Source: an uncultured Bacteroidales bacterium (GTDB lineage: Bacteria; Bacteroidota; Bacteroidia; Bacteroidales; FEN-979). From it: a stretch of 64,000 nt of DNA. The stretch covers positions 124,001 to 188,000 of the forward strand of contig CAISRB010000019.1 in the NCBI GenBank assembly GCA_903887775.1, in the 5' to 3' direction. Below the pieces are notes generated by a model. That model made no database searches. It saw only the letters and a list, made by a program, of their open reading frames with translations, and had not been told where the DNA came from. Numbering within the stretch: the stretch's first letter is position 1; the number at the start of each line of letters is the position of its first letter. Both the position numbers and the translations under genes were made by a program. Below are positions 1 to 64,000 of this stretch, piece by piece.

Positions 1-586
1 TGTCCAAACTGCCGCCATATTCATCGGTCCTCCTGTTCCATAAGGTATTTGCAAACTGGTTTATCAGGTAGCCGTGTGCACCGTGAAGTTCCACTCCGTC
101 AAATCCAGCCTCCCTTGCCCTTCTTGCGCCATGAATGAAAGCTGAAATGATCTCAGGGATCTCATCTGAAGTAAGTTCACGTGATTCCGGTTTATCTTTT
201 TGTTCAGATGGCCCAAATGCGTATGGAGATACTGCAGCCGGGGTCACAAGACCTGCATGATGAAGCTGAAGAAGGGAAACTGCCCCATGCCCCCTTACAA
301 TGGTAGTTATCTCACTCAGGCCGGCAATATGTTCATCGGACCACACGCCAAGCTGGGTATGAGTGGTCCTTCCGTCTTTTTTAACGGCAGTGGCCTCGGT
401 TATAATGATCCCTGCCCCGCTTTCAGCTCTTAAACGGTAATGATCGAGGTTCTTTCGACTTACAGATCCGTTATCTCCCGCATATCCGAAACATACCATC
501 GGAGGTAAAACAATTCTGTTCTTAACCCTGGATCCTTTAAGGTCAAATCCGGAAAACAGCGATGAAAACCTGGTTGGATGATTCAT
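1..586 (-). CDS. NADH:flavin oxidoreductase / Old Yellow Enzyme family ene-reductase, partial (3' end outside window)
   Basis: The first 195 residues are visible, starting at an ATG at 586 and running off the left edge. They form the first half of an FMN-dependent TIM barrel: an N-terminal strand with the FMN-contacting PPMV motif, then a segment ending in FDGVELHGAHGYLINQF and a WNRRTDEYGG motif, both typical of the OYE/2,4-dienoyl-CoA reductase-like group. Such enzymes reduce activated C=C bonds of enones or dienoyl compounds with NAD(P)H. The start lies 7 bases after the stop of the EXPERA gene, so it is the third visible gene of a minus-strand operon. The C-terminal half, including any Fe-S and NADH domain, is not seen, so the subfamily cannot be fixed. 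No signal peptide; cytoplasmic. Confidence 0.9.
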   Translation of the reverse strand, partial: MNHPTRFSSLFSGFDLKGSRVKNRIVLPPMVCFGYAGDNGSVSRKNLDHYRLRAESGAGIIITEATAVKKDGRTTHTQLGVWSDEHIAGLSEITTIVRGHGAVSLLQLHHAGLVTPAAVSPYAFGPSEQKDKPESRELTSDEIPEIISAFIHGARRAREAGFDGVELHGAHGYLINQFANTLWNRRTDEYGGSLD

Positions 587-593
587 AAAATAA

Positions 594-1124
594 TCATTTA
601 TTCACTGATTCTTTCAAACACTCCTTCGTAAACGGATGTTCCTTTTTCCACATTTTCCAGATCAGAAAAACGGGAAACAGGAACCATGGTGCATTGGCAA
701 ATAAGACCAGCGGAAGGTTCTTCGCAGGTGTGAGTCCGAAGATCTCCTCGCTGCAGATAATAAATACATTCGTAAATAAGATTGACATGATAATGATGGT
801 TGGGATCCTTATCCATTCCTTCCCTTTTATGAATGCGTATATCGCGGTTGCATAATAGGGTCCGAAAAAAACGACATCCAGCCATATTGTAGCTTTCCAC
901 CAGGTTGGCCTGAGCCATTGCAAAGGATCGAAATTAGCTCCCCACCAATGGGTCATATTGACTAAAAAAGGCAGAGGCCATACCGGATAATCGAAATTCG
1001 ACGGATCAGCAATGACCAGCTGTTCGAGGTCGACGATATAGGTTATAAACAGGATATTGATCACAAAAAAACCGATATAAATATAATCAGCAGGCCTCTC
1101 CTTTAAGGGAATAACATTTCGCAT
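594..1124 (-). CDS. EXPERA-domain (TMEM97/EBP-like) four-helix membrane protein
   Basis: 176 residues with four hydrophobic segments (about 13-31, 79-99, 105-126, 136-157). The spacing, the WPLPF and WLRPTWW turns, the conserved acidic residue after the first helix and the YAFIKGKEWIR stretch before helix 3 match the EXPERA superfamily (emopamil-binding sterol isomerase, TM6SF, TMEM97). Members bind or isomerise hydrophobic ligands such as sterols, but most bacterial members have no known role. It sits between a short-chain dehydrogenase gene 11 bases upstream and an ene-reductase gene 7 bases downstream, which suggests a shared lipophilic substrate. That is inference from context; the family call is by eye. 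Confidence 0.7.
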   Translation of the reverse strand: MRNVIPLKERPADYIYIGFFVINILFITYIVDLEQLVIADPSNFDYPVWPLPFLVNMTHWWGANFDPLQWLRPTWWKATIWLDVVFFGPYYATAIYAFIKGKEWIRIPTIIIMSILFTNVFIICSEEIFGLTPAKNLPLVLFANAPWFLFPVFLIWKMWKKEHPFTKECLKESVNK

Positions 1125-1135
1125 TGATCGTGGTT

Positions 1136-1972
1136 TTATAGGTTGAACATCTGAAGATTTTTCTTGTTTCTGGCAGTGCGGGCCATCTGTGCGGCAATCG
1201 AAAGCCTGAACGAACTGATATTGGAAATAAATGCACCTATCCTGGTTGATAAATCGGTGTAAACCAGTATTTTCGGGTTTATTGCAAGCTCTACCAGCTG
1301 TTTGGCAACATCATCGGGATTTTTGGGTTTGGCAAACATGCGGGTAATAAAATTCTGGTTATTGTTCATCAGGAAATCCTGTTCCACCTCTCCCAGCCTG
1401 GACTCGGGTTTTGAATCTGTTCTGATATACCCCGGGAAATACTCGCTAACCCTGATTTTGCTTCCCTTCCATTCTGATTGAATGGTCCTTGTCCAGGCTG
1501 AGAATGCGGCCTTCGAGCAAACATAGGGAGAGTAAAAAGGTATCCCCATCATAAAGCCGGGTGAACCTATATTGATGATGTGCCCTCCGCCCTGCCTGAG
1601 CATATGGGGAATCACTGCCTGGGTTGCAGTTACCGGCCCCAGGAGGTTTGTCCTGAATGCCCTGAGCAGATCTTCCCTGCTCACACTTTCTGAGGGTGAC
1701 ACAATAATGCTGGCAGCATTATTAATAAGAATATCGATCCTTTGAAAACGGGAAATCGTCTGCTCTATCATTCCCAGGCAGTCTTCTTCTTTTGAAAGAT
1801 CCGCAGTAATCACAAGGGTGTTATTCATTTTCGAGGCAATTTCCTGAAGTAGTTCTGAACGCCTTGCAACGAGTACGACCTTTGCGCCTGAATGGCCGAA
1901 AGCCAGCGCAGCAGCCTGCCCTATGCCACCTGAGGCACCTGTGATGATGACTACTTTATCCCTGATTTCCAT
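1136..1972 (-). CDS. Short-chain dehydrogenase/reductase (classical SDR)
   Basis: 278 residues from the ATG at 1972. The N-terminal Rossmann motif TGASGGIG binds NAD(P), NNAA stabilises the central sheet, and the catalytic Tyr and Lys lie in YVCSKAA about 155 residues in, with the Ser in the preceding INIGSPG region. It likely oxidises or reduces an alcohol or ketone in the cytoplasm. An in-frame ATG at 2035 exists, but it would add 21 residues ahead of the usual SDR start, would overlap the divergent galM gene, and lies upstream of a good promoter box at 2012-2019. First gene of an operon with the EXPERA and OYE genes. Substrate unknown. Confidence 0.88.
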   Translation of the reverse strand: MEIRDKVVIITGASGGIGQAAALAFGHSGAKVVLVARRSELLQEIASKMNNTLVITADLSKEEDCLGMIEQTISRFQRIDILINNAASIIVSPSESVSREDLLRAFRTNLLGPVTATQAVIPHMLRQGGGHIINIGSPGFMMGIPFYSPYVCSKAAFSAWTRTIQSEWKGSKIRVSEYFPGYIRTDSKPESRLGEVEQDFLMNNNQNFITRMFAKPKNPDDVAKQLVELAINPKILVYTDLSTRIGAFISNISSFRLSIAAQMARTARNKKNLQMFNL

Positions 1973-1993
1973 GTGCGGAATAGAAAATTTGAG

Positions 1994-2001
1994 TACGTTT
2001 G
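1994..2001 (+). promoter_or_regulatory. Bacteroidota -7 box (TACGTTTG) for galM
   Basis: TACGTTTG matches the TAnnTTTG element used by the Bacteroidota primary sigma factor. It would start transcription near 2008, giving a short leader to the galM ATG at 2027. No clear TTTG -33 element at the usual spacing. It overlaps the minus-strand promoter of the SDR operon, so the two transcripts probably compete. Confidence 0.45.
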
Positions 2002-2011
2002 TTTGGGAATT

Positions 2012-2019
2012 CAAAAGTA
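2012..2019 (-). promoter_or_regulatory. Bacteroidota -7 box (TACTTTTG on minus) for SDR-EXPERA-OYE operon
   Basis: On the minus strand 2019-2012 reads TACTTTTG, fitting TAnnTTTG. It lies about 40 bases upstream of the ATG at 1972 and downstream of the alternative ATG at 2035, supporting the shorter SDR start. Confidence 0.45.
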
Positions 2020-2026
2020 GAAAAAA

Positions 2027-3172
2027 ATGCGACAAATTTCATGTTATCATGTACTTCTGGCTATCTGCCTGTCTTTCAGCGGATGCAGATTTTCGGGAAA
2101 CGGGAAAGAAAAAGTGTTAAAGGATGTAACAAAAGTTTCAATCATGAAAAGCAGTTTTGGGAAAACAGGCAACAAGGATGTGTATTTATTCACGCTGACC
2201 AACAGGCATGGTATCACGGTTAAGATCACCAACTACGGTGGCATTATAACCGAAATCCTGATGCCCGGAAAGGATCAAAAAACCGGGAATATCGTACTCG
2301 GTTATGATAACCTTCAAGCCTATGTGGCCAACAGCCCATACTTCGGCGCCATTGTTGGGCGTTATGCCAACCGTATCGCAAAAGGGGAGTTCACCCTGGA
2401 CGGAGTAACATACAAGCTTGCCAGGAATAACGGGAATAACGCCCTGCACGGAGGGATCAAAGGATTTGATAAGGTTGTTTGGGATGCAGCCGAATACAGT
2501 GACACTGCCATTTCAAGACTCACCCTGCAGTATCTCAGTCCCGATCGGGAAGAAGGGTATCCGGGGAATTTAACGGTGGTTGTAACTTATACCCTGAACA
2601 ATCATGATGAACTTCTGATGTGTGTCGAAGCCGTTTCCGATAAGGCCACCCCGGTCAACATCTGCAATCATTCGTATTTTAACCTGAACGGGGCTGATTC
2701 AGATATTCTGGGACATATCCTGATGATCCCTGCAGATGAGTATACCGAGGTGAACGACCAGCTTATTCCGACGGGAAAGCTGCCTGAAGTTAAAGGGTCC
2801 CCGATGGATTTCAATACCCCCACTCCTATTGGTAAAAGGATTGACATGGTAAAGGGAGGTTACGACCATAATTATGTCCTCAGGAAAAAACCCGGCGAGA
2901 TGTCGGTTGCAGCAGTGTTTTCTGATCCGGGGTCAGGAAGGAAAGTGACTATCGAAACAACCCAGCCGGGAATACAGTTTTACAGTGGTAATTTTCTCGA
3001 CGGAAGCTGCAAAGGCAAAGGAGGCAAAGTTTACAATAAGCATTATGGTTTTTGCCTTGAAACCCAGCATTTTCCTGATTCCCCGAACCAACCCGGGTTC
3101 CCGAATACCATACTGAAACCGGGAATACCTTATATCGAAAAAACCACCTTCAGATTTTCTGTTATTGAATGA
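2027..3172 (+). CDS. galM: Aldose 1-epimerase (galactose mutarotase), lipoprotein
   Basis: 381 residues. The N-terminus is a lipoprotein signal: a short charged start, a hydrophobic core and a lipobox ending in FSGC at residue 20, so the enzyme is probably anchored in the periplasm or outer membrane. GalM hallmarks follow in order: an IVGRYANRIAKG stretch, NALHGG, HSYFNL (catalytic His), DHNY, and the C-terminal LETQHFPD motif with the catalytic Glu. It interconverts alpha and beta anomers of galactose or glucose. It converges on PPK2 and galK, which are encoded on the other strand, so galactose use is grouped here. Length is normal for the family. Confidence 0.93.
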   Translation: MRQISCYHVLLAICLSFSGCRFSGNGKEKVLKDVTKVSIMKSSFGKTGNKDVYLFTLTNRHGITVKITNYGGIITEILMPGKDQKTGNIVLGYDNLQAYVANSPYFGAIVGRYANRIAKGEFTLDGVTYKLARNNGNNALHGGIKGFDKVVWDAAEYSDTAISRLTLQYLSPDREEGYPGNLTVVVTYTLNNHDELLMCVEAVSDKATPVNICNHSYFNLNGADSDILGHILMIPADEYTEVNDQLIPTGKLPEVKGSPMDFNTPTPIGKRIDMVKGGYDHNYVLRKKPGEMSVAAVFSDPGSGRKVTIETTQPGIQFYSGNFLDGSCKGKGGKVYNKHYGFCLETQHFPDSPNQPGFPNTILKPGIPYIEKTTFRFSVIE

Positions 3173-3180
3173 TTCCGTTA

Positions 3181-3200
3181 AGATCAGTGTTCATCTGATC
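3181..3200. terminator. Weak hairpin between convergent galM and ppk2
   Basis: AGATCAG at 3181 pairs with CTGATC at 3195 around a 7-base loop, in the 49-base gap between two convergent genes. No clear T-tract follows on either strand, so it may be a weak bidirectional terminator or only a palindrome. Confidence 0.3.
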
Positions 3201-3221
3201 CTTGCCAGAGGGAATCAATAT

Positions 3222-4121
3222 TCAGAATTTTTTTGGCACAAAAGTCTGTTCCGACATCGGGGGACGCACATACAATTTCTCTTTCTCAAGCGGAGGCAGA
3301 ACAATCTTCTCCCTTGGGACGTCCTTGTATTTAATGAGGCCCAGCAACTGGCTGATGCAGTTTAATCTTGCCCTTCGTTTGTCGTCTGCTTCCACAACAT
3401 ACCACGGACATTGTTTTGTATCGGTATAGGCAAACATGTCATCCTTTGCCCTTGAATAGTCAACCCATTTGGAACGTGATTCCACATCCATAGGGCTTAT
3501 CTTCCATCTTCTGGTGGGGTCGTTTATTCTCTGGATGAACCTTCTCTCCTGCTCTTTATCACTAACCGAGAACCAGTATTTGATAAGGATTATGCCTGAA
3601 CGGATAAGCATATTCTCAAAGTTCGGGCAGGACCTCAGAAAGTCCCAGTACTCTGTTTCCGAGCAGAAACCCATCACCCTTTCGACCCCTGCACGGTTAT
3701 ACCAGCTCCTGTCGAACAAAACCATTTCACCCGCTGCGGGCAAATGAGCCACGTAACGCTGGAAATACCACTGGCTTTTCTCTTTTTCGGTGGGAACACC
3801 CAGGGCGACAACCCTGACAACGCGCGGATTCAGGGTTTCGGTGATCCTTTTTATCGTCCCGCCTTTCCCTGCAGCGTCCCTCCCTTCGAAAAGAACAACT
3901 GCCCTAAGTCCTTTGTACTTGATCCATTCCTGGAGTTTAACCAGTTCGATCTGGAGATTCGCGAGTTCTTCCTCGTAAAACTTTTTCTTCAGCCTGCTGT
4001 CGATCTCTTCTTCCTTCTTCAGGATATTCAGATTCTCTGCCTTTTCAGACTTGAACTTTTTTGATTTCTTTACGGAAGAAGGTTTATCCGCCTGCTTCTG
4101 TTTCTCGCTTTTATGTCCCAT
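3222..4121 (-). CDS. ppk2: Polyphosphate kinase 2 (PPK2 family)
   Basis: 299 residues. After a Lys-rich N-terminal tail (about residues 1-45) a single PPK2 domain carries the Walker A motif FEGRDAAGKGG, the lid/Walker B segment VLFDRSWYNRAGVE, and the RRWKISPMD and ARAKDD-like region typical of the family. It transfers phosphate between inorganic polyphosphate and nucleotides. One domain, so not a class II tandem enzyme. The ATG at 4121 is chosen because a start further upstream (4181) would overlap the end of galK; the spacing then is 10 bases, so it is likely co-transcribed behind galK. Nucleotide preference cannot be read by eye. Confidence 0.92.
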   Translation of the reverse strand: MGHKSEKQKQADKPSSVKKSKKFKSEKAENLNILKKEEEIDSRLKKKFYEEELANLQIELVKLQEWIKYKGLRAVVLFEGRDAAGKGGTIKRITETLNPRVVRVVALGVPTEKEKSQWYFQRYVAHLPAAGEMVLFDRSWYNRAGVERVMGFCSETEYWDFLRSCPNFENMLIRSGIILIKYWFSVSDKEQERRFIQRINDPTRRWKISPMDVESRSKWVDYSRAKDDMFAYTDTKQCPWYVVEADDKRRARLNCISQLLGLIKYKDVPREKIVLPPLEKEKLYVRPPMSEQTFVPKKF

Positions 4122-4131
4122 GGTATGTATG

Positions 4132-5310
4132 TTAAACCGATTCTGTAATGATTTCCCTTGTCCCGTCCGAAACCTCTGCAATATAAAAGGATGCCGTCAG
4201 TCCGGTCTTTTGCCTGTAATTATCCCCCGCCTGATGAATAAACTTTTCAACGACATTATCCCTGACAATACTAACAGTACATCCGCCAAATCCCGCTCCG
4301 GTCATCCTTGAGCCTATTACACCATTGATCTTCCAGGCTTCTTCAACAAGTGTGTCCAGCTCAATACCGGTGACTTCATAATTATCCCGCAAAGACTCAT
4401 GAGAGGCATTCATCAGGGCTCCGAACTGAAGGAGGTCATTTTTATGCAGACAGGAAACGGCATTCAAAACCCTTTGGTTTTCAGAGATCACATGGCGTGC
4501 CCTCCGCCTTACCCTTTCATCTTCTATTAATTCCTGTATCTTGAAAAACTGCATGAACCCTATTTCCCCGAGATGGTTTACGGGTATATGGGGCCTGATC
4601 GCATCGATGGCCTCCTTGCATTCCTGAACCCTTTCATTGTATTTTGAATCGGCCAGCCCCCTCTTTTTATTGGTATTTGCAATGATCAGCTTGTAACCGT
4701 TAAGGATAAACGGGATTCGTTTAAATTCAAGCGTAAGGCAGTTCAGGAAGATGGCATGATCGGCAGAGCCCATGCCCACGGCAAACATATCCATGATGCC
4801 GCAGTCAAGCCCTATGAACTCGTTTTCGGACCGTTTTGAGAGATTGACCAGGTCGGTCATTTCAAGGCTGGTCACATTAAGCATCGAAGCCAGGGCAAAT
4901 GCAGTGACCATTTCAATGGAAGCTGATGAGGAAAGCCCCGCGCTGTTCGGGATATCCCCTGAGAAAAGCATATCGAAACCGGAAAGGCCGATCTTCAATT
5001 TATCGAACTGATCAAATATCCCAAGAGGGTAATTGATCCATTGCCCCTGTTGCTTAACATACCCTTTTGAAATGTCATATTCAATCTTATAATCAAAGTT
5101 TGTCGTCGCAAATCTGACCAGGTTGTCAGGTCTTTTTCTTATCAGAAGATAGGTTCCGTACTGAAGTGCGCAGGGAAGAACAAATCCCCCGTTATAATCG
5201 GTATGCTCACCTATCAGGTTGACCCTGCCGGGAGCAAAAAATAACCTTGGAGTTTTTTGAGGGTTTCCGTATAAATTAAAAAACAGCTTCTGAAATTCCT
5301 GGATGTTCAT
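4132..5310 (-). CDS. galK: Galactokinase (GHMP kinase family)
   Basis: 392 residues, full length. The signature GRVNLIGEHTDYNGG lies near residue 28, the ATP-binding GLSSSAS motif near residue 128, and the third GHMP motif GAGFGGC near residue 345. The catalytic Asp sits in the GLDCGIMD region. It phosphorylates galactose at C1, the first step of the Leloir pathway. ppk2 follows 10 bases downstream and galM lies convergent beyond it; galT and galE are not in the window. Confidence 0.95.
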   Translation of the reverse strand: MNIQEFQKLFFNLYGNPQKTPRLFFAPGRVNLIGEHTDYNGGFVLPCALQYGTYLLIRKRPDNLVRFATTNFDYKIEYDISKGYVKQQGQWINYPLGIFDQFDKLKIGLSGFDMLFSGDIPNSAGLSSSASIEMVTAFALASMLNVTSLEMTDLVNLSKRSENEFIGLDCGIMDMFAVGMGSADHAIFLNCLTLEFKRIPFILNGYKLIIANTNKKRGLADSKYNERVQECKEAIDAIRPHIPVNHLGEIGFMQFFKIQELIEDERVRRRARHVISENQRVLNAVSCLHKNDLLQFGALMNASHESLRDNYEVTGIELDTLVEEAWKINGVIGSRMTGAGFGGCTVSIVRDNVVEKFIHQAGDNYRQKTGLTASFYIAEVSDGTREIITESV

Positions 5311-5363
5311 CAGTCAATAGTGTTTGAAGTCTTCGAAAATACCACATTTTCGCAATTATTTGA

Positions 5364-5371
5364 TATTTTTG
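5364..5371 (+). promoter_or_regulatory. Bacteroidota -7 box (TATTTTTG) for the beta-mannosidase operon
   Basis: TATTTTTG fits TAnnTTTG and would place the transcript start near 5378, about 12 bases before the ATG at 5390. It lies downstream of a possible TTG start at 5324 and so argues against that longer reading frame. Confidence 0.45.
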
Positions 5372-5389
5372 TTCAATATTTTTTTACTG

Positions 5390-7915
5390 ATGGTAAAGAA
5401 ACTGCTCTCCTGGTTTTTTGTCTGCGGATTGCTTTCTTCATTAAACGCCCAGCTGCCCTTAAAATATGATCTGGGAGGGATTTGGGAATTCAGGCAAGCC
5501 GGGACGACATCCTGGCATCCTGCAACTGTGCCGGGATGCGTTCAACTTGACCTTTTAAATAACAAGCTTATCGGTGACCCTTTTTACCGGTCTGATGAGG
5601 ACAGCGTGCAATGGATTGACGGGAACGACTGGGAATACCGCCGGGTGTTCAACCTGGATGCTTCGATGTTTACTTCACCGCATATCGACCTTGTTTTTGA
5701 AGGGCTTGACACCTATGCAGATGTGTACCTGAATGATTCTTTAATCGTGGTAGCTGATAATATGTTCAGGGAATGGATTTATGAAAATGCAAAGTTCAGA
5801 CTGAAGACAGGAAAAAATGAACTCCTTATCCGTTTCCCCTCAATTACAAAGCGTAACAGGGCACTTTATGATAAACTCAGTCAGAAGCTCCCCGGTGATG
5901 AAAAAGTAGTCTGCCGGAAAGCTGCCTATAATTTTGGTTGGGACTGGGGACCCAGGCTGGTCACCTGCGGCATATCAAAACCTGTTTACCTGAAGCTTTA
6001 CGACCGGGTAAACCTGCTCGGGGTCCAGTTTATCCAGAAAAAAATTACAGGTTCAGCTGCAACGATGTCGGCTGTATTTACCCTGACTTCAGATCTTCCC
6101 GGAACAGGCAGGATCATGATCAATAACGACTCTGTTCAGTTAATGGCCCATACCTGCAGTATTGACAAAGGGAAAAATGTAATCCGTTTTGACTTTGTAA
6201 TCAGGAACCCGAAATTGTGGTGGCCCAGCGGCTTGGGAACACCTTACCTGTATCCTTTGAACTACTGCATATATCTTCGTGATGAGCTGGTTGCAAAAGG
6301 CAAGCAGAAGACAGGGCTCCGTACCATTGAACTTGTTCAGCAGAAAGACAGCATTGGCAGTTCATTTTATTTTCGGGTCAACAATGTCACTGTTTTTATA
6401 AAAGGAGCTAATTACATACCCCAGGACAATTTCCCTTCCAGGGTAAGTGATTCGGATTACCGTGCTTTGCTCACTGATGTCAAAGGCCGGAATATGAACA
6501 TGCTGAGAGTCTGGGGAGGCGGCATTTACGAGAAAGATATTTTTTATGATATCTGTGATGAACTCGGCATTATGGTGTGGCAGGATTTCATGTTTGCATG
6601 TGCCATGTACCCGGGCAACAGGGAATTCCTGGATAATGTGAATGCAGAGTCCTCTGAAAATATTATCCGCCTTCGCAGGCATCCATGCCTTGCTCTTTGG
6701 TGCGGGAATAACGAAATTGACGAAGGCTGGAAAAACTGGGGATGGATCAGACAGTACAATTATTCTCCTGCCGATTCGGCCGAAGTTTATGATACCTATC
6801 AGAGAATCTTTAACGTGATGTTACAGGACAACGTCAGGAGGCTGGATACACTCAGGCCTTACGTCCCGACATCCCCTATGTTTGGATGGGGAAATAAAAG
6901 CAGTACACTTTCGGGCGATACGCATTACTGGGGAGTATGGTGGGGTAAAGAGCCCTTTACGAAGTATAAGGAAGTTATTGGCCGTTTTGCATCGGAATAT
7001 GGTTTCCAGGCTTTCCCTGACCCGGGCAGCTTTAAAAAATTCGCAAAACCTGAGGATCTTACACTGGGATCTGCCGTAATGAAAGTCCACCAGAAACATC
7101 CCACCGGCTATGAGCTCATTGATGAATATATGCTGCGCGAATTTAAGCGCCCGAAGGATTTTGAATCGTATGCCTATGTAAGCCAGGTCCTGCAGGCCGA
7201 AGGGATTAAAACGGCTATTGAGGCTCACCGCAGGGCGATGCCATACTGCATGGGAACGATGTTCTGGCAGTACAATGACTGCTGGCCGGTGGTTTCCTGG
7301 TCGGCAAGGGATTATTACGGGGCTCCGAAAGCCCTGCATTACTACCTGTACAGGGAATATGATGATATGCTGGTTTCCCCGCTAATGGAACATCATCGCC
7401 TGAAGGTTTATGTAGTCTCCGATCGACATGTTGCTTCAGAAGGCCGGCTTGATATCGAGATCAGAGGTTTTGATGGAAAGGTCCTCAGGGATACCGTATA
7501 TAAGTTCAAAGTGCCTTCCTTCAGCTCAAACTGCGTATTCGATATAGACTCTGCCGCTTTTCTGAAAAACATGGATCCACGGAAAATTGTTCTTACTGCC
7601 GCTTATAGTTCCGCCGATGAAGATCGGAAAAAGTACGGCTGCAGTTTTTATTTTGTTCCCATTAAAGACCTCGCCCTTGAAAAGCCTGGTATCATTAAGG
7701 AAATCAGTGAAATGCCGGGTGGTTATCAGATCAGGCTGAAAACAGACAAACTTGCCAGGAGTGTCTGGCTTTCTGCAAAAGCCGATGGAAAATTCTCAGA
7801 TAATTTCGTTGATATAATTCCCGGCAAACCAGTCGAAATATTCTTTTCAACATCATATAAGCAGAAAGATTTGCCCGACAAGCTCAGTATTCGCAGCCTT
7901 TACGACACCTATTAA
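5390..7915 (+). CDS. Secreted GH2 beta-mannosidase
   Basis: 841 residues with a Sec signal peptide (MVKKLL then a hydrophobic run ending in LNAQ). A jelly-roll domain, an Ig-like sandwich, and a TIM barrel follow in GH2 order. The acid/base Glu lies in WCGNNEID (E442) and the nucleophile Glu in ASEYGFQAFP (E536), both typical of the beta-mannosidase branch rather than beta-galactosidases. It removes non-reducing beta-mannosyl residues from N-glycan or mannan fragments in the periplasm. The downstream GH92 gene starts 8 bases after its stop, so both form one operon for mannoside breakdown. A TTG at 5324 would give a longer frame, but it precedes the promoter box. Confidence 0.92.
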   Translation: MVKKLLSWFFVCGLLSSLNAQLPLKYDLGGIWEFRQAGTTSWHPATVPGCVQLDLLNNKLIGDPFYRSDEDSVQWIDGNDWEYRRVFNLDASMFTSPHIDLVFEGLDTYADVYLNDSLIVVADNMFREWIYENAKFRLKTGKNELLIRFPSITKRNRALYDKLSQKLPGDEKVVCRKAAYNFGWDWGPRLVTCGISKPVYLKLYDRVNLLGVQFIQKKITGSAATMSAVFTLTSDLPGTGRIMINNDSVQLMAHTCSIDKGKNVIRFDFVIRNPKLWWPSGLGTPYLYPLNYCIYLRDELVAKGKQKTGLRTIELVQQKDSIGSSFYFRVNNVTVFIKGANYIPQDNFPSRVSDSDYRALLTDVKGRNMNMLRVWGGGIYEKDIFYDICDELGIMVWQDFMFACAMYPGNREFLDNVNAESSENIIRLRRHPCLALWCGNNEIDEGWKNWGWIRQYNYSPADSAEVYDTYQRIFNVMLQDNVRRLDTLRPYVPTSPMFGWGNKSSTLSGDTHYWGVWWGKEPFTKYKEVIGRFASEYGFQAFPDPGSFKKFAKPEDLTLGSAVMKVHQKHPTGYELIDEYMLREFKRPKDFESYAYVSQVLQAEGIKTAIEAHRRAMPYCMGTMFWQYNDCWPVVSWSARDYYGAPKALHYYLYREYDDMLVSPLMEHHRLKVYVVSDRHVASEGRLDIEIRGFDGKVLRDTVYKFKVPSFSSNCVFDIDSAAFLKNMDPRKIVLTAAYSSADEDRKKYGCSFYFVPIKDLALEKPGIIKEISEMPGGYQIRLKTDKLARSVWLSAKADGKFSDNFVDIIPGKPVEIFFSTSYKQKDLPDKLSIRSLYDTY

Positions 7916-7923
7916 CAAGATAT

Positions 7924-10857
7924 ATGAGGAAATATACCAGCGCGGGAATTCTGATCATTTCATTATTCCTGATTGCCTGTTCAGATCAGAAAAAACAAGC
8001 TGCCGATTATGTTAATCCCTTTCTCGGGACCGGCGGGCACGGGCATACTTATCCCGGGGTCAGCCTTCCTTTTGGTATGATACAGCTTAGCCCCGACACC
8101 CGAATGGAGGGTTGGGATGCTTGCTCCGCCTATCACAACAGCGATTCGGTGATTTATGGATTCAGCCATACACACCTCAGCGGTACAGGATGTTCCGACT
8201 ATGGGGATATACTTGTAATGCCTGTTAACGGACCGGCTGTTTTGGATAATTATGGCTTCCGTTCAAAATTCAGGAAGACGACCGAAAAAGCGAGGCCCGG
8301 TTATTATGAAGTCGAACTTGATGCGCCCGGAGTAAAAGCCTCGCTTACATCGACACTAAGGACGGGCATGCACCGGTATGAATATAAAAATCCAGGCCAG
8401 GCCGGCCTGGTATTGGACCTTAAGCACAGGGACCTTGTACTTGATTCAAGGCTTAAGATCAACAGAGATGATGAAATTGAGGGAATGAGGGTTTCAAAGG
8501 CCTGGGCATCGAAACAAATCCTGTACTTTGTGATAAAATTTTCAAGACCGTTTTTAACATTCAGGGTCAGGAACGGAAATGAAATATCAGGGAGTGCAAA
8601 AGATTTCAGAGGCAATGACATCAAGGCGGAATTCAATTTCAACCTGAAAAAAGGAGAGCCCTTATTGCTTAAAATCGGCATTTCAGCAATCAGTACAGAT
8701 GGTGCGAGAAGGAACCTTGAGAAGGAGAACCCTGGCTGGGATTTTGAAGCAACAGCAAAGCAGGCCCGGGATATATGGAATAAAGAATTAGGTAAGATAA
8801 TTGTTGAAGGCGGAAGCAGCGATCAAAAAACCGTTTTCTATACCGCGCTTTACCATGCGATGCTGAACCCCAACCTTTACATGGATGTGGATGGACAGTA
8901 TCTTGGGAGGGATTTGAAAGCCCATGCTGCCGCGGGCTTTGATTATTATACAGTATTTTCGTTATGGGATACATACAGGGCTGAACATCCCCTGCTTACG
9001 ATCCTTGACCGGAAGCGGACCAATGATTTCATTAATACGTTTCTTAAGGAATACCAGGAAGGTGGGAAGCTTCCCGTATGGGAGCTTTCATCGAACGAAA
9101 CAGGCTGCATGATAGGTTACCATTCGGTGCCTGTGATTGCGGATGCCTATCTGAAAGGCATTCAGGGGTTTGATACAGAACTGGCGCTGAAAGCCATGAA
9201 ACATAGTGCTGAGCAGGATGAGCTTGGACTGAAATATTATAAAACACTGGGCTATATCCCATCGGACCGTGAAGGTGAGTCAGTTTCAAAGACCCTTGAA
9301 TATGCCTATGATGACTGGTGCATAGCCCGGATGGCCAAAGCGCTTCTCAAAACAGATGATTACAATACGTATATCCGGCGTGCACAGTATTATAAAAACC
9401 TGTTTGACGAAACGACAGGGTTTATGCGTGCTAAAACGAAGGCCGGATGGTTCACGCCTTTTGATCCGTCGGAAGTGAATTTCAATTATACAGAAGCCAA
9501 TGCATGGCAATACAGCTTCTATGTGCCCCAGGACATCAGCGGGCTTATGGATCTGATGGGAGGCCGGGAAAAGTTTGCACTGAAACTTAATGCCCTTTTT
9601 ACTGCAGCTTCAGCAACATCAGGCCGGGAGCAGGCTGATATCTCCGGGATGATAGGCCAGTATGCACAGGGTAATGAACCAAGCCATCATATGGCCTACC
9701 TGTATGATTATGCGGGAAAACCATGGAAAACCCAGGAAATGGTCCACCGTATCATATATGGCTTATACAGGAATGATCCGGACGGCCTATGCGGGAATGA
9801 GGATTGCGGCCAGATGAGTGCATGGTATGTGCTCAGTGCAATGGGTTTTTACCCTGTTGTTCCCGGCTCGGAAGTGTATGCAATCGGAACGCCATTATTC
9901 CCAAAAGTGTCCATCCGTCTTGAAAACGGTAAAACGTTTACAATTGAGGCAAAAAACATCAGCAGTCATAAGTATTATATAAATTCATCATCTTTGAATG
10001 GTAAGTCTTACAATAAATGTTTCATAACCCATTCCGATATCATGCAGGGAGGGACACTGAGTTTTACAATGTCATCGGAACCTGACACGACTTGGGGATG
10101 CAGTGAAGGAGCTTTTCCCGTGTCTTCCATTACCGACGGCCTGATCACCCCTGTTCCGGCGGTGGAAAATGCCGGGCAGACTTTTATGGATTCAGCTATG
10201 CCGGCACTCACCTGCCCTGTAAAAGGTGCAAAGATCTATTATACTCTTGACGGCAAGGACCCGGATGAAAAATACGGAATCTATTCAAAACCTTTGACAG
10301 TCAAAACAACTACAAGCCTGAAAGCCTTTGCAGTTGCACCCGGGCTTGAAAAAAGCTTTATGACCGGGGCGCAATTTATAAAGATACCCGATCACAGGAA
10401 AATTACACTACACACAAAATATTCAGGGCAGTATTCAGCCGGAGGAGATATTGCGCTTATTGATTTTATCAGGGGAGGTGATAATTTTAATACCGGCGGA
10501 TGGCAGGGGTATGAAGGATCGGATGTGGAAGCCGTTGTTGACCTTCAGACTTTGAAAAATATACATGAACTCTCGCTGGGCTGTTACCAGGACCAGGGAT
10601 CCTGGATCTTTATGCCCCTTGAAGTGAAATTTGCGGTCTCTGCCGATAATAAAAACTTTATAGAGCTCCCTGCTGTTAAAAATAAGGTAAGCGAAAGGAC
10701 AAATGGCACTGTGATCAGGGATTTCAGTGTTAAGCTGAATCAAAAACCAGTAAGGTATATCAGGGTGCAGGCAGTGAACAGGGGCAGTTGCCCTGCCTGG
10801 CATCCGGGTGCAGGTAAAAAAGCCTGGGTCTTTGTTGATGAAATAGTTATCAAATGA
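7924..10857 (+). CDS. GH92 alpha-mannosidase lipoprotein with C-terminal sugar-binding-like domains
   Basis: 977 residues. A lipoprotein signal ends in the lipobox LIAC (Cys19). The GH92 fold begins with DYVNPFLGTGGHGHTYPG and contains the paired Ca2+ and acid/base regions, including NEPSHHMAYLYDYAG and GNEDCGQMSAWYV. About residues 745-820 resemble the chitobiase/beta-hexosaminidase C-terminal domain (IYYTLDGKDP), and the last ~130 residues look like an F5/8-type discoidin domain. GH92 enzymes are Ca2+-dependent exo-alpha-mannosidases acting on N-glycans or yeast mannan. Operon with the beta-mannosidase 8 bases upstream; its stop overlaps the start of the EamA gene (ATGA). Confidence 0.93.
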   Translation: MRKYTSAGILIISLFLIACSDQKKQAADYVNPFLGTGGHGHTYPGVSLPFGMIQLSPDTRMEGWDACSAYHNSDSVIYGFSHTHLSGTGCSDYGDILVMPVNGPAVLDNYGFRSKFRKTTEKARPGYYEVELDAPGVKASLTSTLRTGMHRYEYKNPGQAGLVLDLKHRDLVLDSRLKINRDDEIEGMRVSKAWASKQILYFVIKFSRPFLTFRVRNGNEISGSAKDFRGNDIKAEFNFNLKKGEPLLLKIGISAISTDGARRNLEKENPGWDFEATAKQARDIWNKELGKIIVEGGSSDQKTVFYTALYHAMLNPNLYMDVDGQYLGRDLKAHAAAGFDYYTVFSLWDTYRAEHPLLTILDRKRTNDFINTFLKEYQEGGKLPVWELSSNETGCMIGYHSVPVIADAYLKGIQGFDTELALKAMKHSAEQDELGLKYYKTLGYIPSDREGESVSKTLEYAYDDWCIARMAKALLKTDDYNTYIRRAQYYKNLFDETTGFMRAKTKAGWFTPFDPSEVNFNYTEANAWQYSFYVPQDISGLMDLMGGREKFALKLNALFTAASATSGREQADISGMIGQYAQGNEPSHHMAYLYDYAGKPWKTQEMVHRIIYGLYRNDPDGLCGNEDCGQMSAWYVLSAMGFYPVVPGSEVYAIGTPLFPKVSIRLENGKTFTIEAKNISSHKYYINSSSLNGKSYNKCFITHSDIMQGGTLSFTMSSEPDTTWGCSEGAFPVSSITDGLITPVPAVENAGQTFMDSAMPALTCPVKGAKIYYTLDGKDPDEKYGIYSKPLTVKTTTSLKAFAVAPGLEKSFMTGAQFIKIPDHRKITLHTKYSGQYSAGGDIALIDFIRGGDNFNTGGWQGYEGSDVEAVVDLQTLKNIHELSLGCYQDQGSWIFMPLEVKFAVSADNKNFIELPAVKNKVSERTNGTVIRDFSVKLNQKPVRYIRVQAVNRGSCPAWHPGAGKKAWVFVDEIVIK

Positions 10858-11744
10858 TCACTGCGAAAGTAAAAGCCGATCTTATCCTGTTACTTGCCGC
10901 GGCAATCTGGGGATTCGCCTTTGTTGCGCAAAGGGTTGGAATGGATTATGTTGGTCCGTTTACCTATAACGGGGTCAGGTTTTCGCTGGGCGTGCTGGTT
11001 CTGCTGCCGTTTTTTTACAAAAGGCTCATTAAGGGAAAGCCGATGCTGTTTACCGGCAGCCCTGCCGGCCGCCGTAAGATAATAATGGGAAGCCTGCTCA
11101 CCGGCCTTTTCCTTTTTACAGGCGTCGCACTGCAACAGCTTGGCCTTCAGAAAACGACGGCGGGCAAAGCCGGCTTTCTTACAGAACTTTATGTTGCATT
11201 TGTTCCTGTGATTGGTTTGTTTCTGGGACAAAAAAGCAATTGGTATATCTGGGCAGGCGTATTGCTTTCAATGATCGGTCTTTATTTTCTTAGCGTTACA
11301 AAGGGATTCAGCCTTGCCCCGGGTGACTCTCTTCTGCTGATGTGTTCTTTCGTTTTCACATTCCACGTACTGATCATAGGCTGGCTTTCACCTCAGATGG
11401 ATTCCATACTTCTTGCAGTTATTCAGTTCTCGATCACGGCTTTCATCAATCTTTGCGTTGCATTCTCGGTCGAGATCATAAGTATGGCCAAAATCCTTGA
11501 AGCATGGCTCCCGATCTGTTACGGAGGCATACTTTCGGTAGGGCTGGCCTATACCCTCCAGATCATTGCACAAAAAACCGCCCACCCGGCATACGTGAGC
11601 ATTATCCTCGGGCTGGAAGCTGTATTTGCCGTTATAGGCGGCATGCTCCTCCTCGGTGAGACCCTGAGCCTGCGCATGTTCGCCGGTTGCCTGTTAATGC
11701 TTTCGGGAACTGTGGTGGTGCAGTTGAAAGGGAAATCCACATGA
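10854..11744 (+). CDS. EamA/DMT family transporter
   Basis: 296 residues with ten predicted membrane helices arranged as two EamA repeats (about 8-145 and 155-292). Typical features are the AAIWGFAFVAQR start, a GLTAGKA-like central loop, and the second-repeat ending LLGETLSLRMFAGCLLMLSG. Members export metabolites or amino acids through the inner membrane. The start codon overlaps the GH92 stop by 4 bases, so the two are translationally coupled. Substrate cannot be inferred. Confidence 0.88.
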   Translation: MITAKVKADLILLLAAAIWGFAFVAQRVGMDYVGPFTYNGVRFSLGVLVLLPFFYKRLIKGKPMLFTGSPAGRRKIIMGSLLTGLFLFTGVALQQLGLQKTTAGKAGFLTELYVAFVPVIGLFLGQKSNWYIWAGVLLSMIGLYFLSVTKGFSLAPGDSLLLMCSFVFTFHVLIIGWLSPQMDSILLAVIQFSITAFINLCVAFSVEIISMAKILEAWLPICYGGILSVGLAYTLQIIAQKTAHPAYVSIILGLEAVFAVIGGMLLLGETLSLRMFAGCLLMLSGTVVVQLKGKST

Positions 11745-11793
11745 AGAAACAAGGGATTAACGATTAATCAATCAACAAATAATCATTCAGTCA

Positions 11794-13131
11794 ATGAAAA
11801 ACTTTTCAATTTTTGCGCTCCTTCTCCTCCTCCCCTGCCTGGTTGCAGCCCAGGATAAGACTTCCCCGGCCAATGCAGCCAGCAACGTACCCGGGCAATT
11901 CGATGAATACTTTCTCAATAAAACACTGAGGATTGATTATTTCCTCGCCGGGAACAATTCTGAAGAAAACGTTTTTTTCAGGGAGATGAGGGAAGAACCT
12001 TATTACGGCGGGCCTCACCATGACCTGGCAGCTCTGAAGAATACAGGGTCATACCGTTATATACTTGTTGATTCCGCTTCAGGAAAAATTTTATTTGCAA
12101 AAGGATTCAGCAGCCTTTTCCAGGAGTGGAGGGGAACGCCGGAGGCAAAACAGATCCGCCGGGCATTCCCAATGGTTGCTACCATGCCTTTTCCTAATAA
12201 AACGATGAATTTCCTGATCGAGAAAAGGTCTTATGAAACCGGTTTGTTTGAAAAAATGTTTGAAATGAAACTCAGGCCCGATGATTATTTTATTCTGAAG
12301 GACAGCATTCACCGGCTTAAAGTTGAAAAACTGAAATACTCAGGATCTCCTGAAGATCACGTTGATATTGCATTTATGGCCGAGGGTTATACTGAAACGG
12401 AAATGCCTAAATTCTTAGAGGATGCCCGTTCAATGGCTGATTATTTTATGTCGGTTGATCCATACAGCAGCTTTCGCGACAAATTCAATTTTTATGCAAT
12501 CATGTCGGCCTCGGATGAATCAGGGGTTACAATACCGGGGAAGGATCTGTATGTGAATACCAACATTCACAGCAGCTTTTATACCTTTGATATGGACCGT
12601 TATCTTACCAGTTTTGACACGAAGACGATTTATGATATTGCGGCCAATGTCCCTTATGATGCAATATTTGTCCTCGTGAACTCGAAGCGTTACGGAGGCG
12701 GTGGTTTTTTTAATCATTACTGTGAAGGGACTGTCGACAACCAGTTTTCGAAGGTTGTTGCAATCCATGAATTCGGGCACTCCTTTGCCGGGCTTGCTGA
12801 TGAGTATTACGATGCAGAAGTCACGTATTCTGACTTCTATAACCTTAAGGTTGAGCCCTGGGAGCCTAATCTGACCACCAATGTTGATTTTGCTTCGAAA
12901 TGGAAAGCAATGATGTCCGACAGTATTCCAATTCCGACGCCCAGGATACAAAAATACAGGGATGTGACCGGCATGTTTGAAGGAGGTGGCTATTCAGGAA
13001 AAGGGGTCTACAGCCCGGGCATGGACTGCAGGATGAAGTCGAACGATGCCAAAGGATTTTGCCCTGTTTGCAGCAAGGCCATTATTACAATGATAATGTA
13101 CTATACAGAACAAGCAGGAAACGGTAAATAA
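11794..13131 (+). CDS. Secreted M64 family metallopeptidase (IgA-peptidase-like)
   Basis: 445 residues. Signal peptide MKNFSIF plus a Leu-rich core ending in VAAQ. An N-terminal beta domain (about 35-165) matches the usual M64 N-terminal domain; the peptidase domain carries the zinc motif HEFGHSFAGLADEYY starting at residue 325 (HExxHxxxGxxDE). A Cys pair near the C-terminus (CRMKS and FCPVCSKA) is also conserved in the family. Cleaves extracellular proteins; the founding member cut the IgA hinge but most members are general. It lies just upstream of the glycyl-radical pair, which may use hydroxyproline from protein breakdown (inference). Confidence 0.9.
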   Translation: MKNFSIFALLLLLPCLVAAQDKTSPANAASNVPGQFDEYFLNKTLRIDYFLAGNNSEENVFFREMREEPYYGGPHHDLAALKNTGSYRYILVDSASGKILFAKGFSSLFQEWRGTPEAKQIRRAFPMVATMPFPNKTMNFLIEKRSYETGLFEKMFEMKLRPDDYFILKDSIHRLKVEKLKYSGSPEDHVDIAFMAEGYTETEMPKFLEDARSMADYFMSVDPYSSFRDKFNFYAIMSASDESGVTIPGKDLYVNTNIHSSFYTFDMDRYLTSFDTKTIYDIAANVPYDAIFVLVNSKRYGGGGFFNHYCEGTVDNQFSKVVAIHEFGHSFAGLADEYYDAEVTYSDFYNLKVEPWEPNLTTNVDFASKWKAMMSDSIPIPTPRIQKYRDVTGMFEGGGYSGKGVYSPGMDCRMKSNDAKGFCPVCSKAIITMIMYYTEQAGNGK

Positions 13132-13169
13132 CGGGTTTCCGGGTGGCTGGTAATTGCATCCGGGTAAAG

Positions 13170-13970
13170 ATGATGAAAGGACTTGTTTTTGATATCAGGA
13201 GGTTTACGGTTCATGACGGGCCAGGGATCCGGAGTACGGTCTTTTTAAAGGGCTGCCCTCTCTCCTGCTCCTGGTGCCATAACCCGGAAAGCCAGAGCGG
13301 ACTTCCTGAGACTAGTATTAAAATATTTCCCCTGGAAGGCAGGAAATTCAGGGAGGAAGAGGTAAGCGGTAAGTGGATGACCGTTGAGGAGGTCCTTAAC
13401 GAAGTGGAAAAGGACAGGGTTTTTTATGACGAATCAGGCGGGGGAGTCACCATTTCAGGAGGAGAACCAACATTCCAGCCTGAATTCCTGCTTTCACTTT
13501 TCAAAGCGCTGAAATCAAAAGGTCTTCATACAGCATTGGATACCTGCGGATATACCTCATGGGAGAACCTCTCACTGACGATGAATTATGCAGATTTGTA
13601 TCTTTATGATCTGAAACTTTTAGATGACAAACAGCATTTTATGTATACAGGGGTTTCAAATAAGCTTATCCTTGACAATATGCAAAAGCTGGCCAGGTCT
13701 GGGAAACGGATCATTGTCCGCCTGCCTGTAATACCCGGGATCAGCGACACCGATGAGTTTTTCAGTGCACTGCGGACGTTTCTGGGCAAAATGAAGCCTG
13801 AAGTTAAGGAGATCAGCCTTCTTCCCTATCATGCAGCAGCAGCGAATAAATACAAGCGATTCGGCAAGGAAAATTTAATGAAAAATGTAAAAAGTATACC
13901 GAAAGAAGCTTTGTTTCAGCGGAAAAGTGAACTGGAGGCGATGGGATATTCAGTAAAAATCGGAGGATAA
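13170..13970 (+). CDS. Glycyl radical enzyme activase (radical SAM)
   Basis: 266 residues. The radical SAM cluster motif CxxxCxxC lies at C29, C33 and C36 (GCPLSCSWCHNPES), preceded by the FTVHDGPGIRSTVFLKG signature of pyruvate formate-lyase activases; SGGEPTFQPEF follows as the SAM-binding GGE motif. It uses SAM and a [4Fe-4S] cluster to install the glycyl radical on the HypD-like enzyme encoded 23 bases downstream. The Cys-rich ferredoxin insert found in many eliminase activases is absent, so only one cluster is likely. A GTG at 13143 is in frame, but the family begins at the Met at 13170 or 13173. Confidence 0.9.
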   Translation: MMKGLVFDIRRFTVHDGPGIRSTVFLKGCPLSCSWCHNPESQSGLPETSIKIFPLEGRKFREEEVSGKWMTVEEVLNEVEKDRVFYDESGGGVTISGGEPTFQPEFLLSLFKALKSKGLHTALDTCGYTSWENLSLTMNYADLYLYDLKLLDDKQHFMYTGVSNKLILDNMQKLARSGKRIIVRLPVIPGISDTDEFFSALRTFLGKMKPEVKEISLLPYHAAAANKYKRFGKENLMKNVKSIPKEALFQRKSELEAMGYSVKIGG

Positions 13971-13993
13971 ATATCATCAACGAAAGCAGATAT

Positions 13994-16357
13994 ATGACCG
14001 ATAGAATCAAAAAATTACGCGAACAAAGCCTGAATGCCATAAACCGCATCAGCGCCGAGCGTGCGGTTCTGGTAACAGAGTTTTACGAAACAGGCATAGA
14101 CCGAAAGGTTTCGGTGCCTGTAGGAAGGGCTATGGCATTTGACCATATTCTCCGGCATAAGGAAATATGCATAAACGAAGGGGAGCTCATCGTTGGCGAA
14201 CGCGGACCGGCTCCAAAGGCCTGCCCTACCTATCCTGAAATTTGTCTACATACTCTGGAAGACCTTGAGATCCTTGATACCCGTAAAAAAGTATCTTTCA
14301 AAGCCGATGATGAAGTCCGCAGGATATACAAAGAAAAAATCATTCCTTTCTGGAATGGCTGCAGCAACCGTGAGCGTATCATGAATCTGATGTCAGAGGA
14401 ATGGCTGAACGCTTATAAAGCCGGCGTATTTACTGAATTCCAGGAACAGAGGGCGCCGGGTCATACAGTGCTGGGCAGTAAGATATACAGCCTTGGCATG
14501 AACGACCTGATCAGGCAGATCAGCGAAGAAATAAGCAGGCTTGATTTCATCAATGACCCTATGGCATTTGAAAAACGCGAAGAACTCAAAGCCATGGAGA
14601 TCGCGGCTCATGCACTGATCATGTTTGCCGGTCGTCATGCAACCGAACTCAGAAACCTGGCTGAAACAGAGACTGATGAAGCCAGGGTGAAAGAACTGAA
14701 GGAGATGGCGGAGATCTGCAGCCTTGTACCCGCTCGTGCTCCCAGCACTTTCCATGAAGCCCTCCAGTATTACTGGTTTGTACACCTTGGTGTGATTACA
14801 GAGCTGAATACATGGGATTCATTCAACCCGGGCCGGCTCGATCAGCACCTGCTTCCTTTCTATATAAAAGGTCTTGAAGATGGCTCACTTACGAAAGAAA
14901 AGGCTGTTGAACTGTTACAGGGGTTCTGGATAAAATTCAACAACCATCCGGCACCTCCAAAAGTCGGCATTACAGCGCTTGAAAGCAATACGTATACTGA
15001 TTTTTGCCTGATCAACCTGGGTGGAGTGAAAACTGACGGTTCGGACGCAGTGAATGAACTCACCTTCATTTTACTTGATGTCATAGAGGAAATGCGGCTG
15101 CTTCAGCCGAGTTCGATGGTTCAGGTGAGTAAAAAGAACCCCGATAGTTTTATCAGCCGTACGCTTCAGATCACAAGGACCGGATTTGGCCAGCCTTCCT
15201 ATTTTAATACCGATGCTATCGTCCAGGAACTGATCCGGCAGGGAAAAAGCCTTGCCGATGCAAGGAATGGCGGGGCCAGCGGCTGTGTAGAGGCAGGTGC
15301 TTTCGGAACGGAAGCCTATATCCTTTCCGGATATTTTAACCTCGCTAAAGTCCTTGAACTGACCCTGAACAATGGATTTGACAACCGGACTCAGAAGCAG
15401 GTTGGCCTGGAAACCGGCAATCCTGAAGAATTCAGCTCTTTTGAAGCGCTGACCAGGGCATTTCAGCAACAACTTGAACACCTGACAGCCATCAAGATGC
15501 GTGGGAACAATATTATACACAGGATCTTTGCGGATTATATGCCCATGCCATTCCTCAGCCTTCTGATCGATGACTGTATACCAAACGGCATGGATTACAA
15601 TGCCGGGGGAGCCAGGTACAACACCACCTATGTCCAGGGTGTGGGCCTTGGAAGCATAACCGATTCGCTGACCGCCATAAAATATCATGTTTTCGAACAG
15701 AAGACCATTACAATGAAAGGCCTGCTGAAGGCACTCTCTGCGGATTTCGCAGATTTTGAGGAGTTCAGGAAAGAGCTGGTATATCATACGCCAAAATACG
15801 GGAATGATGACGATTATGCAGATGACCAGGCACGTTTAGTATTCAGGATGTTTTTTGAGGCAGTCGACGGAAGGCCCACTTCAATTGGCGGAAAACACCG
15901 GATCAACATGCTCCCGACCACATCGCATGTGTATTTTGGCAGTGTCATAGGGGCTTTGCCTGATGGAAGAAAAGCCGGGCAACCGCTTTCAGAAGGTATT
16001 TCTCCCTTCCAGGGGGCTGATCATAAAGGCCCCACTGCCGTGCTGAAGTCGGCAAGTAAAATAGACCATCTTCTGACCGGCGGCACCCTGCTGAACCAGA
16101 AATTCTCGCCTTCATTTTTTGAAGGGGATGAAGCAATCAGCAAACTCACGAGCCTTATCCGTTCCTGGTTCAGGATGGATGGTCACCATATACAATTCAA
16201 CGTGGTGAATGCGGCGACTCTCAGAGATGCACAGAAACATCCTGAAAAACACCGTGACCTGATAGTCCGTGTCGCAGGGTACAGTGATTATTTTAATGAC
16301 CTGGGCGAGGATCTTCAGAATGAGATCATCCGGAGGACAGAACACGAAGGAGTTTAA
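13994..16357 (+). CDS. hypD: Glycyl radical enzyme, trans-4-hydroxy-L-proline dehydratase type
   Basis: 787 residues, normal for the family. The thiyl Cys and general base Glu lie in SGCVEAG (C431, E433) and the radical Gly in RVAGYSD (G762). GCVE marks the dehydratase/lyase branch rather than PFL. Compared from memory with Clostridioides difficile HypD (C434, E436, G765, F152, H160, D278), the residues C431, E433, G762, F149, H157 and D275 are present at a constant offset of three, and EFQEQRAPGH and ELNTWDSFNPGRLDQH are nearly the same. HypD dehydrates trans-4-hydroxyproline to 1-pyrroline-5-carboxylate. The activase lies upstream. No proC nearby. Another GRE dehydratase role is possible but less likely. 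Confidence 0.85.
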   Translation: MTDRIKKLREQSLNAINRISAERAVLVTEFYETGIDRKVSVPVGRAMAFDHILRHKEICINEGELIVGERGPAPKACPTYPEICLHTLEDLEILDTRKKVSFKADDEVRRIYKEKIIPFWNGCSNRERIMNLMSEEWLNAYKAGVFTEFQEQRAPGHTVLGSKIYSLGMNDLIRQISEEISRLDFINDPMAFEKREELKAMEIAAHALIMFAGRHATELRNLAETETDEARVKELKEMAEICSLVPARAPSTFHEALQYYWFVHLGVITELNTWDSFNPGRLDQHLLPFYIKGLEDGSLTKEKAVELLQGFWIKFNNHPAPPKVGITALESNTYTDFCLINLGGVKTDGSDAVNELTFILLDVIEEMRLLQPSSMVQVSKKNPDSFISRTLQITRTGFGQPSYFNTDAIVQELIRQGKSLADARNGGASGCVEAGAFGTEAYILSGYFNLAKVLELTLNNGFDNRTQKQVGLETGNPEEFSSFEALTRAFQQQLEHLTAIKMRGNNIIHRIFADYMPMPFLSLLIDDCIPNGMDYNAGGARYNTTYVQGVGLGSITDSLTAIKYHVFEQKTITMKGLLKALSADFADFEEFRKELVYHTPKYGNDDDYADDQARLVFRMFFEAVDGRPTSIGGKHRINMLPTTSHVYFGSVIGALPDGRKAGQPLSEGISPFQGADHKGPTAVLKSASKIDHLLTGGTLLNQKFSPSFFEGDEAISKLTSLIRSWFRMDGHHIQFNVVNAATLRDAQKHPEKHRDLIVRVAGYSDYFNDLGEDLQNEIIRRTEHEGV

Positions 16358-16390
16358 CCAATCCGGCCAATGCCGGCAATTCAAACGCAA

Positions 16391-18802
16391 ATGAGCAAAA
16401 AAACAAAAATCATTGCAGGCCTTCTCATGACAGGGATATTGTTATTGTCTTCCCAGATAAGGCTTTGCGGACAGTCTGGGTTTATCGGAAATTTCAAATC
16501 CCTCAAAACCTCAGGACAGGAGGTTTTAATCAGAGCTGAAAATGCGGGTCTTGAGGTCCGGTTTTATTCACCAACCGTCATCCGTATCAGGATGGACAGG
16601 GGTCTTAAAACAACTGATTTTTCCTACGCCGTGATTGCCAGTCCTGAAGCGGGCGGGTTCAAACTGCAGGAAACAGGCGAACAGATCATCCTTCTCACGG
16701 ATTCGCTGAAGCTGGAGATCGGGAAAAATCCCATCCGCATTCAAATAAAAAACAAACAAGGCAGGATTCTTTCCGAGGAATACTCACCTTTCGGCAATGG
16801 CTGGCAGGGACCTGTGATTACCTGTTACCGGAAGCTTTTCCCTGACGAGAAGTTTATCGGCCTGGGTGAGAAGACCGGGAACCTGAACCGGCGGGACAAT
16901 AAATACGAGATGTGGAACTCCGATGTGCCGGCCTATGCATCGAATGCTGATCCCCTGTATGTAAGCATCCCTTTTTTTATGGGCATCCATGACAGTCTTA
17001 CGTACGGGATCTTTCTTGATAATTCGTCAAGGACCAGGTTTGATTTCGCGGCATCCACCGACAATCTTTTCAGCTGGTTTTCGGTTGCAGAAGGAGAACT
17101 GAATTATTATTTTTTCGGGGCTTCTACGATCTCAGGGATCCTGAAAGATTACACATGGCTTACAGGCCGCATGTCGCTCCCTCCCTATTGGAGCCTGGGT
17201 TTTCAGCAGAGCAGATGGAGTTATTTCCCTGATTCGGAAGTCCTCGAAGTGGCCCGGCAGTTCAGGGCTAAAAAGATCCCCTGCGATATGATTTACTTCG
17301 ATATCGATTATATGGATGCCTATAAGATCTTTACCTGGAACCCTAAAGGATTTGCCAATCCAAAGGGGCTTATTTCTGAACTGAAGGGTATGGGTTTTCA
17401 TGTGGGAACCATTGTCGACCCCGGTATAAAAGTCGACCCCGGTTATTTCGCCTATGATGAAGGAGTGAAAAACGATTATTTCGTAAAATATCCGGATGGC
17501 CGGAGATATATCGGCAGTGTATGGCCCGGAAGATGCCATTTCCCTGATTTCACAAAAGAAGTTGTAAGGCAATGGTGGGGCGCTTCGTTTAAATACCTTG
17601 TTGAGCCCGGGGTGGAAGGGTTCTGGAACGATATGAACGAACCCTCGGCCTGGGGACAGAGCATTCCGGATATCGTTCAGTTTGACTTTGACGGGCATGG
17701 CAGCACTATAAAGCAGGCCCATAATGTTTACGGCCTGAATATGTCGAGGGCTACTTTCGAAGGAACGAAAAAACTCCTGAACGGCAAACGGCCATTTGTG
17801 CTTACCCGTGCAGCCTTTGCCGGGATTCAACGGTATTCGGCAGTATGGACCGGCGATAACGTAGCTTCTGATGAACATATGCTGCTATCGGCGAGGATGG
17901 TCAACAGCATGGGCTTGTCGGGACTGAGCTTCGTGGGTCCCGATATGGGAGGGTTCATGGAATCCCCTTCAAAAGAATTATTTGTACGCTGGCTGTCACT
18001 GGGAGTATATACGCCGTTCTTCAGGAACCACGCGTCAAAAGGAACCCTGCGTAAAGAGCCGTGGTCCCTGGGTGAGGAAGTTGAGGCATCTTCGATAAAA
18101 CTGATTTCACAGCGCTACAGGCTGTTGCCTTATATCTATTCAGCTTTTTATACATCAACGCAAAGCGGATTGCCGGTTGCCAGGAGCCTGGCGATCAATT
18201 ATACCAATGATGAAAAAATATGGTGGTGGAGATACCAGGAAGAATACCTGTTTGGCGATAACCTGCTTGTAGCGCCGGTTTCATGCACCCAGAATATGGC
18301 GAGGGTGTATCTGCCCGAAGGGGACTGGTACAGACTCACTTCCGGTGAATTTTACAAAGGGAAACAGGAGGTGAATGTGGAAGCTCCCCTCGACGATCTG
18401 CCTGTCTTTGTAAAAGCCTCAGGGATCATCCCTATGCAGTCTGTGATCCAGAATACTTCCGAAAAACCTTCAGATACGCTTGATGTGCATATTTATGCCG
18501 GCAGAAGTTCTGCCGCTTTTGTGTATTATGAGGATGACGGGCTCACTTATAATTACGAGCAGGGGAAATACTGCAAGAAACTCATCCAATATAATCCTCA
18601 GGGCAAAATTATCGTAATCGGCAAGGCTGATGGTACATTCAGTTCAAAGTTCACTGCAGTGCGCCTGATCCTTCATTCTTTTCCTGTTTTAAGCTCTTTA
18701 AATGTCAACGGAAGCAAAATTTCTACCCAGCGGCTTAAACATGACACCCAGTCGGCAGTTCTGCCTTTTAACTCAAATGAATTAAACATTCATTATGAGT
18801 AA
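16391..18802 (+). CDS. Secreted GH31 alpha-glucosidase-like glycosidase
   Basis: 803 residues from the ATG at 16391, with a signal peptide of about 28 residues ending near LCGQS. The N-terminal beta-sandwich is followed by a TIM barrel with the nucleophile Asp in WNDMNEPS (D414) and the acid/base Asp in VWTGDN (D489); FVGPDMGGF and FFRNHASKG are also typical of GH31 alpha-glucosidases. A proximal and a distal C-terminal beta domain follow. It removes alpha-linked glucose, for example from starch fragments or glucosylated N-glycans. An ATG at 16370 would place seven residues ahead of the signal peptide. Gene starts 33 bases after hypD and is followed by an MFS gene 3 bases later. Confidence 0.9.
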   Translation: MSKKTKIIAGLLMTGILLLSSQIRLCGQSGFIGNFKSLKTSGQEVLIRAENAGLEVRFYSPTVIRIRMDRGLKTTDFSYAVIASPEAGGFKLQETGEQIILLTDSLKLEIGKNPIRIQIKNKQGRILSEEYSPFGNGWQGPVITCYRKLFPDEKFIGLGEKTGNLNRRDNKYEMWNSDVPAYASNADPLYVSIPFFMGIHDSLTYGIFLDNSSRTRFDFAASTDNLFSWFSVAEGELNYYFFGASTISGILKDYTWLTGRMSLPPYWSLGFQQSRWSYFPDSEVLEVARQFRAKKIPCDMIYFDIDYMDAYKIFTWNPKGFANPKGLISELKGMGFHVGTIVDPGIKVDPGYFAYDEGVKNDYFVKYPDGRRYIGSVWPGRCHFPDFTKEVVRQWWGASFKYLVEPGVEGFWNDMNEPSAWGQSIPDIVQFDFDGHGSTIKQAHNVYGLNMSRATFEGTKKLLNGKRPFVLTRAAFAGIQRYSAVWTGDNVASDEHMLLSARMVNSMGLSGLSFVGPDMGGFMESPSKELFVRWLSLGVYTPFFRNHASKGTLRKEPWSLGEEVEASSIKLISQRYRLLPYIYSAFYTSTQSGLPVARSLAINYTNDEKIWWWRYQEEYLFGDNLLVAPVSCTQNMARVYLPEGDWYRLTSGEFYKGKQEVNVEAPLDDLPVFVKASGIIPMQSVIQNTSEKPSDTLDVHIYAGRSSAAFVYYEDDGLTYNYEQGKYCKKLIQYNPQGKIIVIGKADGTFSSKFTAVRLILHSFPVLSSLNVNGSKISTQRLKHDTQSAVLPFNSNELNIHYE

Positions 18803-18805
18803 GAG

Positions 18806-19972
18806 ATGAACACCGGCAAAAACAACTGGAAAAGGAATTCAGTCGCGGTATATCCTGCTTTTTTTGCCATTGGGCTTGTTGAAACATTATTTCCCCGGCT
18901 CAAATGGCAGATCAGTTTTGTTTTTCAGCATGAATATTCTCTCCGTATCCTGACTTTTACCGGGTTGCTGGTTCTGGCTTTTTTATCCGTTCTTTTTGGT
19001 ATGATCAGGACGGGAAAAGGTAACCGGGTAAATCTGACCGCAGCCTTACTGGTAGTTCTTTCCGGCCTGCTGATCCTTTTATTCGATGTAAAACCCGGGC
19101 ATCTGGTTTTATTGATTGCGCTCTGCCTGTTTGCCGGCAGCCTTTTTGTTCAGGTTGCCGGGCTTAATGCGATACTGGCAGCAAATGAAAAAGGAAGGAA
19201 CATCCGAAGAATTGTGTTGCTGTACTGCATTAAAACGTTTGGTTTCATGGCAGGGATAAGCGTTCCGGCCATCCTCCCTTCAACCCTTGCACAAATGAGC
19301 GGGTTGTTACCTTATGCCGCTTTGTTCTTCATTCTGTTATCTGTTGCCTTGCTGTTTCTTCTGCCATTCAAAGTCCGGGAAGAAACCATTCCGGGAAAAC
19401 ATATTACATACACGATCGGGCAGCTGCTTCACAACAAGAATATCATTCTTATGCTGGGAGGTTTGCTGGTGTATTCAGGCGCTGAAGCCTGCCTGGTTAA
19501 CCTGATCCCATTCTATTTTTCAGAAATATTCGGGATTAAAATACTACAGATGATCATCCCCGGTGTCGGGTTATTCATTTTTTCATTTGTGGCCGGAAGG
19601 ATCGCGGGGGTATTGATACTTTTCAGAACCAGGCCCGAAACAGTGTTTCTTTACAGCAGTGTTCTGAGCGTTCTTGGTTTGTTTACGATGTTTATCGGGC
19701 AGAAATACCTGTCACTTGCAGCAACGGTAATGATAGGAATTGGTTCAGCCAATATCTTCCCCCTGATGATCGGCCTTGCTATGGATCTCATACAACACGA
19801 TAAAAAGGTACTTCTGGGGATGATGACAGGGACCATCCCAGTCAGTGCTTTTTTTACTTCATTGATGTGGGCCGTGACGGATTCAGTATCAATTACAATG
19901 AGTTTCATGGTACCTGTTTTTTGTATGTTTTATATTACCTGGATCGCTATCCTGCTGGTTAAAAGGAATTGA
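18806..19972 (+). CDS. MFS-like transporter, 12 helices
   Basis: 388 residues with about twelve hydrophobic helices in two halves and a basic loop after helix 6 (FKVREETIPGK). The overall pattern resembles sugar-phosphate or nucleoside-type MFS carriers such as the Bacteroidota FucP/NarK-like group, but I do not recognise a substrate signature. It begins 3 bases after the GH31 stop, so it may import the sugars released by that enzyme (inference). The GH31, MFS and transglutaminase genes are closely spaced on one strand. Confidence 0.7.
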   Translation: MNTGKNNWKRNSVAVYPAFFAIGLVETLFPRLKWQISFVFQHEYSLRILTFTGLLVLAFLSVLFGMIRTGKGNRVNLTAALLVVLSGLLILLFDVKPGHLVLLIALCLFAGSLFVQVAGLNAILAANEKGRNIRRIVLLYCIKTFGFMAGISVPAILPSTLAQMSGLLPYAALFFILLSVALLFLLPFKVREETIPGKHITYTIGQLLHNKNIILMLGGLLVYSGAEACLVNLIPFYFSEIFGIKILQMIIPGVGLFIFSFVAGRIAGVLILFRTRPETVFLYSSVLSVLGLFTMFIGQKYLSLAATVMIGIGSANIFPLMIGLAMDLIQHDKKVLLGMMTGTIPVSAFFTSLMWAVTDSVSITMSFMVPVFCMFYITWIAILLVKRN

Positions 19973-19991
19973 CGGATAAAACCATTATACA

Positions 19992-22610
19992 ATGAGAAAC
20001 CTGAGTGCATTTCTACTGTTTATCATTCTCCTGGCTGCTGTCGGATGCCGGAGGGGGGAACATTTCCTTCAGGAAAAGGCCTATCGTGAAAAAGTTGAAT
20101 TCCAGTTTGAAAAGCAGAAGCAACTTTGTAAAAACCGTTGGGAGCAGGTTTTCAGACTTACCGATCATAAAATGGCCTTAAGGGAAACCGAAGCTTTGAA
20201 GTTCATCCTCGCCTATTCCCCGCTTAGTGATATTGCAGATTATGATGGTGAATTTTTTCTGAATAACATCCGGGCCTCGTTTGCAGCCCGTGATACTTTT
20301 TCATGGGGAAAAACCTTGCCTGATGATCTTTTCAGGCATTTTGTGCTCCCGGTCAGGGTGAACAATGAAAACCTTGACAGCTCTCGTATGGTCTTTTTTG
20401 GAGAGCTGAAAAACAGGATAAGGAAGATGAGCATGAGGGATGCTGCTCTTGAGGTAAATCACTGGTGTCATGAAAAAGTAACATACAGGGGGAGTGATGA
20501 GCGCACATCCTCTCCCCTGGCCACTGTGCAGACAGCCTGGGGACGTTGCGGGGAAGAATCTACATTTACCGTTGCTGCTCTGCGTTCTGTTTGCATTCCA
20601 GCCAGGCAGTGTTATACTCCCCGCTGGGCACATTCAGACGATAACCATGCATGGGTGGAGGTTTGGGTCGATGGCCGCTGGCATTATATAGGCGCCTGTG
20701 AACCCGAGCCTGTTCTCGATGCAGCCTGGTTTATCGCTCCGGCAAAACGTGCAATGCTTGTAAATACGAATGTTTTCGGGGATTATGAGGGTCCTGAAGA
20801 TGTGCTGCTGAAGGATGAACGCTTTACAAGGATCAACATCCTTTCGAATTATGCTGAAACGAAACGTGTTTATGTGTTCGTGAGGGATTCATCAGGAAAG
20901 CCTGCCGACAGCGCTGCAGTGGAATTCCAGCTTTACAATTATGCCGAGTTTTATCCTTTGCTGAGGACATTCTCTGATCACAAGGGGATGTGCAGTTTTC
21001 AGACTGGCTTGGGCGACCTGCTGGTATGGGCTTCCAAAAACGGAAGGTTTGCTTTCAGAAAGATAAGTGCAAAAACAAACGATACGGTTATTTTGGAGCT
21101 GTTGATGAAACCAGGCAGGGAATACACATTGCAGGAGGATTTTGTCCCTCCCGTTGAAAAACCTGTCAGTTCAGTTGTTACAGACTCACTGAAAGAAGCC
21201 AATGCAAAGAAACTTGGTTTTGAAGACAAACTGAGATCCGCTTACGAGAATACATTCATTGACAGCTCAATGGCGACAAGGCTTGCCGCTACGCTAAAAT
21301 TGAATGCCGATACCCTCCGGGCCTTTCTCCGTGAAAGCCGTGGGAACTACCGTACGATCATTGATTTCGCAGGATCAGCCATTGGATCAGGTAAAACATG
21401 GGTATTTCCGCTGCTATCAGCTGTTTCAGGAAAAGACCTCAGGGATGTTTCCCTGGATGTCCTGATGGATAATATTAATAATTCGGTTTATCCCGGAACG
21501 TCCGGAGGTGACTGGGAGATTTTTTTTAAATACCTTTTAAACCCCAGGGTTGATAATGAATGGTTAAGACCTTATAAAATCTTTCTGAAGGAGAAGTTTG
21601 ACCCTGACTTCAAAGCCAGGGCGGCAGCTGAGCCAGGAATGCTGGCAGAATGGGTAAAAACCACTGTCCTTACCGATGACAAAGCGAATTACAGCAGGGC
21701 TCCCCTCACTCCTATCGGTGTTTATGAGCTGAAAGTCGCAGATCCTCACTCAAGGGATATTTTCTTTGTGGCAGTTTGCAGAAGCCTTGGTATTGCAGCC
21801 CGCCTCGAACCGGGGACACGCCTTCCGCAGTATTATTTTAAAAACACATGGCATGATGTGCAGTTTGAGAAGCGAGGTAAAGCTTCAACTGAAAGAGTTA
21901 AATTAACTATAAATCAGGATGTTAAAGATAAAATAAAACCTGAGTATTATATCCATTTTACATTGGAAAAGTTTGATGACGGGTTTTTCAGGTCCCTCGA
22001 TTATGAAACTGATCCCCGCCTCAGTTCATTTCCGTGTGAACTTGATCTTGCAGCAGGGTATTACCTCATTGTAAGCGGGAACCGAATGAAAGACGGAACA
22101 GTTCTTGCAAACCTTTCATTCTTCAACCTCGGGAAAGGAAAGGATGTTAAACAGGTAATACAAATACGCAAAAAGCCAGCCACTGCAGTTCTTGGCAGCC
22201 TCGATCTCAAAGCGTTGCTATCGGCCCTTCCCCAAGCCAGCCCGCTTTCGTCAGGCAGCCTCGTTCTGGCCTGGGTAGAACCGGGCAAAGAACCTACGAG
22301 GCATTTTATCGCTGATCTGACAGCAAAAAGAAAGGAATTTGAAAGAAAGAAATGCAATATATTTTTCCTGTTCATCAATGAGAAAGATGAAAGGGACTTC
22401 ATTGCCACGACTATTAAAGAGATGCCTGCAGGCGCTTCCTGTGTTGTCCCGGGGAGTGATCTTATTAAACTGGTATTCAGGGCTGCCGGACAAATCCCAG
22501 GCTCTTCACTTCCAGTGGTGACCTTGATCAATGCACGAGGAGATTTACTCTATCTTTCCCAGGGCTACCATATTGGAATCGGGGGCGAGCTGATTCAGAA
22601 TATTCCCTGA
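19992..22610 (+). CDS. Transglutaminase-like lipoprotein
   Basis: 872 residues. A lipoprotein signal ends in AAVGC (Cys19). A transglutaminase-like Cys/His core lies at about 150-245, with the Cys in WGRCGEES (C186) and the His in DDNHAWVEV (H219); the third position is in an ACEPEP stretch, where Glu appears instead of the usual Asp. About 285-375 looks like an Ig or carboxypeptidase-regulatory-like fold, and the C-terminus is thioredoxin-like in outline (NIFFLFINEKDERDF) without a CxxC. Such periplasmic proteins act as peptidases on peptides or glycopeptides in some cases. The role in glycan use is inferred from its neighbours only. Confidence 0.75.
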   Translation: MRNLSAFLLFIILLAAVGCRRGEHFLQEKAYREKVEFQFEKQKQLCKNRWEQVFRLTDHKMALRETEALKFILAYSPLSDIADYDGEFFLNNIRASFAARDTFSWGKTLPDDLFRHFVLPVRVNNENLDSSRMVFFGELKNRIRKMSMRDAALEVNHWCHEKVTYRGSDERTSSPLATVQTAWGRCGEESTFTVAALRSVCIPARQCYTPRWAHSDDNHAWVEVWVDGRWHYIGACEPEPVLDAAWFIAPAKRAMLVNTNVFGDYEGPEDVLLKDERFTRINILSNYAETKRVYVFVRDSSGKPADSAAVEFQLYNYAEFYPLLRTFSDHKGMCSFQTGLGDLLVWASKNGRFAFRKISAKTNDTVILELLMKPGREYTLQEDFVPPVEKPVSSVVTDSLKEANAKKLGFEDKLRSAYENTFIDSSMATRLAATLKLNADTLRAFLRESRGNYRTIIDFAGSAIGSGKTWVFPLLSAVSGKDLRDVSLDVLMDNINNSVYPGTSGGDWEIFFKYLLNPRVDNEWLRPYKIFLKEKFDPDFKARAAAEPGMLAEWVKTTVLTDDKANYSRAPLTPIGVYELKVADPHSRDIFFVAVCRSLGIAARLEPGTRLPQYYFKNTWHDVQFEKRGKASTERVKLTINQDVKDKIKPEYYIHFTLEKFDDGFFRSLDYETDPRLSSFPCELDLAAGYYLIVSGNRMKDGTVLANLSFFNLGKGKDVKQVIQIRKKPATAVLGSLDLKALLSALPQASPLSSGSLVLAWVEPGKEPTRHFIADLTAKRKEFERKKCNIFFLFINEKDERDFIATTIKEMPAGASCVVPGSDLIKLVFRAAGQIPGSSLPVVTLINARGDLLYLSQGYHIGIGGELIQNIP

Positions 22611-22652
22611 TTATACGGAGTGCGAAGACATATACTGAAATCACCCGATGCA

Positions 22653-23570
22653 TCAACACCGGCCTCCCGGAGTCAGGACTTTTGGTATCAGCCTGAAACG
22701 AACATCCGGGATATCCTGGTTTATCCTGGATAACATATTTTGTTCGATCTGCATGATTTTTTGAAGAGAAATTCCCGGGTCAAAAAGTAATTCGATCTCA
22801 ATGACTTTTTGTTTTCCGCTCTGCCTTGAAAACATCATTCCAAAACCAGTGTATTCTTTATAAAACTCTGTAGCAACTTTCAGTATTTTAAGCATATCTT
22901 TTTCAGGCAATGGAAGGTCGATCAGTGAACGGAAATTGTCGATAATGAGGGGCAGGCCAACCCTGAGCATATACAATGACAGTATGACCGACAAAACCGG
23001 GTCTACTATGGCACTAAGGTAGTCAAAACCGAGGACCGACAGGAGGTATCCGGCCAGGAACGCCAGGAACAGGAAGGAATCCGATGTGAGGGAGACGTTG
23101 AAATTGATGTTATATGCGCTCAGAAGAGGTGAAGGATTTTGGTTCCGCCGGATGATACGCATCGTCAGTATTTTCAGCCCCAGGGTCAGGAGTAATGACA
23201 GCGCGACCGGAACCTGGCAGAGGAGGTAGGTAACAACGGGCAGGGGGGAAAATAACCTCATGATAGAGGTAACCAGGTAATATGCTCCTATCGGAACTAT
23301 GGAAACTCCGAAGAAAAAAGAAGAAAAATTTTCCAGTTTTCCTGTACCATTGGGAAACATGAACTGATTTTCTTTCATCATGATCCGTATCGAGATCATC
23401 GCAAAGATCTTTACGGCAATCGCAGCTGCAGCCCAGATAAAATACACGACTAGTGTGACAGAACCCGAGATCATTGAGAAAATGATCGATAAGGGTGTAA
23501 TGATAAGTGAAGAGTAAATACTCAATTCGCTGATCCTCTTCAGACCTTTTAATTCTTCATGGTTATTCAT
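22653..23570 (-). CDS. CDF-like cation transporter lacking canonical metal-site residues
   Basis: 305 residues: six helices followed by a cytoplasmic domain (about 220-300) with VIEIELLFDPG, as in cation diffusion facilitators. The loop PNGTGKLEN after helix 2 equals the HGKAE-type signature of FieF. Aligning by eye to E. coli FieF from that loop, the DxxxD of helix 2 is replaced (WAAAA) and the HxxxD of helix 5 has become SxxxD, so the classical Zn/Fe site is missing. It may transport another ion or be a pseudo-transporter. Another CDF-like protein with the same loss lies at 37214-38122. It follows the rhodanese-methyltransferase gene by 62 bases on the same strand. Confidence 0.75.
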   Translation of the reverse strand: MNNHEELKGLKRISELSIYSSLIITPLSIIFSMISGSVTLVVYFIWAAAAIAVKIFAMISIRIMMKENQFMFPNGTGKLENFSSFFFGVSIVPIGAYYLVTSIMRLFSPLPVVTYLLCQVPVALSLLLTLGLKILTMRIIRRNQNPSPLLSAYNINFNVSLTSDSFLFLAFLAGYLLSVLGFDYLSAIVDPVLSVILSLYMLRVGLPLIIDNFRSLIDLPLPEKDMLKILKVATEFYKEYTGFGMMFSRQSGKQKVIEIELLFDPGISLQKIMQIEQNMLSRINQDIPDVRFRLIPKVLTPGGRC

Positions 23571-23632
23571 ATGTCATGCTTAATGTTGTGACTTAAAATG
23601 AAGCTGATACCCGTGAATTCCTGTATTTCAAA

Positions 23633-25864
23633 TTATAAGCCCGGGGTTCTCTTACTGAATTGCACCAGTGAAAACCATTGATTCGTATCGGTATAAATAT
23701 TTGTTATCTGCAGGCCGGTGTCTTTAGCCAGCTGATGAATATAGGCCATATCGTATTTATGAGAATTTTCGGAATGTATGGTCTCCCCTTCCTTAAAAAA
23801 GATTTTTCCATTCATAAAAGGAGTGCTGATTTCAAAACTCCTGAGGGCCCGAAGGTGCATCTCAATCCGGGACTCTGCAGTGTTATAAAATGAATAGTGG
23901 TCAAAGTAATCCGGATCAAAATTGGTTTTGGCAAAGCGATTTATGACATTCAATATATTTTTATTAAAAGCAGCCGTCATCCCTTGTTCATCATTATATG
24001 CTTTTTCGATAAAGGCAATGTCTTTCACCATGTCGAATCCGATGAGTAATTGATCGCCAGTGTTCATTGTTGATCTTAACCCTGACAGGAAAGGAATTTC
24101 CTGTGTTCTGCTAAGATTTCCGAATGTGCTGCCAAAAAAACAGATCAGTTTGTTCCCTTCACATCTAATTTGATTACCAGGCTTTATAAAATCGGCGAGG
24201 ACACCCTGAACCCTGATACCGGGATATTTTTTTGACAATGTTATGGCTGATTTTTCAATGGAAGTTTTACTAATATCAACCGGGATGTAGGTTATTTCCC
24301 GCATCATGTATCCAGGTATCGAATCCAGCAGAACAGATATTTTCGAACAATCCCCGCTGCCCAGCTCAACTATATTTTTAATTGCGGGGCTGTTCATGAT
24401 CCGGGGGGCAGCCTCTTTCAAAATCGATTTCTCGGTACGGGTAAGGTAATATTCCGGCAACCCGGTAATCTTCTCAAAAAGTTCAGAACCTTTTTCGTCA
24501 TAGAAAAAACGGCTGGATATGTATTTTTGGGGAGATGAAAGACCGGTTAAAATTTCAGATATAATTTCCCCGCCAATTTCAGGAATACCGGTTTCGACAT
24601 GGTTAAGCGGGTCATTGCTCCATTCGAACCAGCCTCCGTCATATACAGATACCCTGGGCCATCCCATCAGCCAGGCATTGAACCAGGCTTCGCTTCCGCG
24701 CCATCCGGTACCGCAGTAAAAAGCAAGTTGTTTGCCGGGAGTGATCCCGCTTCTTATCCAGTTTTCAGCTATTTCATGATATTCGCGGCTTGTCTGATCA
24801 AAATTCCTGTAATTCTCCATGTGATAAGCATCTGAGCCGCAATCTGCAAAGATTGCCCCGGGTATCCTGCCCTTTTTTTCGATATAATTATACCCGCTGA
24901 CTTCACCAATGAATTCGGGCCAGCTTCGTACACAAACCAGTTCAGCGAGATTTGAGGCAAGGATTTGTTTTGCTTCAGGCAGATCGACAAAAAGTTCAGG
25001 ATGAACAGGTATCTCTGCCCCAAACTCAGGAACAGGCTTTTTCGGAACATCTGCATATGAAATTTTATACCCCTCATCCTGCCAGGATTGAAATCCTCCA
25101 TTAAGCACCCTTACATCTTTTACCCCTGCATACATCATGATCAAAGCGCATCTCACTGCTCCTATATCACCGGCAGCGCTCCCGGGAAACGGATCCCTTT
25201 TATCAGGCGACATGAATTTGCCATACATGATCACAGTAGTGTCTGAAGTAATTCCATGTTCCTCGAGGGCTTTTTTGAGCTCCTGCGGACTCCTCCTGTT
25301 CCATGTTTCCGGTGCTTCCAAAGCCATTGTATCCATGTCGATGGCACCGGGAATATGACCGCTCAGGTAGGCATCACGGTTGCGGTAGTGAGCATGGACA
25401 ACAGCAAATTTATCGTTTTCGAAATGCGGCGGCCTGTTACCGGAAATCAGATTATGTATCCATTGTGCAGGTACCAGCTTTGAGAAGCGTTCCAGTTGTT
25501 GCATCGGCATTTCAGGATTCCCAGACCATTCCTTTACAAAACGGCTATAGACGGAAACATGATGATATCCTGATTTCAAAAACCTTGAAGCAACTTTACC
25601 TGCATCTGAATTATCATAACCATAAATAATCACATGATGTTCGGGGTGAATCTGTTTATGCCTGACCATTTCTATCCAGTCAAGATACCCTGTCCATTTT
25701 GCAGGCAGGTTCTTTGCGTCCTTAATATGCCCGCCACGGGCTTCATTTTGCAAAGTCCATCCATTATAAGCATCGGCGGACCTTACGTCAATGATCCTGG
25801 TTCCCTGCTCCTTATGCAGTATCTGAAGTTCTGCTGTTGAAACTTCATCGAAGGCAGAATCCAT
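23633..25864 (-). CDS. Fused triple-rhodanese sulfurtransferase and histidine N-methyltransferase (EanB-EanA type, ergothioneine)
   Basis: 743 residues. Three rhodanese domains lie at about 8-125, 140-285 and 295-425. The first two have lost the active Cys (IIYGYDN and IMYGKFM), while the third keeps it in FYCGTGWRGSE (C384), the loop of the anaerobic ergothioneine synthase EanB as I remember it. About 440-743 is an EgtD/EanA-like SAM methyltransferase: SRFFYDEKGSELFEKITGLP, EYYLTRTE, ELGSGDCSK (SAM loop), FFGSTFGNL and SRIEMHL (histidine site). EanA trimethylates histidine to hercynine and EanB replaces a C-H with C-S using persulfide. Both steps in one chain would make ergothioneine without oxygen. 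The fusion is seen; the activity is inferred. Confidence 0.82.
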   Translation of the reverse strand: MDSAFDEVSTAELQILHKEQGTRIIDVRSADAYNGWTLQNEARGGHIKDAKNLPAKWTGYLDWIEMVRHKQIHPEHHVIIYGYDNSDAGKVASRFLKSGYHHVSVYSRFVKEWSGNPEMPMQQLERFSKLVPAQWIHNLISGNRPPHFENDKFAVVHAHYRNRDAYLSGHIPGAIDMDTMALEAPETWNRRSPQELKKALEEHGITSDTTVIMYGKFMSPDKRDPFPGSAAGDIGAVRCALIMMYAGVKDVRVLNGGFQSWQDEGYKISYADVPKKPVPEFGAEIPVHPELFVDLPEAKQILASNLAELVCVRSWPEFIGEVSGYNYIEKKGRIPGAIFADCGSDAYHMENYRNFDQTSREYHEIAENWIRSGITPGKQLAFYCGTGWRGSEAWFNAWLMGWPRVSVYDGGWFEWSNDPLNHVETGIPEIGGEIISEILTGLSSPQKYISSRFFYDEKGSELFEKITGLPEYYLTRTEKSILKEAAPRIMNSPAIKNIVELGSGDCSKISVLLDSIPGYMMREITYIPVDISKTSIEKSAITLSKKYPGIRVQGVLADFIKPGNQIRCEGNKLICFFGSTFGNLSRTQEIPFLSGLRSTMNTGDQLLIGFDMVKDIAFIEKAYNDEQGMTAAFNKNILNVINRFAKTNFDPDYFDHYSFYNTAESRIEMHLRALRSFEISTPFMNGKIFFKEGETIHSENSHKYDMAYIHQLAKDTGLQITNIYTDTNQWFSLVQFSKRTPGL

Positions 25865-25889
25865 TCCAGGAATTTTTTATAATGTAAGG

Positions 25890-25897
25890 CAAAATTA
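25890..25897 (-). promoter_or_regulatory. Bacteroidota -7 box (TAATTTTG on minus) for the EanB-EanA gene
   Basis: On the minus strand 25897-25890 reads TAATTTTG, fitting TAnnTTTG, about 25 bases upstream of the ATG at 25864. The transcript may continue into the CDF-like gene. Confidence 0.4.
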
Positions 25898-26102
25898 ATA
25901 ACTTAAGTTTCGGGGTTGAAATAAATTGTTAAGTTCATAATATTCATGCGGCGTTGCAAAAATTCTTATTCCAAAAATTCCAGCAGGAGATACCATAATT
26001 GATTCGTTTAATCTCTCCTTGTTAATTCCCCGCCCCTTAAGGCGGAATCGGGATCCAAGACTGTACTCTGGGGTTAATACCGATGTATCGGGCTCAGGGT
26101 GG

Positions 26103-26354
26103 TTAAATGCTCCGTTTTTTCCACCAGGTAGAAGGATTAAAATACTTCCTGTACTTTGTAAACAATTGTTTACCAATCAATGCCACCCCTGTCCACCAGG
26201 TAATCTCCATGGATATTACAAGTATTGTAACGGAAATTCCCTTCTGTACCGTTGTCAGAGTGAGAAACGGAACAACGAAAATCAATCCGAATAAAATACA
26301 GGAAACAACAATAAGAATAAAGGCAATTATTATGAGCACTTTGGGTTTTTGCAC
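26103..26354 (-). CDS. Small membrane protein, transporter-suffix domain
   Basis: 83 residues with two hydrophobic helices (about 6-31 and 41-61), the hinge VPFLTLTTVQK between them, GEI-like ISMEITWWTGVALIGKQ in helix 2 and a basic tail KYRKYFNPSTWW. This is the short 'suffix' module found at the end of RND-type transporters and as free-standing proteins in Bacteroidota. Function unknown; it may assist a transporter. Starts 26 bases after the radical SAM gene on the same strand, so it is probably the last gene of that operon. Confidence 0.65.
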   Translation of the reverse strand: MQKPKVLIIIAFILIVVSCILFGLIFVVPFLTLTTVQKGISVTILVISMEITWWTGVALIGKQLFTKYRKYFNPSTWWKKRSI

Positions 26355-26380
26355 CGTGAGACCTGTTTACTGTTAACATT

Positions 26381-27442
26381 TCATATTTTGTTCTCGTTGA
26401 CCTTGTTGAAGTATGCTTTCATGAAACTGTCATAGTCATTAAATTGGGAGTATAACAATTTAAACGAAGAACATCCGGATCCGGATTGATCGATGGAACA
26501 TCGTTGATCTCTTGCTTCCTTTGCCGGAACTGAATTCCAGACATTCAAAAACGAGTCATTATAAACATTGCCTATAATCGTTTCATCAAAAAGGCAATAT
26601 TTAACATCTCCGTTTGCATCGATGTAAGCGGCAGTCTTCCCGCATGGACAAGGCTCCTTAAACACGTTTAACTTACTTTCCTCATTCGATGCATGATTTT
26701 TACCAGGAATAGAAAACATACAAGGCTGGGTAATTTCGACCGTTGTATTATTTCCTTTTGATGCCTGGATTAAATTATATTGTGCATCCGCCAAATCTTC
26801 CCCTTTAATGAGTTCGTCAAGCAACCTTCTTTTTGCCCGGCCGTCAGGAAACAAAACCCTGAATTTAAATTTTGAAACACCCAGAGAGGAAACGAACTTA
26901 TAGGTTTTAATAACATCATTGAAATTAGTGCGGCACAGAGAATATCTGACTGAGATATCCATTCCCGCCTCCAGGGCAATTTTAATGGCATCAACGGTCT
27001 TAATAAACCCCATTTTATCGTCACGCAACCAGCTGTGAAAAGTATCCCAGCCTTCCTGAACGTCATCCTCATAATTAATTTCACCGGAGGAATCAAGCCC
27101 GATCTGAATCCTGGTAACTCCTGACTCCTTTAATTCATGACATAGTGCAGTATCCAGTTCCCATCCTCTTGTCACGAGCCTGACCCTGATTCCTAAAGAT
27201 TTCGCAAACCTTGATATGTTCAGCACTTTGTCTTTTTCCAACAATGGCTCTCCGCCTGTCAATGTTATACGGTCAAAATCCGGATTCAATGCATGCACAT
27301 TTTTTATTAATCGGATAATATCAACAGATGTGATCCGATCAGTAACTTTACCCGAATAATTGTAGCAATGCCTGCATGCTCCATCACATTTCCGGGTAAT
27401 GGCGAAACGAAGTTCCTCAGGTATAACGTGTTTTTTTTCCAT
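26381..27442 (-). CDS. Radical SAM / SPASM-type maturase-like protein
   Basis: 353 residues. The radical SAM motif is C19, C23, C26 (CDGACRHC), followed by the GGE motif in TLTGGEPLLEKD. The C-terminal third carries further Cys residues (PCPCGKTAAYID, VKYCLFDE, and RCSIDQSGSGC) like the SPASM/twitch auxiliary cluster domain of peptide and sugar maturases. It would bind one or two extra Fe-S clusters. It lies 26 bases behind a sulfotransferase in a six- to seven-gene operon with an ABC transporter and a lipidation-like membrane enzyme. No precursor peptide is evident nearby, so the substrate may be a peptide, a lipid or a small molecule. Confidence 0.85.
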   Translation of the reverse strand: MEKKHVIPEELRFAITRKCDGACRHCYNYSGKVTDRITSVDIIRLIKNVHALNPDFDRITLTGGEPLLEKDKVLNISRFAKSLGIRVRLVTRGWELDTALCHELKESGVTRIQIGLDSSGEINYEDDVQEGWDTFHSWLRDDKMGFIKTVDAIKIALEAGMDISVRYSLCRTNFNDVIKTYKFVSSLGVSKFKFRVLFPDGRAKRRLLDELIKGEDLADAQYNLIQASKGNNTTVEITQPCMFSIPGKNHASNEESKLNVFKEPCPCGKTAAYIDANGDVKYCLFDETIIGNVYNDSFLNVWNSVPAKEARDQRCSIDQSGSGCSSFKLLYSQFNDYDSFMKAYFNKVNENKI

Positions 27443-27468
27443 TATTTACTGTAGCTCACACGTTCTTG

Positions 27469-28593
27469 TCATTTGGCATTATAATTCCTTTCACGGATAT
27501 ATTTTCCCCACTTTTCTTCAATCGTTCTGAAGGTAGCGTCACAAAAATGATACTGAAAATTCTTATAATCCTTTTCCTTTTCTATTTGCAACAGCAGATT
27601 TTCAGCTGCCTCTTCAAAACCAGGAAGATTTAATCCGGAATATATATTTTTTATACAAAGAAATGAATCCGCTTTTAATTCTTCATATGAAAGCTCCAAT
27701 AAATTTCCTTCAGGAATAAGGTTCTTTTCCTTTTCGTATTGGCCGGTAAGATAAATAAAGTGGTCAAAAACAATTTCGTCAAGCTCCTCGTCAGAAATTT
27801 TCTGCACGCTGTAATAGCCAAGGATAGCCCGTTTCCACATATTTCTTATGGAATAGTACATGTGAAAAGGATTTCGATAGATATAAATGAATTTCGCATG
27901 CGGAAACATTTGCAGCAAAAGGCTGATCCGCTCCGTATTTGGTGGACTTTTCAGAACAAGCTGCTTCCCTTTGTTCTTAAAAGTCGTAAACTTTAACGTA
28001 TCCAGGTACTCTCTTTCCCATCCCTTACGATATGATTGATTCATAAATTGCGGTGAACCATTCAGCCATTCGCGCCAGCGTTTGGGAAAAACCAGGCCCC
28101 AGTATGCTGAATAAGCCGAAACTTTGTTCATAAGATAATCATCTTCTTCAGTTGGTTCCGTAAGCAGCACGATGCTGTCGTTAAAGAAAGGGTTTTTAAT
28201 TTTAAACGTATTTATCAGAAACTGAAAAACCGATTGCATTTTCCTGCCAAAAAGGAGATTCGAATTTGCAAACAAGGCATCATAGTTTGATAAAAAACCA
28301 AACTGTTTGTCGCTGACCAATAACTTCTGCAAATAAGTAGTGCCGCTTCGATAGTGTCCAAGAATAAAAACAGGATCTTTTGAAATGACTGTTTTCCTGA
28401 TTTTTTTACTGAAGAGGATAAATTGTAAAAAAGTAAACGGAAGAGAAATCAGTATCTGCAGGTAATAAAACAGGATCCCGAAAATTCCTTTAAAAGATAT
28501 CCTGCCTCCTTTACATAATCTTCTTGTAGCCTCAAACAGAGGAAAATTTATCAGATGGCCCCTATCGCCCTGTACCTGTTTTGACATATCCAT
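27469..28593 (-). CDS. Sulfotransferase (PAPS-dependent)
   Basis: 374 residues. The PAPS 5'-phosphosulfate loop reads VFILGHYRSGTTYLQKLL near residue 77, and the 3'-phosphate region with FIYIYRNPFHMYYS lies near residue 245; KSPPNTERI fits between them. An amphipathic or hydrophobic segment lies at about 40-60. Sulfotransferases move sulfate from PAPS to hydroxyl or amino groups of lipids, glycans or peptides. It starts 1 base after the stop of the ICMT-Lgt fusion, so both are co-translated. The acceptor is unknown; context suggests a membrane-linked product. Confidence 0.85.
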   Translation of the reverse strand: MDMSKQVQGDRGHLINFPLFEATRRLCKGGRISFKGIFGILFYYLQILISLPFTFLQFILFSKKIRKTVISKDPVFILGHYRSGTTYLQKLLVSDKQFGFLSNYDALFANSNLLFGRKMQSVFQFLINTFKIKNPFFNDSIVLLTEPTEEDDYLMNKVSAYSAYWGLVFPKRWREWLNGSPQFMNQSYRKGWEREYLDTLKFTTFKNKGKQLVLKSPPNTERISLLLQMFPHAKFIYIYRNPFHMYYSIRNMWKRAILGYYSVQKISDEELDEIVFDHFIYLTGQYEKEKNLIPEGNLLELSYEELKADSFLCIKNIYSGLNLPGFEEAAENLLLQIEKEKDYKNFQYHFCDATFRTIEEKWGKYIRERNYNAK

Positions 28594-30468
28594 TTAAACC
28601 AATCTTGAAAACCTCGCATTTGAATACGGGAAATCAACTCCGAACGCAAAAAAAGAGAAGATTCCGCCAATGGCTGAATAGATGAATGATACCCAGGTAA
28701 AACCAGGATGAATAACACCCGGTTCTGCCTTGATGAATGTCATTGCAATGCCCACAATGCATACAACAACAGCAACCCACTGGTAAAGACGTAGCCCACT
28801 GATAATCGGCGTTTGCGCCTCGCCCCTGTAAGCCTCTTCAACAAAACGGCCAAGACTCGTCAATATCAGGTATAAACCAAAAATCAAGGGGTTTGAAACA
28901 TGATTGTTCCAGAGGGTGAATAAAAAAATACCAACAAAAAACAACCACAATATGGAATAAAGTTGCGTGGGGTGCAGCAATTCTCCTTTCAATCCGGAGA
29001 TATTGTTAACTCTTGAGCGAGGATGAAAAAACCGGATCCCGATGATGGAGCTGTTAACCCGGCTTCCGTGACAGCAGCCATTAACAAGACATCTCAATCG
29101 CCCCAGCGCCTGTCCCCAGGGCATTACTACCGAAACAACACCCAAAACAACCCAGGCATTAAGACCCATAAGCCACACAAGCAAAGATCCAAACAGAAGT
29201 CCTACAATGGATCCGTAATATCCGAATGGCCTTTTCAGTTTTTCAGAGCCTTCGATGATCTGGGCCCAGAGTGCTGCGCATATGGTCAGCAATACAGAGC
29301 AGATCATCAGGGCCAGTGTATACTCCCGGCCGGCTAAAATACCGCCGCCCATGATGACGAAGAAAGTGCCCAAACCATTGTAAAAGCCATGATTGATCAC
29401 CCTGACTTTCCCGTATGTCCATTCTTTCCATGAATTGGCAACTTTCTCAGCTGCGCTTTTGATGAGAATCCAAATTTCCAGGTAATAAGCTGAAAGAAGA
29501 AATATCAACATTGAAAGAATAAAATGCAGGACTGCGGAACGGCTGTTCGTTAACTGGATTGCCACAAGGCATGATGCAGAGATCATGAATACGATGGTAA
29601 TCTGTACAGCCTGCCGGTATATTGCCTTTAGTGAAATGAAGATCAAAAAAACCGGAACGGCAAAAAGTGCTGAACCTTGCGGAGGAAGGTACTGAGCCCC
29701 GATCACAGGATACTGGAGTGCGATGAAAAGAAGGAAGCATAAGGATAGTATCATCGAGATTGCCCATTCCCTCAACTCCTCGTTTCTTTTCATAAAGAAT
29801 GGGACCGCGCTTAAAAAAGCAAAACTTAAAAATTGTATCAGAGAGGTGTCAGGACCCCTGAACATACGAAGAGGTCCTCCAAATAAAGGTGTTGAAGTCC
29901 CTTCGACAGCTGAGATCAGGAAATTGCTGAGAATTAATACAGAAAAAATCCGGAAAAGCACGGCAATACGATCCCTGAAACGGGGGACGGCATTGTTTTT
30001 GTCAGGAATACCTAAAACAGTTTCAATGATCTGATCAGGAAATCTTCGTTTCAAATCAAAATTTTCATAACCCATAACCAGGGCTGTCATTCCGAGTATT
30101 GTCAATGGAGATACCAGCCATATCCCGCTTGCAGAACCGGCAAAAACGAAATAACCAATCATCAGGATTGCGAAACCACAATAAATAGGATGATGAAAAA
30201 GCCGGTAAGGTCCACGGCTTACAAAAACAGGAGGAGGATACGCATTCATTGGCAGTCCTTTCCCGTATATTCTTAAGGCAATCATGGCCCACAACATCAG
30301 AAAACCGCCTGAAGCCATCATAATCCATCCGGCCGGCTTTGATTCTATTGCCGGGATTTGAATTACAGCCAGGGTATTTCTTGCCCAAAACCATAAGCCG
30401 GCAGGGATTAAAATAAGAAAAGCTATGGCATAAAGGAATTTGCCGGGTCGAAAAAACATGTTTTTCAT
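28594..30468 (-). CDS. Membrane fusion protein: ICMT-like methyltransferase plus Lgt-like diacylglyceryl transferase
   Basis: 624 residues. The N-terminal ~150 residues form an isoprenylcysteine carboxyl-methyltransferase-like membrane domain with SRGPYRLFHHPIYCGF and a Glu-containing ENFDLKRRFPDQ tail. About 150-340 is a set of hydrophobic helices. About 345-620 matches prolipoprotein diacylglyceryl transferase-like proteins: GRLRCLVNGCCHGSR, LLHPTQLYSIL, and SLGRFVEEAYRGE, each near the positions of the Lgt signature. The pairing of a SAM methyltransferase and a phosphatidylglycerol-dependent acyl-glyceryl transferase in one chain is unusual. It overlaps the ABC permease by 4 bases. It probably modifies a lipid or a lipidated peptide in the inner membrane. 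Confidence 0.8.
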   Translation of the reverse strand: MKNMFFRPGKFLYAIAFLILIPAGLWFWARNTLAVIQIPAIESKPAGWIMMASGGFLMLWAMIALRIYGKGLPMNAYPPPVFVSRGPYRLFHHPIYCGFAILMIGYFVFAGSASGIWLVSPLTILGMTALVMGYENFDLKRRFPDQIIETVLGIPDKNNAVPRFRDRIAVLFRIFSVLILSNFLISAVEGTSTPLFGGPLRMFRGPDTSLIQFLSFAFLSAVPFFMKRNEELREWAISMILSLCFLLFIALQYPVIGAQYLPPQGSALFAVPVFLIFISLKAIYRQAVQITIVFMISASCLVAIQLTNSRSAVLHFILSMLIFLLSAYYLEIWILIKSAAEKVANSWKEWTYGKVRVINHGFYNGLGTFFVIMGGGILAGREYTLALMICSVLLTICAALWAQIIEGSEKLKRPFGYYGSIVGLLFGSLLVWLMGLNAWVVLGVVSVVMPWGQALGRLRCLVNGCCHGSRVNSSIIGIRFFHPRSRVNNISGLKGELLHPTQLYSILWLFFVGIFLFTLWNNHVSNPLIFGLYLILTSLGRFVEEAYRGEAQTPIISGLRLYQWVAVVVCIVGIAMTFIKAEPGVIHPGFTWVSFIYSAIGGIFSFFAFGVDFPYSNARFSRLV

Positions 30469-31229
30469 TTTTTTATTCGCATTTTATTATAAAAAATCAG
30501 TAACGACAGGACCAAAAACCCGGATCCATAAAGGATGCTGAAAAAGCAGGCATTGGTGCCGGAATAATCGGTGAAAGCAGCAACAATTGCTGATTGTGAC
30601 GGATAATATGCAGGAAGATACCGAATGATAATATTGTTCTGGGCTTCGGCATAATACATGGGATTCTGAAGCCAGCCCGCGTCGATATTGGCCAATAAAA
30701 CAATGAAAAAAACACCTTCCAGTTTGCCTTTAACCAGGCTGCCGATGGCCAGTCCATAGCAACCGTAAACGAAACCGATTAATACCAGTCCGAATATAAA
30801 CAAAAGAAGATGCCTCACAGTAAAAAAAACATTAATCAGCAACCCGATATAAATGGCAATCAAAAAAATCACAAGGAGAAGGGAAAGCAAGTTCGAAATA
30901 AGTAATTCAAACGGGTGATACCCGCATATGACCAGCCTTCGGTTGACATTGCTGTCGATCTGGATCAGGTTTAAGGCAAGGAAGGAAACCAGAAATCCGG
31001 TTGATGTTACGGAAAAAAAGATCAATGAAATCTGTTTCTGGGTTTCTTCGATGAAACCCATCTTGTCCAGTGATGCGAGCCGGAAGAGGATCATCTTTGT
31101 TGAAGCCGTCAATTCTACAACAGAAAGAAAAACAAGGGGCATCAGCACAAGCAGGAGGAGAACAATGCGTCTCCTGAACAGCATTTTCAAGATCATGAAT
31201 AAACCGGTTTTGATTCGTCTTAATTTCAT
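30465..31229 (-). CDS. ABC-2 type permease
   Basis: 254 residues with about six membrane helices, the first at about 22-40, and a long loop after it. The stop overlaps the next gene by 4 bases and the start overlaps the upstream ATPase gene by 4 bases. Layout and helix pattern fit the membrane subunit of an ABC-2 exporter. No sequence signature fixes the substrate; it probably exports the product of the downstream enzymes. Confidence 0.78.
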   Translation of the reverse strand: MKLRRIKTGLFMILKMLFRRRIVLLLLVLMPLVFLSVVELTASTKMILFRLASLDKMGFIEETQKQISLIFFSVTSTGFLVSFLALNLIQIDSNVNRRLVICGYHPFELLISNLLSLLLVIFLIAIYIGLLINVFFTVRHLLLFIFGLVLIGFVYGCYGLAIGSLVKGKLEGVFFIVLLANIDAGWLQNPMYYAEAQNNIIIRYLPAYYPSQSAIVAAFTDYSGTNACFFSILYGSGFLVLSLLIFYNKMRIKK

Positions 31230-31825
31230 GATAACAGCCCTTGTTCCAGTTTAAATATCCTGTCAAATCGTTTCTTCTCGGTAAGCATATGGGTAACGAC
31301 AAGAATGGCGCAGCCTTCCTGCCGGAGTTTATCAGTTAAATCCCAGAAACTTAAATAAGTGTCCCAGTCAAAACCGCTGTATGGTTCATCGAGAATCAGC
31401 AGTTTAGGTTGATGAAGAATTGCAATGGCGAGGCTCAGTTTTTGCTTTGTTCCGCCGCTTAAATTGGCAATTCTTTCATTTCTGAATTTTGTAAAATTGA
31501 AAAAATTCATCAGCGATTCGCCCCTTTGCAATAATTCGGATTTATCTGTTCCGTAAGCCTCGGCGAAATAACGGAAATGTTCGTCTACCGTTAAGAGCGC
31601 GAAAAGCAGTGTTTCCTGCGGACAATACCCAAGTGGACCAGTTACTGAAATTTTTCCGCGATCAGGTCTCCATTCGCCGACAATGATCTTTAAAAGGGTT
31701 GATTTGCCTGATCCGTTTTCACCCACAATTCCATACAATGAAGCTGAATCCATTTCCATGGAAACATTCTTTAGGACCTTATTCTTCCCGAATGCTTTTT
31801 CAATATTTTCAACCTTCAGAATCAT
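31226..31825 (-). CDS. ABC transporter ATP-binding protein
   Basis: 199 residues, short but complete. Walker A GENGSGKST, Q-loop GYCPQE, signature LSGGTKQKLS, Walker B LLILDEP and the H-loop VTHM are all present in order. It powers the ABC-2 permease encoded next to it. Overlaps both neighbours by 4 bases, so the three genes are translationally coupled. The usual C-terminal extension is missing. Confidence 0.92.
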   Translation of the reverse strand: MILKVENIEKAFGKNKVLKNVSMEMDSASLYGIVGENGSGKSTLLKIIVGEWRPDRGKISVTGPLGYCPQETLLFALLTVDEHFRYFAEAYGTDKSELLQRGESLMNFFNFTKFRNERIANLSGGTKQKLSLAIAILHQPKLLILDEPYSGFDWDTYLSFWDLTDKLRQEGCAILVVTHMLTEKKRFDRIFKLEQGLLS

Positions 31826-32712
31826 GCCTGCCCGGCTTTAAAATTTACCAGTTCATGAATGGACATCCCGTGTGAGTATGTATTATTATCCCCTTGAAAA
31901 TCGCACTTGCTGAGCCACTTGAATTCATCGGCCATCAGGAAATTTACCGGTATTAATTTGTTGATCCCGGGGATGTACCTGATCAACTTCTGCACAAGCG
32001 AGCTGATCTTTTTCTCTGATTCAAGCACCACCCCCCTGTCGAGATTTAAAACCCGGTCGTAATCAGGCAGGGAGATGTGGTCATCTTCAATGATGCAGTG
32101 CTCTATCTTCTTACCATTCAACCAAAGCCATTGCTGTTTTTCTTTTTCTCTCAGCTCAATCCACACCATGTTGTTTTTATCCGAAGCAAACCGACCCCAG
32201 CGTAATTCATCCATAGGAATTTTCCATGGGGGGACGGTGAGAGTCAATAGTTCCGCATAACCTCTTCCTTCTATAACTTTATCGGTTATTCTCAGTTGAA
32301 CTTTTGAGGCCGGCTGAAAACATTTCCAATCCAGGAAGCCTTCTTCCGTTTCAAAGATCCGGGTTTGAATCATATTCTCCAATGATTCCCACGTTCCTGA
32401 CACCCCGAATTTTTTATCCTTCCAGGTTATCGTATCAGCATTTATCTGGGGGACCTGAACATGATGGAACCTGGATTTCACGACAACTCCTGTAAGTCCG
32501 TCATAACGCAGCCAGCTGGTATAAGAAACAGTAAAGCCATGCCATTTTAATTTTGCAGAATAGAAAATCATTGACTCTCCATCTTCTCCAATGAAATCGA
32601 GAAACCATTTGCTGAGATGGAATTTTCCACCGTGGGCCTCATTCATTTGCAAATCACTCATACTTATTCTGAACCTTTCTGTTGCTTCCTGAACTGTTGT
32701 AAACATGAACAT
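31822..32712 (-). CDS. Lipocalin-fold AttH/CrtC-like protein of unknown role
   Basis: 296 residues without a signal peptide or helices. Beta-strand-rich, with a repeated Trp pattern (KLKWHGFTVSYTSW; LTVPPWKIPMDELRWGRF; QWLWLNGKKIE) that recalls the CrtC hydroxyneurosporene synthase and AttH family, two lipocalin-like barrels that handle hydrophobic ligands. The match is by overall motif layout only. First gene of the operon with the ABC transporter, ICMT-Lgt fusion, sulfotransferase and radical SAM protein; overlaps the ATPase by 4 bases. It may bind, cyclise or hydrate a hydrophobic precursor. Confidence 0.5.
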   Translation of the reverse strand: MFMFTTVQEATERFRISMSDLQMNEAHGGKFHLSKWFLDFIGEDGESMIFYSAKLKWHGFTVSYTSWLRYDGLTGVVVKSRFHHVQVPQINADTITWKDKKFGVSGTWESLENMIQTRIFETEEGFLDWKCFQPASKVQLRITDKVIEGRGYAELLTLTVPPWKIPMDELRWGRFASDKNNMVWIELREKEKQQWLWLNGKKIEHCIIEDDHISLPDYDRVLNLDRGVVLESEKKISSLVQKLIRYIPGINKLIPVNFLMADEFKWLSKCDFQGDNNTYSHGMSIHELVNFKAGQA

Positions 32713-32750
32713 TTCATTGTTGTCATGCTCTAAGATTTTAGACTTTCACA

Positions 32751-32758
32751 CAAATATA
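32751..32758 (-). promoter_or_regulatory. Bacteroidota -7 box (TATATTTG on minus) for the 32.7-26.1 kb operon
   Basis: On the minus strand 32758-32751 reads TATATTTG, fitting TAnnTTTG, about 39 bases before the ATG at 32712. It is the only good box in front of the operon. Confidence 0.45.
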
Positions 32759-32999
32759 CTTACGGCTTTTTTGGTTTCCTAATTGGTTTTCCATACTCGC
32801 TTGTATTTATTTGCAGAAAATCCCAAATAATAAATATCTTACATCAGGAATTTGCAAAATTTCCAAATATCATAGGATATTCTAACCAGATATGCAGAAA
32901 ACCATAAAAAAAGAGGTAAAAATCAGTCCCTGCTGTGGGGCGAAAAGACGGTGTCGAACATCATTAGCGTAGTGATGTATGTTTGCTTTGCCATTTTCT

Positions 33000-33007
33000 T
33001 AAATTTG
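33000..33007 (+). promoter_or_regulatory. Bacteroidota -7 box (TAAATTTG) for the secreted hydrolase
   Basis: TAAATTTG fits TAnnTTTG, with TTTG copies about 14-20 bases upstream. Transcription would start near 33014, giving a leader of about 38 bases to the ATG at 33052. Confidence 0.45.
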
Positions 33008-33051
33008 TATCATGAGCAAATACCGTTAATTGTTTTTGCAAAAGGAAATGT

Positions 33052-34245
33052 ATGCTTTGTAAAACAATAAAGATGAGAACCGGATTAGTTTCATGTCTTT
33101 TTTGCCTGCTTGCGTTTAGTCTGTCAGCCCAGAACTTTCCTATCGGCTACCAGACGATGAATTTCACCGACCCGGTCCGGAGCAACCGACCTGTTCCTGC
33201 CGAGGTGTACTATCCGGGACTTACCGCAGGAAGCAATGCACCCCTGGCTAACGGGAAGTTCCCTGTGATCTCTTTCGGTCATGGCTTTCTGATGGCCTAT
33301 GATTCCTACCTGTATCTGAAAGATTCACTGGTCCCGTTGGGGTACATCATTGCATTTGCAAAAACAGAAACCGGAATATGGCCCGATCATCTTGAATTAG
33401 GAAAAGACCTTGCATTCCTTGTAAACCAGATGAAGTTAGAGGGTACCACTCCATCATCCGCATACTATAACCATATCGACAGTACATCAGCTATCATTGG
33501 ACATTCAATGGGCGGGGGAGCATCGTTCCTGGGATGTGAAAATAATTCTGTTCCAAATGCGATGATCACTTTTGCTGCAGCAGAAACATCCCCATCTGCA
33601 ATCACCGCTGCCAGGCATATTAACATTCCTTCACTTGTATTTTCTGCGGATAAGGACTGTGTAACACCTCCGGCCACGAACCAGGTGCCGATGTATGATT
33701 CCCTGGCATCAGCCTGCAAGGTTTTCATCAACATCAAGGGGGGCGGACATTGTTACTTTGCTGATTATAACTTCACCTGTTCGGTCGGAGAAGTCGGCTG
33801 TGCTTCATCGTTTACAATCACCCGCGATCAGCAGCACGATGCGGTGATCGATTTCCTGGTTCCTTACCTCGATTATTACCTGAAAACAATACCCCTCGGC
33901 TGGACTGTCTTCAACGATTCGCTTCAGTATTCACAGCGGATCACGTACATGAAATCGTGCAACACGGTTGGTATCACGGATCCGGGTAGTTTGTATAAGT
34001 TTGTTGTTTCACCGAATCCGGTTCATGACAAGTTGATCGTGACATCCGGCAGCGGGCAGGAAAGAGTTACTAAGATCGTATTGCGTTCGCTTACAGGGAG
34101 CATAGTTTTAACCAGGTATGAAAAGGATGAAACCGGAACAGCTGCCACTGAAGTAGACCTTTCAAACTATAAGGCCGGTGCCTATTTTCTTGAGATAACA
34201 GGCCGTAATGGCATGTTCCAGGACTTCCGGCTGATTAAATTGTGA
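33052..34245 (+). CDS. Secreted alpha/beta hydrolase with type IX secretion sorting domain
   Basis: 397 residues. The signal peptide ends at FSLSAQ (a second Met at 33073 could be the true start). The hydrolase core has the nucleophile elbow GHSMGGGAS, an Asp in FSADKDCVTPP and a His in GGGHCYF, similar in layout to dienelactone-hydrolase/PET-hydrolase-like and platelet-activating-factor acetylhydrolase-like esterases. The last ~80 residues are a type A T9SS sorting domain: VVSPNPVHDKLIV at the front and GAYFLEITG with a basic end RLIKL. It is therefore exported across the outer membrane and probably anchored to the surface. Substrate unknown; acts on an ester or lipid outside the cell. Confidence 0.85.
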   Translation: MLCKTIKMRTGLVSCLFCLLAFSLSAQNFPIGYQTMNFTDPVRSNRPVPAEVYYPGLTAGSNAPLANGKFPVISFGHGFLMAYDSYLYLKDSLVPLGYIIAFAKTETGIWPDHLELGKDLAFLVNQMKLEGTTPSSAYYNHIDSTSAIIGHSMGGGASFLGCENNSVPNAMITFAAAETSPSAITAARHINIPSLVFSADKDCVTPPATNQVPMYDSLASACKVFINIKGGGHCYFADYNFTCSVGEVGCASSFTITRDQQHDAVIDFLVPYLDYYLKTIPLGWTVFNDSLQYSQRITYMKSCNTVGITDPGSLYKFVVSPNPVHDKLIVTSGSGQERVTKIVLRSLTGSIVLTRYEKDETGTAATEVDLSNYKAGAYFLEITGRNGMFQDFRLIKL

Positions 34246-34288
34246 AATGAATGTACCTTGACAACGCACCAAACTTTTTGCGGTTAAC

Positions 34289-35692
34289 ATGAAGAAATCC
34301 ACAGAGGAAGTCTTAGAGGACACGCGCATAGTCTTGGATATCATCCAGAAGACTGAGCTGACAGAAAAAGAAAAGATCTGGATATCGGAAACCGCTGTCA
34401 GTAACTTCAACGACTACGTCAATCCCGGATTCCTGAAATACCGCAAGTCTGTCTCCAACGACTACACAGCCATCGAATGGTCCGACAGCACATGCAGGTT
34501 TCGGGATATACACGGTAGAGAGTACATCGATTGTCTTGGAGGTTACGGGACCCTTAACATGGGGCACAGGCATCCGAAAATCGTGGCGGCCGTAAAGGCC
34601 CAACTTGACCGCCAGGCCATTCACAGTCAGGAGCTCCTTGATCCTTTACGGGGGCTTCTTTCGAAGCTTCTGGCGGATATTACCCCCGGGGACCTTCAGT
34701 ACTCCTTCTTAACCAGCAGTGGCACGGAGGCAGTGGAAGGCGCTCTCAAGCTGTCGCGCCTTCACACCGGGAGACTAAACTACATTGCTGCAGTGGATGG
34801 GTTCCATGGCAAGTCGATGGGCTCCCTTGGGGCAACAGCGAATGCAGATTTTCGCAAGGCATTTCTCCCTCTGGTTCCGGCATTCCACCATGTCCCGTTT
34901 GGAGACCTGTATTCACTCGAGAAAATGCTCTGGTCGCTTGACAAGGTCGGCGAAGACGTAGCAGCTGTGCTGCTGGAACCCATCCAGGGCGAGGGTGGCG
35001 TAATTCTTCCGCCGGACGGCTACCTGCAGGAGGTTAGGGCGCTGTGCAATCACTACGGCTGTCTGCTTATCCTTGACGAGATACAGACAGGCATGGGGAG
35101 AACCGGCAAACTGTGGGCCTCAGAACATTGGGGTGTTATACCCGATATTTTGTGCATAGGAAAATCCTTCGGAGGCGGAATCATGCCGGCAGGCGCTTTC
35201 ATGTCGAATGCAAAGATCTGGCAGAAGATGATCCCGAATCCCTTCCTGCACTCATCAACCTTCGGGGGCAACCCACTGGCATGTGCAGCAGCCATTGCCG
35301 CCATCCATGTAACACTGTCCGAGAACCTGCCGGAGAAAGCGGCCAGCACCGGCGCCCATTTCCTAAAGAGGTTGCAACAGTTGTCCTGTGAGTTCCCGGA
35401 TATCCTTTCTGAAGTTCGTGGAAAGGGGTTGATGATCGGCATGGAATTTCCAGATGACGATATCGGTTTTGAGGTCGCGAAGGGCCTCTACGACCGCGGA
35501 GTCCTGGTCGCAGGGACGATGCTCAATGCGCGGGTTATTCGAATCGAGCCACCATTGGCCATGCCCCATGATGACTTAAATCGGGTACTTGAAATACTCC
35601 ATGAGACACTCCTGGAGGTGCAAGAGGGCCGCGGTAAACCAGCCTCACCTTCAAAACGCAGAGCGAGCGCCCGGAATAAATACAAACAATAG
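34289..35692 (+). CDS. patA: Putrescine aminotransferase (class III, PLP)
   Basis: 467 residues, near the size of E. coli PatA (YgjG). Shared segments include EYIDCLGGYGTLNMGHRHP, HSQELLDPLRG, SSGTEAVEGALKL, LEPIQGEGGVILPPDGYL, LDEIQTGMGRTGK and the PLP-lysine region LCIGKSFGGGIMP. It transfers an amino group from putrescine to 2-oxoglutarate, giving 4-aminobutanal, which cyclises to 1-pyrroline. The following gene encodes an aldehyde dehydrogenase for the next step. The last ~20 residues are a basic Ser/Lys/Arg tail. GC content is visibly higher than in neighbouring genes, hinting at transfer. Confidence 0.92.
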   Translation: MKKSTEEVLEDTRIVLDIIQKTELTEKEKIWISETAVSNFNDYVNPGFLKYRKSVSNDYTAIEWSDSTCRFRDIHGREYIDCLGGYGTLNMGHRHPKIVAAVKAQLDRQAIHSQELLDPLRGLLSKLLADITPGDLQYSFLTSSGTEAVEGALKLSRLHTGRLNYIAAVDGFHGKSMGSLGATANADFRKAFLPLVPAFHHVPFGDLYSLEKMLWSLDKVGEDVAAVLLEPIQGEGGVILPPDGYLQEVRALCNHYGCLLILDEIQTGMGRTGKLWASEHWGVIPDILCIGKSFGGGIMPAGAFMSNAKIWQKMIPNPFLHSSTFGGNPLACAAAIAAIHVTLSENLPEKAASTGAHFLKRLQQLSCEFPDILSEVRGKGLMIGMEFPDDDIGFEVAKGLYDRGVLVAGTMLNARVIRIEPPLAMPHDDLNRVLEILHETLLEVQEGRGKPASPSKRRASARNKYKQ

Positions 35693-35712
35693 AGAAAGGA
35701 CACAAACAAACC

Positions 35713-37176
35713 ATGAAGCGACACTGGATCGGAGGCGAATGGATGGGCCAGGTCAACAGGGAGCCCATTGATATCATCAATCCTGCCACCGAGGAGGTTT
35801 TTGAGCAGGTTCTGGACGGCAGCCGTGGGGATGCTGATGCGGCTGTTGTGGCTGCCAAAAAAGCTTTCGGGATCTGGCACCGTATGACCGCCGTATCACG
35901 TGGCGAACTCCTGCACGAAGTTGCGGACCGGCTGAAAGCACGGACTGAAGAGATTGCACGCCTCCTGACCTTGGAAGGAGGCAAACCACTCAAGGAAAAC
36001 ATCGACGAAGTAGGGTGGTGTGTGGCCTGTTTCCACTACTATGCAGAAATAGGGCGCAACAGCCGGGGACGGGTCATTCCCAGCATCGAGTCCACCCAGT
36101 TGTCGATGGTGCTGAAGGAGCCCTATGGGGTAGTGGTATGCATCGTACCTTATAACTATCCCCTGCTCCTGATGGCATGGAAAGTGGCGCCGGCCCTGGC
36201 CGCCGGCAATACGGTCATTATTAAACCCAGCAGTATTACACCACTCGCCACTCTGGCCTTTAGCGAGTGTTTCGAAGTGCTGCCGCCGGGCGCAGTGAAT
36301 ATCGTCACCGGCTCTGGCGAAGAAATCGGCAATGCTCTGGTTACCCATCCCGGTACGCATGTGGTGGCTTTTACAGGCAGCACCGGGACGGGACGAAAGA
36401 TCGCCCGCCAATGTGCCGAAAGTTTCAAGAAAGTCACGCTGGAACTTGGAGGCAAAGATCCTTTCGTAGTCTGCGAAGACAGTGATGTTAAGGTGGCAGC
36501 ACGGGCGGTGGCCTGGGCAGCCTACCTCAATGCAGGCCAGGTCTGCACATCCTCAGAGCGCATCTATGTACAGAGCTCTATTGCAGATCGCTTTCTGGAA
36601 GCTTTGGTAGACTTTACCGGCACTCTAAGGCTTGGTCCCGGTATAGAGCCGACCACCGACATCGGGCCACTGGCACGCGACCACTACCGGCGCAAAGTGG
36701 AGGAACATGTTGAGGAGGCAAGGAAGATGGGGGCAGTCGTACTGGCCGGAGGCAAGCGACCTGCGGGATTTCAGAAGGGATACTATTACGAGCCAACGGT
36801 GCTGACCAATGTCACGTCCTCAATGAGAGTGATGAGCGAAGAAACCTTCGGACCGGTGGCGCCCGTTATGGTCTACAATGACTTCGACGAGGCTATCCGC
36901 CTTGCGCAGGGGACTCAATACGGCCTTGGTGCCGTCCTCTTCACCCGCGACGCAGTAAAAGCAAAGACTTTCTTCGAAGAGGTCAAGGCGGGAAGCATCT
37001 GGATCAACGACCCCCTGACCGATAACGACGCAGGACCGTTCGGCGGCATGAAGATGAGCGGCCTGGGACGCGAGCTTGGGCTGGAGGGCCTGGAGGAATT
37101 TATGGAGACTAAACACGTGCACTGGGATTTTGTGCAGAAGGAAAAGCCCTGGTGGTATCCTTATAAACGGGGATAA
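35713..37176 (+). CDS. NAD(P)-dependent aldehyde dehydrogenase, likely 4-aminobutanal dehydrogenase
   Basis: 487 residues with all ALDH landmarks: IVPYNYP, IIKPSS, FTGSTGTGRKIA (coenzyme loop), catalytic Glu in TLELGGKDPF, catalytic Cys in NAGQVCTSSER, and EETFGPVAP. It starts 20 bases after patA and completes the putrescine route to 4-aminobutanoate. The match is to the broad betaine/gamma-aminobutyraldehyde group, so other aminoaldehydes are possible. Same raised GC content as patA, so the pair probably moved together. Confidence 0.88.
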   Translation: MKRHWIGGEWMGQVNREPIDIINPATEEVFEQVLDGSRGDADAAVVAAKKAFGIWHRMTAVSRGELLHEVADRLKARTEEIARLLTLEGGKPLKENIDEVGWCVACFHYYAEIGRNSRGRVIPSIESTQLSMVLKEPYGVVVCIVPYNYPLLLMAWKVAPALAAGNTVIIKPSSITPLATLAFSECFEVLPPGAVNIVTGSGEEIGNALVTHPGTHVVAFTGSTGTGRKIARQCAESFKKVTLELGGKDPFVVCEDSDVKVAARAVAWAAYLNAGQVCTSSERIYVQSSIADRFLEALVDFTGTLRLGPGIEPTTDIGPLARDHYRRKVEEHVEEARKMGAVVLAGGKRPAGFQKGYYYEPTVLTNVTSSMRVMSEETFGPVAPVMVYNDFDEAIRLAQGTQYGLGAVLFTRDAVKAKTFFEEVKAGSIWINDPLTDNDAGPFGGMKMSGLGRELGLEGLEEFMETKHVHWDFVQKEKPWWYPYKRG

Positions 37177-37213
37177 TCTGCTGTCCCTTGCATAATTATT
37201 AAATACGGCAAGT

Positions 37214-38122
37214 TTATTTGATAACAGGAATTAAATTGAATTTAACATCGGAGAAATGCTGTGCGAGACGGTTTTTCATCGCTTCCTGCAGATCGGCTAT
37301 CTCGGATAAGTTTCTGTTTTTCGAAAAATTCAGTTCTATCTCGATAATCTTCTGCCTGCCGCTGGTTCTGGAATAAATGTAGCCAATCCCTTCATACTGA
37401 TTGAATTGTTCTGCCAGGGTTTTCATAATCATCAACTGATCAGCCTCTTTTAAGGGCAGATCGATCAGTGCTTCAAAGTTTTCTTTCATTACTTTCAGTG
37501 AATTGACAATCCAATAGGTTGCGACGATAACCGAAAGCAAAATGTCGATGATTCTCGCCTGGAGGACCATGTGGGAATGCTGAAGATAGAGTGCTACCAG
37601 AAGGGAAACTGCAGATAATATCGTTTCAATGAGACAGATCGTGTAATATACATTGTAAGCTTTCAGGATCGGAGAGTAAGCGTCAGACCGCTTCATAATC
37701 GAATTAGCCCACCATTTTAGCATGACCAGGCGGAGATTGATGTAAAGAAAAGCTATTTGTGTGTATCCAAAACTGATTGTTGGCGGGGCATTAACTGAAG
37801 TTTTCCATATAGAATAAAGGACAATTCCCGCACCGGGCAAGCTCAGGCCGGCCTGAAAAAAACTTATAAAATTTTCCAGTCTTCCGGTTCCATATGGAAA
37901 TTTATAAGAATTGTCTTTTATGGAAAGATCCAGCGCAATTATTGCGAAAAAATAAACTATGAGCGATAAGGAGTTTTGCAGCATGAAAGTAAAAATGATA
38001 ACAGAATTTGAAATATACGCGATATACAGGCATAAAAGAGTTTCCAACAGCAAAGTCCAGAAGCCTGCAATGAAAAATCTCTTAATTTCTTTTCTTGTTT
38101 TTAGAATATCATCGGTAAACAT
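37214..38122 (-). CDS. CDF-like cation transporter, second copy, metal site lost
   Basis: 302 residues with six helices and a C-terminal domain ending FSDVKFNLIPVIK. The loop PYGTGRLENFIS places it in the CDF family and near the protein at 22653-23570 (both end in nearly the same NLIP/RLIP stretch). By eye alignment to FieF, the helix-2 DxxxD becomes QxxxS and the helix-5 HxxxD is absent (YTICLIE). Loss of all four usual ligands suggests a different substrate or a structural role. The gene lies just outside the prophage's left junction and reads away from it. Confidence 0.72.
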   Translation of the reverse strand: MFTDDILKTRKEIKRFFIAGFWTLLLETLLCLYIAYISNSVIIFTFMLQNSLSLIVYFFAIIALDLSIKDNSYKFPYGTGRLENFISFFQAGLSLPGAGIVLYSIWKTSVNAPPTISFGYTQIAFLYINLRLVMLKWWANSIMKRSDAYSPILKAYNVYYTICLIETILSAVSLLVALYLQHSHMVLQARIIDILLSVIVATYWIVNSLKVMKENFEALIDLPLKEADQLMIMKTLAEQFNQYEGIGYIYSRTSGRQKIIEIELNFSKNRNLSEIADLQEAMKNRLAQHFSDVKFNLIPVIK

Positions 38123-38307
38123 AAATTTCCTGTTTGTTTAAATCCATAAACGATCCCTGATTTTCACGGTAAATATCCACCTGCATATTTGTTACCAGCA
38201 GGATGTACCCTCAAAGATAAGTTTTTTCGTTGCCAGCCAATTATATTTCTGTCCGGAAAAGTTCAATTCAGGTCACCCCCTGAATATTCCGGCCTGTTGG
38301 ATGTATG

Positions 38308-38349
38308 CAAAAAAATAAAAAGCCACCTACATTTTATTTGTAAGTGGCT
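38308..38349 (-). terminator. Rho-independent terminator of the tRNA-Arg gene
   Basis: On the minus strand AGCCACttAC pairs with GTaggTGGCT (arms 38340-38349 and 38321-38330, with one mismatch), followed by a T-rich tract (38308-38320 on plus is A-rich). It lies directly behind the tRNA-Arg 3' fragment, so it was the terminator of the original tRNA gene. Confidence 0.75.
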
Positions 38350-38359
38350 GATTATCTTG

Positions 38360-38403
38360 TGACCCCGGAGGGAGTCAAACCCCCAACCTTCTGATCCGTA
38401 GTC
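38360..38403 (-). tRNA. 3' fragment of tRNA-Arg(ACG), prophage attachment site
   Basis: On the minus strand the segment reads from the anticodon loop (CTACGGA, anticodon ACG) through the variable region, a complete T arm (GGGGG / TTTGACT / CCCTC) and the acceptor 3' strand CGGGGTC plus A. The 5' half of a tRNA (acceptor 5' strand, D arm, 5' anticodon stem) is absent, as the sequence upstream becomes A/T-rich and unrelated. This is the expected attL remnant after site-specific integration into a tRNA 3' half. The intact tRNA should lie at the right end of the element, outside the window, on the minus strand. Confidence 0.85.
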
Positions 38404-38560
38404 GAAAAACTACCCTTTTTTGATATTTTGTAAAAGTTCGTAAAACAGTTTAAATATCTCTATAACAGTATGTTAATGTCAAATTGTTTAAAACTTTACA
38501 AAGCGTTTTTTGTTGTTTTTTGTACATTTGTTTGAAAAATGTTTGAAAAATTTTCCCTCT
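38404..38560. other. Integrase upstream region
   Basis: AT-rich leader between the att core and the integrase. Contains TTTACAAAG/TTTGTAAA-like inverted copies (around 38431 and 38494) that may be arm-type sites for the integrase, and the promoter box noted separately. Confidence 0.35.
38523..38530 (+). promoter_or_regulatory. Bacteroidota -7 box (TACATTTG) for the integrase gene
   Basis: TACATTTG fits TAnnTTTG, about 30 bases before the ATG at 38561. Upstream T-runs contain TTTG but at short spacing. Its location after an upstream in-frame start at 38510 supports the shorter integrase. Confidence 0.45.
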
Positions 38561-39889
38561 ATGAAAGCAATCCAAACCCCATCAATTTTACTATTTCTGG
38601 GAAAAAATTCTGCTAAGGATGGCCGCTTTCCGGTCTATCTTCGGGTCATTTACCAGCGTAAATCATGGCAGGCAATTATGAAATATCCTCAAAGGGAAGA
38701 GCCTGAAATGGCTGGTTTGGCGGGCAAATCCATACAATTATCAAAAAATGATTTTGATAATGCCACAAGTATCAAACCAACTGGCGTGAATAAAATCATT
38801 GCCAAAATCTTTTCAGGGTTCATAACAAAGGCCGATGAGGTAATTAAAAACATGAAACCATTTTTGTTTGAAAATTTTGAGACTTTATACTTCGCCAAAC
38901 CCAAAGATAAAGATGATCTGTTTTCGTCATTGGAAGTTGCAGCTGAGAATATCAGGAAGGAAGGACGTATAAGTACCGCGGTTGCCTATGAATGCACTTT
39001 GAGGTCTCTTAAAGAGTTTACAGCCAAAGAAAAATTCCCATTCGAGAGTGTCACAGTAAAGTTTCTGAAGGATTATGAAAGTTGGATGCTCACCCCCAAA
39101 GTGATTGAATGGAAAACGAAATCCGGCAAGACCAAATCCCGCACAAAAGTGAACGGACGCACCACAGTTGGAATATACCTTCGGAATGTTCGCACAGTCT
39201 TCAACCTGGTCAAACCGGTCGGGGTGCTTTATCCCTTTGGAAAGTCAAAGCAAGGACTCTATACCATCCCTAAAGGCAAGAACACCAAAAAGGCCTTAAC
39301 CCAGGCTGACGTTGCGAAGATTGCCTCCTACCCTGCCGCCAAAGGAACCATTGAGCAAATGAGCCGTGATTACTGGCTGTTCAGTTATCTATGCAATGGC
39401 ATTAATATAAAAGATATGGCCCGCTTGAAGTTCGCGAATATCAAGGGGGATAAGATTACCCTGATCAGGGCAAAAACAGCCGAATCGGTCGATGAGGAAA
39501 CAACCATCGACATCATGATTACCAAACAAATCGGCCGCATCATCGATCTGCATGGCAATAAGCCGGGCACCAGCGATCAGTATATATTTCCCATCCTCAC
39601 TAAAGACATGACGCCGGAGGATGAGTACCGGGCCATCCAGCAGGCGGTGCAAACCATCAATAAAAACATGACGAATATCTGCAGCGAGCTTAAGATTGCC
39701 CGGGCAACCACTTACACGGCCCGGCATAGCTTTGCAACAGTATTAAAGAGATCGGGAGCCTCAATCGAGTTCATCAGCGAATCCCTGGGCCACCGTAACA
39801 AGCAAACCACCCAGAACTACCTGGCCAATTTCGAGGACGAAGAAAAAAAGAAATGGGCCAATATGTTACTGCCCGAAACAGATATTTAA
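38561..39889 (+). CDS. int: Tyrosine recombinase / phage integrase
   Basis: 442 residues from the ATG at 38561. The arm-binding N-terminal domain (about 1-70), a SAM-like core-binding domain (about 115-230) and the catalytic domain (about 245-435) are visible. Catalytic landmarks: Arg in IKDMARLKF, a His-Arg motif in TARHSFATV, GHR in SLGHRNKQTT and the nucleophile Tyr in TQNYL. This layout is common in Bacteroidota prophages and conjugative elements. It sits next to the tRNA-Arg fragment and therefore drives integration and excision of this element. Earlier ATG-like start at 38510 is not needed. Confidence 0.93.
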   Translation: MKAIQTPSILLFLGKNSAKDGRFPVYLRVIYQRKSWQAIMKYPQREEPEMAGLAGKSIQLSKNDFDNATSIKPTGVNKIIAKIFSGFITKADEVIKNMKPFLFENFETLYFAKPKDKDDLFSSLEVAAENIRKEGRISTAVAYECTLRSLKEFTAKEKFPFESVTVKFLKDYESWMLTPKVIEWKTKSGKTKSRTKVNGRTTVGIYLRNVRTVFNLVKPVGVLYPFGKSKQGLYTIPKGKNTKKALTQADVAKIASYPAAKGTIEQMSRDYWLFSYLCNGINIKDMARLKFANIKGDKITLIRAKTAESVDEETTIDIMITKQIGRIIDLHGNKPGTSDQYIFPILTKDMTPEDEYRAIQQAVQTINKNMTNICSELKIARATTYTARHSFATVLKRSGASIEFISESLGHRNKQTTQNYLANFEDEEKKKWANMLLPETDI

Positions 39890-39945
39890 GAATTTCGGTA
39901 AAACCTTCCATCACTCTTCCGGCGATTAACAGCCTGTCATATGTT

Positions 39946-39994
39946 AATAACCTTACCAAGCTGGTTATTACCAGCACGGTAATGATTATTTTTT
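39946..39994 (+). terminator. Rho-independent terminator after the integrase
   Basis: Nested stems AATAA/TTATT, TTACC/GGTAA and GCTGG/CCAGC with a 6-base loop, followed by a T-run. It separates integrase transcription from the phage gene at 40133. Confidence 0.7.
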
Positions 39995-40064
39995 AGGGTG
40001 CCCTGTTGTTGAAAACCTTCCGAATAATAATTTTTATCAACAGAGAGTCCTCGGTCTTTCACCA

Positions 40065-40072
40065 TAAATTTG
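40065..40072 (+). promoter_or_regulatory. Bacteroidota -7 box (TAAATTTG) in front of early phage gene
   Basis: TAAATTTG fits TAnnTTTG. Transcription from about 40079 would give a leader holding a CCCCC/GGGGG hairpin (40080-40096) and then the ATG at 40133. Confidence 0.4.
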
Positions 40073-40132
40073 TTTGTTCCCCCATTCACGGGGGTGGTCA
40101 TCTTGGCCGGAATAAACAAATCCATTCTTGTT

Positions 40133-40990
40133 ATGAAGGTCGCCGAATATGTGCCCAGGTATGGGTTACTGATGAATCTTGATCACACCATATTGGTCCA
40201 GGATAAAAACCTGCCGGTAAAGGAGCTGTTGAAAAATTATCCCGAACTTGAATTGACCGACGATCACGTTAAACAGCTTGATACCATTGATCTTTCTTCA
40301 TTATACACTGGCCTTAATCAGATCTTTGTCAACGAGGAAATCATTATTGCGATTTTACAGAACCTGCTCGATGCTTACATTCATCGGGGTGGCGATTCCT
40401 TAACCTGGCTTTCATCCACCTTTCAAAGATTTCATGAGAACCCTCAGAATTTCAGCCCCGAATTAAGGCATATTGTCGAAGGTTACCTTGTGAAAATGAT
40501 GCATAACCTTACGTTCCCTGCAACAGCTCCTGCCATCGGATTTCTCAATCCCAAATCATTAACCTCCTATGAGAGCAGGAAAAAGAAACCCGCCTTTAAC
40601 ACCCTTCTTGAAGCCTTCAATAACGTATCGGACTATCAGCAGGTCATGGCCAAGCTTCAGGATAAAGGATTTTGCACAGGCAGTGGTACCTGGCACGATT
40701 ACCGGCCTGGCTGGAAGTTGATCGTGGTAAGTCTGGTGAAATGGCTTGCTATTTATGGCTTTTGCAAGAAAGCTAAATTTACCATCTCCGAAATCCAGTC
40801 CATCTGCACGAATACCTTCAAAACCGAGGATATCAGTTCTTCTACCATCACGCATGTTAATCCTTCACCAAAGGAATTTTCCTATCTGTTCAACGAACTG
40901 AAAAAGACCATCATAGTTTCCATCATCCCTTTTCTTGCCTTTCTTATCGATGCACTGGATTTCGATTGCCTGGTTTGCCTCGTTTGCTGA
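40133..40990 (+). CDS. Phage protein of unknown function (285 aa)
   Basis: 285 residues from the ATG at 40133. The central part contains a charged region with RKKKPAFN, and about 215-255 (FTISEIQSICTNTFKTEDIS) looks like a helix-turn-helix-type segment. The C-terminal 25 residues are hydrophobic and Cys-rich (IIPFLAFLIDALDFD then CLVCLVC), which could be a membrane tail. I do not recognise the family. It is the first gene after the integrase terminator and precedes a regulatory HTH gene, so a role in regulation or early control is plausible. An upstream in-frame start (40070) lies too close to the promoter box. Confidence 0.6.
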   Translation: MKVAEYVPRYGLLMNLDHTILVQDKNLPVKELLKNYPELELTDDHVKQLDTIDLSSLYTGLNQIFVNEEIIIAILQNLLDAYIHRGGDSLTWLSSTFQRFHENPQNFSPELRHIVEGYLVKMMHNLTFPATAPAIGFLNPKSLTSYESRKKKPAFNTLLEAFNNVSDYQQVMAKLQDKGFCTGSGTWHDYRPGWKLIVVSLVKWLAIYGFCKKAKFTISEIQSICTNTFKTEDISSSTITHVNPSPKEFSYLFNELKKTIIVSIIPFLAFLIDALDFDCLVCLVC

Positions 40991-41071
40991 TCGGCAAATC
41001 AGGCAAAGGCAATTTGAACTTTTCGCTTTTTTTTGTATTTTATTTGCTGCTGGTTTTAAATCAAATCAGCA

Positions 41072-41398
41072 ATGCAAGACTTTATTCTCTCCCCTCTTTC
41101 CCTCAGCGAGCTTGAAACCCTCATCTTTAACCAGGTCCGTAAAGCTTTAAAAGAATCCCTTCTTACCAGTAACGATCCGGTCAAGGATGAACTACTCACC
41201 ATCGAATCGGCTGCCGAACTGCTGTCCGTAACAGTGCCAACGGTATATGGATATGTCCACCAGCGGGCCATTCCCTGCATGAAACGCCGGGGCCGCTTGT
41301 ATTTCTCGAAAGTCGAACTCCTCGCTTGGGTTAAATCAGCCAGGCGTTCCACCGTCGATGAGATCAAAGCCAACGCCATCGCCAGCCTAGTCCGGTAA
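41072..41398 (+). CDS. Excisionase-like helix-turn-helix protein
   Basis: 108 residues. About 45-98 is a winged HTH of the MerR/excisionase (HTH_17) type: LLTIESAAELLSVTVPTVYGYV then IPCMKRRGRLYFSKVELLAWV. Such proteins bend DNA at att sites or act as regulators in Bacteroidota mobile elements. The N-terminal ~40 residues are helical. It sits between the integrase region and the recombination module. Confidence 0.8.
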   Translation: MQDFILSPLSLSELETLIFNQVRKALKESLLTSNDPVKDELLTIESAAELLSVTVPTVYGYVHQRAIPCMKRRGRLYFSKVELLAWVKSARRSTVDEIKANAIASLVR

Positions 41399-41400
41399 TC

Positions 41401-41425
41401 CCCAACCCCCAATCCCTAACCCCAT
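41401..41425. repeat. Heptad repeat array 1
   Basis: The whole 25-base spacer before the ATG at 41424 is built of 7-base units cccaacc, cccaatc, cctaacc, then cc. One of seven arrays of this family in the prophage; see findings. Confidence 0.7.
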
Positions 41426-43367
41426 GAACATCCAGCTCAAACAACTAACTCTCTCAAATTTCAAGGGAATAAGGCAGCTCACCATTGAACTGAATGCCAT
41501 AACGAATATCCAGGGCGATAACGGTACCGGCAAGTCAACCATTTTCGATGCGTTTGCCTGGTTGCTTTTCGGCAAGGATTCACACGATGCAAAAGACTTT
41601 AACATCAAAACGCTGGATGAAACCAGCAAGGCAATACCCATGCTTGAACATTCTGTTGAAGGGATATTGACTGCGGATGGCATCGAGACTACCCTTAAAC
41701 GGACGTACCAGGAAAAGTGGACCCGTCGCCGGGGCGCTGAGCAATCGGAGCTTACAGGTCACGAAACTCTGTTCTGGTGGAACGGTGTCCCCCTGCAGGC
41801 TGGTGAGTACAAGTCAAAGATTGATAATCTCATCAATGAAGGTTTATTCAAGCTGCTCACATCCACTTTGTATTTCAATTCGATGAAGTGGCAGGACCGC
41901 CGCCAGGTATTGATCCTCATTGCCGGTGAGATCAGTGATAAGGAAGTGCTGAGCAACATGGATAAGGAACAGGTAAAGGATATTACCGCCATTCTCAATT
42001 CCGGCAAGGACCTGGCCGATTTCCGTAAGGAGATTGCGGTTCGCAAAAAAAAGCTCAGCGATGAGTTAAAGACGATTCCTTCCCGCATCGATGAAGTCAC
42101 AAAGGGTTTGCCAGAACCGCTCGATTTCGAAGCCGTCAAGGCCGATATCTCCCAAAAGCAAGCTGCCTTGCTCGAAGTAGAGAATACGATCACCGACCAG
42201 GTCACGGCTTACAAGCAGAAGGCAGAAGAGATCCAGTGCATCCAGAACCAGGTGTTCAAACTCCGCGAAACCATGAATTCAATGCAGTTCGAAGAGAAAT
42301 CCAGTCTGCAGAAAGTCCGGAATGAACAAATGCTGAAGCTCAACGATCTGAAACAACAGCATTCTGTTCTTTCCCACCGGTTGAAAGATGAGCAGCATGC
42401 TCTCGATGTTTCGCTTCAATCCAAATCGTCCATCGAATCCGAGATCAATGAGCTCAGGGCCGAATGGACCGCGGTCAGTATGGCAGAATTGATTTTTAAG
42501 GAGGATGAATTTGTTTGTCCTCTCTGCAAACGGGAACTGAATCCCGAAAGCATTGCCGAGAAGTCCGCACAAATGATTCAGACCTTCACTGAAAATAATT
42601 CAAAACGGCTGGCGGATATCACCACCCGGGGCCGCCGGCTTTCTGTAACATTTGGCGAAATCACGGCGGATATCGAAACTACCAAAGCCGAAGTCCATAA
42701 ACTTTCAGCATCACTTGAATCACTTTCCCAACAACTCTCCGAATCCGAAACTCTGCCAGCTCCCCTGGACCCTGATCCCGATTCCGTCCCTCAGTGCGTC
42801 GAAATCCGTCAGCAGATAGCAAAACTTGAGCTGCAGATCCTCGAAACTCCGAAGCTCAACCTCGAATCCCTCAAACAGCAAAAATCCCGGCTCCAGTCTC
42901 AAATCTACAACCTTCAGGTCACCCTGGGACATCTCGATGTGATCAAGCGCGGCAAAACCCGTATCAACGAACTCCTGGCCCTTGAAAAATCCCTCGCCGC
43001 CCAAATCAGCAATCTCGAAAAGCAGGAATTCTCCATGGATGCCTACAGCCGCTCCCGCATGGATATGGTCGAAGCCCGGGTCAACGGCAAATTCAGTCTC
43101 GTCAAATTCAGGATGTTCAACACCCTCATCAACGGTGGCATAGAAGAAGCCTGCGATTGCATGGTCCAGGGCGTCCCCTATGCCGACGTCAACAGCGCCG
43201 GCAAGATCCGGGCTGGCATCGACATTATCAACACCCTGAGTAAACACTACAGCATCACCGCCCCCATCTGGATCGACAACCGCGAATCCACAAACACCAT
43301 CCCCCACACCGAATCCCAACTTATAAACCTTATCGTCAGCACCGACAAAACCCTGATAATCAAATAA
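41424..43367 (+). CDS. SbcC/Rad50-like ATPase of the phage recombination module
   Basis: 647 residues. The N-terminal head has the Walker A motif GDNGTGKST (near residue 31) in an LSNFKGIRQLTIEL context. Two long coiled-coil arms flank a zinc-hook-like CPLCKREL motif (near residue 370). The C-terminal head holds the Walker B-like APIWIDNRES. This is the size of small phage SbcC homologues. Such ATPases work with a nuclease in end processing. It lies 59 bases before recT, and the MBL-fold hydrolase is a candidate partner nuclease. Confidence 0.82.
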   Translation: MNIQLKQLTLSNFKGIRQLTIELNAITNIQGDNGTGKSTIFDAFAWLLFGKDSHDAKDFNIKTLDETSKAIPMLEHSVEGILTADGIETTLKRTYQEKWTRRRGAEQSELTGHETLFWWNGVPLQAGEYKSKIDNLINEGLFKLLTSTLYFNSMKWQDRRQVLILIAGEISDKEVLSNMDKEQVKDITAILNSGKDLADFRKEIAVRKKKLSDELKTIPSRIDEVTKGLPEPLDFEAVKADISQKQAALLEVENTITDQVTAYKQKAEEIQCIQNQVFKLRETMNSMQFEEKSSLQKVRNEQMLKLNDLKQQHSVLSHRLKDEQHALDVSLQSKSSIESEINELRAEWTAVSMAELIFKEDEFVCPLCKRELNPESIAEKSAQMIQTFTENNSKRLADITTRGRRLSVTFGEITADIETTKAEVHKLSASLESLSQQLSESETLPAPLDPDPDSVPQCVEIRQQIAKLELQILETPKLNLESLKQQKSRLQSQIYNLQVTLGHLDVIKRGKTRINELLALEKSLAAQISNLEKQEFSMDAYSRSRMDMVEARVNGKFSLVKFRMFNTLINGGIEEACDCMVQGVPYADVNSAGKIRAGIDIINTLSKHYSITAPIWIDNRESTNTIPHTESQLINLIVSTDKTLIIK

Positions 43368-43377
43368 ACATAACTCG

Positions 43378-43412
43378 ACATTCAACATTCAGTGTTCAAT
43401 ATTCGATATTCA
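43378..43412. repeat. Heptad repeat array 2
   Basis: Five 7-base units: acattca, acattca, gtgttca, atattcg, atattca. A nearly identical copy (32 of 35 bases) lies at 59402-59436 in front of the capsid gene. Ends 14 bases before the recT ATG. Confidence 0.9.
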
Positions 43413-43426
43413 AAAATCCCATTCCT

Positions 43427-44320
43427 ATGCCAACAGAAAACTCAATCAAAAAGTTCGACCAACCAATGGTCGAAAAGGTTCTCACCAAAGTAAACAGCCT
43501 CAAAGAAATCGGCGGCATCGCCCTTCCTCCCGATTACAGCGCCGAAAATGCGCTTCGCTCCGCCTGGCTAATCCTTCAGGACATGAAAGACAAGGCCAAC
43601 CTGCCGGTCCTCCAGTCATCAACCCCTGATTCTATTGCGAATTCCTTGTTTAATATGGTCGTTCAGGGTCTCAACCCGTCCAAACGCCAGTGCAGCTTCA
43701 TCCTGTATGGCAATAAACTGACCTTGCAGAGGGAATATGCCGGAAGTATAGCCCTGGCCCGCAGGTATAGCTCCATGAAGAACATATACGCCGGGGTCAT
43801 TTACAAGGGTGATGTATTTGAATACGCTATCGACACCACCACCGGCATGAAAAAGATTACGTCTCATGCCCAGCGTATGGAAAACCTGGATGATTCAAAG
43901 ATCATCGGGGCTTATGCGGTGGTGACCTTTGACGACGGATCAGTGAATACCGAGATCATGACCATGGCCCAGATCCAGAAGTCATGGGAACAGGGGCCTA
44001 CAAAAGGCAAAAGCCCGGCTCATACCAATTTCCCCGGGGAGATGGCCAAGAAAACCGTCATCAACCGGGCCTGTAAACTGCTGATTGCGGCCAGCGATGA
44101 TTCCGTGCTGATGGAACCTGGTGAAGATGGTCGTATCGGCAGGGTAAAAGCAGAGATCGAAGCCGGGGCCAATCAGGGTGATTTGATCGAAATTCCCGAA
44201 GAGGAACCTGTAGAGGCCACCATTGAACCTCTCGATCCACCTTCGCCAGCCACTTCGCCCAAACCTGAATCCAAGCGTGAGTGGAAAAGGGAAGTTTCAC
44301 CCAAGGAACCTGGTTTCTGA
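43427..44320 (+). CDS. recT: RecT family single-strand annealing protein
   Basis: 297 residues. The RecT core (about 30-215) has the typical succession NALRSAWLILQDMKDKAN, a PSKRQCSFILYGNKL stretch, LQREYAGSIALARR and MAKKTVINRACK. It coats single-stranded DNA and anneals complementary strands during phage recombination. The C-terminal ~60 residues are Pro/Glu-rich and probably flexible. Its stop overlaps the start of the MBL-fold gene by one base, so the two are coupled, as in many phages that pair RecT with a metal-dependent nuclease. Confidence 0.92.
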   Translation: MPTENSIKKFDQPMVEKVLTKVNSLKEIGGIALPPDYSAENALRSAWLILQDMKDKANLPVLQSSTPDSIANSLFNMVVQGLNPSKRQCSFILYGNKLTLQREYAGSIALARRYSSMKNIYAGVIYKGDVFEYAIDTTTGMKKITSHAQRMENLDDSKIIGAYAVVTFDDGSVNTEIMTMAQIQKSWEQGPTKGKSPAHTNFPGEMAKKTVINRACKLLIAASDDSVLMEPGEDGRIGRVKAEIEAGANQGDLIEIPEEEPVEATIEPLDPPSPATSPKPESKREWKREVSPKEPGF

Positions 44321-45021
44321 TGACACTCAAAGTCCTCGGCAGCGAATCTGCAGGAAACTGCTATCTTCTCGAATCCTTTTTCGAGATCCTCATCATCGAG
44401 GCTGGTATCCGCTTAAATGATGTCAAAAAAGCCCTGAATTATGATCTGCGGAAGGTCATTGGGTGTTTCATCACCCATGCCCATGGTGATCATTGCAAGT
44501 ATGCGACTGACTATCTCAAGGCCGGTATTGACATTTACACTTCAGCCGAAACCATTCAGGCCGCTGCCATCTCAGGCCACCGGGTCCATCCAATCCAGGC
44601 CAATACTATGATCCGGATCGGTGAATTCAAAGTCATCCCCTTCCCGGTTCCTCATGGTGTGCCTACTTTCGGTTTTCTGATCAATCATCCGTTTTCAGGC
44701 TCCATTCTGTTCGTAACAGATGCAGCATATATCTCCAACAAGTTCAATAACCTCAATCATATCCTCATTGAAGCCAATTATGAGGATGCCCTCCTTACCA
44801 GCGACCGGGCCGTGGGTAAACACATGAGCCTCGATACCTGCCTGGAATTCCTGCAGGCAAACGATATGAAGCAGGTCCGCAACATTGTACTTCTCCACCT
44901 CAGCCGCGTCAATTCCGATGCAAAACTGTTTAAAAAATCAGTCCAGGCAATAGCCCCCAATGCCTCCGTATGGATTGCAGATAAAGGGCTTGAAGTGTAT
45001 TTATCAAAATATCCATTTTAA
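44320..45021 (+). CDS. MBL-fold metallo-hydrolase (putative recombination exonuclease)
   Basis: 233 residues. The metal motif THAHGDHCK (HxHxDH) lies near residue 54 and further ligands are in PVPHGVPTFGF and FVTDAAYIS. This is the YycJ-like MBL branch found next to recT in many phages, where it likely supplies a 5'-to-3' exonuclease activity. Starts at an ATG sharing the last base of the recT stop (TGATG). An in-frame start 39 bases earlier (44281) lies inside recT and is not needed. No partner exonuclease such as lambda Exo is present, which supports the nuclease role by exclusion. Confidence 0.85.
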   Translation: MTLKVLGSESAGNCYLLESFFEILIIEAGIRLNDVKKALNYDLRKVIGCFITHAHGDHCKYATDYLKAGIDIYTSAETIQAAAISGHRVHPIQANTMIRIGEFKVIPFPVPHGVPTFGFLINHPFSGSILFVTDAAYISNKFNNLNHILIEANYEDALLTSDRAVGKHMSLDTCLEFLQANDMKQVRNIVLLHLSRVNSDAKLFKKSVQAIAPNASVWIADKGLEVYLSKYPF

Positions 45022-45044
45022 CTATTAATCAAAAATTCAATCCT

Positions 45045-45377
45045 ATGGCAGATAAATTCGAAGTTAAAGAAGGCACCTTCAGCCTCATCAAAGTGTATCC
45101 CGAAAACAAGAAAAAAGAAACCTCCCCCGATTTCTTCGGCGAAGCAAAGTTCAAAGGAGTTGAACTCCGCCTATCAGCCTGGGCCCGCCTCACCGATTCC
45201 GGAAAGATCAGGATCACCGGCTATATCGAAGAAAAACAAATCCAGAACCACGAAAAACCAACAGAGTCTCAGCTTAACGATTACCTCATGACACCCGAAA
45301 TGAAAGCAGCCCAGGCCAGCCCTGAATCATCCGGCCTGGTTTCATTCCAACCGCCCGAAGATGACCTTCCATTTTAA
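45045..45377 (+). CDS. Small phage protein with an SSB-like acidic C-terminal tip
   Basis: 110 residues, basic and beta-rich at the N-terminus (FEVKEGTFSLIKV, KFKGVELRLSAWARL), with a flexible middle. It ends in PEDDLPF, close to the DDDIPF tip of bacterial SSB, which recruits repair and replication proteins. It may be a phage single-strand binding or accessory protein, although no full OB fold is evident by eye. The following primase-helicase also ends in a similar tip (DELPF). Confidence 0.55.
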   Translation: MADKFEVKEGTFSLIKVYPENKKKETSPDFFGEAKFKGVELRLSAWARLTDSGKIRITGYIEEKQIQNHEKPTESQLNDYLMTPEMKAAQASPESSGLVSFQPPEDDLPF

Positions 45378-45386
45378 TTTCAATCT

Positions 45387-45414
45387 AATCCCTCATCCCT
45401 AATGCCTAACCCCT
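45387..45414. repeat. Heptad repeat array 3, running through a start codon
   Basis: Four 7-base units: aatccct, catccct, aatgcct, aacccct. The third unit contains the ATG (45402) of the primase-helicase gene, so units 3 and 4 also encode Met-Pro-Asn-Pro. It shows that the array was laid down across the boundary of the gene. Confidence 0.8.
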
Positions 45415-47540
45415 TGCAAAATATCGCCGAAGACTATCTGCTCGCGGGATTATCGGTAATTCCGGTAAGTTCCGACAAAAGGGCAACACTGAAATGGGAG
45501 AAGTATCAGAAGGCCCTGCCCGATTTTGAGGATTGTGATCAACTGTTTTTACAGGCATGGGGACTGGCCCTCATTTCTGGCTCTGTTTCAGGCGGATTGG
45601 AGGTCATGGATTTCGATGCGCATGAGAAGGATATCGATGCGATCTATAACCACTTCATTTCAGATGAAGGAGTAAAATGTATCCTGTCCCGCTATGATCC
45701 TCCTATCGAGCGTTCACCCCGGGGCGGATATCATATACTTTATCGGTACGAGACCAGTATCTATGAAGGCAACCGCAAATTGGCAAACTGGCCCACTGGA
45801 GAATCCATGATCGAAACCCGGGGCGAAGGCGGCTATACCGTGGTCTGTCCCTCCCCAAACTACACCATCCTCAGCGGATCAATCAATTCCATCCCAACAA
45901 TCACCCAGGACGAACGCAACTACCTGATAACCTTCGCCAAAACCTTCACCCACGCCCTTCCTCACGTCCTCCCTCACGATTTTCCTAACGATCTTCCTCA
46001 CGTCCTTCCTCACGATCTTCATTTCGACAACACCGACCCCGTGAGCTACTTCAACTGGAACTGCTCCGCTTATGCTAAAAAACTCCTTGAGGATAAAGGC
46101 TGGGTAAAACTTCGGACTGATGAAACTGAAGACATCGAGTACTGGAAACGCCCGGGCAAGCAGGGCAATGAGCATTCAGCCACATGGGGCAAAAAGCACA
46201 ACTCCTTGTATGTATTCAGCTCTTCTGCTCCACCTTTTCTCAACGGATGTTACTATTCACCCTTTCAGATCCTCGTCCGCCTAAGGTTTAACGATTCGTA
46301 CAATGCAGCCATTTCCTGGATCCAACAGAAGTATTTTGATGAAGAGGTCCCATATATCAGGATCGGAGTCGACTATTTCAAGAAAATTAAAAAGACCGAC
46401 CGCTTCGGGATCAGCCGCACCGAGCTTAAACCATGGAAGATTGATGCAATCAAGCAGGATCACGGCAAGGCAATTCTCGACAGAATAGCCCGCTTCGACG
46501 ATTTTACTATCCTTCCCGACAACCTGAATTATTCCCCCATAGTCAATAATTGTTATAATCTGTATCGTTCTTTCACACATAAGCCAACGCTTGGCAGCTG
46601 GGACTGGACCGAAGTTCTGATCCGGCATATTTTCGGCGAACAATATGACCTTGGACTAAGGTATCTGCAGATCCTATATCTCCATCCCGATCGCCTGATG
46701 CCCATCCTGGTCATGGTTAGCCGCGAACGGCAAACCGGCAAGACCACCTTTGTAAACTGGCTCAGCATGATATTTGGCGACAACATGGCAACCATCTCCC
46801 CCGACGATCTCATCAATGGCTTCAATTCAACCTATGCAAGCAGCAATATCATAGCCGTCGAAGAAACCCTCATTGAAAAAGCCATTACCGTTGAGAAAGT
46901 CAAATCCATGGCAACACAGAAGTTTATCTCCGTAAACCAGAAATTCGTCAGCCAATACCGCATGCCATTCTTCGGTAAAATCATCCTTACGTCCAATAAT
47001 GAAGATAAGTTCGCCCGTATCGACGAAGAAGAAATCAGGTTTTTCATTCGTAAAGTCAGCATTCCGTCCATCACCAACCACAACATCGAGGCCGACATGG
47101 TCAAAGAAATTCCGGCCTTCCTTCACTACCTCACCACCTTGCCTCCGGTCGACTTCTCCAGGGACCGCTCTGGCTTCACCCCGGCCGAATTGTCAAACAG
47201 TTCGCTACTCGACGTTAAAAAGGAATCCAAATCCAGCCTGTATAAAGCCATGGTCATGTTGTTCGAAGATTTGTTCCTGAATGAACTTTGGGCCCAGGAT
47301 GAATTCTACGCCGACGTCAAATCCATTAAGAGCAAGTTCTTTTTCAACGATTCCAAAATTGATCTGCCTTACATCAGAACCGTTCTTAAGAATGATTTTA
47401 ACCTTACTCCGGTAGCCAACCCGATTTATTTCAATCCATTTGTTAATGAACCGCCCAAAACAGCAAGGCCATATCTGATAAAGAAAAGCATGCTTAAAAT
47501 CGAAAACCTGAAAAACCCCGCCGATGAACTTCCATTTTAA
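45402..47540 (+). CDS. Primase-polymerase / superfamily 3-like helicase of phage replication
   Basis: 712 residues. About 1-185 is a primase-polymerase (AEP-type) domain with VMDFDAHE and SPRGGYHILYRY. A His/Pro/Leu-rich linker follows (see repeat at 45955). The C-terminal half is a helicase: Walker A SRERQTGKTT (about 438), Walker B IIAVEET, the SF3-like ILTSNNEDKFAR and the basic RFFIRKV. It would lay primers and unwind DNA at the phage origin. The chain ends in NPADELPF, an SSB-tip-like motif. The linker is encoded by a 12-base tandem repeat that may be part of an origin. Confidence 0.85.
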   Translation: MPNPLQNIAEDYLLAGLSVIPVSSDKRATLKWEKYQKALPDFEDCDQLFLQAWGLALISGSVSGGLEVMDFDAHEKDIDAIYNHFISDEGVKCILSRYDPPIERSPRGGYHILYRYETSIYEGNRKLANWPTGESMIETRGEGGYTVVCPSPNYTILSGSINSIPTITQDERNYLITFAKTFTHALPHVLPHDFPNDLPHVLPHDLHFDNTDPVSYFNWNCSAYAKKLLEDKGWVKLRTDETEDIEYWKRPGKQGNEHSATWGKKHNSLYVFSSSAPPFLNGCYYSPFQILVRLRFNDSYNAAISWIQQKYFDEEVPYIRIGVDYFKKIKKTDRFGISRTELKPWKIDAIKQDHGKAILDRIARFDDFTILPDNLNYSPIVNNCYNLYRSFTHKPTLGSWDWTEVLIRHIFGEQYDLGLRYLQILYLHPDRLMPILVMVSRERQTGKTTFVNWLSMIFGDNMATISPDDLINGFNSTYASSNIIAVEETLIEKAITVEKVKSMATQKFISVNQKFVSQYRMPFFGKIILTSNNEDKFARIDEEEIRFFIRKVSIPSITNHNIEADMVKEIPAFLHYLTTLPPVDFSRDRSGFTPAELSNSSLLDVKKESKSSLYKAMVMLFEDLFLNELWAQDEFYADVKSIKSKFFFNDSKIDLPYIRTVLKNDFNLTPVANPIYFNPFVNEPPKTARPYLIKKSMLKIENLKNPADELPF
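45955..46026. repeat. Six-unit 12-bp tandem repeat inside the primase-helicase gene
   Basis: Units of 12 bases with the consensus nnnTTCCTCACG occur six times in frame, the last two degenerate, and encode a Leu-Pro-His-(Val/Asp) linker. The same unit appears four times in the spacer at 62190-62237. Candidate iteron array or slippage-prone linker. Confidence 0.85.
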
Positions 47541-47813
47541 AACCTTACAATCTTACAATCCAAGGGCAGGAAGAAAATTTTTGTGAGATTTTTTGTAAGT
47601 GCTTATATATCTGTATACTAATATATTATATTATTTTCTTACAAAATAAAAGTAATAATAGGAATCTATAAGGATTACAGAATAGGAAGTAAAAATAAAA
47701 AATATAATAGGTTCGCCCAAAAGTCTGTAATAATGTTAGGATGATGTAAACAAATAAATATCAACACGTTAACCTCTTAACAAAGAAATTCACGTTTGTA
47801 ATTGTTAGAAAAA
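47541..47813. other. AT-rich gap before the nuclease gene
   Basis: 273 bases without a gene. Strongly AT-rich with TATAT runs and an 8-base tandem (ttacaatc twice, 47545-47560). No hairpin with a T-tract. Could hold regulatory sites; nothing specific seen. Confidence 0.4.
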
Positions 47814-48290
47814 ATGCCAACCCCCATCCAGATTCTCAACGAAATGAACCGGGCATACCTCAGGAATAAGTACCCCGATATCCCACCCGATCTTCTTTAT
47901 TGCAAACCTATCAAAGCCAATTCAGCAAACGAACTCACCAACGCAGTCATCAAATTCATCCGCCTCACCGGCGGTCAGGCCGAACGCATCTCTGTCACCG
48001 GCCGCACTATCAACACCCGCAAAACCTATACCGATATCCTCGGCCACCGCAAACAGATCGGCTCAGTCAAATACATCCCCTCAGCCATGAGCAAAGGATC
48101 CGCCGACATTTCCGCCACAATCCAGGGCAAATCCATAAAGATCGAAATCAAATGGGGCCACGACCGTCAAAGCCAAGCCCAAGCGAAATATCAAGCGGAA
48201 ATTGAAAAAGCAGGAGGTATATACCTCATTGTCCACACATTTGATGAGTTTTATGAATGGTATTGCGCTTGCTGCCTGCAATCTATCTGA
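47814..48290 (+). CDS. PD-(D/E)XK-type nuclease (VRR-NUC-like)
   Basis: 158 residues from the ATG at 47814 (a TTG 12 bases upstream is also in frame). The catalytic pattern is visible as an Asp in SKGSADISATIQ and an ExK in KIEIKWG, followed by AQAKYQAEIEKAGGIYLIV. This is the VRR-NUC or Holliday-junction resolvase-like fold in phages. Role in branched-DNA processing or packaging. It is the last early gene; hairpin-rich DNA and the signalling cargo follow. Confidence 0.75.
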   Translation: MPTPIQILNEMNRAYLRNKYPDIPPDLLYCKPIKANSANELTNAVIKFIRLTGGQAERISVTGRTINTRKTYTDILGHRKQIGSVKYIPSAMSKGSADISATIQGKSIKIEIKWGHDRQSQAQAKYQAEIEKAGGIYLIVHTFDEFYEWYCACCLQSI

Positions 48291-48504
48291 TTTTCCATGC
48301 ATGGTCATAGCGCTATTTTACAGAATAATCCTAATTGTATTCTAAGTATTTGGGCTTTGTAGATCAGAAAACAAATGAATGCTGTATATTTGTTAAACTG
48401 ATCACAATCTTGAGGCTTTATTCTTTAAATAATTTGATTAAAACCTCAGCAAATGTATTTATCGTTCTTACACATAATTAAGATCTTGCGTTGCTATTAT
48501 TTCT

Positions 48505-48622
48505 CTAATTGAAAACCGCCAAATTTTAGAATCCAGAGAAATAGCCTTAGCGGACGCACCCAACGGGTGTGTTCCTTTTGCTATTTCAGTTGGATTCGGG
48601 TGCTTGGCGGTACCTCAATTAG
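48505..48622. repeat. Long imperfect hairpin at the left edge of the cargo segment
   Basis: A 118-base palindrome with five pairing blocks: CTAATTGA/TCAATTAG, ACCGCCAA/TTGGCGGT, GAATCC/GGATTC, GAAATAGC/GCTATTTC, and GGACGCACCC/GGGTGTGTTCC around the loop AAC. The tip core GCACCCAACGGG (48556-48567) occurs inverted at 56267-56278 in another long hairpin. Upstream 48291-48504 shows no gene. Confidence 0.8.
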
Positions 48623-48818
48623 CTTGAAGGAAGCGGAGGTTCACGCCCTTTTTCACTTTTGAACGAAGTGTTCTTGACTTTTTATAATCAAGTTACCGAA
48701 TTAAGTTTCATCAGTTCTTACTCACGATTGGTAAAAATTAGTAATTCCTTGATTTGTAATCTATCTTTACAAGTAATTACATTTTAAACCAATCTCGGAC
48801 TCAACAAAATCCTTTCCT
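48623..48818. other. Leader of the cargo signalling gene
   Basis: 196 bases without a gene, AT-rich towards the start. A stretch after the hairpin (TTGAAGGAAGCGGAGG, 48624-48639) resembles the minus strand of 54841-54862, so related sequence flanks both sides of the signalling pair in opposite orientation. No clear TAnnTTTG box. Confidence 0.4.
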
Positions 48819-51800
48819 ATGTCCCCCCATAAACCTAAATCACCGGAACCTGTCAAAGAAAAATCCTCGGCTAAATCCGATAATAACCAATTTCCTATAG
48901 TGGGTATTGGAGCCTCGGCAGGCGGGCTCGAAGCATTGGAAATGTTCTTTACAAATATGCCAAAAGACAGCGGCATGGCATTCGTGGTGATCCAGCACCT
49001 CGACCCAAATCATAAGGGCATCATGCCGGAACTCCTTCAGCGAATATCATCCATGAAGGTTTCCCAGGCTGCCGACGGGCTTAAAGTGAAACAAAACTGC
49101 GTGTATGTGATCCCTCCCAACAAGAGCCTCTCGATACTCAATGGCGCATTGCACCTCTTCGACCCGGTGGAAACAAGGGGGTTGCGGCTGCCGGTTGATA
49201 TTTTCTTCCGTTCACTGGCCGACGACAGGCAGGAACAAAGCATCGGCATCATCCTTTCGGGCATGGGCTCCGACGGCAGCCTGGGACTGAAAGCCATTAA
49301 GGAAAAAAACGGCATTGTGCTGGTCCAGGATCCAGCCTCAGCCAAATTCGATGGCATGCCCCGCAGCGCTACAGAAGCCGTAATTGCTGATATTATAGCG
49401 CCTGCCGAAGAATTACCCGCCAGGCTGATCGCTTTCCTTAAATATGTTCCGGCATTAATTACCGATCCCGACATTGATACTAAAACCCAGAGCAACCTCG
49501 ATAAAATAGTCATCCTGCTGCGGGAGCAATCGGGACACGATTTTTCACAATATAAAAAAAACACTCTGTTTCGCCGAATTGAACGGCGAAAGGGTGTTCA
49601 CCAAATCGACAAGCTACATCTCTATGTCCGCTATTTGCAGGAAAATCCCAAAGAAGTTGATATCCTCTTCAAAGAGTTGCTCATCGGCGTTACCGGCTTC
49701 TTCCGCGATGCAGAGGTCTGGGCAAAACTGAAAGAAACCATACTTCCTGCCCTGATGAGTGAATTGCCCGACGGACACATCCTGCGTGCCTGGGTAACGG
49801 CTTGCTCAACCGGCGAAGAGGCCTATTCACTGGCCATTGTCTTCCAGGAAGCGCTTGAAAAAATGCGAAAGCACAGAAACCTCACCATACAGATCTTTGC
49901 CACCGATATTGACCATGAAGCCATTGAGATCGCCCGCAAGGGATATTTTTCGCGAAACATCGCTGTCGATGTTTCGCCCGAACGGTTAAGCCGCTTCTTT
50001 AAAGTGGAAGGAGAAGGCTACAGCGTGATCACCGCCATACGTGAAATGCTGGTGTTTGCTCACCAAAATGTGATCAAAGACCCGCCATTTACAAAGCTCG
50101 ATATACTCACTTGCCGTAATCTGCTGATATACCTGGAACCCGCGTTGCAGAAGAAAGTGATCACACTGTTTAATTATAGCCTGAACCAGGGTGGGATCAT
50201 GTTGCTCGGTACGGCCGAAACCCTTGGAAACCATTCTGAAGGATTTGATGAGGTGGATACCCGGTTGAAATTCTTCAAACGCACAGTAACCCCTGCCTTA
50301 CACGAACTCATTGATTTCCCGAGTTCCTTTGCCCGCACCAAAAAAGTGGCGCCAAAGGAGATACCACCTGCAAAAGTTACGGAGAATTTACAGACTCTTA
50401 CCGAACAGATCATACTCCAGCGCTTTGCCCCTGCCAGCGTACTGGTAAACGACAAAGGCGACATCCTCTTTATTACCGGCCGGATCGGAAAATATCTCGA
50501 ACCGTCGGCCGGCAAAATGAACGTGAACATTTATGCCATGGCGCGCGAAGGATTGCGCGAAGTCCTGGCCAACGTCTTCCGCAAGGCGATGCAAAGCTTT
50601 GACCAGGTAATTGTACGCAATATCAAAGTGGGTTTCGATGGGGGGACCCAGTACGTGGATATTACCGTTCAGCGCATCGAGAGTCCCGATTCTATGAGAG
50701 GCAATAGCATTATAGTTTTTACCGATGTGCCGGGGGTTGATCCTGATGTGGCGAACCTATCAACCGGAAAAAGAAAGTCGACCGGCCGGGTAAAGGACCT
50801 GGAAATGAAACTACAGCGGAGTTCTGAAGATTTGCAAAGCACCCGAGAAGAGATGCAGACATCGCAGGAAGCGCTGAAATCGACCAACGAGGAACTGCAA
50901 TCAACCAATGAAGAGTTGCAGTCAACCAACGAGGAACTCACCACTTCGAAGGAAGAGATGCAGAGTCTGAACGAAGAGCTGCAAACGGTGAATGTAGAAC
51001 TGCAGAGCAAGATCGGTGATTTCGTTCTTGCAAATAACGATATGAAGAACCTGCTCAACAGCACCGAGATCGCTACCCTGTTCCTCGACCGCGAGTTGAA
51101 CGTGCGCAGGTTTACCGACTCGATAACAGAAATCATCAAACTGCGTAAAACCGATATCGGCAGGCCTTTTACCGAACTGGCTTCCAGCTTGCTTTACCCT
51201 GAAATTGATCAACAGGCTTTACAGGTGCTCCAGACCCTGATCCCTGTTGAAACGGCAATCACCACGCACGATGGCAGGTGGTTTACGGTGAGGATCATGC
51301 CTTACCGTACACTCGATGACCGCATCGACGGACTGGTTATTACCTTCAACGAGATAACCATAGCCAAGAAGTTGGAATTTGAACGCAAAGAAGCAAATGA
51401 GGCACTGCAGAAAAGTGAGGAACGGTTCAAAAAACTATTCGTAGAAGCACCTTTGGGTATTGCAATGATTGATTCACTGACGGGGCACATCTACGAAGTC
51501 AATCCTGTGTTTGCCAAAATAGCGGGCAGAACAATGGAAGAAATGGCACAAATCGACTGGATGAGCATCACGCATCCGGATGATGTTCAGGAAGATCTTG
51601 ATAATATGGTGCTGTTGAATGCCGGGAAAATAGACAGATTCCAGATGAACAAACGCTATATTCATCCTGATGGGACTACTGCCTGGATCAACATGACGAT
51701 TGCCCCGTTGAAAGTTGAAGACAATGCACAACCCCGGCATCTCTGCATGATCGAAGACATTACCGGGCGCAAGATGGCGGAAGAGGCTTTGGTCATTTCA

Positions 51801-52190
51801 GAAACCCACTATCGCCGTCTTTTTGAAACAAGCAAAGACGGTTTACTTATCCTTGATGCCGGAACAGGAAAGATTACCGATGTGAATCCGTTTTTGATTG
51901 AATTGCTCGGATACTCAAAAGAACAATTTATTGAAAAAGCGATCTGGGAGATCGGGTTTTTAAAAGATATCGTCGCGAATAAAGATAAATTCCTGGAATT
52001 GCAGCAGAAGGAATTTGTCAGGTATGAAGATCTGCCACTTGAAACCGCCGATGGCCGAAAGATCAATGTGGAGTTCATCAGCAATATCTATTCAGTAAAT
52101 GAGATCAGGGTGATCCAGTGCCAGATCCGCGATATCACCGACCGCAAACTGGTGGAAGAATTACTTGGGAAAAGCAAGGAGGTACAATGA
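48819..52190 (+). CDS. CheB-CheR-PAS fusion signalling protein
   Basis: 1123 residues. About 25-210 is a CheB methylesterase domain (Ser in GIGASAGG, His in VIQHLDP, Asp in GMGSDGSLG). About 220-485 is a CheR methyltransferase domain with GVTGFFRD and the SAM loop TACSTGEEAYS. A long coiled coil of repeated SxNEELQ units lies at about 655-745, then three PAS domains follow (about 745-855, 870-985, 990-1110). The N-terminal CheY-like receiver of true CheB is absent. Such fusions act with a downstream histidine kinase. Its stop overlaps the start of the kinase gene, with a strong SD site, so the pair is a translationally coupled cassette in the prophage. Confidence 0.9.
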   Translation: MSPHKPKSPEPVKEKSSAKSDNNQFPIVGIGASAGGLEALEMFFTNMPKDSGMAFVVIQHLDPNHKGIMPELLQRISSMKVSQAADGLKVKQNCVYVIPPNKSLSILNGALHLFDPVETRGLRLPVDIFFRSLADDRQEQSIGIILSGMGSDGSLGLKAIKEKNGIVLVQDPASAKFDGMPRSATEAVIADIIAPAEELPARLIAFLKYVPALITDPDIDTKTQSNLDKIVILLREQSGHDFSQYKKNTLFRRIERRKGVHQIDKLHLYVRYLQENPKEVDILFKELLIGVTGFFRDAEVWAKLKETILPALMSELPDGHILRAWVTACSTGEEAYSLAIVFQEALEKMRKHRNLTIQIFATDIDHEAIEIARKGYFSRNIAVDVSPERLSRFFKVEGEGYSVITAIREMLVFAHQNVIKDPPFTKLDILTCRNLLIYLEPALQKKVITLFNYSLNQGGIMLLGTAETLGNHSEGFDEVDTRLKFFKRTVTPALHELIDFPSSFARTKKVAPKEIPPAKVTENLQTLTEQIILQRFAPASVLVNDKGDILFITGRIGKYLEPSAGKMNVNIYAMAREGLREVLANVFRKAMQSFDQVIVRNIKVGFDGGTQYVDITVQRIESPDSMRGNSIIVFTDVPGVDPDVANLSTGKRKSTGRVKDLEMKLQRSSEDLQSTREEMQTSQEALKSTNEELQSTNEELQSTNEELTTSKEEMQSLNEELQTVNVELQSKIGDFVLANNDMKNLLNSTEIATLFLDRELNVRRFTDSITEIIKLRKTDIGRPFTELASSLLYPEIDQQALQVLQTLIPVETAITTHDGRWFTVRIMPYRTLDDRIDGLVITFNEITIAKKLEFERKEANEALQKSEERFKKLFVEAPLGIAMIDSLTGHIYEVNPVFAKIAGRTMEEMAQIDWMSITHPDDVQEDLDNMVLLNAGKIDRFQMNKRYIHPDGTTAWINMTIAPLKVEDNAQPRHLCMIEDITGRKMAEEALVISETHYRRLFETSKDGLLILDAGTGKITDVNPFLIELLGYSKEQFIEKAIWEIGFLKDIVANKDKFLELQQKEFVRYEDLPLETADGRKINVEFISNIYSVNEIRVIQCQIRDITDRKLVEELLGKSKEVQ

Positions 52191-54733
52191 AAAGAAGTTA
52201 CAAATCTGAATTCTCAGACCTCCGCCAAAAGGCAGAGGAGTTGCTGATAACAAAAATCTCAAAATCAGATTCACCACTTTCTGAAAATGACACACTCAAA
52301 CTCATTCATGAGTTGGAGGTGCACCAGATAGAACTGGAATTACAGAACAAGGAACTTAACCTGGCCCGATCCGCTGCACTCTTAACAGCCGAGAAATTTA
52401 CCGAATTGTACGACTTTTCGCCAACCAGTTATTTTTCCCTTTCAAAAGACGGTAGAATTGTTGAACTCAACCTGGAAGGAGCCAAAATGCTTGGCAAAGA
52501 ACGCTCGCTGTTCATAGACAAGGTGTTTGGACTTTTCGTTTCCAGCGACACAAAACAACGCTTCGGTCTCTTTCTGAAACAGGTTTTTACAAGCAACGCT
52601 AAAGAAACCTGCGAAGTGACCCTGTTAACAGGTGATGGCACACAAATGGTTGTTCTTCTTACCGGCATCCCCACTGAAAACGGGAAACAATGCCTTTTAT
52701 CTGTTGTTGATATTACGGAAAGAAAACGCCTGGACAGCATCATCAAAACACGCAACTCAATTTTAGAACTGTCTTATCATTGCTCTTTGGATGAATTGCT
52801 TCAAAAAACACTTGATGCGGTTGAAATCCTTTCGCAAAGTAAAATTTCATTCTTTCATTTTGTTGAAGAAGACCAGGTTACGCTTTCGCTGCAAACATGG
52901 TCAACGAATACGTTGCAGAAAATGTGCAGTGCAGACGGGAAAGACCAGCATTACCCCATTGATCAGGCGGGTGTCTGGGTGGATTGCATTGCTGCACGTT
53001 CGCCAGTGATCCACAACGACTATCTTTCACTGCCACATCGGAAAGGATTGCCTGTGGGTCATGCACCGGTCATTCGCGAACTGGTAGTCCCTATACTCAG
53101 AAATGAAAAAATTGTGGCCATCCTTGGCGTCGGAAACAAAGAAAGCAATTACGATCAAACCGATGTCCAGTCGATTTCTGAAGTTGCTGATATCGTATTG
53201 GATATCGCCGAGCGTAAAAAAGGTGAGGAAGCACTTCGTATAAGCAATGAATTCAACCAATCACTATTGCAAACCATTCCATTTGGAATGGATATCGTTG
53301 ATGAATTTGGGAATATTCTTTATTTGAGTGAAAAAATTAAACAGCATTTTGGGGATGATTCACTGGGTAAGAAATGCTGGGATTTGTACCGTGATGATAA
53401 AAAACAGTGTTCCGACTGCCCGCTGCATTCCGGAATAAATGTTGGCGAAACCAAAACAAATGAAACCAATGGCGTGTTGGATGGGAAAACCTTCGAGATA
53501 TACCACACCGGAATAATTTTTCACGGACAAAAAGCAATGCTCGAAGCCTTTATCGACATCACAAAGAGAAAGTTAGCTGAAGATGAGTTAATCATTGCCA
53601 AAGAACACGCTGAAGAAAGCGACCGTCTCAAATCGGCCTTCCTTGCCAATATGAGCCATGAAATAAGGACACCCATGAACGGCGTTCTTGGATTTGCTGA
53701 ATTGCTTAAAGAACCAAAATTATCGGATGAGGAGCAAAAAAAGTATATCAGTGTCATTCAGAGAAGTGGCAACCGTTTGCTGAGTATCATCAATGATATC
53801 GTTGATATATCTAAAATAGAAGCCGGACAAATGGAAAATTCACTGTCAGAGGTGAATGTCAATGAGAAAATCCAGGACACTTATAATTTCTTCAAACACC
53901 AGACAAACCAGAAAGGGATTCATTTTTCCTGTAAAAGCCCATTGCCATCTGCACAATCCATAATCAAAACAGATAACGAAAAATTATATGCCATTCTCAC
54001 TAATCTCGTTAACAATGCCATTAAATTTACTAATTCAGGCTCTATAGAGTTTGGATATATAAAAAGAGATGTGTTCCTTGAATTTTATGTGAAAGATACC
54101 GGAATTGGCATTAGCGAGGCTAATAAGGATATCATTTTTGAGCGGTTCAGGCAAGGAGGTAAGATAAGTTCCAAAACGAATGAAGGCACAGGTTTGGGAT
54201 TATCAATTTCGAAAGCCTTTGTGGAAATGCTGGGCGGAAAAATATGGGTTGAAAGTGAAGAGGGCCAAGGTTCAGAATTTTATTTTACCATCCCATACAT
54301 CACTGAAAAACAAGTTGAAAACAATAATCAGAATATTCATCCGATAGAAGAGGAATCAGGTCAAATTAAAAACCTGAAAATACTTATTGCCGAAGACGAT
54401 GAGACATCAGATTTCCTCATCACTAGCATACTCAACAAGAATAGCCATAAACTTTTACATGCAACAACAGGAAATGAAACTATTGAGGTTTGCCGTAATC
54501 ATCCCAACCTGGATCTGGTTCTGATGGATATCAGGATGGCTGACATGAGTGGATTAGAAACTACACGTCGAATACGTCAATTTAATATGAATGTCATCAT
54601 TATTGCCCAAACAGCCGATGCACTTACAGATGACAGGGAAAAGGCAATTTCGGCAGGATGTAATGATTATATTTCAAAACCCATTGATAAGGAGAAATTA
54701 AAGGCGTTAATACAAAAGTACTTCAAAGTATAA
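52187..54733 (+). CDS. Hybrid sensor histidine kinase (PAS-GAF-PAS-HisKA-HATPase-REC)
   Basis: 848 residues from the ATG at 52187, which overlaps the upstream stop as ATGA and is preceded by a clear AAGGAGG site. Modules: helical N-terminus, PAS (about 65-175), GAF (about 175-320), PAS (about 335-455), HisKA with MSHEIRTPMNGVLG (His about 507), HATPase with NLVNNAIKF, DTGIGI and GTGLGLS, and a receiver with ILIAEDDE and the phospho-Asp in LVLMDIRM. There is no membrane segment, so it senses cytoplasmic signals, perhaps through PAS/GAF ligands. Overlap shows it works with the CheB-CheR partner. Confidence 0.92.
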   Translation: MKRSYKSEFSDLRQKAEELLITKISKSDSPLSENDTLKLIHELEVHQIELELQNKELNLARSAALLTAEKFTELYDFSPTSYFSLSKDGRIVELNLEGAKMLGKERSLFIDKVFGLFVSSDTKQRFGLFLKQVFTSNAKETCEVTLLTGDGTQMVVLLTGIPTENGKQCLLSVVDITERKRLDSIIKTRNSILELSYHCSLDELLQKTLDAVEILSQSKISFFHFVEEDQVTLSLQTWSTNTLQKMCSADGKDQHYPIDQAGVWVDCIAARSPVIHNDYLSLPHRKGLPVGHAPVIRELVVPILRNEKIVAILGVGNKESNYDQTDVQSISEVADIVLDIAERKKGEEALRISNEFNQSLLQTIPFGMDIVDEFGNILYLSEKIKQHFGDDSLGKKCWDLYRDDKKQCSDCPLHSGINVGETKTNETNGVLDGKTFEIYHTGIIFHGQKAMLEAFIDITKRKLAEDELIIAKEHAEESDRLKSAFLANMSHEIRTPMNGVLGFAELLKEPKLSDEEQKKYISVIQRSGNRLLSIINDIVDISKIEAGQMENSLSEVNVNEKIQDTYNFFKHQTNQKGIHFSCKSPLPSAQSIIKTDNEKLYAILTNLVNNAIKFTNSGSIEFGYIKRDVFLEFYVKDTGIGISEANKDIIFERFRQGGKISSKTNEGTGLGLSISKAFVEMLGGKIWVESEEGQGSEFYFTIPYITEKQVENNNQNIHPIEEESGQIKNLKILIAEDDETSDFLITSILNKNSHKLLHATTGNETIEVCRNHPNLDLVLMDIRMADMSGLETTRRIRQFNMNVIIIAQTADALTDDREKAISAGCNDYISKPIDKEKLKALIQKYFKV

Positions 54734-54749
54734 TCAACAACCTCCCTCC

Positions 54750-54846
54750 GCAACCGCTAATCCATTCACTCATTCGGCGGTTCCGCTCCGTTTCGTCGCA
54801 AGCTCCTCACGGCTTCACCGCTCATTCGTTCAGGCTTAGCCGTTGC
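54750..54846. repeat. Inverted repeat with long loop (GCAACCGCTAA ... TTAGCCGTTGC)
   Basis: Arms at 54750-54760 and 54836-54846 pair in 10 of 11 positions. The 75-base loop contains GGCGGTTCCGCTCC and AGCTCCTCACGG segments that can pair with each other. First hairpin after the kinase gene. Confidence 0.5.
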
Positions 54847-54865
54847 TCCGGTTCCTTCAATTAGG

Positions 54866-54903
54866 TATACACCCGGTGCTTCGTTCCTCGCACCCGGTGT
54901 ATA
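54866..54903. repeat. Tight hairpin TATACACCCGGTGC / GCACCCGGTGTATA
   Basis: Fourteen-base arms with one C-C mismatch and a 10-base loop. Strong enough to act as a terminator-like or regulatory structure, but no T-tract follows on the plus strand. Confidence 0.7.
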
Positions 54904-55050
54904 AATCGTCTATTTGCAAGATCTGTTCCGGCAAAGATGTCAATGAAGCACTTCTCGCAAGTTAAACGGTTAAATCCAACGCGTCCAGTTGCCCAGCCCG
55001 CCCAAGTAACAAGCATTTCCCTTCCCTCAGTACCACGAGTCCGTTTTTAC

Positions 55051-55185
55051 TTAACATAACATGATATTATATGCGAAAAGGGGCGTTGCTCCTGATAAAA
55101 TCCATTGTTCAGGTAAACATCATAATCCCGGCGGCAAATTCTCTCCAGGTCTGATCCCCTTTTACATATAATCACATTATGTTAA
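55051..55185. repeat. 135-bp imperfect palindrome with attC-like ends
   Basis: Arms 55051-55083 and 55156-55185 pair closely: TTAACATAA/TTATGTTAA at the base and AAAAGGGG/CCCCTTTT inside, with a TGAT...TATATG core. At the base, ACTTAAC (55049-55055) and GTTAAAT (55181-55187) match the RYYYAAC and GTTRRRY ends of integron attC sites. No integron integrase is in the window, so this is a resemblance only. Confidence 0.65.
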
Positions 55186-55655
55186 ATAAAACGTTAGCTT
55201 AACGAGAAGATTGAGAGGGTGCTTATCCGGCAGGCAATACGAGTAAAATTGAGTTCGAAGCACAAGAATATCGGCAGCGCATTTTTGCCTCGATAAAGGT
55301 GCATTAAGCAATACCTGCCAACACCAGCCGGTCGTTTCCGGGCTTCAATGTCCGCTCCGTTTCACACCCGACGCTTCGCGCCGGACGCTCCACTCCGCTC
55401 CCATGAAAGCCCTCCACTCCCTCATCGCAGGGCCTTTCGAGCTTGCACCGCAGCAAGAAAAGGCTGCCGTGCAACCATCTCAGTCCCTGCTTCATTATTC
55501 GGTAATTAACGGTATTGCTTAACGCACCAAATTTAACATCCCCCCGGATATAAAAACCGGCAAATGCCCTGCCTCCAGCTTCGACGGGCCGGACGAGAGC
55601 CCTTCGTAGCAATCATCCTCCGTATTTCCGGCAGGAATCCCATCCAACTCCCGCA

Positions 55656-55685
55656 CCAACACGCGTTGAAAACAACGCCGGTTGG
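55656..55685. repeat. Hairpin CCAAC-GCGTTG / CAACGC-GTTGG
   Basis: Two pairing blocks with a 2-base internal loop around an AAAA tetraloop. Same design as 56071-56115. Confidence 0.6.
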
Positions 55686-56070
55686 TTTGTTTACTTTTCT
55701 CAGTTCGCAAATTTACCTGCGCACCCTTGGCATATGCTCATCCTTCGCAATGCCATTAGTGCGCCTCCCATTGGCCCACCATGGCCCGGAATCCTGGCCC
55801 AGCATCATCCGAAATGCCCGGTCATCAGTACCACGAGTACCGGCAACGCATTCTCACCTTGATCATAACCCATTAAAGCTACCGAATTATTCCGGGCCTT
55901 CGCTATCGGCACTCGCCCTGCACTCTCCTGACGTCGAATGCAAGAGCTTCGTGCCTTCCGCTCACCCTCCATAATCGGTACTTTAAAGCGTTATTTGCCT
56001 ATCCCTTTGCCGTTTGCCAGCATCGGTGAATGCATCGCCTCATCAGCTTCGATTGAGCAGGTACGCCAGC

Positions 56071-56115
56071 CAAGTCCACTGCCAGGCAGCGTTGAAAAAA
56101 CGCAACCTGGACTTG
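56071..56115. repeat. Hairpin CAAGTCCA ... GCGTT / AACGC ... TGGACTTG
   Basis: An 8-base perfect outer stem, a mismatched middle and a 5-base inner stem. The inner GCGTT...AACGC block also occurs at 55663-55678. Confidence 0.6.
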
Positions 56116-56240
56116 CTACAATTGAAGTTTAGCCAACCACCCTTGCCACCTTATTCGCCCTCGTCCCTCGGGCTTCATAACGTGGCGGGTGCGCAACCCC
56201 CAAGGGAATTAAATCATAATCTCCGTCAAATCTACCTTCA

Positions 56241-56349
56241 AAATTTTTCTACTCGCAAGGCCGGTGCCCGTTGGGTGCTGTCATTTTTTTGAAGCATTGA
56301 TTCTTTTAATGGTAAAAAAATGACCAGCAGCCTTGCAAGCGAAAAATTT
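56241..56349. repeat. Long imperfect hairpin at the right edge of the cargo segment
   Basis: A 109-base palindrome with blocks AAATTTTTC/GAAAAATTT, GCAAGGC/GCCTTGC, TGCTG/CAGCA and TCATTTTTTT/AAAAAAATGA. The minus strand at 56278-56267 reads GCACCCAACGGG, the same 12 bases as the tip of the hairpin at 48505-48622, in opposite orientation. It lies about 100 bases beyond the stop of the minus-strand terminase gene, so it may also terminate that transcript. Confidence 0.8.
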
Positions 56350-56449
56350 CTCCGCTGATTGTTGCCTACGATTTTGATTTAATGATGTATTCTATTCTAA
56401 CCTGATGAAAATCCTGTTTAAATCCTGATTCCGATTTCCGGATCACGGA

Positions 56450-57655
56450 TCACCTCAGGTGCCTTGACGTCTTGATCAGCCGGTTCCCCATAAACAATCT
56501 CCCCATGCAGGCGTACCTGATTCCATCTATGGCATGGTTGAACCGGTCCACCGGAACATTCAGGGGTTTTCCGGAGGCATCTTCCTTCCATTTGTAGTTT
56601 TTGAGCTCCCTGATTAGGTTGACCGATCGTTTGGTGATCCGCATGGGATAACGTTTCAGGATGTCAATCCCTGCCAGGATCGAATCCGGACCTTTGAACG
56701 TCGGTTTGATGTTAAATCCTTCCTGTCGGATCTCGTAAATGCACTTGGGCTGGTTATCGGCAATGATCTCATCGGCCTTGGTGATGCCGAGCTGGTTCAT
56801 CCATTTGCAGATGTCCGTATTGGTAAGGCCCCGGGAGTAAATCAGCTCATCAATATAGAGCTCGCCTGCGCTTAATCCCACCTTGATCAGGGTAGTCGGA
56901 TCATTGGAGAATCCAAAATCCATCCCGTAGCTGATCCATTTGCAGGATTCAGGCCAGGCATCAATGGTCCTCCAATTAGTGAAGATCAGGCCGGTGATCT
57001 GGCCGATCTCGCCTAGGCCATAGATCCTCCAGTAATTTTCATCAACTTGTTTCAGGTTCTCGATTTCCTTCACCTGTTCCGGAGGTAAAAACTGGATATT
57101 GTCCAGGTAGGTTGAATGGATGAAGGTACAGTCTTTCCGGGGGATGACGATGTCATAGATCCAGTGTTCGTCCATGGAGGGGTTGAAGTCAAGGAAGATT
57201 TGCTTCTCGGTACGAAGTGAAAGCTGGACCCAATCTTCCAGGCTCAGTTCATTGGCTTCGTTGATGAACAGGTAGGCTCGTTTGGCGCCTCGTTTCTTCT
57301 GGGGCTGATCCAGGCTCATGAACTCGAACAGGTTTCCGTTCAGCTGGTAGGTGTTCTCAGTTTTGTTGTGGCTTCGTTCATCATACAAATCGGCCATCCT
57401 GAGGATCTCGAAGAAGTCCCGCATGGCTGATGCTTTCAGGGCCGGCATGCTCCGGCGCACGATCGAAAATACCATGTCGGTTCCTTCAAAGGCCTTCACC
57501 AGGATGAGCAGCTGCAGGATCGAAAAGGTCTTTCCCGACCGGCTTCCGCCCTGGTTCACGACGATCTTGGTCCCGGCTTCATAGTTTTTCCTGAATACGG
57601 TCGATACCTTGATGGTCTTTTCCAAGGGGTAAGGATTTAACTGTTCCGTCGGCAA
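56450..57655 (-). CDS. terL: Phage terminase large subunit
   Basis: 401 residues. The N-terminal ATPase has Walker A QGGSRSGKTFS (about 33-43) and Walker B YLFINEANE (about 128-136). The C-terminal nuclease has its first Asp in YGMDFGFSNDP and further acidic residues in IIADNQP and FNHAIDG. It translocates and cuts phage DNA during head filling. The frame opens at a TTG (57655); the next Met lies after Walker A, so a non-ATG start is required. It overlaps the upstream gene by 77 bases. The minus-strand packaging operon diverges from the capsid operon. Confidence 0.92.
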   Translation of the reverse strand: MPTEQLNPYPLEKTIKVSTVFRKNYEAGTKIVVNQGGSRSGKTFSILQLLILVKAFEGTDMVFSIVRRSMPALKASAMRDFFEILRMADLYDERSHNKTENTYQLNGNLFEFMSLDQPQKKRGAKRAYLFINEANELSLEDWVQLSLRTEKQIFLDFNPSMDEHWIYDIVIPRKDCTFIHSTYLDNIQFLPPEQVKEIENLKQVDENYWRIYGLGEIGQITGLIFTNWRTIDAWPESCKWISYGMDFGFSNDPTTLIKVGLSAGELYIDELIYSRGLTNTDICKWMNQLGITKADEIIADNQPKCIYEIRQEGFNIKPTFKGPDSILAGIDILKRYPMRITKRSVNLIRELKNYKWKEDASGKPLNVPVDRFNHAIDGIRYACMGRLFMGNRLIKTSRHLR

Positions 57656-57950
57656 GCATGCTGCTCTGGATTACTTCAAAGGTGATCTTGGTGAGTTTAT
57701 CCTGAGCCGGTCCCAGGTCAACGTTCATCCGCTGGAGCTTGGGGCGGATATATTCCTGCAGATTCATCCACAGATCAACCTGGTCTTTCGGTTTCAGCTT
57801 CCTGATGCTGTCTTCAAGGGTCTCATCCAGCAATTCAAGGACCCATTCTATGCGCTCTTTTTGTTCTGAGGTGATTTTATTAGGTGATCCCTTGGGTCTT
57901 CCCCCTTCACCGGGCTTGAATTTATGCCGGGTGTTTGTTTTCGATTCCAT
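57579..57950 (-). CDS. Small terminase-like protein (DUF5681-type)
   Basis: 123 residues. The Lys/Gly/Pro-rich start RHKFKPGEGGRPKGSPNK matches the DUF5681-like DNA-binding proteins found before terL in Bacteroidota phages; a helical region follows (about 30-85). It is likely to serve as the small terminase or DNA recognition subunit. ATG at 57950. The C-terminus overlaps the terL frame by 77 bases, which suggests tight coupling. Confidence 0.65.
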   Translation of the reverse strand: MESKTNTRHKFKPGEGGRPKGSPNKITSEQKERIEWVLELLDETLEDSIRKLKPKDQVDLWMNLQEYIRPKLQRMNVDLGPAQDKLTKITFEVIQSSMLADGTVKSLPLGKDHQGIDRIQEKL

Positions 57951-58010
57951 GCTGTCGTATTTCTATATATTTCAGAATATTATATGCAATTTTCGCTATT
58001 TGTCGAAAGC

Positions 58011-58271
58011 TCATGATTTCCTGTAAACCAGTTTCTCAATCGTGCTTACCGAGACTCCGTAACAATCGCTCAGCTCATTCTTGATTTGTGTATAAGTCAT
58101 TCCTCCTTTTTCCAGGGTTTTTCCCTCGCGGGCATAGGTAAAATAGAGTTCCTTCACCAGCCATTTTTTAGCCTGGCTTACAGGGAGTAATCCTTTTACC
58201 ACGAGTTGTTCCACTTCGATTCCGCAACGTTCTCTCAGGTCAACGATCACCTTTTCGGTTTCCGGATTCAT
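58011..58271 (-). CDS. Small HTH-like protein of the packaging operon
   Basis: 86 residues. Helical; the C-terminal half GMTYTQIKNELSDCYGVSVS followed by TIEKLVYRKS resembles a homeodomain-like HTH as in small terminase N-terminal domains. It is the first gene of the minus-strand terminase operon, 60 bases upstream of the DUF5681-like gene. Function in DNA recognition is inferred from context. Confidence 0.6.
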   Translation of the reverse strand: MNPETEKVIVDLRERCGIEVEQLVVKGLLPVSQAKKWLVKELYFTYAREGKTLEKGGMTYTQIKNELSDCYGVSVSTIEKLVYRKS

Positions 58272-58285
58272 ATAGCCATTTTTTA

Positions 58286-58293
58286 CAAAAATA
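58286..58293 (-). promoter_or_regulatory. Bacteroidota -7 box (TATTTTTG on minus) for the terminase operon
   Basis: On the minus strand 58293-58286 reads TATTTTTG, fitting TAnnTTTG. The transcript would start about 8 bases before the ATG at 58271, a nearly leaderless message. Confidence 0.4.
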
Positions 58294-58370
58294 TGAATGA
58301 ATCTGTATTATAACAAGCTATCATGCAACTTTTTGCCAACATGTACTAAACAATTACTTTAAGTCATTTG

Positions 58371-58378
58371 TATGTTTG
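58371..58378 (+). promoter_or_regulatory. Bacteroidota -7 box (TATGTTTG) for the capsid operon
   Basis: TATGTTTG fits TAnnTTTG and would start transcription near 58385, before the ATG at 58403. It also supports that ATG over the TTG at 58376. Confidence 0.45.
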
Positions 58379-58402
58379 TGGCTATCAATTTTTATCGACG
58401 GT

Positions 58403-59359
58403 ATGAAGTCCTTTTCCACTCCTCCCATCGCCTTTTCTGTTTCCAGTGTCGACGAAGCTACAGGCACTCTCAACAAGGTCATTGTCGCCCAGGTGGGTAA
58501 GGTCAAATCCTACTTCGAGCAGATCGACGCCATTACCCTGGCCCAGATTGAAAAACTCGGTAACGAAAAGGAGAATGGGATCAAGGCCCGCTTTGGTCAC
58601 CCCAATATGTGCAACTCTTCGTTTGGCACTTACATCGGCCGCTTTAAGAATTTTAAGATCGAGGGGGATAAAGTGTATGGTGATCTGCATCTCGATGAGG
58701 TCTGTAAGGAATCTCCTTCCGGGAACCTCCATGCGTATATCCTGAAGATGGCCAAAAACAACCCGGATATGTTCGGGGCTTCGATTGCCTTTATACCGGG
58801 CGAATCGGTGATCATCGATGAGGAATACCCTGCCACTCGCATCGAGGATCTTCTGGCCACCGATTTGGTGGATGATCCTGCAGCCACGAATTCTCTCTTT
58901 GCAGTGGATTCCTTCTCTTATCAGGCCACCCGCTTCCTCGATGATAACCCGGCCATTGCCTGGCTCATTGCCAAAAAACCCGACACCATCATTGAATTCA
59001 TGCTTAAATACTTTTCAAACAACAACACCATGAAAAAGGAACTTTTCCAAAGGCTTAAAAACCTCCTGAACCCAGCTCCTGATGGAGCCAATGCCGATGC
59101 TCTGAAGGACTATAACCAGACCGTCGAACAACTCGAAGCAGACTATCAGAAACAAATTTCAACCCTGGAAGCCGATCACCAGAAACAGCTTTCCGCTCTC
59201 CAGGATCAGATCACCACCCTTCAGGACCAGCTCAAAGCCCGGCCCACCACCGTCGAAGGCGCCGATCCCCAGCTCAAAGTCGGCCCCACCGAAGAAACCT
59301 TCGGTAAACAGCTTTTAAAGGAAATGCCCATCCACCTCAAAGACAAACTCAAAAAGTAA
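58403..59359 (+). CDS. Prohead protease with C-terminal scaffold domain
   Basis: 318 residues from the ATG at 58403. About 1-190 is a capsid maturation protease-like domain: a His in KARFGHPNMC and a Ser in DMFGASIAF at the positions expected for S14/S78-type phage proteases, with ATDLVDDPAATNSLF downstream. About 205-318 is a charged coiled coil (repeated LEADxQKQxSxLQ) like a scaffold. An in-frame ATG at 59030 sits at the junction and could give a separate scaffold, as in lambda C/Nu3. First gene of the plus-strand head operon. Confidence 0.78.
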   Translation: MKSFSTPPIAFSVSSVDEATGTLNKVIVAQVGKVKSYFEQIDAITLAQIEKLGNEKENGIKARFGHPNMCNSSFGTYIGRFKNFKIEGDKVYGDLHLDEVCKESPSGNLHAYILKMAKNNPDMFGASIAFIPGESVIIDEEYPATRIEDLLATDLVDDPAATNSLFAVDSFSYQATRFLDDNPAIAWLIAKKPDTIIEFMLKYFSNNNTMKKELFQRLKNLLNPAPDGANADALKDYNQTVEQLEADYQKQISTLEADHQKQLSALQDQITTLQDQLKARPTTVEGADPQLKVGPTEETFGKQLLKEMPIHLKDKLKK

Positions 59360-59364
59360 CACCC

Positions 59365-59436
59365 CATCATGCATCCCGCATCCTGCCTCATCTTTCATTC
59401 GACATTCAACATTCGTTATTCAATATTCGATATTCA
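59365..59436. repeat. Heptad repeat array 4 (two sub-arrays)
   Basis: First block: catcatg, catcccg, catcctg (59365-59385). Second block: acattca, acattcg, ttattca, atattcg, atattca (59402-59436), 32 of 35 bases identical to array 2 at 43378. It ends about 21 bases before the capsid gene start. Confidence 0.9.
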
Positions 59437-59457
59437 TTTCTTCAATCCTCATCCGCC

Positions 59458-60810
59458 ATGTCAAACATCTTCTCCCACGCCATCAGCCCCGCTTTCACCA
59501 AGCAATCCATCCGTGAGTTTTTCGTCAGCCCCTTCTTCATGGGCGAAGATATCCGGGGCGCCATCACGGTCCGCACCGACGTCAAGGGTACCGAGCTTCT
59601 GAACAAGATCTCCCGTCCTTCGTTTATTACTAAACCCAAAGCTGCTCCTGGTTTCACTCCTACCGGCACCTTTGCTCTCTCTACCCAGTCCATCACCGTG
59701 GCTCCCATGGCCATGGAGTTCGAGCAGAATGCCCGGGCTTTCTGGGGATCCATCGTGGAACAGTTGCTGGCCACCGGCTATAAGGAGGACGATATCGAGC
59801 GGATGAAGGAGCCCGATATCTGGAACAAGATCATGTTGCCGATCATTGCCCAGGCCGGTCAGCAGGACCTGATCCGCCAGATGTTTTTCGGCAATCCGGT
59901 CCAGGAAACCTTGTCTTCTGGAATCCCCACCGGTACGGTCGATACCAATTTCTCGGGCTATACCGGTTTCCTTTCGCATTTTCTGGTCAATCTCTATGCC
60001 GGTACCATTCCTTCTGCCCAGCATGTGGTCGTTGATTCGGCGACCTCTGCGGTGAAAGCTGAGAAAATCCTCACCTATACCTATGGTGCAACGGATACCC
60101 TGATTACCGTTACGATCAATGGAGTGGAATATACCCAGGCTTATGCTTCCAGCGCTTCGGCTACTGTGGCTGCCTGGCTTACCACTCACAAAGCCACTAT
60201 TGAAGCTCGTGCCGGGATCAACGGCGTCATTGTGACCAATCCTTCCGGCGCCCAAATCAAGGTGGTCAGCCGTTACAAAGGCCAGTCTTTCACATTTACT
60301 GCTGTGGCAAACAGCGGGGGTTCTTTTGCAGCTTCCGGAACTGTTGCTGCAGTTAAGGCAGGCGCTCTGGCTTCAGGCGAGGCCGATGCAACCCTAGAAG
60401 AAATGATCGATACGGCCCGTCCCGAAATGTTTGAATTCCCTCTGGTGTTCATGGTCACTCGTTCCATGTGGAGGAACCTGGTTCATACGATCAAAAACAA
60501 GACCGGTGATCTTCCGCTCACCATGATGCTGAATGGGGTGAATGTTCCTTCGTATGAAGGCTATCCGGTTCTCATCCGTCCAGACTGGGATACCTGGATT
60601 GCAACATACCAGAATGGGATTCAGCCTCATCGTGCTTTATTTACTACCCAGCAGAACCTCATCTTTGCCACCGACGGACTGATGGATCCTCAGGATATCG
60701 AATCCTGGTATAATCCCGATCTGCAGATGCGCCGTTACCGGGTCCAGTACAAAGCCCAGACTGCATATCTCCATTCCGAATTGCTGATGCTGGCCGGCTT
60801 CGGCGACTAA
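59458..60810 (+). CDS. Major capsid protein (HK97-fold-like) with inserted domain
   Basis: 450 residues. The N-terminus and C-terminus (WRNLVHTIKNKTG, GYPVLIRPDWD, LIFATDGLMDPQDIESWYN) form a phage major capsid fold with the typical elongated A-domain. Between about 205 and 310 lies a Gly/Ala/Thr-rich insert (TITVTINGVEYTQAY-like and SRYKGQSFTFTAVAN) that looks like an Ig-like surface domain decorating the capsid. It is preceded by heptad array 4. Protease, capsid and portal follow each other in the operon. Confidence 0.85.
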   Translation: MSNIFSHAISPAFTKQSIREFFVSPFFMGEDIRGAITVRTDVKGTELLNKISRPSFITKPKAAPGFTPTGTFALSTQSITVAPMAMEFEQNARAFWGSIVEQLLATGYKEDDIERMKEPDIWNKIMLPIIAQAGQQDLIRQMFFGNPVQETLSSGIPTGTVDTNFSGYTGFLSHFLVNLYAGTIPSAQHVVVDSATSAVKAEKILTYTYGATDTLITVTINGVEYTQAYASSASATVAAWLTTHKATIEARAGINGVIVTNPSGAQIKVVSRYKGQSFTFTAVANSGGSFAASGTVAAVKAGALASGEADATLEEMIDTARPEMFEFPLVFMVTRSMWRNLVHTIKNKTGDLPLTMMLNGVNVPSYEGYPVLIRPDWDTWIATYQNGIQPHRALFTTQQNLIFATDGLMDPQDIESWYNPDLQMRRYRVQYKAQTAYLHSELLMLAGFGD

Positions 60811-60843
60811 ATCATAAATCGTACATCGTAAATGAAATCGTAA
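60811..60843. repeat. Heptad repeat array 5
   Basis: Units atcataa, atcgtac, atcgtaa, then a 5-base break, then atcgtaa. It begins directly after the capsid stop; gtaaatcgtaattcc recurs just before the portal start (60919). Confidence 0.75.
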
Positions 60844-60918
60844 ATCGGGGTTATTCGCAATATTGTTAATTTTTAATAGTGCTCATTACGGCTGCGCCGA
60901 ACGTAAATCGTAATTCCA

Positions 60919-62172
60919 ATGTCACCTTCCCCCCGTCTCTACGAGTTCTCCTATGCTCCTGTCCTTGATTTGTTTGATACGGATTATATCGCTTCGCGGA
61001 CCAATTATCAGGATTACATTCCATTTGGGGATGACAATGCCCTCCCTCGCCAGTTAATCAAGCTGGCCCGGGAGGTTCCTGTTCACCGGGCCATCCTGAA
61101 TTCGAAAACCAATTACATCATTGGCCAGGGCATACAGTCTTCCGATCCTGCAACTTCACGGTTTATCAACCTTTCCAATAATATCCGGGAACCTTTTTTG
61201 TATACCTTAAAGAAGCTCTGTTTCGATTACCTTACTTTCGGAAACTGTTATTATGAGCTGGTTTCTAATTCCAAAAGGTCTTTTGTCTTTGTCTACCATC
61301 AGGATGCTTCCCGGGTCCGCTTGCATGTCGATGGCAAGCAGGTCCTTATCCATCCCTGCTGGGATTTGTTCAAGAGCAAGGATGACAAGGATCTGCAAAC
61401 CCTGGCGCTCTTCCCTGAATTTTCAAAGGGTCCCGACGGATTGTTACATTCCATCGTACAGATCAAAGATTACGAACCTGAATTCTTTTACTATGGTATT
61501 CCGTCCTATTTCGCCGGGATCCGCAATGTCATCATCTCGGGCCTCACCAATATCTGGAATCAGACCCGTTTGGAATCTTCCTTCGCCACTCCTGGCCTTC
61601 TGGTGATCCCGGGAGTCAACTCCGATGAAGCGGCCGACGAACTGGATGCTATGTTTCAGCAATACAAAGGCGCTCTCAGTTCCAAGGCCAACGAAATCAT
61701 CATTCAGTACCTTTCCGATCTTGGGCCCGGCATCAGTTCCCAGGAAGCCAAGTTCATCTCCTTCAACCGTGACAAGGAGGACAACTGGACAAGTCTTCAC
61801 AAGCAGTCCGAAATCTCCCTCATCACCATTCACAACTGGTTCCGTACCCTTACTCCCTACTCCGACGAAAAAGCCGGCTTCGACTCCGGCCGCATTCTCA
61901 ATGAGTACGATATCGCCATTTCCACCGTCATCCACCCTATCCAGGAAGTCTTCATCCAATCCCTCGAAACCTCACTCTCTGAATGTAACCTGGAGTTCAA
62001 AGACTTCGAATTCATCAACACTCCCCCCATCTCCCGAATCAACCCCATGAAATACGTCTGGGAAATCCGCCGCGACACCGGCCTCGACTACGACAAAACC
62101 GACCCCGTCCAAAAACTCCTGGTCCTTCAATTGAAAAACATCTACCCATCTTCCGATACCCTAAACATCTGA
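60919..62172 (+). CDS. Phage portal protein
   Basis: 417 residues. Portal signs: the start YIPFGDDNALPRQL, VHRAILNSKTNYIIGQG, a FDYLTFGNCYYELV hinge with membrane-like packing, and GLLVIPGVNSDEAADELDA before the clip-and-wing part, ending near PISRINPMKYV. It forms the ring through which DNA enters the head. It lies after the capsid gene here, whereas most phages place portal between terminase and capsid. Small gaps separate it from the neighbouring head genes. Confidence 0.85.
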   Translation: MSPSPRLYEFSYAPVLDLFDTDYIASRTNYQDYIPFGDDNALPRQLIKLAREVPVHRAILNSKTNYIIGQGIQSSDPATSRFINLSNNIREPFLYTLKKLCFDYLTFGNCYYELVSNSKRSFVFVYHQDASRVRLHVDGKQVLIHPCWDLFKSKDDKDLQTLALFPEFSKGPDGLLHSIVQIKDYEPEFFYYGIPSYFAGIRNVIISGLTNIWNQTRLESSFATPGLLVIPGVNSDEAADELDAMFQQYKGALSSKANEIIIQYLSDLGPGISSQEAKFISFNRDKEDNWTSLHKQSEISLITIHNWFRTLTPYSDEKAGFDSGRILNEYDIAISTVIHPIQEVFIQSLETSLSECNLEFKDFEFINTPPISRINPMKYVWEIRRDTGLDYDKTDPVQKLLVLQLKNIYPSSDTLNI

Positions 62173-62189
62173 ATCAAATGATTATCGCG

Positions 62190-62237
62190 ACCTTCCTTGC
62201 GTCCTTCTTCACGGTTTTCCTCACGTAATTCCTCACG
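62190..62237. repeat. Four-unit 12-bp tandem repeat before the connector gene
   Basis: Units accttccttgcg, tccttcttcacg, gttttcctcacg, taattcctcacg share the nnnTTCCTCACG consensus with the array at 45955-46026. The array fills most of the spacer before the ATG at 62243. Confidence 0.85.
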
Positions 62238-62242
62238 AACTT

Positions 62243-62716
62243 ATGTCATTGATCTCCTCCACCGAAGTAATCGCCCTCGCCTATGTAACCGAGCTCGACC
62301 CCACGATGATCAAATCCGAGGTCATCCAAACCGCCGAGCTTAAATATGTAAAGCCTGTATTGACCTCTGCTTTGTACAACGATGTCGTTACAAACCCCGG
62401 CGATTACTCAAACCTGATTACATCGTATATAAAGCCCTGCCTCGCATTCTTCGTCAAGTATGCCATGCTCAACCAGCAGCTCCTCGAAACAGCCCAGTAC
62501 ACCCCCGGCGCCGACCCGTCATTATCACCGGCCCTGGTTGAAATCTCCACCGCAGTATTGCTCCCAAGGGATCACCGCCGCGACACCATGCAGGAAGTTC
62601 TTTCCATTGCCCGTTCCAAACAAACCCTCCTGCAGGAATATGTAATCTCCCAGAATTATCCATTGTACATAGCCCCCGCTTCCAAAAGAGTCTCCGGCTT
62701 CCGAATCACATCATAA
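62243..62716 (+). CDS. Head-tail connector-like protein
   Basis: 157 residues, all-helical, with the form of the DUF6712-type head completion proteins that follow portal genes in Bacteroidota phages: a short N-terminal LISSTEVIALAYV helix, a TAELKYVKPVL stretch and IKPCLAFFVKYAML. Such proteins sit under the portal and connect it to the tail. Starts right after the 12-bp repeat array. Assignment is from position and fold outline. Confidence 0.6.
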   Translation: MSLISSTEVIALAYVTELDPTMIKSEVIQTAELKYVKPVLTSALYNDVVTNPGDYSNLITSYIKPCLAFFVKYAMLNQQLLETAQYTPGADPSLSPALVEISTAVLLPRDHRRDTMQEVLSIARSKQTLLQEYVISQNYPLYIAPASKRVSGFRITS

Positions 62717-62727
62717 ATGAAAACTCA

Positions 62728-62781
62728 AATCCTAGATCTTGTATCCTGCATCCTGCATCAAATCATGTATCCTAAATCATA
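62728..62781. repeat. Heptad repeat array 6
   Basis: Units aatccta, gatcttg, tatcctg, catcctg, catcaaa in phase, then after a slip tatccta, aatcata. Lies between the connector stop and the ATG at 62794. Confidence 0.85.
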
Positions 62782-62793
62782 AACATCTTCCCT

Positions 62794-63141
62794 ATGTCAA
62801 TCGCCCGCAGAATGATTCAATGCTCCTTGCCTGTCTCAGGTGGAAATGCATTAACCCCATACATTCAGATTCCTAACGGAGCAACCAAACTCACCATTCA
62901 GTTTATTTACTCCGGACTGGATGCTGATATCCTCCTCACCATGCTCCAGAGTCTCGATGGATCCAATTTCGATACCTGTGTAAACGAGGATGACGCACCA
63001 ATCACCATCACCCTCGACAAGGATTTCGCCTCAATGACCCTCAACGTCGCCGACCTCCTCACAACCTGGGTCCATTTTTCCATGGAGGTAGGCGAAGCCA
63101 AAACCGGTTCTCTCGATAAACTCTACGTCATGATGACTTAA
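62794..63141 (+). CDS. Small structural phage protein of unknown function
   Basis: 115 residues, beta-rich and acidic in the middle (LDADILLTMLQSLDGSNFD and ALTLDKDFASMTLNVAD-like stretches). Fits a head completion or tail tube-associated protein by position. Framed by heptad arrays on both sides. No family recognised. Confidence 0.6.
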   Translation: MSIARRMIQCSLPVSGGNALTPYIQIPNGATKLTIQFIYSGLDADILLTMLQSLDGSNFDTCVNEDDAPITITLDKDFASMTLNVADLLTTWVHFSMEVGEAKTGSLDKLYVMMT

Positions 63142-63167
63142 TAATCCATTATCAATGATCAATCAAA

Positions 63168-63202
63168 CATCCTGCATCCCGTATCCCAAATCCCGCATCT
63201 TA
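63168..63202. repeat. Heptad repeat array 7
   Basis: Five in-phase units: catcctg, catcccg, tatccca, aatcccg, catctta; looser copies continue to the ATG at 63226. Shares its first two units with array 4 and its style with array 6. Confidence 0.9.
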
Positions 63203-63225
63203 AATCAATCCTAAATCATTCAATC

Positions 63226-64000
63226 ATGGGCCTTTCAAAATACTTCCTCATGGGTCAGCAAAACCGCGGAACCACCAACTACCGGGACTTTTCTCAGCAA
63301 CTTTCAGCCCCGGCCCGTCCGCGTTCCGGGATAATCCGGGCCTGGCTCGACAGCCTCGGTATCCTCAATTTCCTGGCAAGTACCGGTCCGGCCGTTAAGG
63401 CCATCCTGGGCCTCCAGGCCGATTATGATGATGCCGTCACAAAGAAGCATTCCAATGCCAGTGATCATACCCACGCCAATGCAACAGCCTTAGCGGCGGT
63501 TTCCGGGAACAATACCGGTGATCAGGATCTTTCCACATGTTCTAAAGCAGTTCAGGGAACCTTATCAGCCGGGGCCCTTGCAGGGAATGCGCGCGGTGCC
63601 AATGCGACCGATTTCCAGTTTGTCAGGGAATCCGTTGCCCGTGTAGCAAGTGGGGCCGGTTCATTCATTGCCGGCGGACAGCATAACCAGGTGTCCGGTG
63701 CAAATTCTATGGCTGCGGCAGGTTCTCACAATGAAGTCAGCGGACAGTTCTGCCTGGTCTCAGGCGAGCATAATGAAATCACCGGTGATCACAGCTCGGC
63801 CTTTGGTGATCAGCATGAGGTAAGTGGCAATAAGTCCACGGCCTATGGTTCCAGCCATGTGATTTCCGCCGAAATGGCCTTTGCCGAAGGAGATGGAAAT
63901 ATTGTTTCTGGTGTCGGTGGTCATGCCGAAGGCACCTTAAACGAATGTGCCGCCGATTATTCCCATGCCGAAGGCTGCAATGCGAAAACCTATAACATCT
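63226..64000 (+). CDS. Phage tail fibre/adhesin-like protein, partial (3' end outside window)
   Basis: The first 258 residues are visible. After a helical ~65-residue start (MGLSKYFLMGQQNRGTTNY...) comes a SNASDHTHAN segment typical of fibre shafts, then from about residue 140 a run of 14- to 15-residue repeats such as SGxxSxAxGxxHxVSG. This is the left-handed beta-roll of YadA-like heads also found in phage receptor-binding fibres. It probably binds the host surface or serves as tail spike. The end and any chaperone or peptidase domain lie beyond the window. Confidence 0.75.
   Translation, partial: MGLSKYFLMGQQNRGTTNYRDFSQQLSAPARPRSGIIRAWLDSLGILNFLASTGPAVKAILGLQADYDDAVTKKHSNASDHTHANATALAAVSGNNTGDQDLSTCSKAVQGTLSAGALAGNARGANATDFQFVRESVARVASGAGSFIAGGQHNQVSGANSMAAAGSHNEVSGQFCLVSGEHNEITGDHSSAFGDQHEVSGNKSTAYGSSHVISAEMAFAEGDGNIVSGVGGHAEGTLNECAADYSHAEGCNAKTYNI

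Follow-up and report, generated by a model that had tools for sequence, protein, structure and literature searches.

The fused eanB-eanA gene and its surroundings

In the window, by which we mean the whole stretch of 64,000 nucleotides that was analysed, an ORF scan found that the minus strand of positions 23633–25864 forms a single uninterrupted frame of 743 codons from an ATG start to a stop codon (included in the coordinates); the plus strand across the same interval carries many stops and is closed in the corresponding frame. Pfam recognised three rhodanese stretches and one Methyltransf_33 domain in the 743-aa protein, and we refer to the gene as eanBA. Read from its N-terminus, the product consists of an EanB part with three rhodanese-fold domains, the third being the catalytic one (residues 1–429; 24578–25864, minus strand), a junction of about 5 residues (430–434; 24563–24577, minus strand) and an EanA/EgtD part, which is a predicted SAM-dependent histidine N-alpha-methyltransferase (residues 435–736; 23657–24562, minus strand). 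When compared to the nearest fused homologue (locus L032), the dN/dS ratio was ~0.14 in each half (EanB: 0.106/0.735; EanA: 0.116/0.820), indicating that both halves are under similar purifying constraint. Since fused genes also recur in separate genomes, an assembly or frameshift artefact, or a chance event, was ruled out as the origin of the fused ORF.

A gene coding for a CDF-family cation efflux transporter (22653–23570, minus strand) lies 62 nt downstream of eanBA on the same strand. Close homologues of this transporter adjoin eanB-eanA at loci L058 (76% identity), L011 and L012 (58–63%) and L006/L032 (74%, a fragment). Genome G031 also encodes one (80%), on a different contig from its eanBA, which ends near a contig end; in genomes of the family without eanBA, no CDF homologue above 34% identity was found at the threshold used. 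Several Bacteroidales, and also one contig labelled Deltaproteobacteria, share this pairing of the transporter with eanB-eanA. Upstream of eanBA, positions 25993–26089 contain a repeat of ~80 nt, many copies of which, mostly at 73–81% identity, occur across this genome and those of its congeners. No tRNA was found at this repeat, the Rfam search for an RNA element gave a match at chance level only, and the promoter scan stayed near the shuffled expectation. Elsewhere in the window, a 624-aa protein (28594–30468, minus strand) joins a phospholipid-methyltransferase-like domain to a domain resembling Lgt (prolipoprotein diacylglyceryl transferase), and genes for an integrase, RecT and a primase-polymerase at 38510–47540 hint at a mobile element integrated there.

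A PFL-like glycyl radical enzyme and its radical SAM protein partner are encoded at 13143–16357, in keeping with the anaerobic lifestyle that an earlier note on this DNA had proposed. Searches of the genome, which is 98% complete, found neither a second histidine methyltransferase nor a second EanB, and matches to EgtB were partial and reached at most 84.5 bits, all below the cut-off of 360 by which we would have recognised the aerobic pathway. The fused gene is therefore the only candidate found, if the organism makes the antioxidant ergothioneine. All seven congeneric genomes lack eanBA and nevertheless keep the flanking transglutaminase region (~70–73% DNA identity), implying either gain of the gene by transfer or its loss in the congeners.

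Predicted activities of the two halves

Residues 7–429 (423 aa) aligned over the full length and without a gap to the crystallised EanB of Chlorobium limicola (684 bits, E = 2e-204); the next family, E. coli YnjE, scored 304 bits. The predicted fold gave the same order, with a structural Z of 53 against EanB (~63% identity, rmsd 1.9–2.2 over 421–426 residues) and of 44 against YnjE (38% identity). By this full-length homology, clearly above that to YnjE, the N-terminal half is a member of the EanB family. The CGTGWR loop (residues 384–389; 24698–24715, minus strand) supplies Cys384, Thr386 and Arg389, equivalent to Cys412 (the persulfide carrier), Thr414 and Arg417 of C. limicola EanB, and Tyr325 (codon at 24890–24892, minus strand) is equivalent to its general acid/base Tyr353. 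Tyr353, Cys412 and Arg417 are named as the EanB catalytic residues in a review (PMC10903977). A comparison of 54 rows, either fused or EanB, showed all four residues to be invariant. The loop occurs in the third rhodanese domain only and domains 1 and 2 have no active-site cysteine, in agreement with the previous description of two degenerate rhodaneses and one active one. It should be added that E. coli YnjE carries the equivalent Tyr, Cys, Thr and Arg, so that these residues are necessary for, and not diagnostic of, hercynine sulfuration.

The C-terminal domain scored 343.7 bits against the NCBIfam equivalog TIGR03438 (L-histidine N-alpha-methyltransferase), for which the curated cut-off is 290.9 bits, and residues 435–736 matched Mycobacterium smegmatis EgtD with 202.6 bits and a structural Z of 40. 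The histidine-binding residues of the latter, which we take to be Tyr39, Tyr56, Asn166, Tyr206, Met252, Glu282 and Ser284, are all kept in the alignment to 4pim (Tyr455, Tyr472, Asn583, Tyr623, Met669, Glu699 and Ser701). With the single ORF, the EanB match and the TIGR03438 score taken together, an EanB-EanA fusion in one chain of 743 residues, as first noticed from the sequence, is confirmed.

We consider it very probable, at roughly 85%, that this protein is a bifunctional enzyme that would convert histidine to hercynine with SAM and then hercynine to ergothioneine through a persulfide on Cys384; domain homology and the catalytic residues thus favour the one-protein anaerobic ergothioneine synthase that had been suggested. 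Characterised homologues are the basis on which we infer the two reactions, their sequence and the source of the sulfur. In the proposed scheme, the C-terminal site would use histidine and three SAM to form hercynine, and sulfur from polysulfide would be loaded onto Cys384 of the N-terminal EanB domain as a persulfide. Tyr325, acting as acid/base, would protonate and deprotonate the imidazole ring, and the sulfur would move onto the imidazole carbon, so that ergothioneine forms with no need for oxygen. A Bacteroidales EanA together with an Anaerobacillus EanB yielded ergothioneine in a heterologous host (PMC11767532), which supports the function of Bacteroidales EanA homologues. The fusion also strengthens the case that EanB homologues of uncultured Bacteroidales act on hercynine, since a histidine methyltransferase joined to EanB indicates what the substrate is.

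The shared catalytic loop and tyrosine would also suit an enzyme with a role like that of YnjE, a sulfurtransferase in molybdopterin synthesis, or one acting on another heterocycle, a possibility that the authors of PMC9516567 raise for some EanB-like enzymes. We regard such a different substrate as improbable, given that identity and bit score lie far nearer EanB than YnjE and that the fused partner retains the EgtD histidine-binding residues, Glu699 and Ser701 among them. The junction raises another concern. Linkers among the fused homologues range from ~5 to 35 residues, that of the window protein being the shortest, and relative to the fused relatives that retain them, 31 junction residues are gone from it in-frame. 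In L058, which is the closest relative without a fusion (79% and 74% identity), EanB ends at a stop codon and EanA begins near MNALKMPTYMNSPIAINDFLVHES; in the fused proteins of L033, whose linker has 34 residues, and L032 the EanA N-terminal segment survives as a linker remnant (...MKIPVAISNFNAHES and ...ITFPVAISNFLANES, respectively). This segment, with a motif like I-x-N-x-L, was seen in most EanA-type relatives in this comparison, is no established family criterion, and is missing at the junction of the window protein. Its loss could weaken the methyltransferase. A protein thus impaired would work only as an EanB or would need imported hercynine, and the in-frame deletion, which takes away a segment that most EanA-type proteins conserve, speaks for this; but every substrate residue checked remains, the two halves show the same low dN/dS, and the methyltransferases of a second class linked to eanB likewise begin without an I-x-N-x-L-like segment, so that it is not essential to the wider family. 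Impairment appears improbable, and we retain the bifunctional enzyme as the preferred reading.

Occurrence and proposed origin of the fusion

The frequency of the fusion was surveyed using stop-to-stop ORFs in loci from a GTDB-based collection together with whole-genome searches. Eight of 118 distinct eanB genes inspected were fused, all in Bacteroidales-type genomes (the window's gene, L003/L034, L004/L035, which is cut at a contig end, L005/L033, L006/L032, L011, L012 and L062). The search for fused homologues that the earlier note had called for thus returned seven other distinct fused genes in separate genomes, and the fusion is not unique to this organism. A further 75 eanB genes were unfused with a methyltransferase gene nearby on the same strand, and 35 had no methyltransferase in the sequence read around them, which was often short, so that a partner farther away is possible. 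Another 17 loci, drawn from the whole phylum and including a few repeats of loci already counted, contained no fusion. The two members of a pair were usually close, with 58 of the 75 within 120 nt, and in 12 same-frame pairs one in-frame stop codon separated the genes. Two loci listed with open frames of 781 and 783 aa (L039/G417 and L048/G323) were not counted as fusions because a stop lies between the genes.

At L047, L049–L051, L053–L057, L061, L080, L107 and other loci, two classes of histidine methyltransferase were observed as eanB partners, an EanA-like class (42–80% identity to the window's) and a second one (30–38%) with a short N-terminus. In family f83, eanB and eanA lie on the same strand several hundred bases apart (L140/L157 in G124 and L144 in G227).

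On a 44-row tree from concatenated EanB and EanA, the fused label required five changes, at least four of which were forced by well-supported branches. A single clade for all fused genes was rejected (AU p = 2.3e-7), as was one for the five fused genes nearest the window (AU p = 6.7e-5), values that are somewhat generous because the groups were chosen with the tree already in view. Rejection of one fused clade implies that fusion recurred, that fission followed fusion, or both. Most probably, an adjacent eanB-eanA pair became one gene when its stop codon disappeared (or a small deletion restored the frame) and the short spacer was read through; in the window gene, the linker was subsequently trimmed.

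Possible coupling of the two sites and comparison with known systems

The fusion had been taken to imply channelling of hercynine to the persulfide site, with a structure model proposed as a check. The model built from a first alignment (A1) placed the individual domains well (mean pLDDT 88.6) but not, with confidence, relative to each other (pTM 0.60); the junction (417–431) fell below a pLDDT of 50. Confidence was also low at residues 323–332 and 346–353, and residue 319 onward gave an odd structural match onto the EgtD N-terminus. EanA N-termini misaligned onto EanB columns in A1 probably account for the odd match at residue 319 and for part of the low confidence across the EanB loop (323–353); the same misalignment remained in a cleaner alignment (A2). 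A second model from the eight fused rows only, a shallow alignment, was poor (pLDDT 56, pTM 0.40). Hence a path in which the EanA product reaches the EanB site via a shared cavity or a short guarded route, raising flux, seems unlikely to us. The junction of merely ~5 residues is in its favour, as is the slowness of separate EanB, which proximity could help (a kcat of 0.5 per min is quoted in PMC11767532), and, provided that it is fusion and not fission that recurs, the rejected single fused clade would match repeated selection. Yet neither model places the domains confidently, most relatives manage without fusion, and the variation in linker length among fused homologues argues against a fixed shared channel. 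Fusion alone does not imply channelling, and the claim that it does is not supported. It is similarly doubtful that repeated fusion was selected because it couples methylation with sulfuration and passes hercynine straight between the sites. On the simplest view the benefit would be equal expression and proximity, and the fusion probably acts mainly by tethering two slow, consecutive enzymes and having them made at a ratio of 1:1.

The pathway is known; the fusion is a new variant of it, real but rare, and a modest variation. The open-access literature searched yielded no report of an EanB-EanA fusion; the original EanB papers lay beyond this search and may mention one. The fused gene would provide a one-gene, oxygen-free source of ergothioneine, which would suit production strains given how slow the separate EanA and EanB are. 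There is also a parallel to fungal Egt1 in an unrelated pathway, such that joining of a methyltransferase to a sulfur enzyme seems to occur on both sides of the oxygen divide.

Among known systems, EanA and EanB of Chlorobium limicola (Clim_1148 and Clim_1149) represent the same two enzyme families with the same EanB catalytic residues, and in the Chlorobium loci we examined the genes are adjacent in the order eanB-eanA. Unlike the one chain in the window, EanA and EanB of Chlorobium are two proteins according to PMC6282198, and PMC7278568 and PMC11767532 likewise treat EanA and EanB as separate; the Chlorobiota loci we examined also contained separate adjacent genes, consistent with what the earlier note had stated for green sulfur bacteria. 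Fungal Egt1/EgtA (Aspergillus fumigatus EgtA, Neurospora egt-1) resembles the window protein in that a histidine methyltransferase is fused to a sulfur-attaching enzyme; the latter, however, is an oxygen-dependent sulfoxide synthase (PMC5066259) of the EgtB type, unrelated to EanB. The metallopterin-dependent ergothioneine synthase (MES) of Caldithrix abyssi shares oxygen-free ergothioneine synthesis and is also a fusion protein, but of a metallopterin enzyme with a cysteine desulfurase, and its methyltransferase is separate (PMC9516567). Finally, E. coli YnjE has three rhodanese-type domains with the same CGTGWR loop and tyrosine, and differs in its 38% identity, its annotation as a molybdopterin synthase sulfurtransferase, its lack of a methyltransferase domain and the absence of most of the domain-2 stretch SPDKRDPFPGSAAGDIG.
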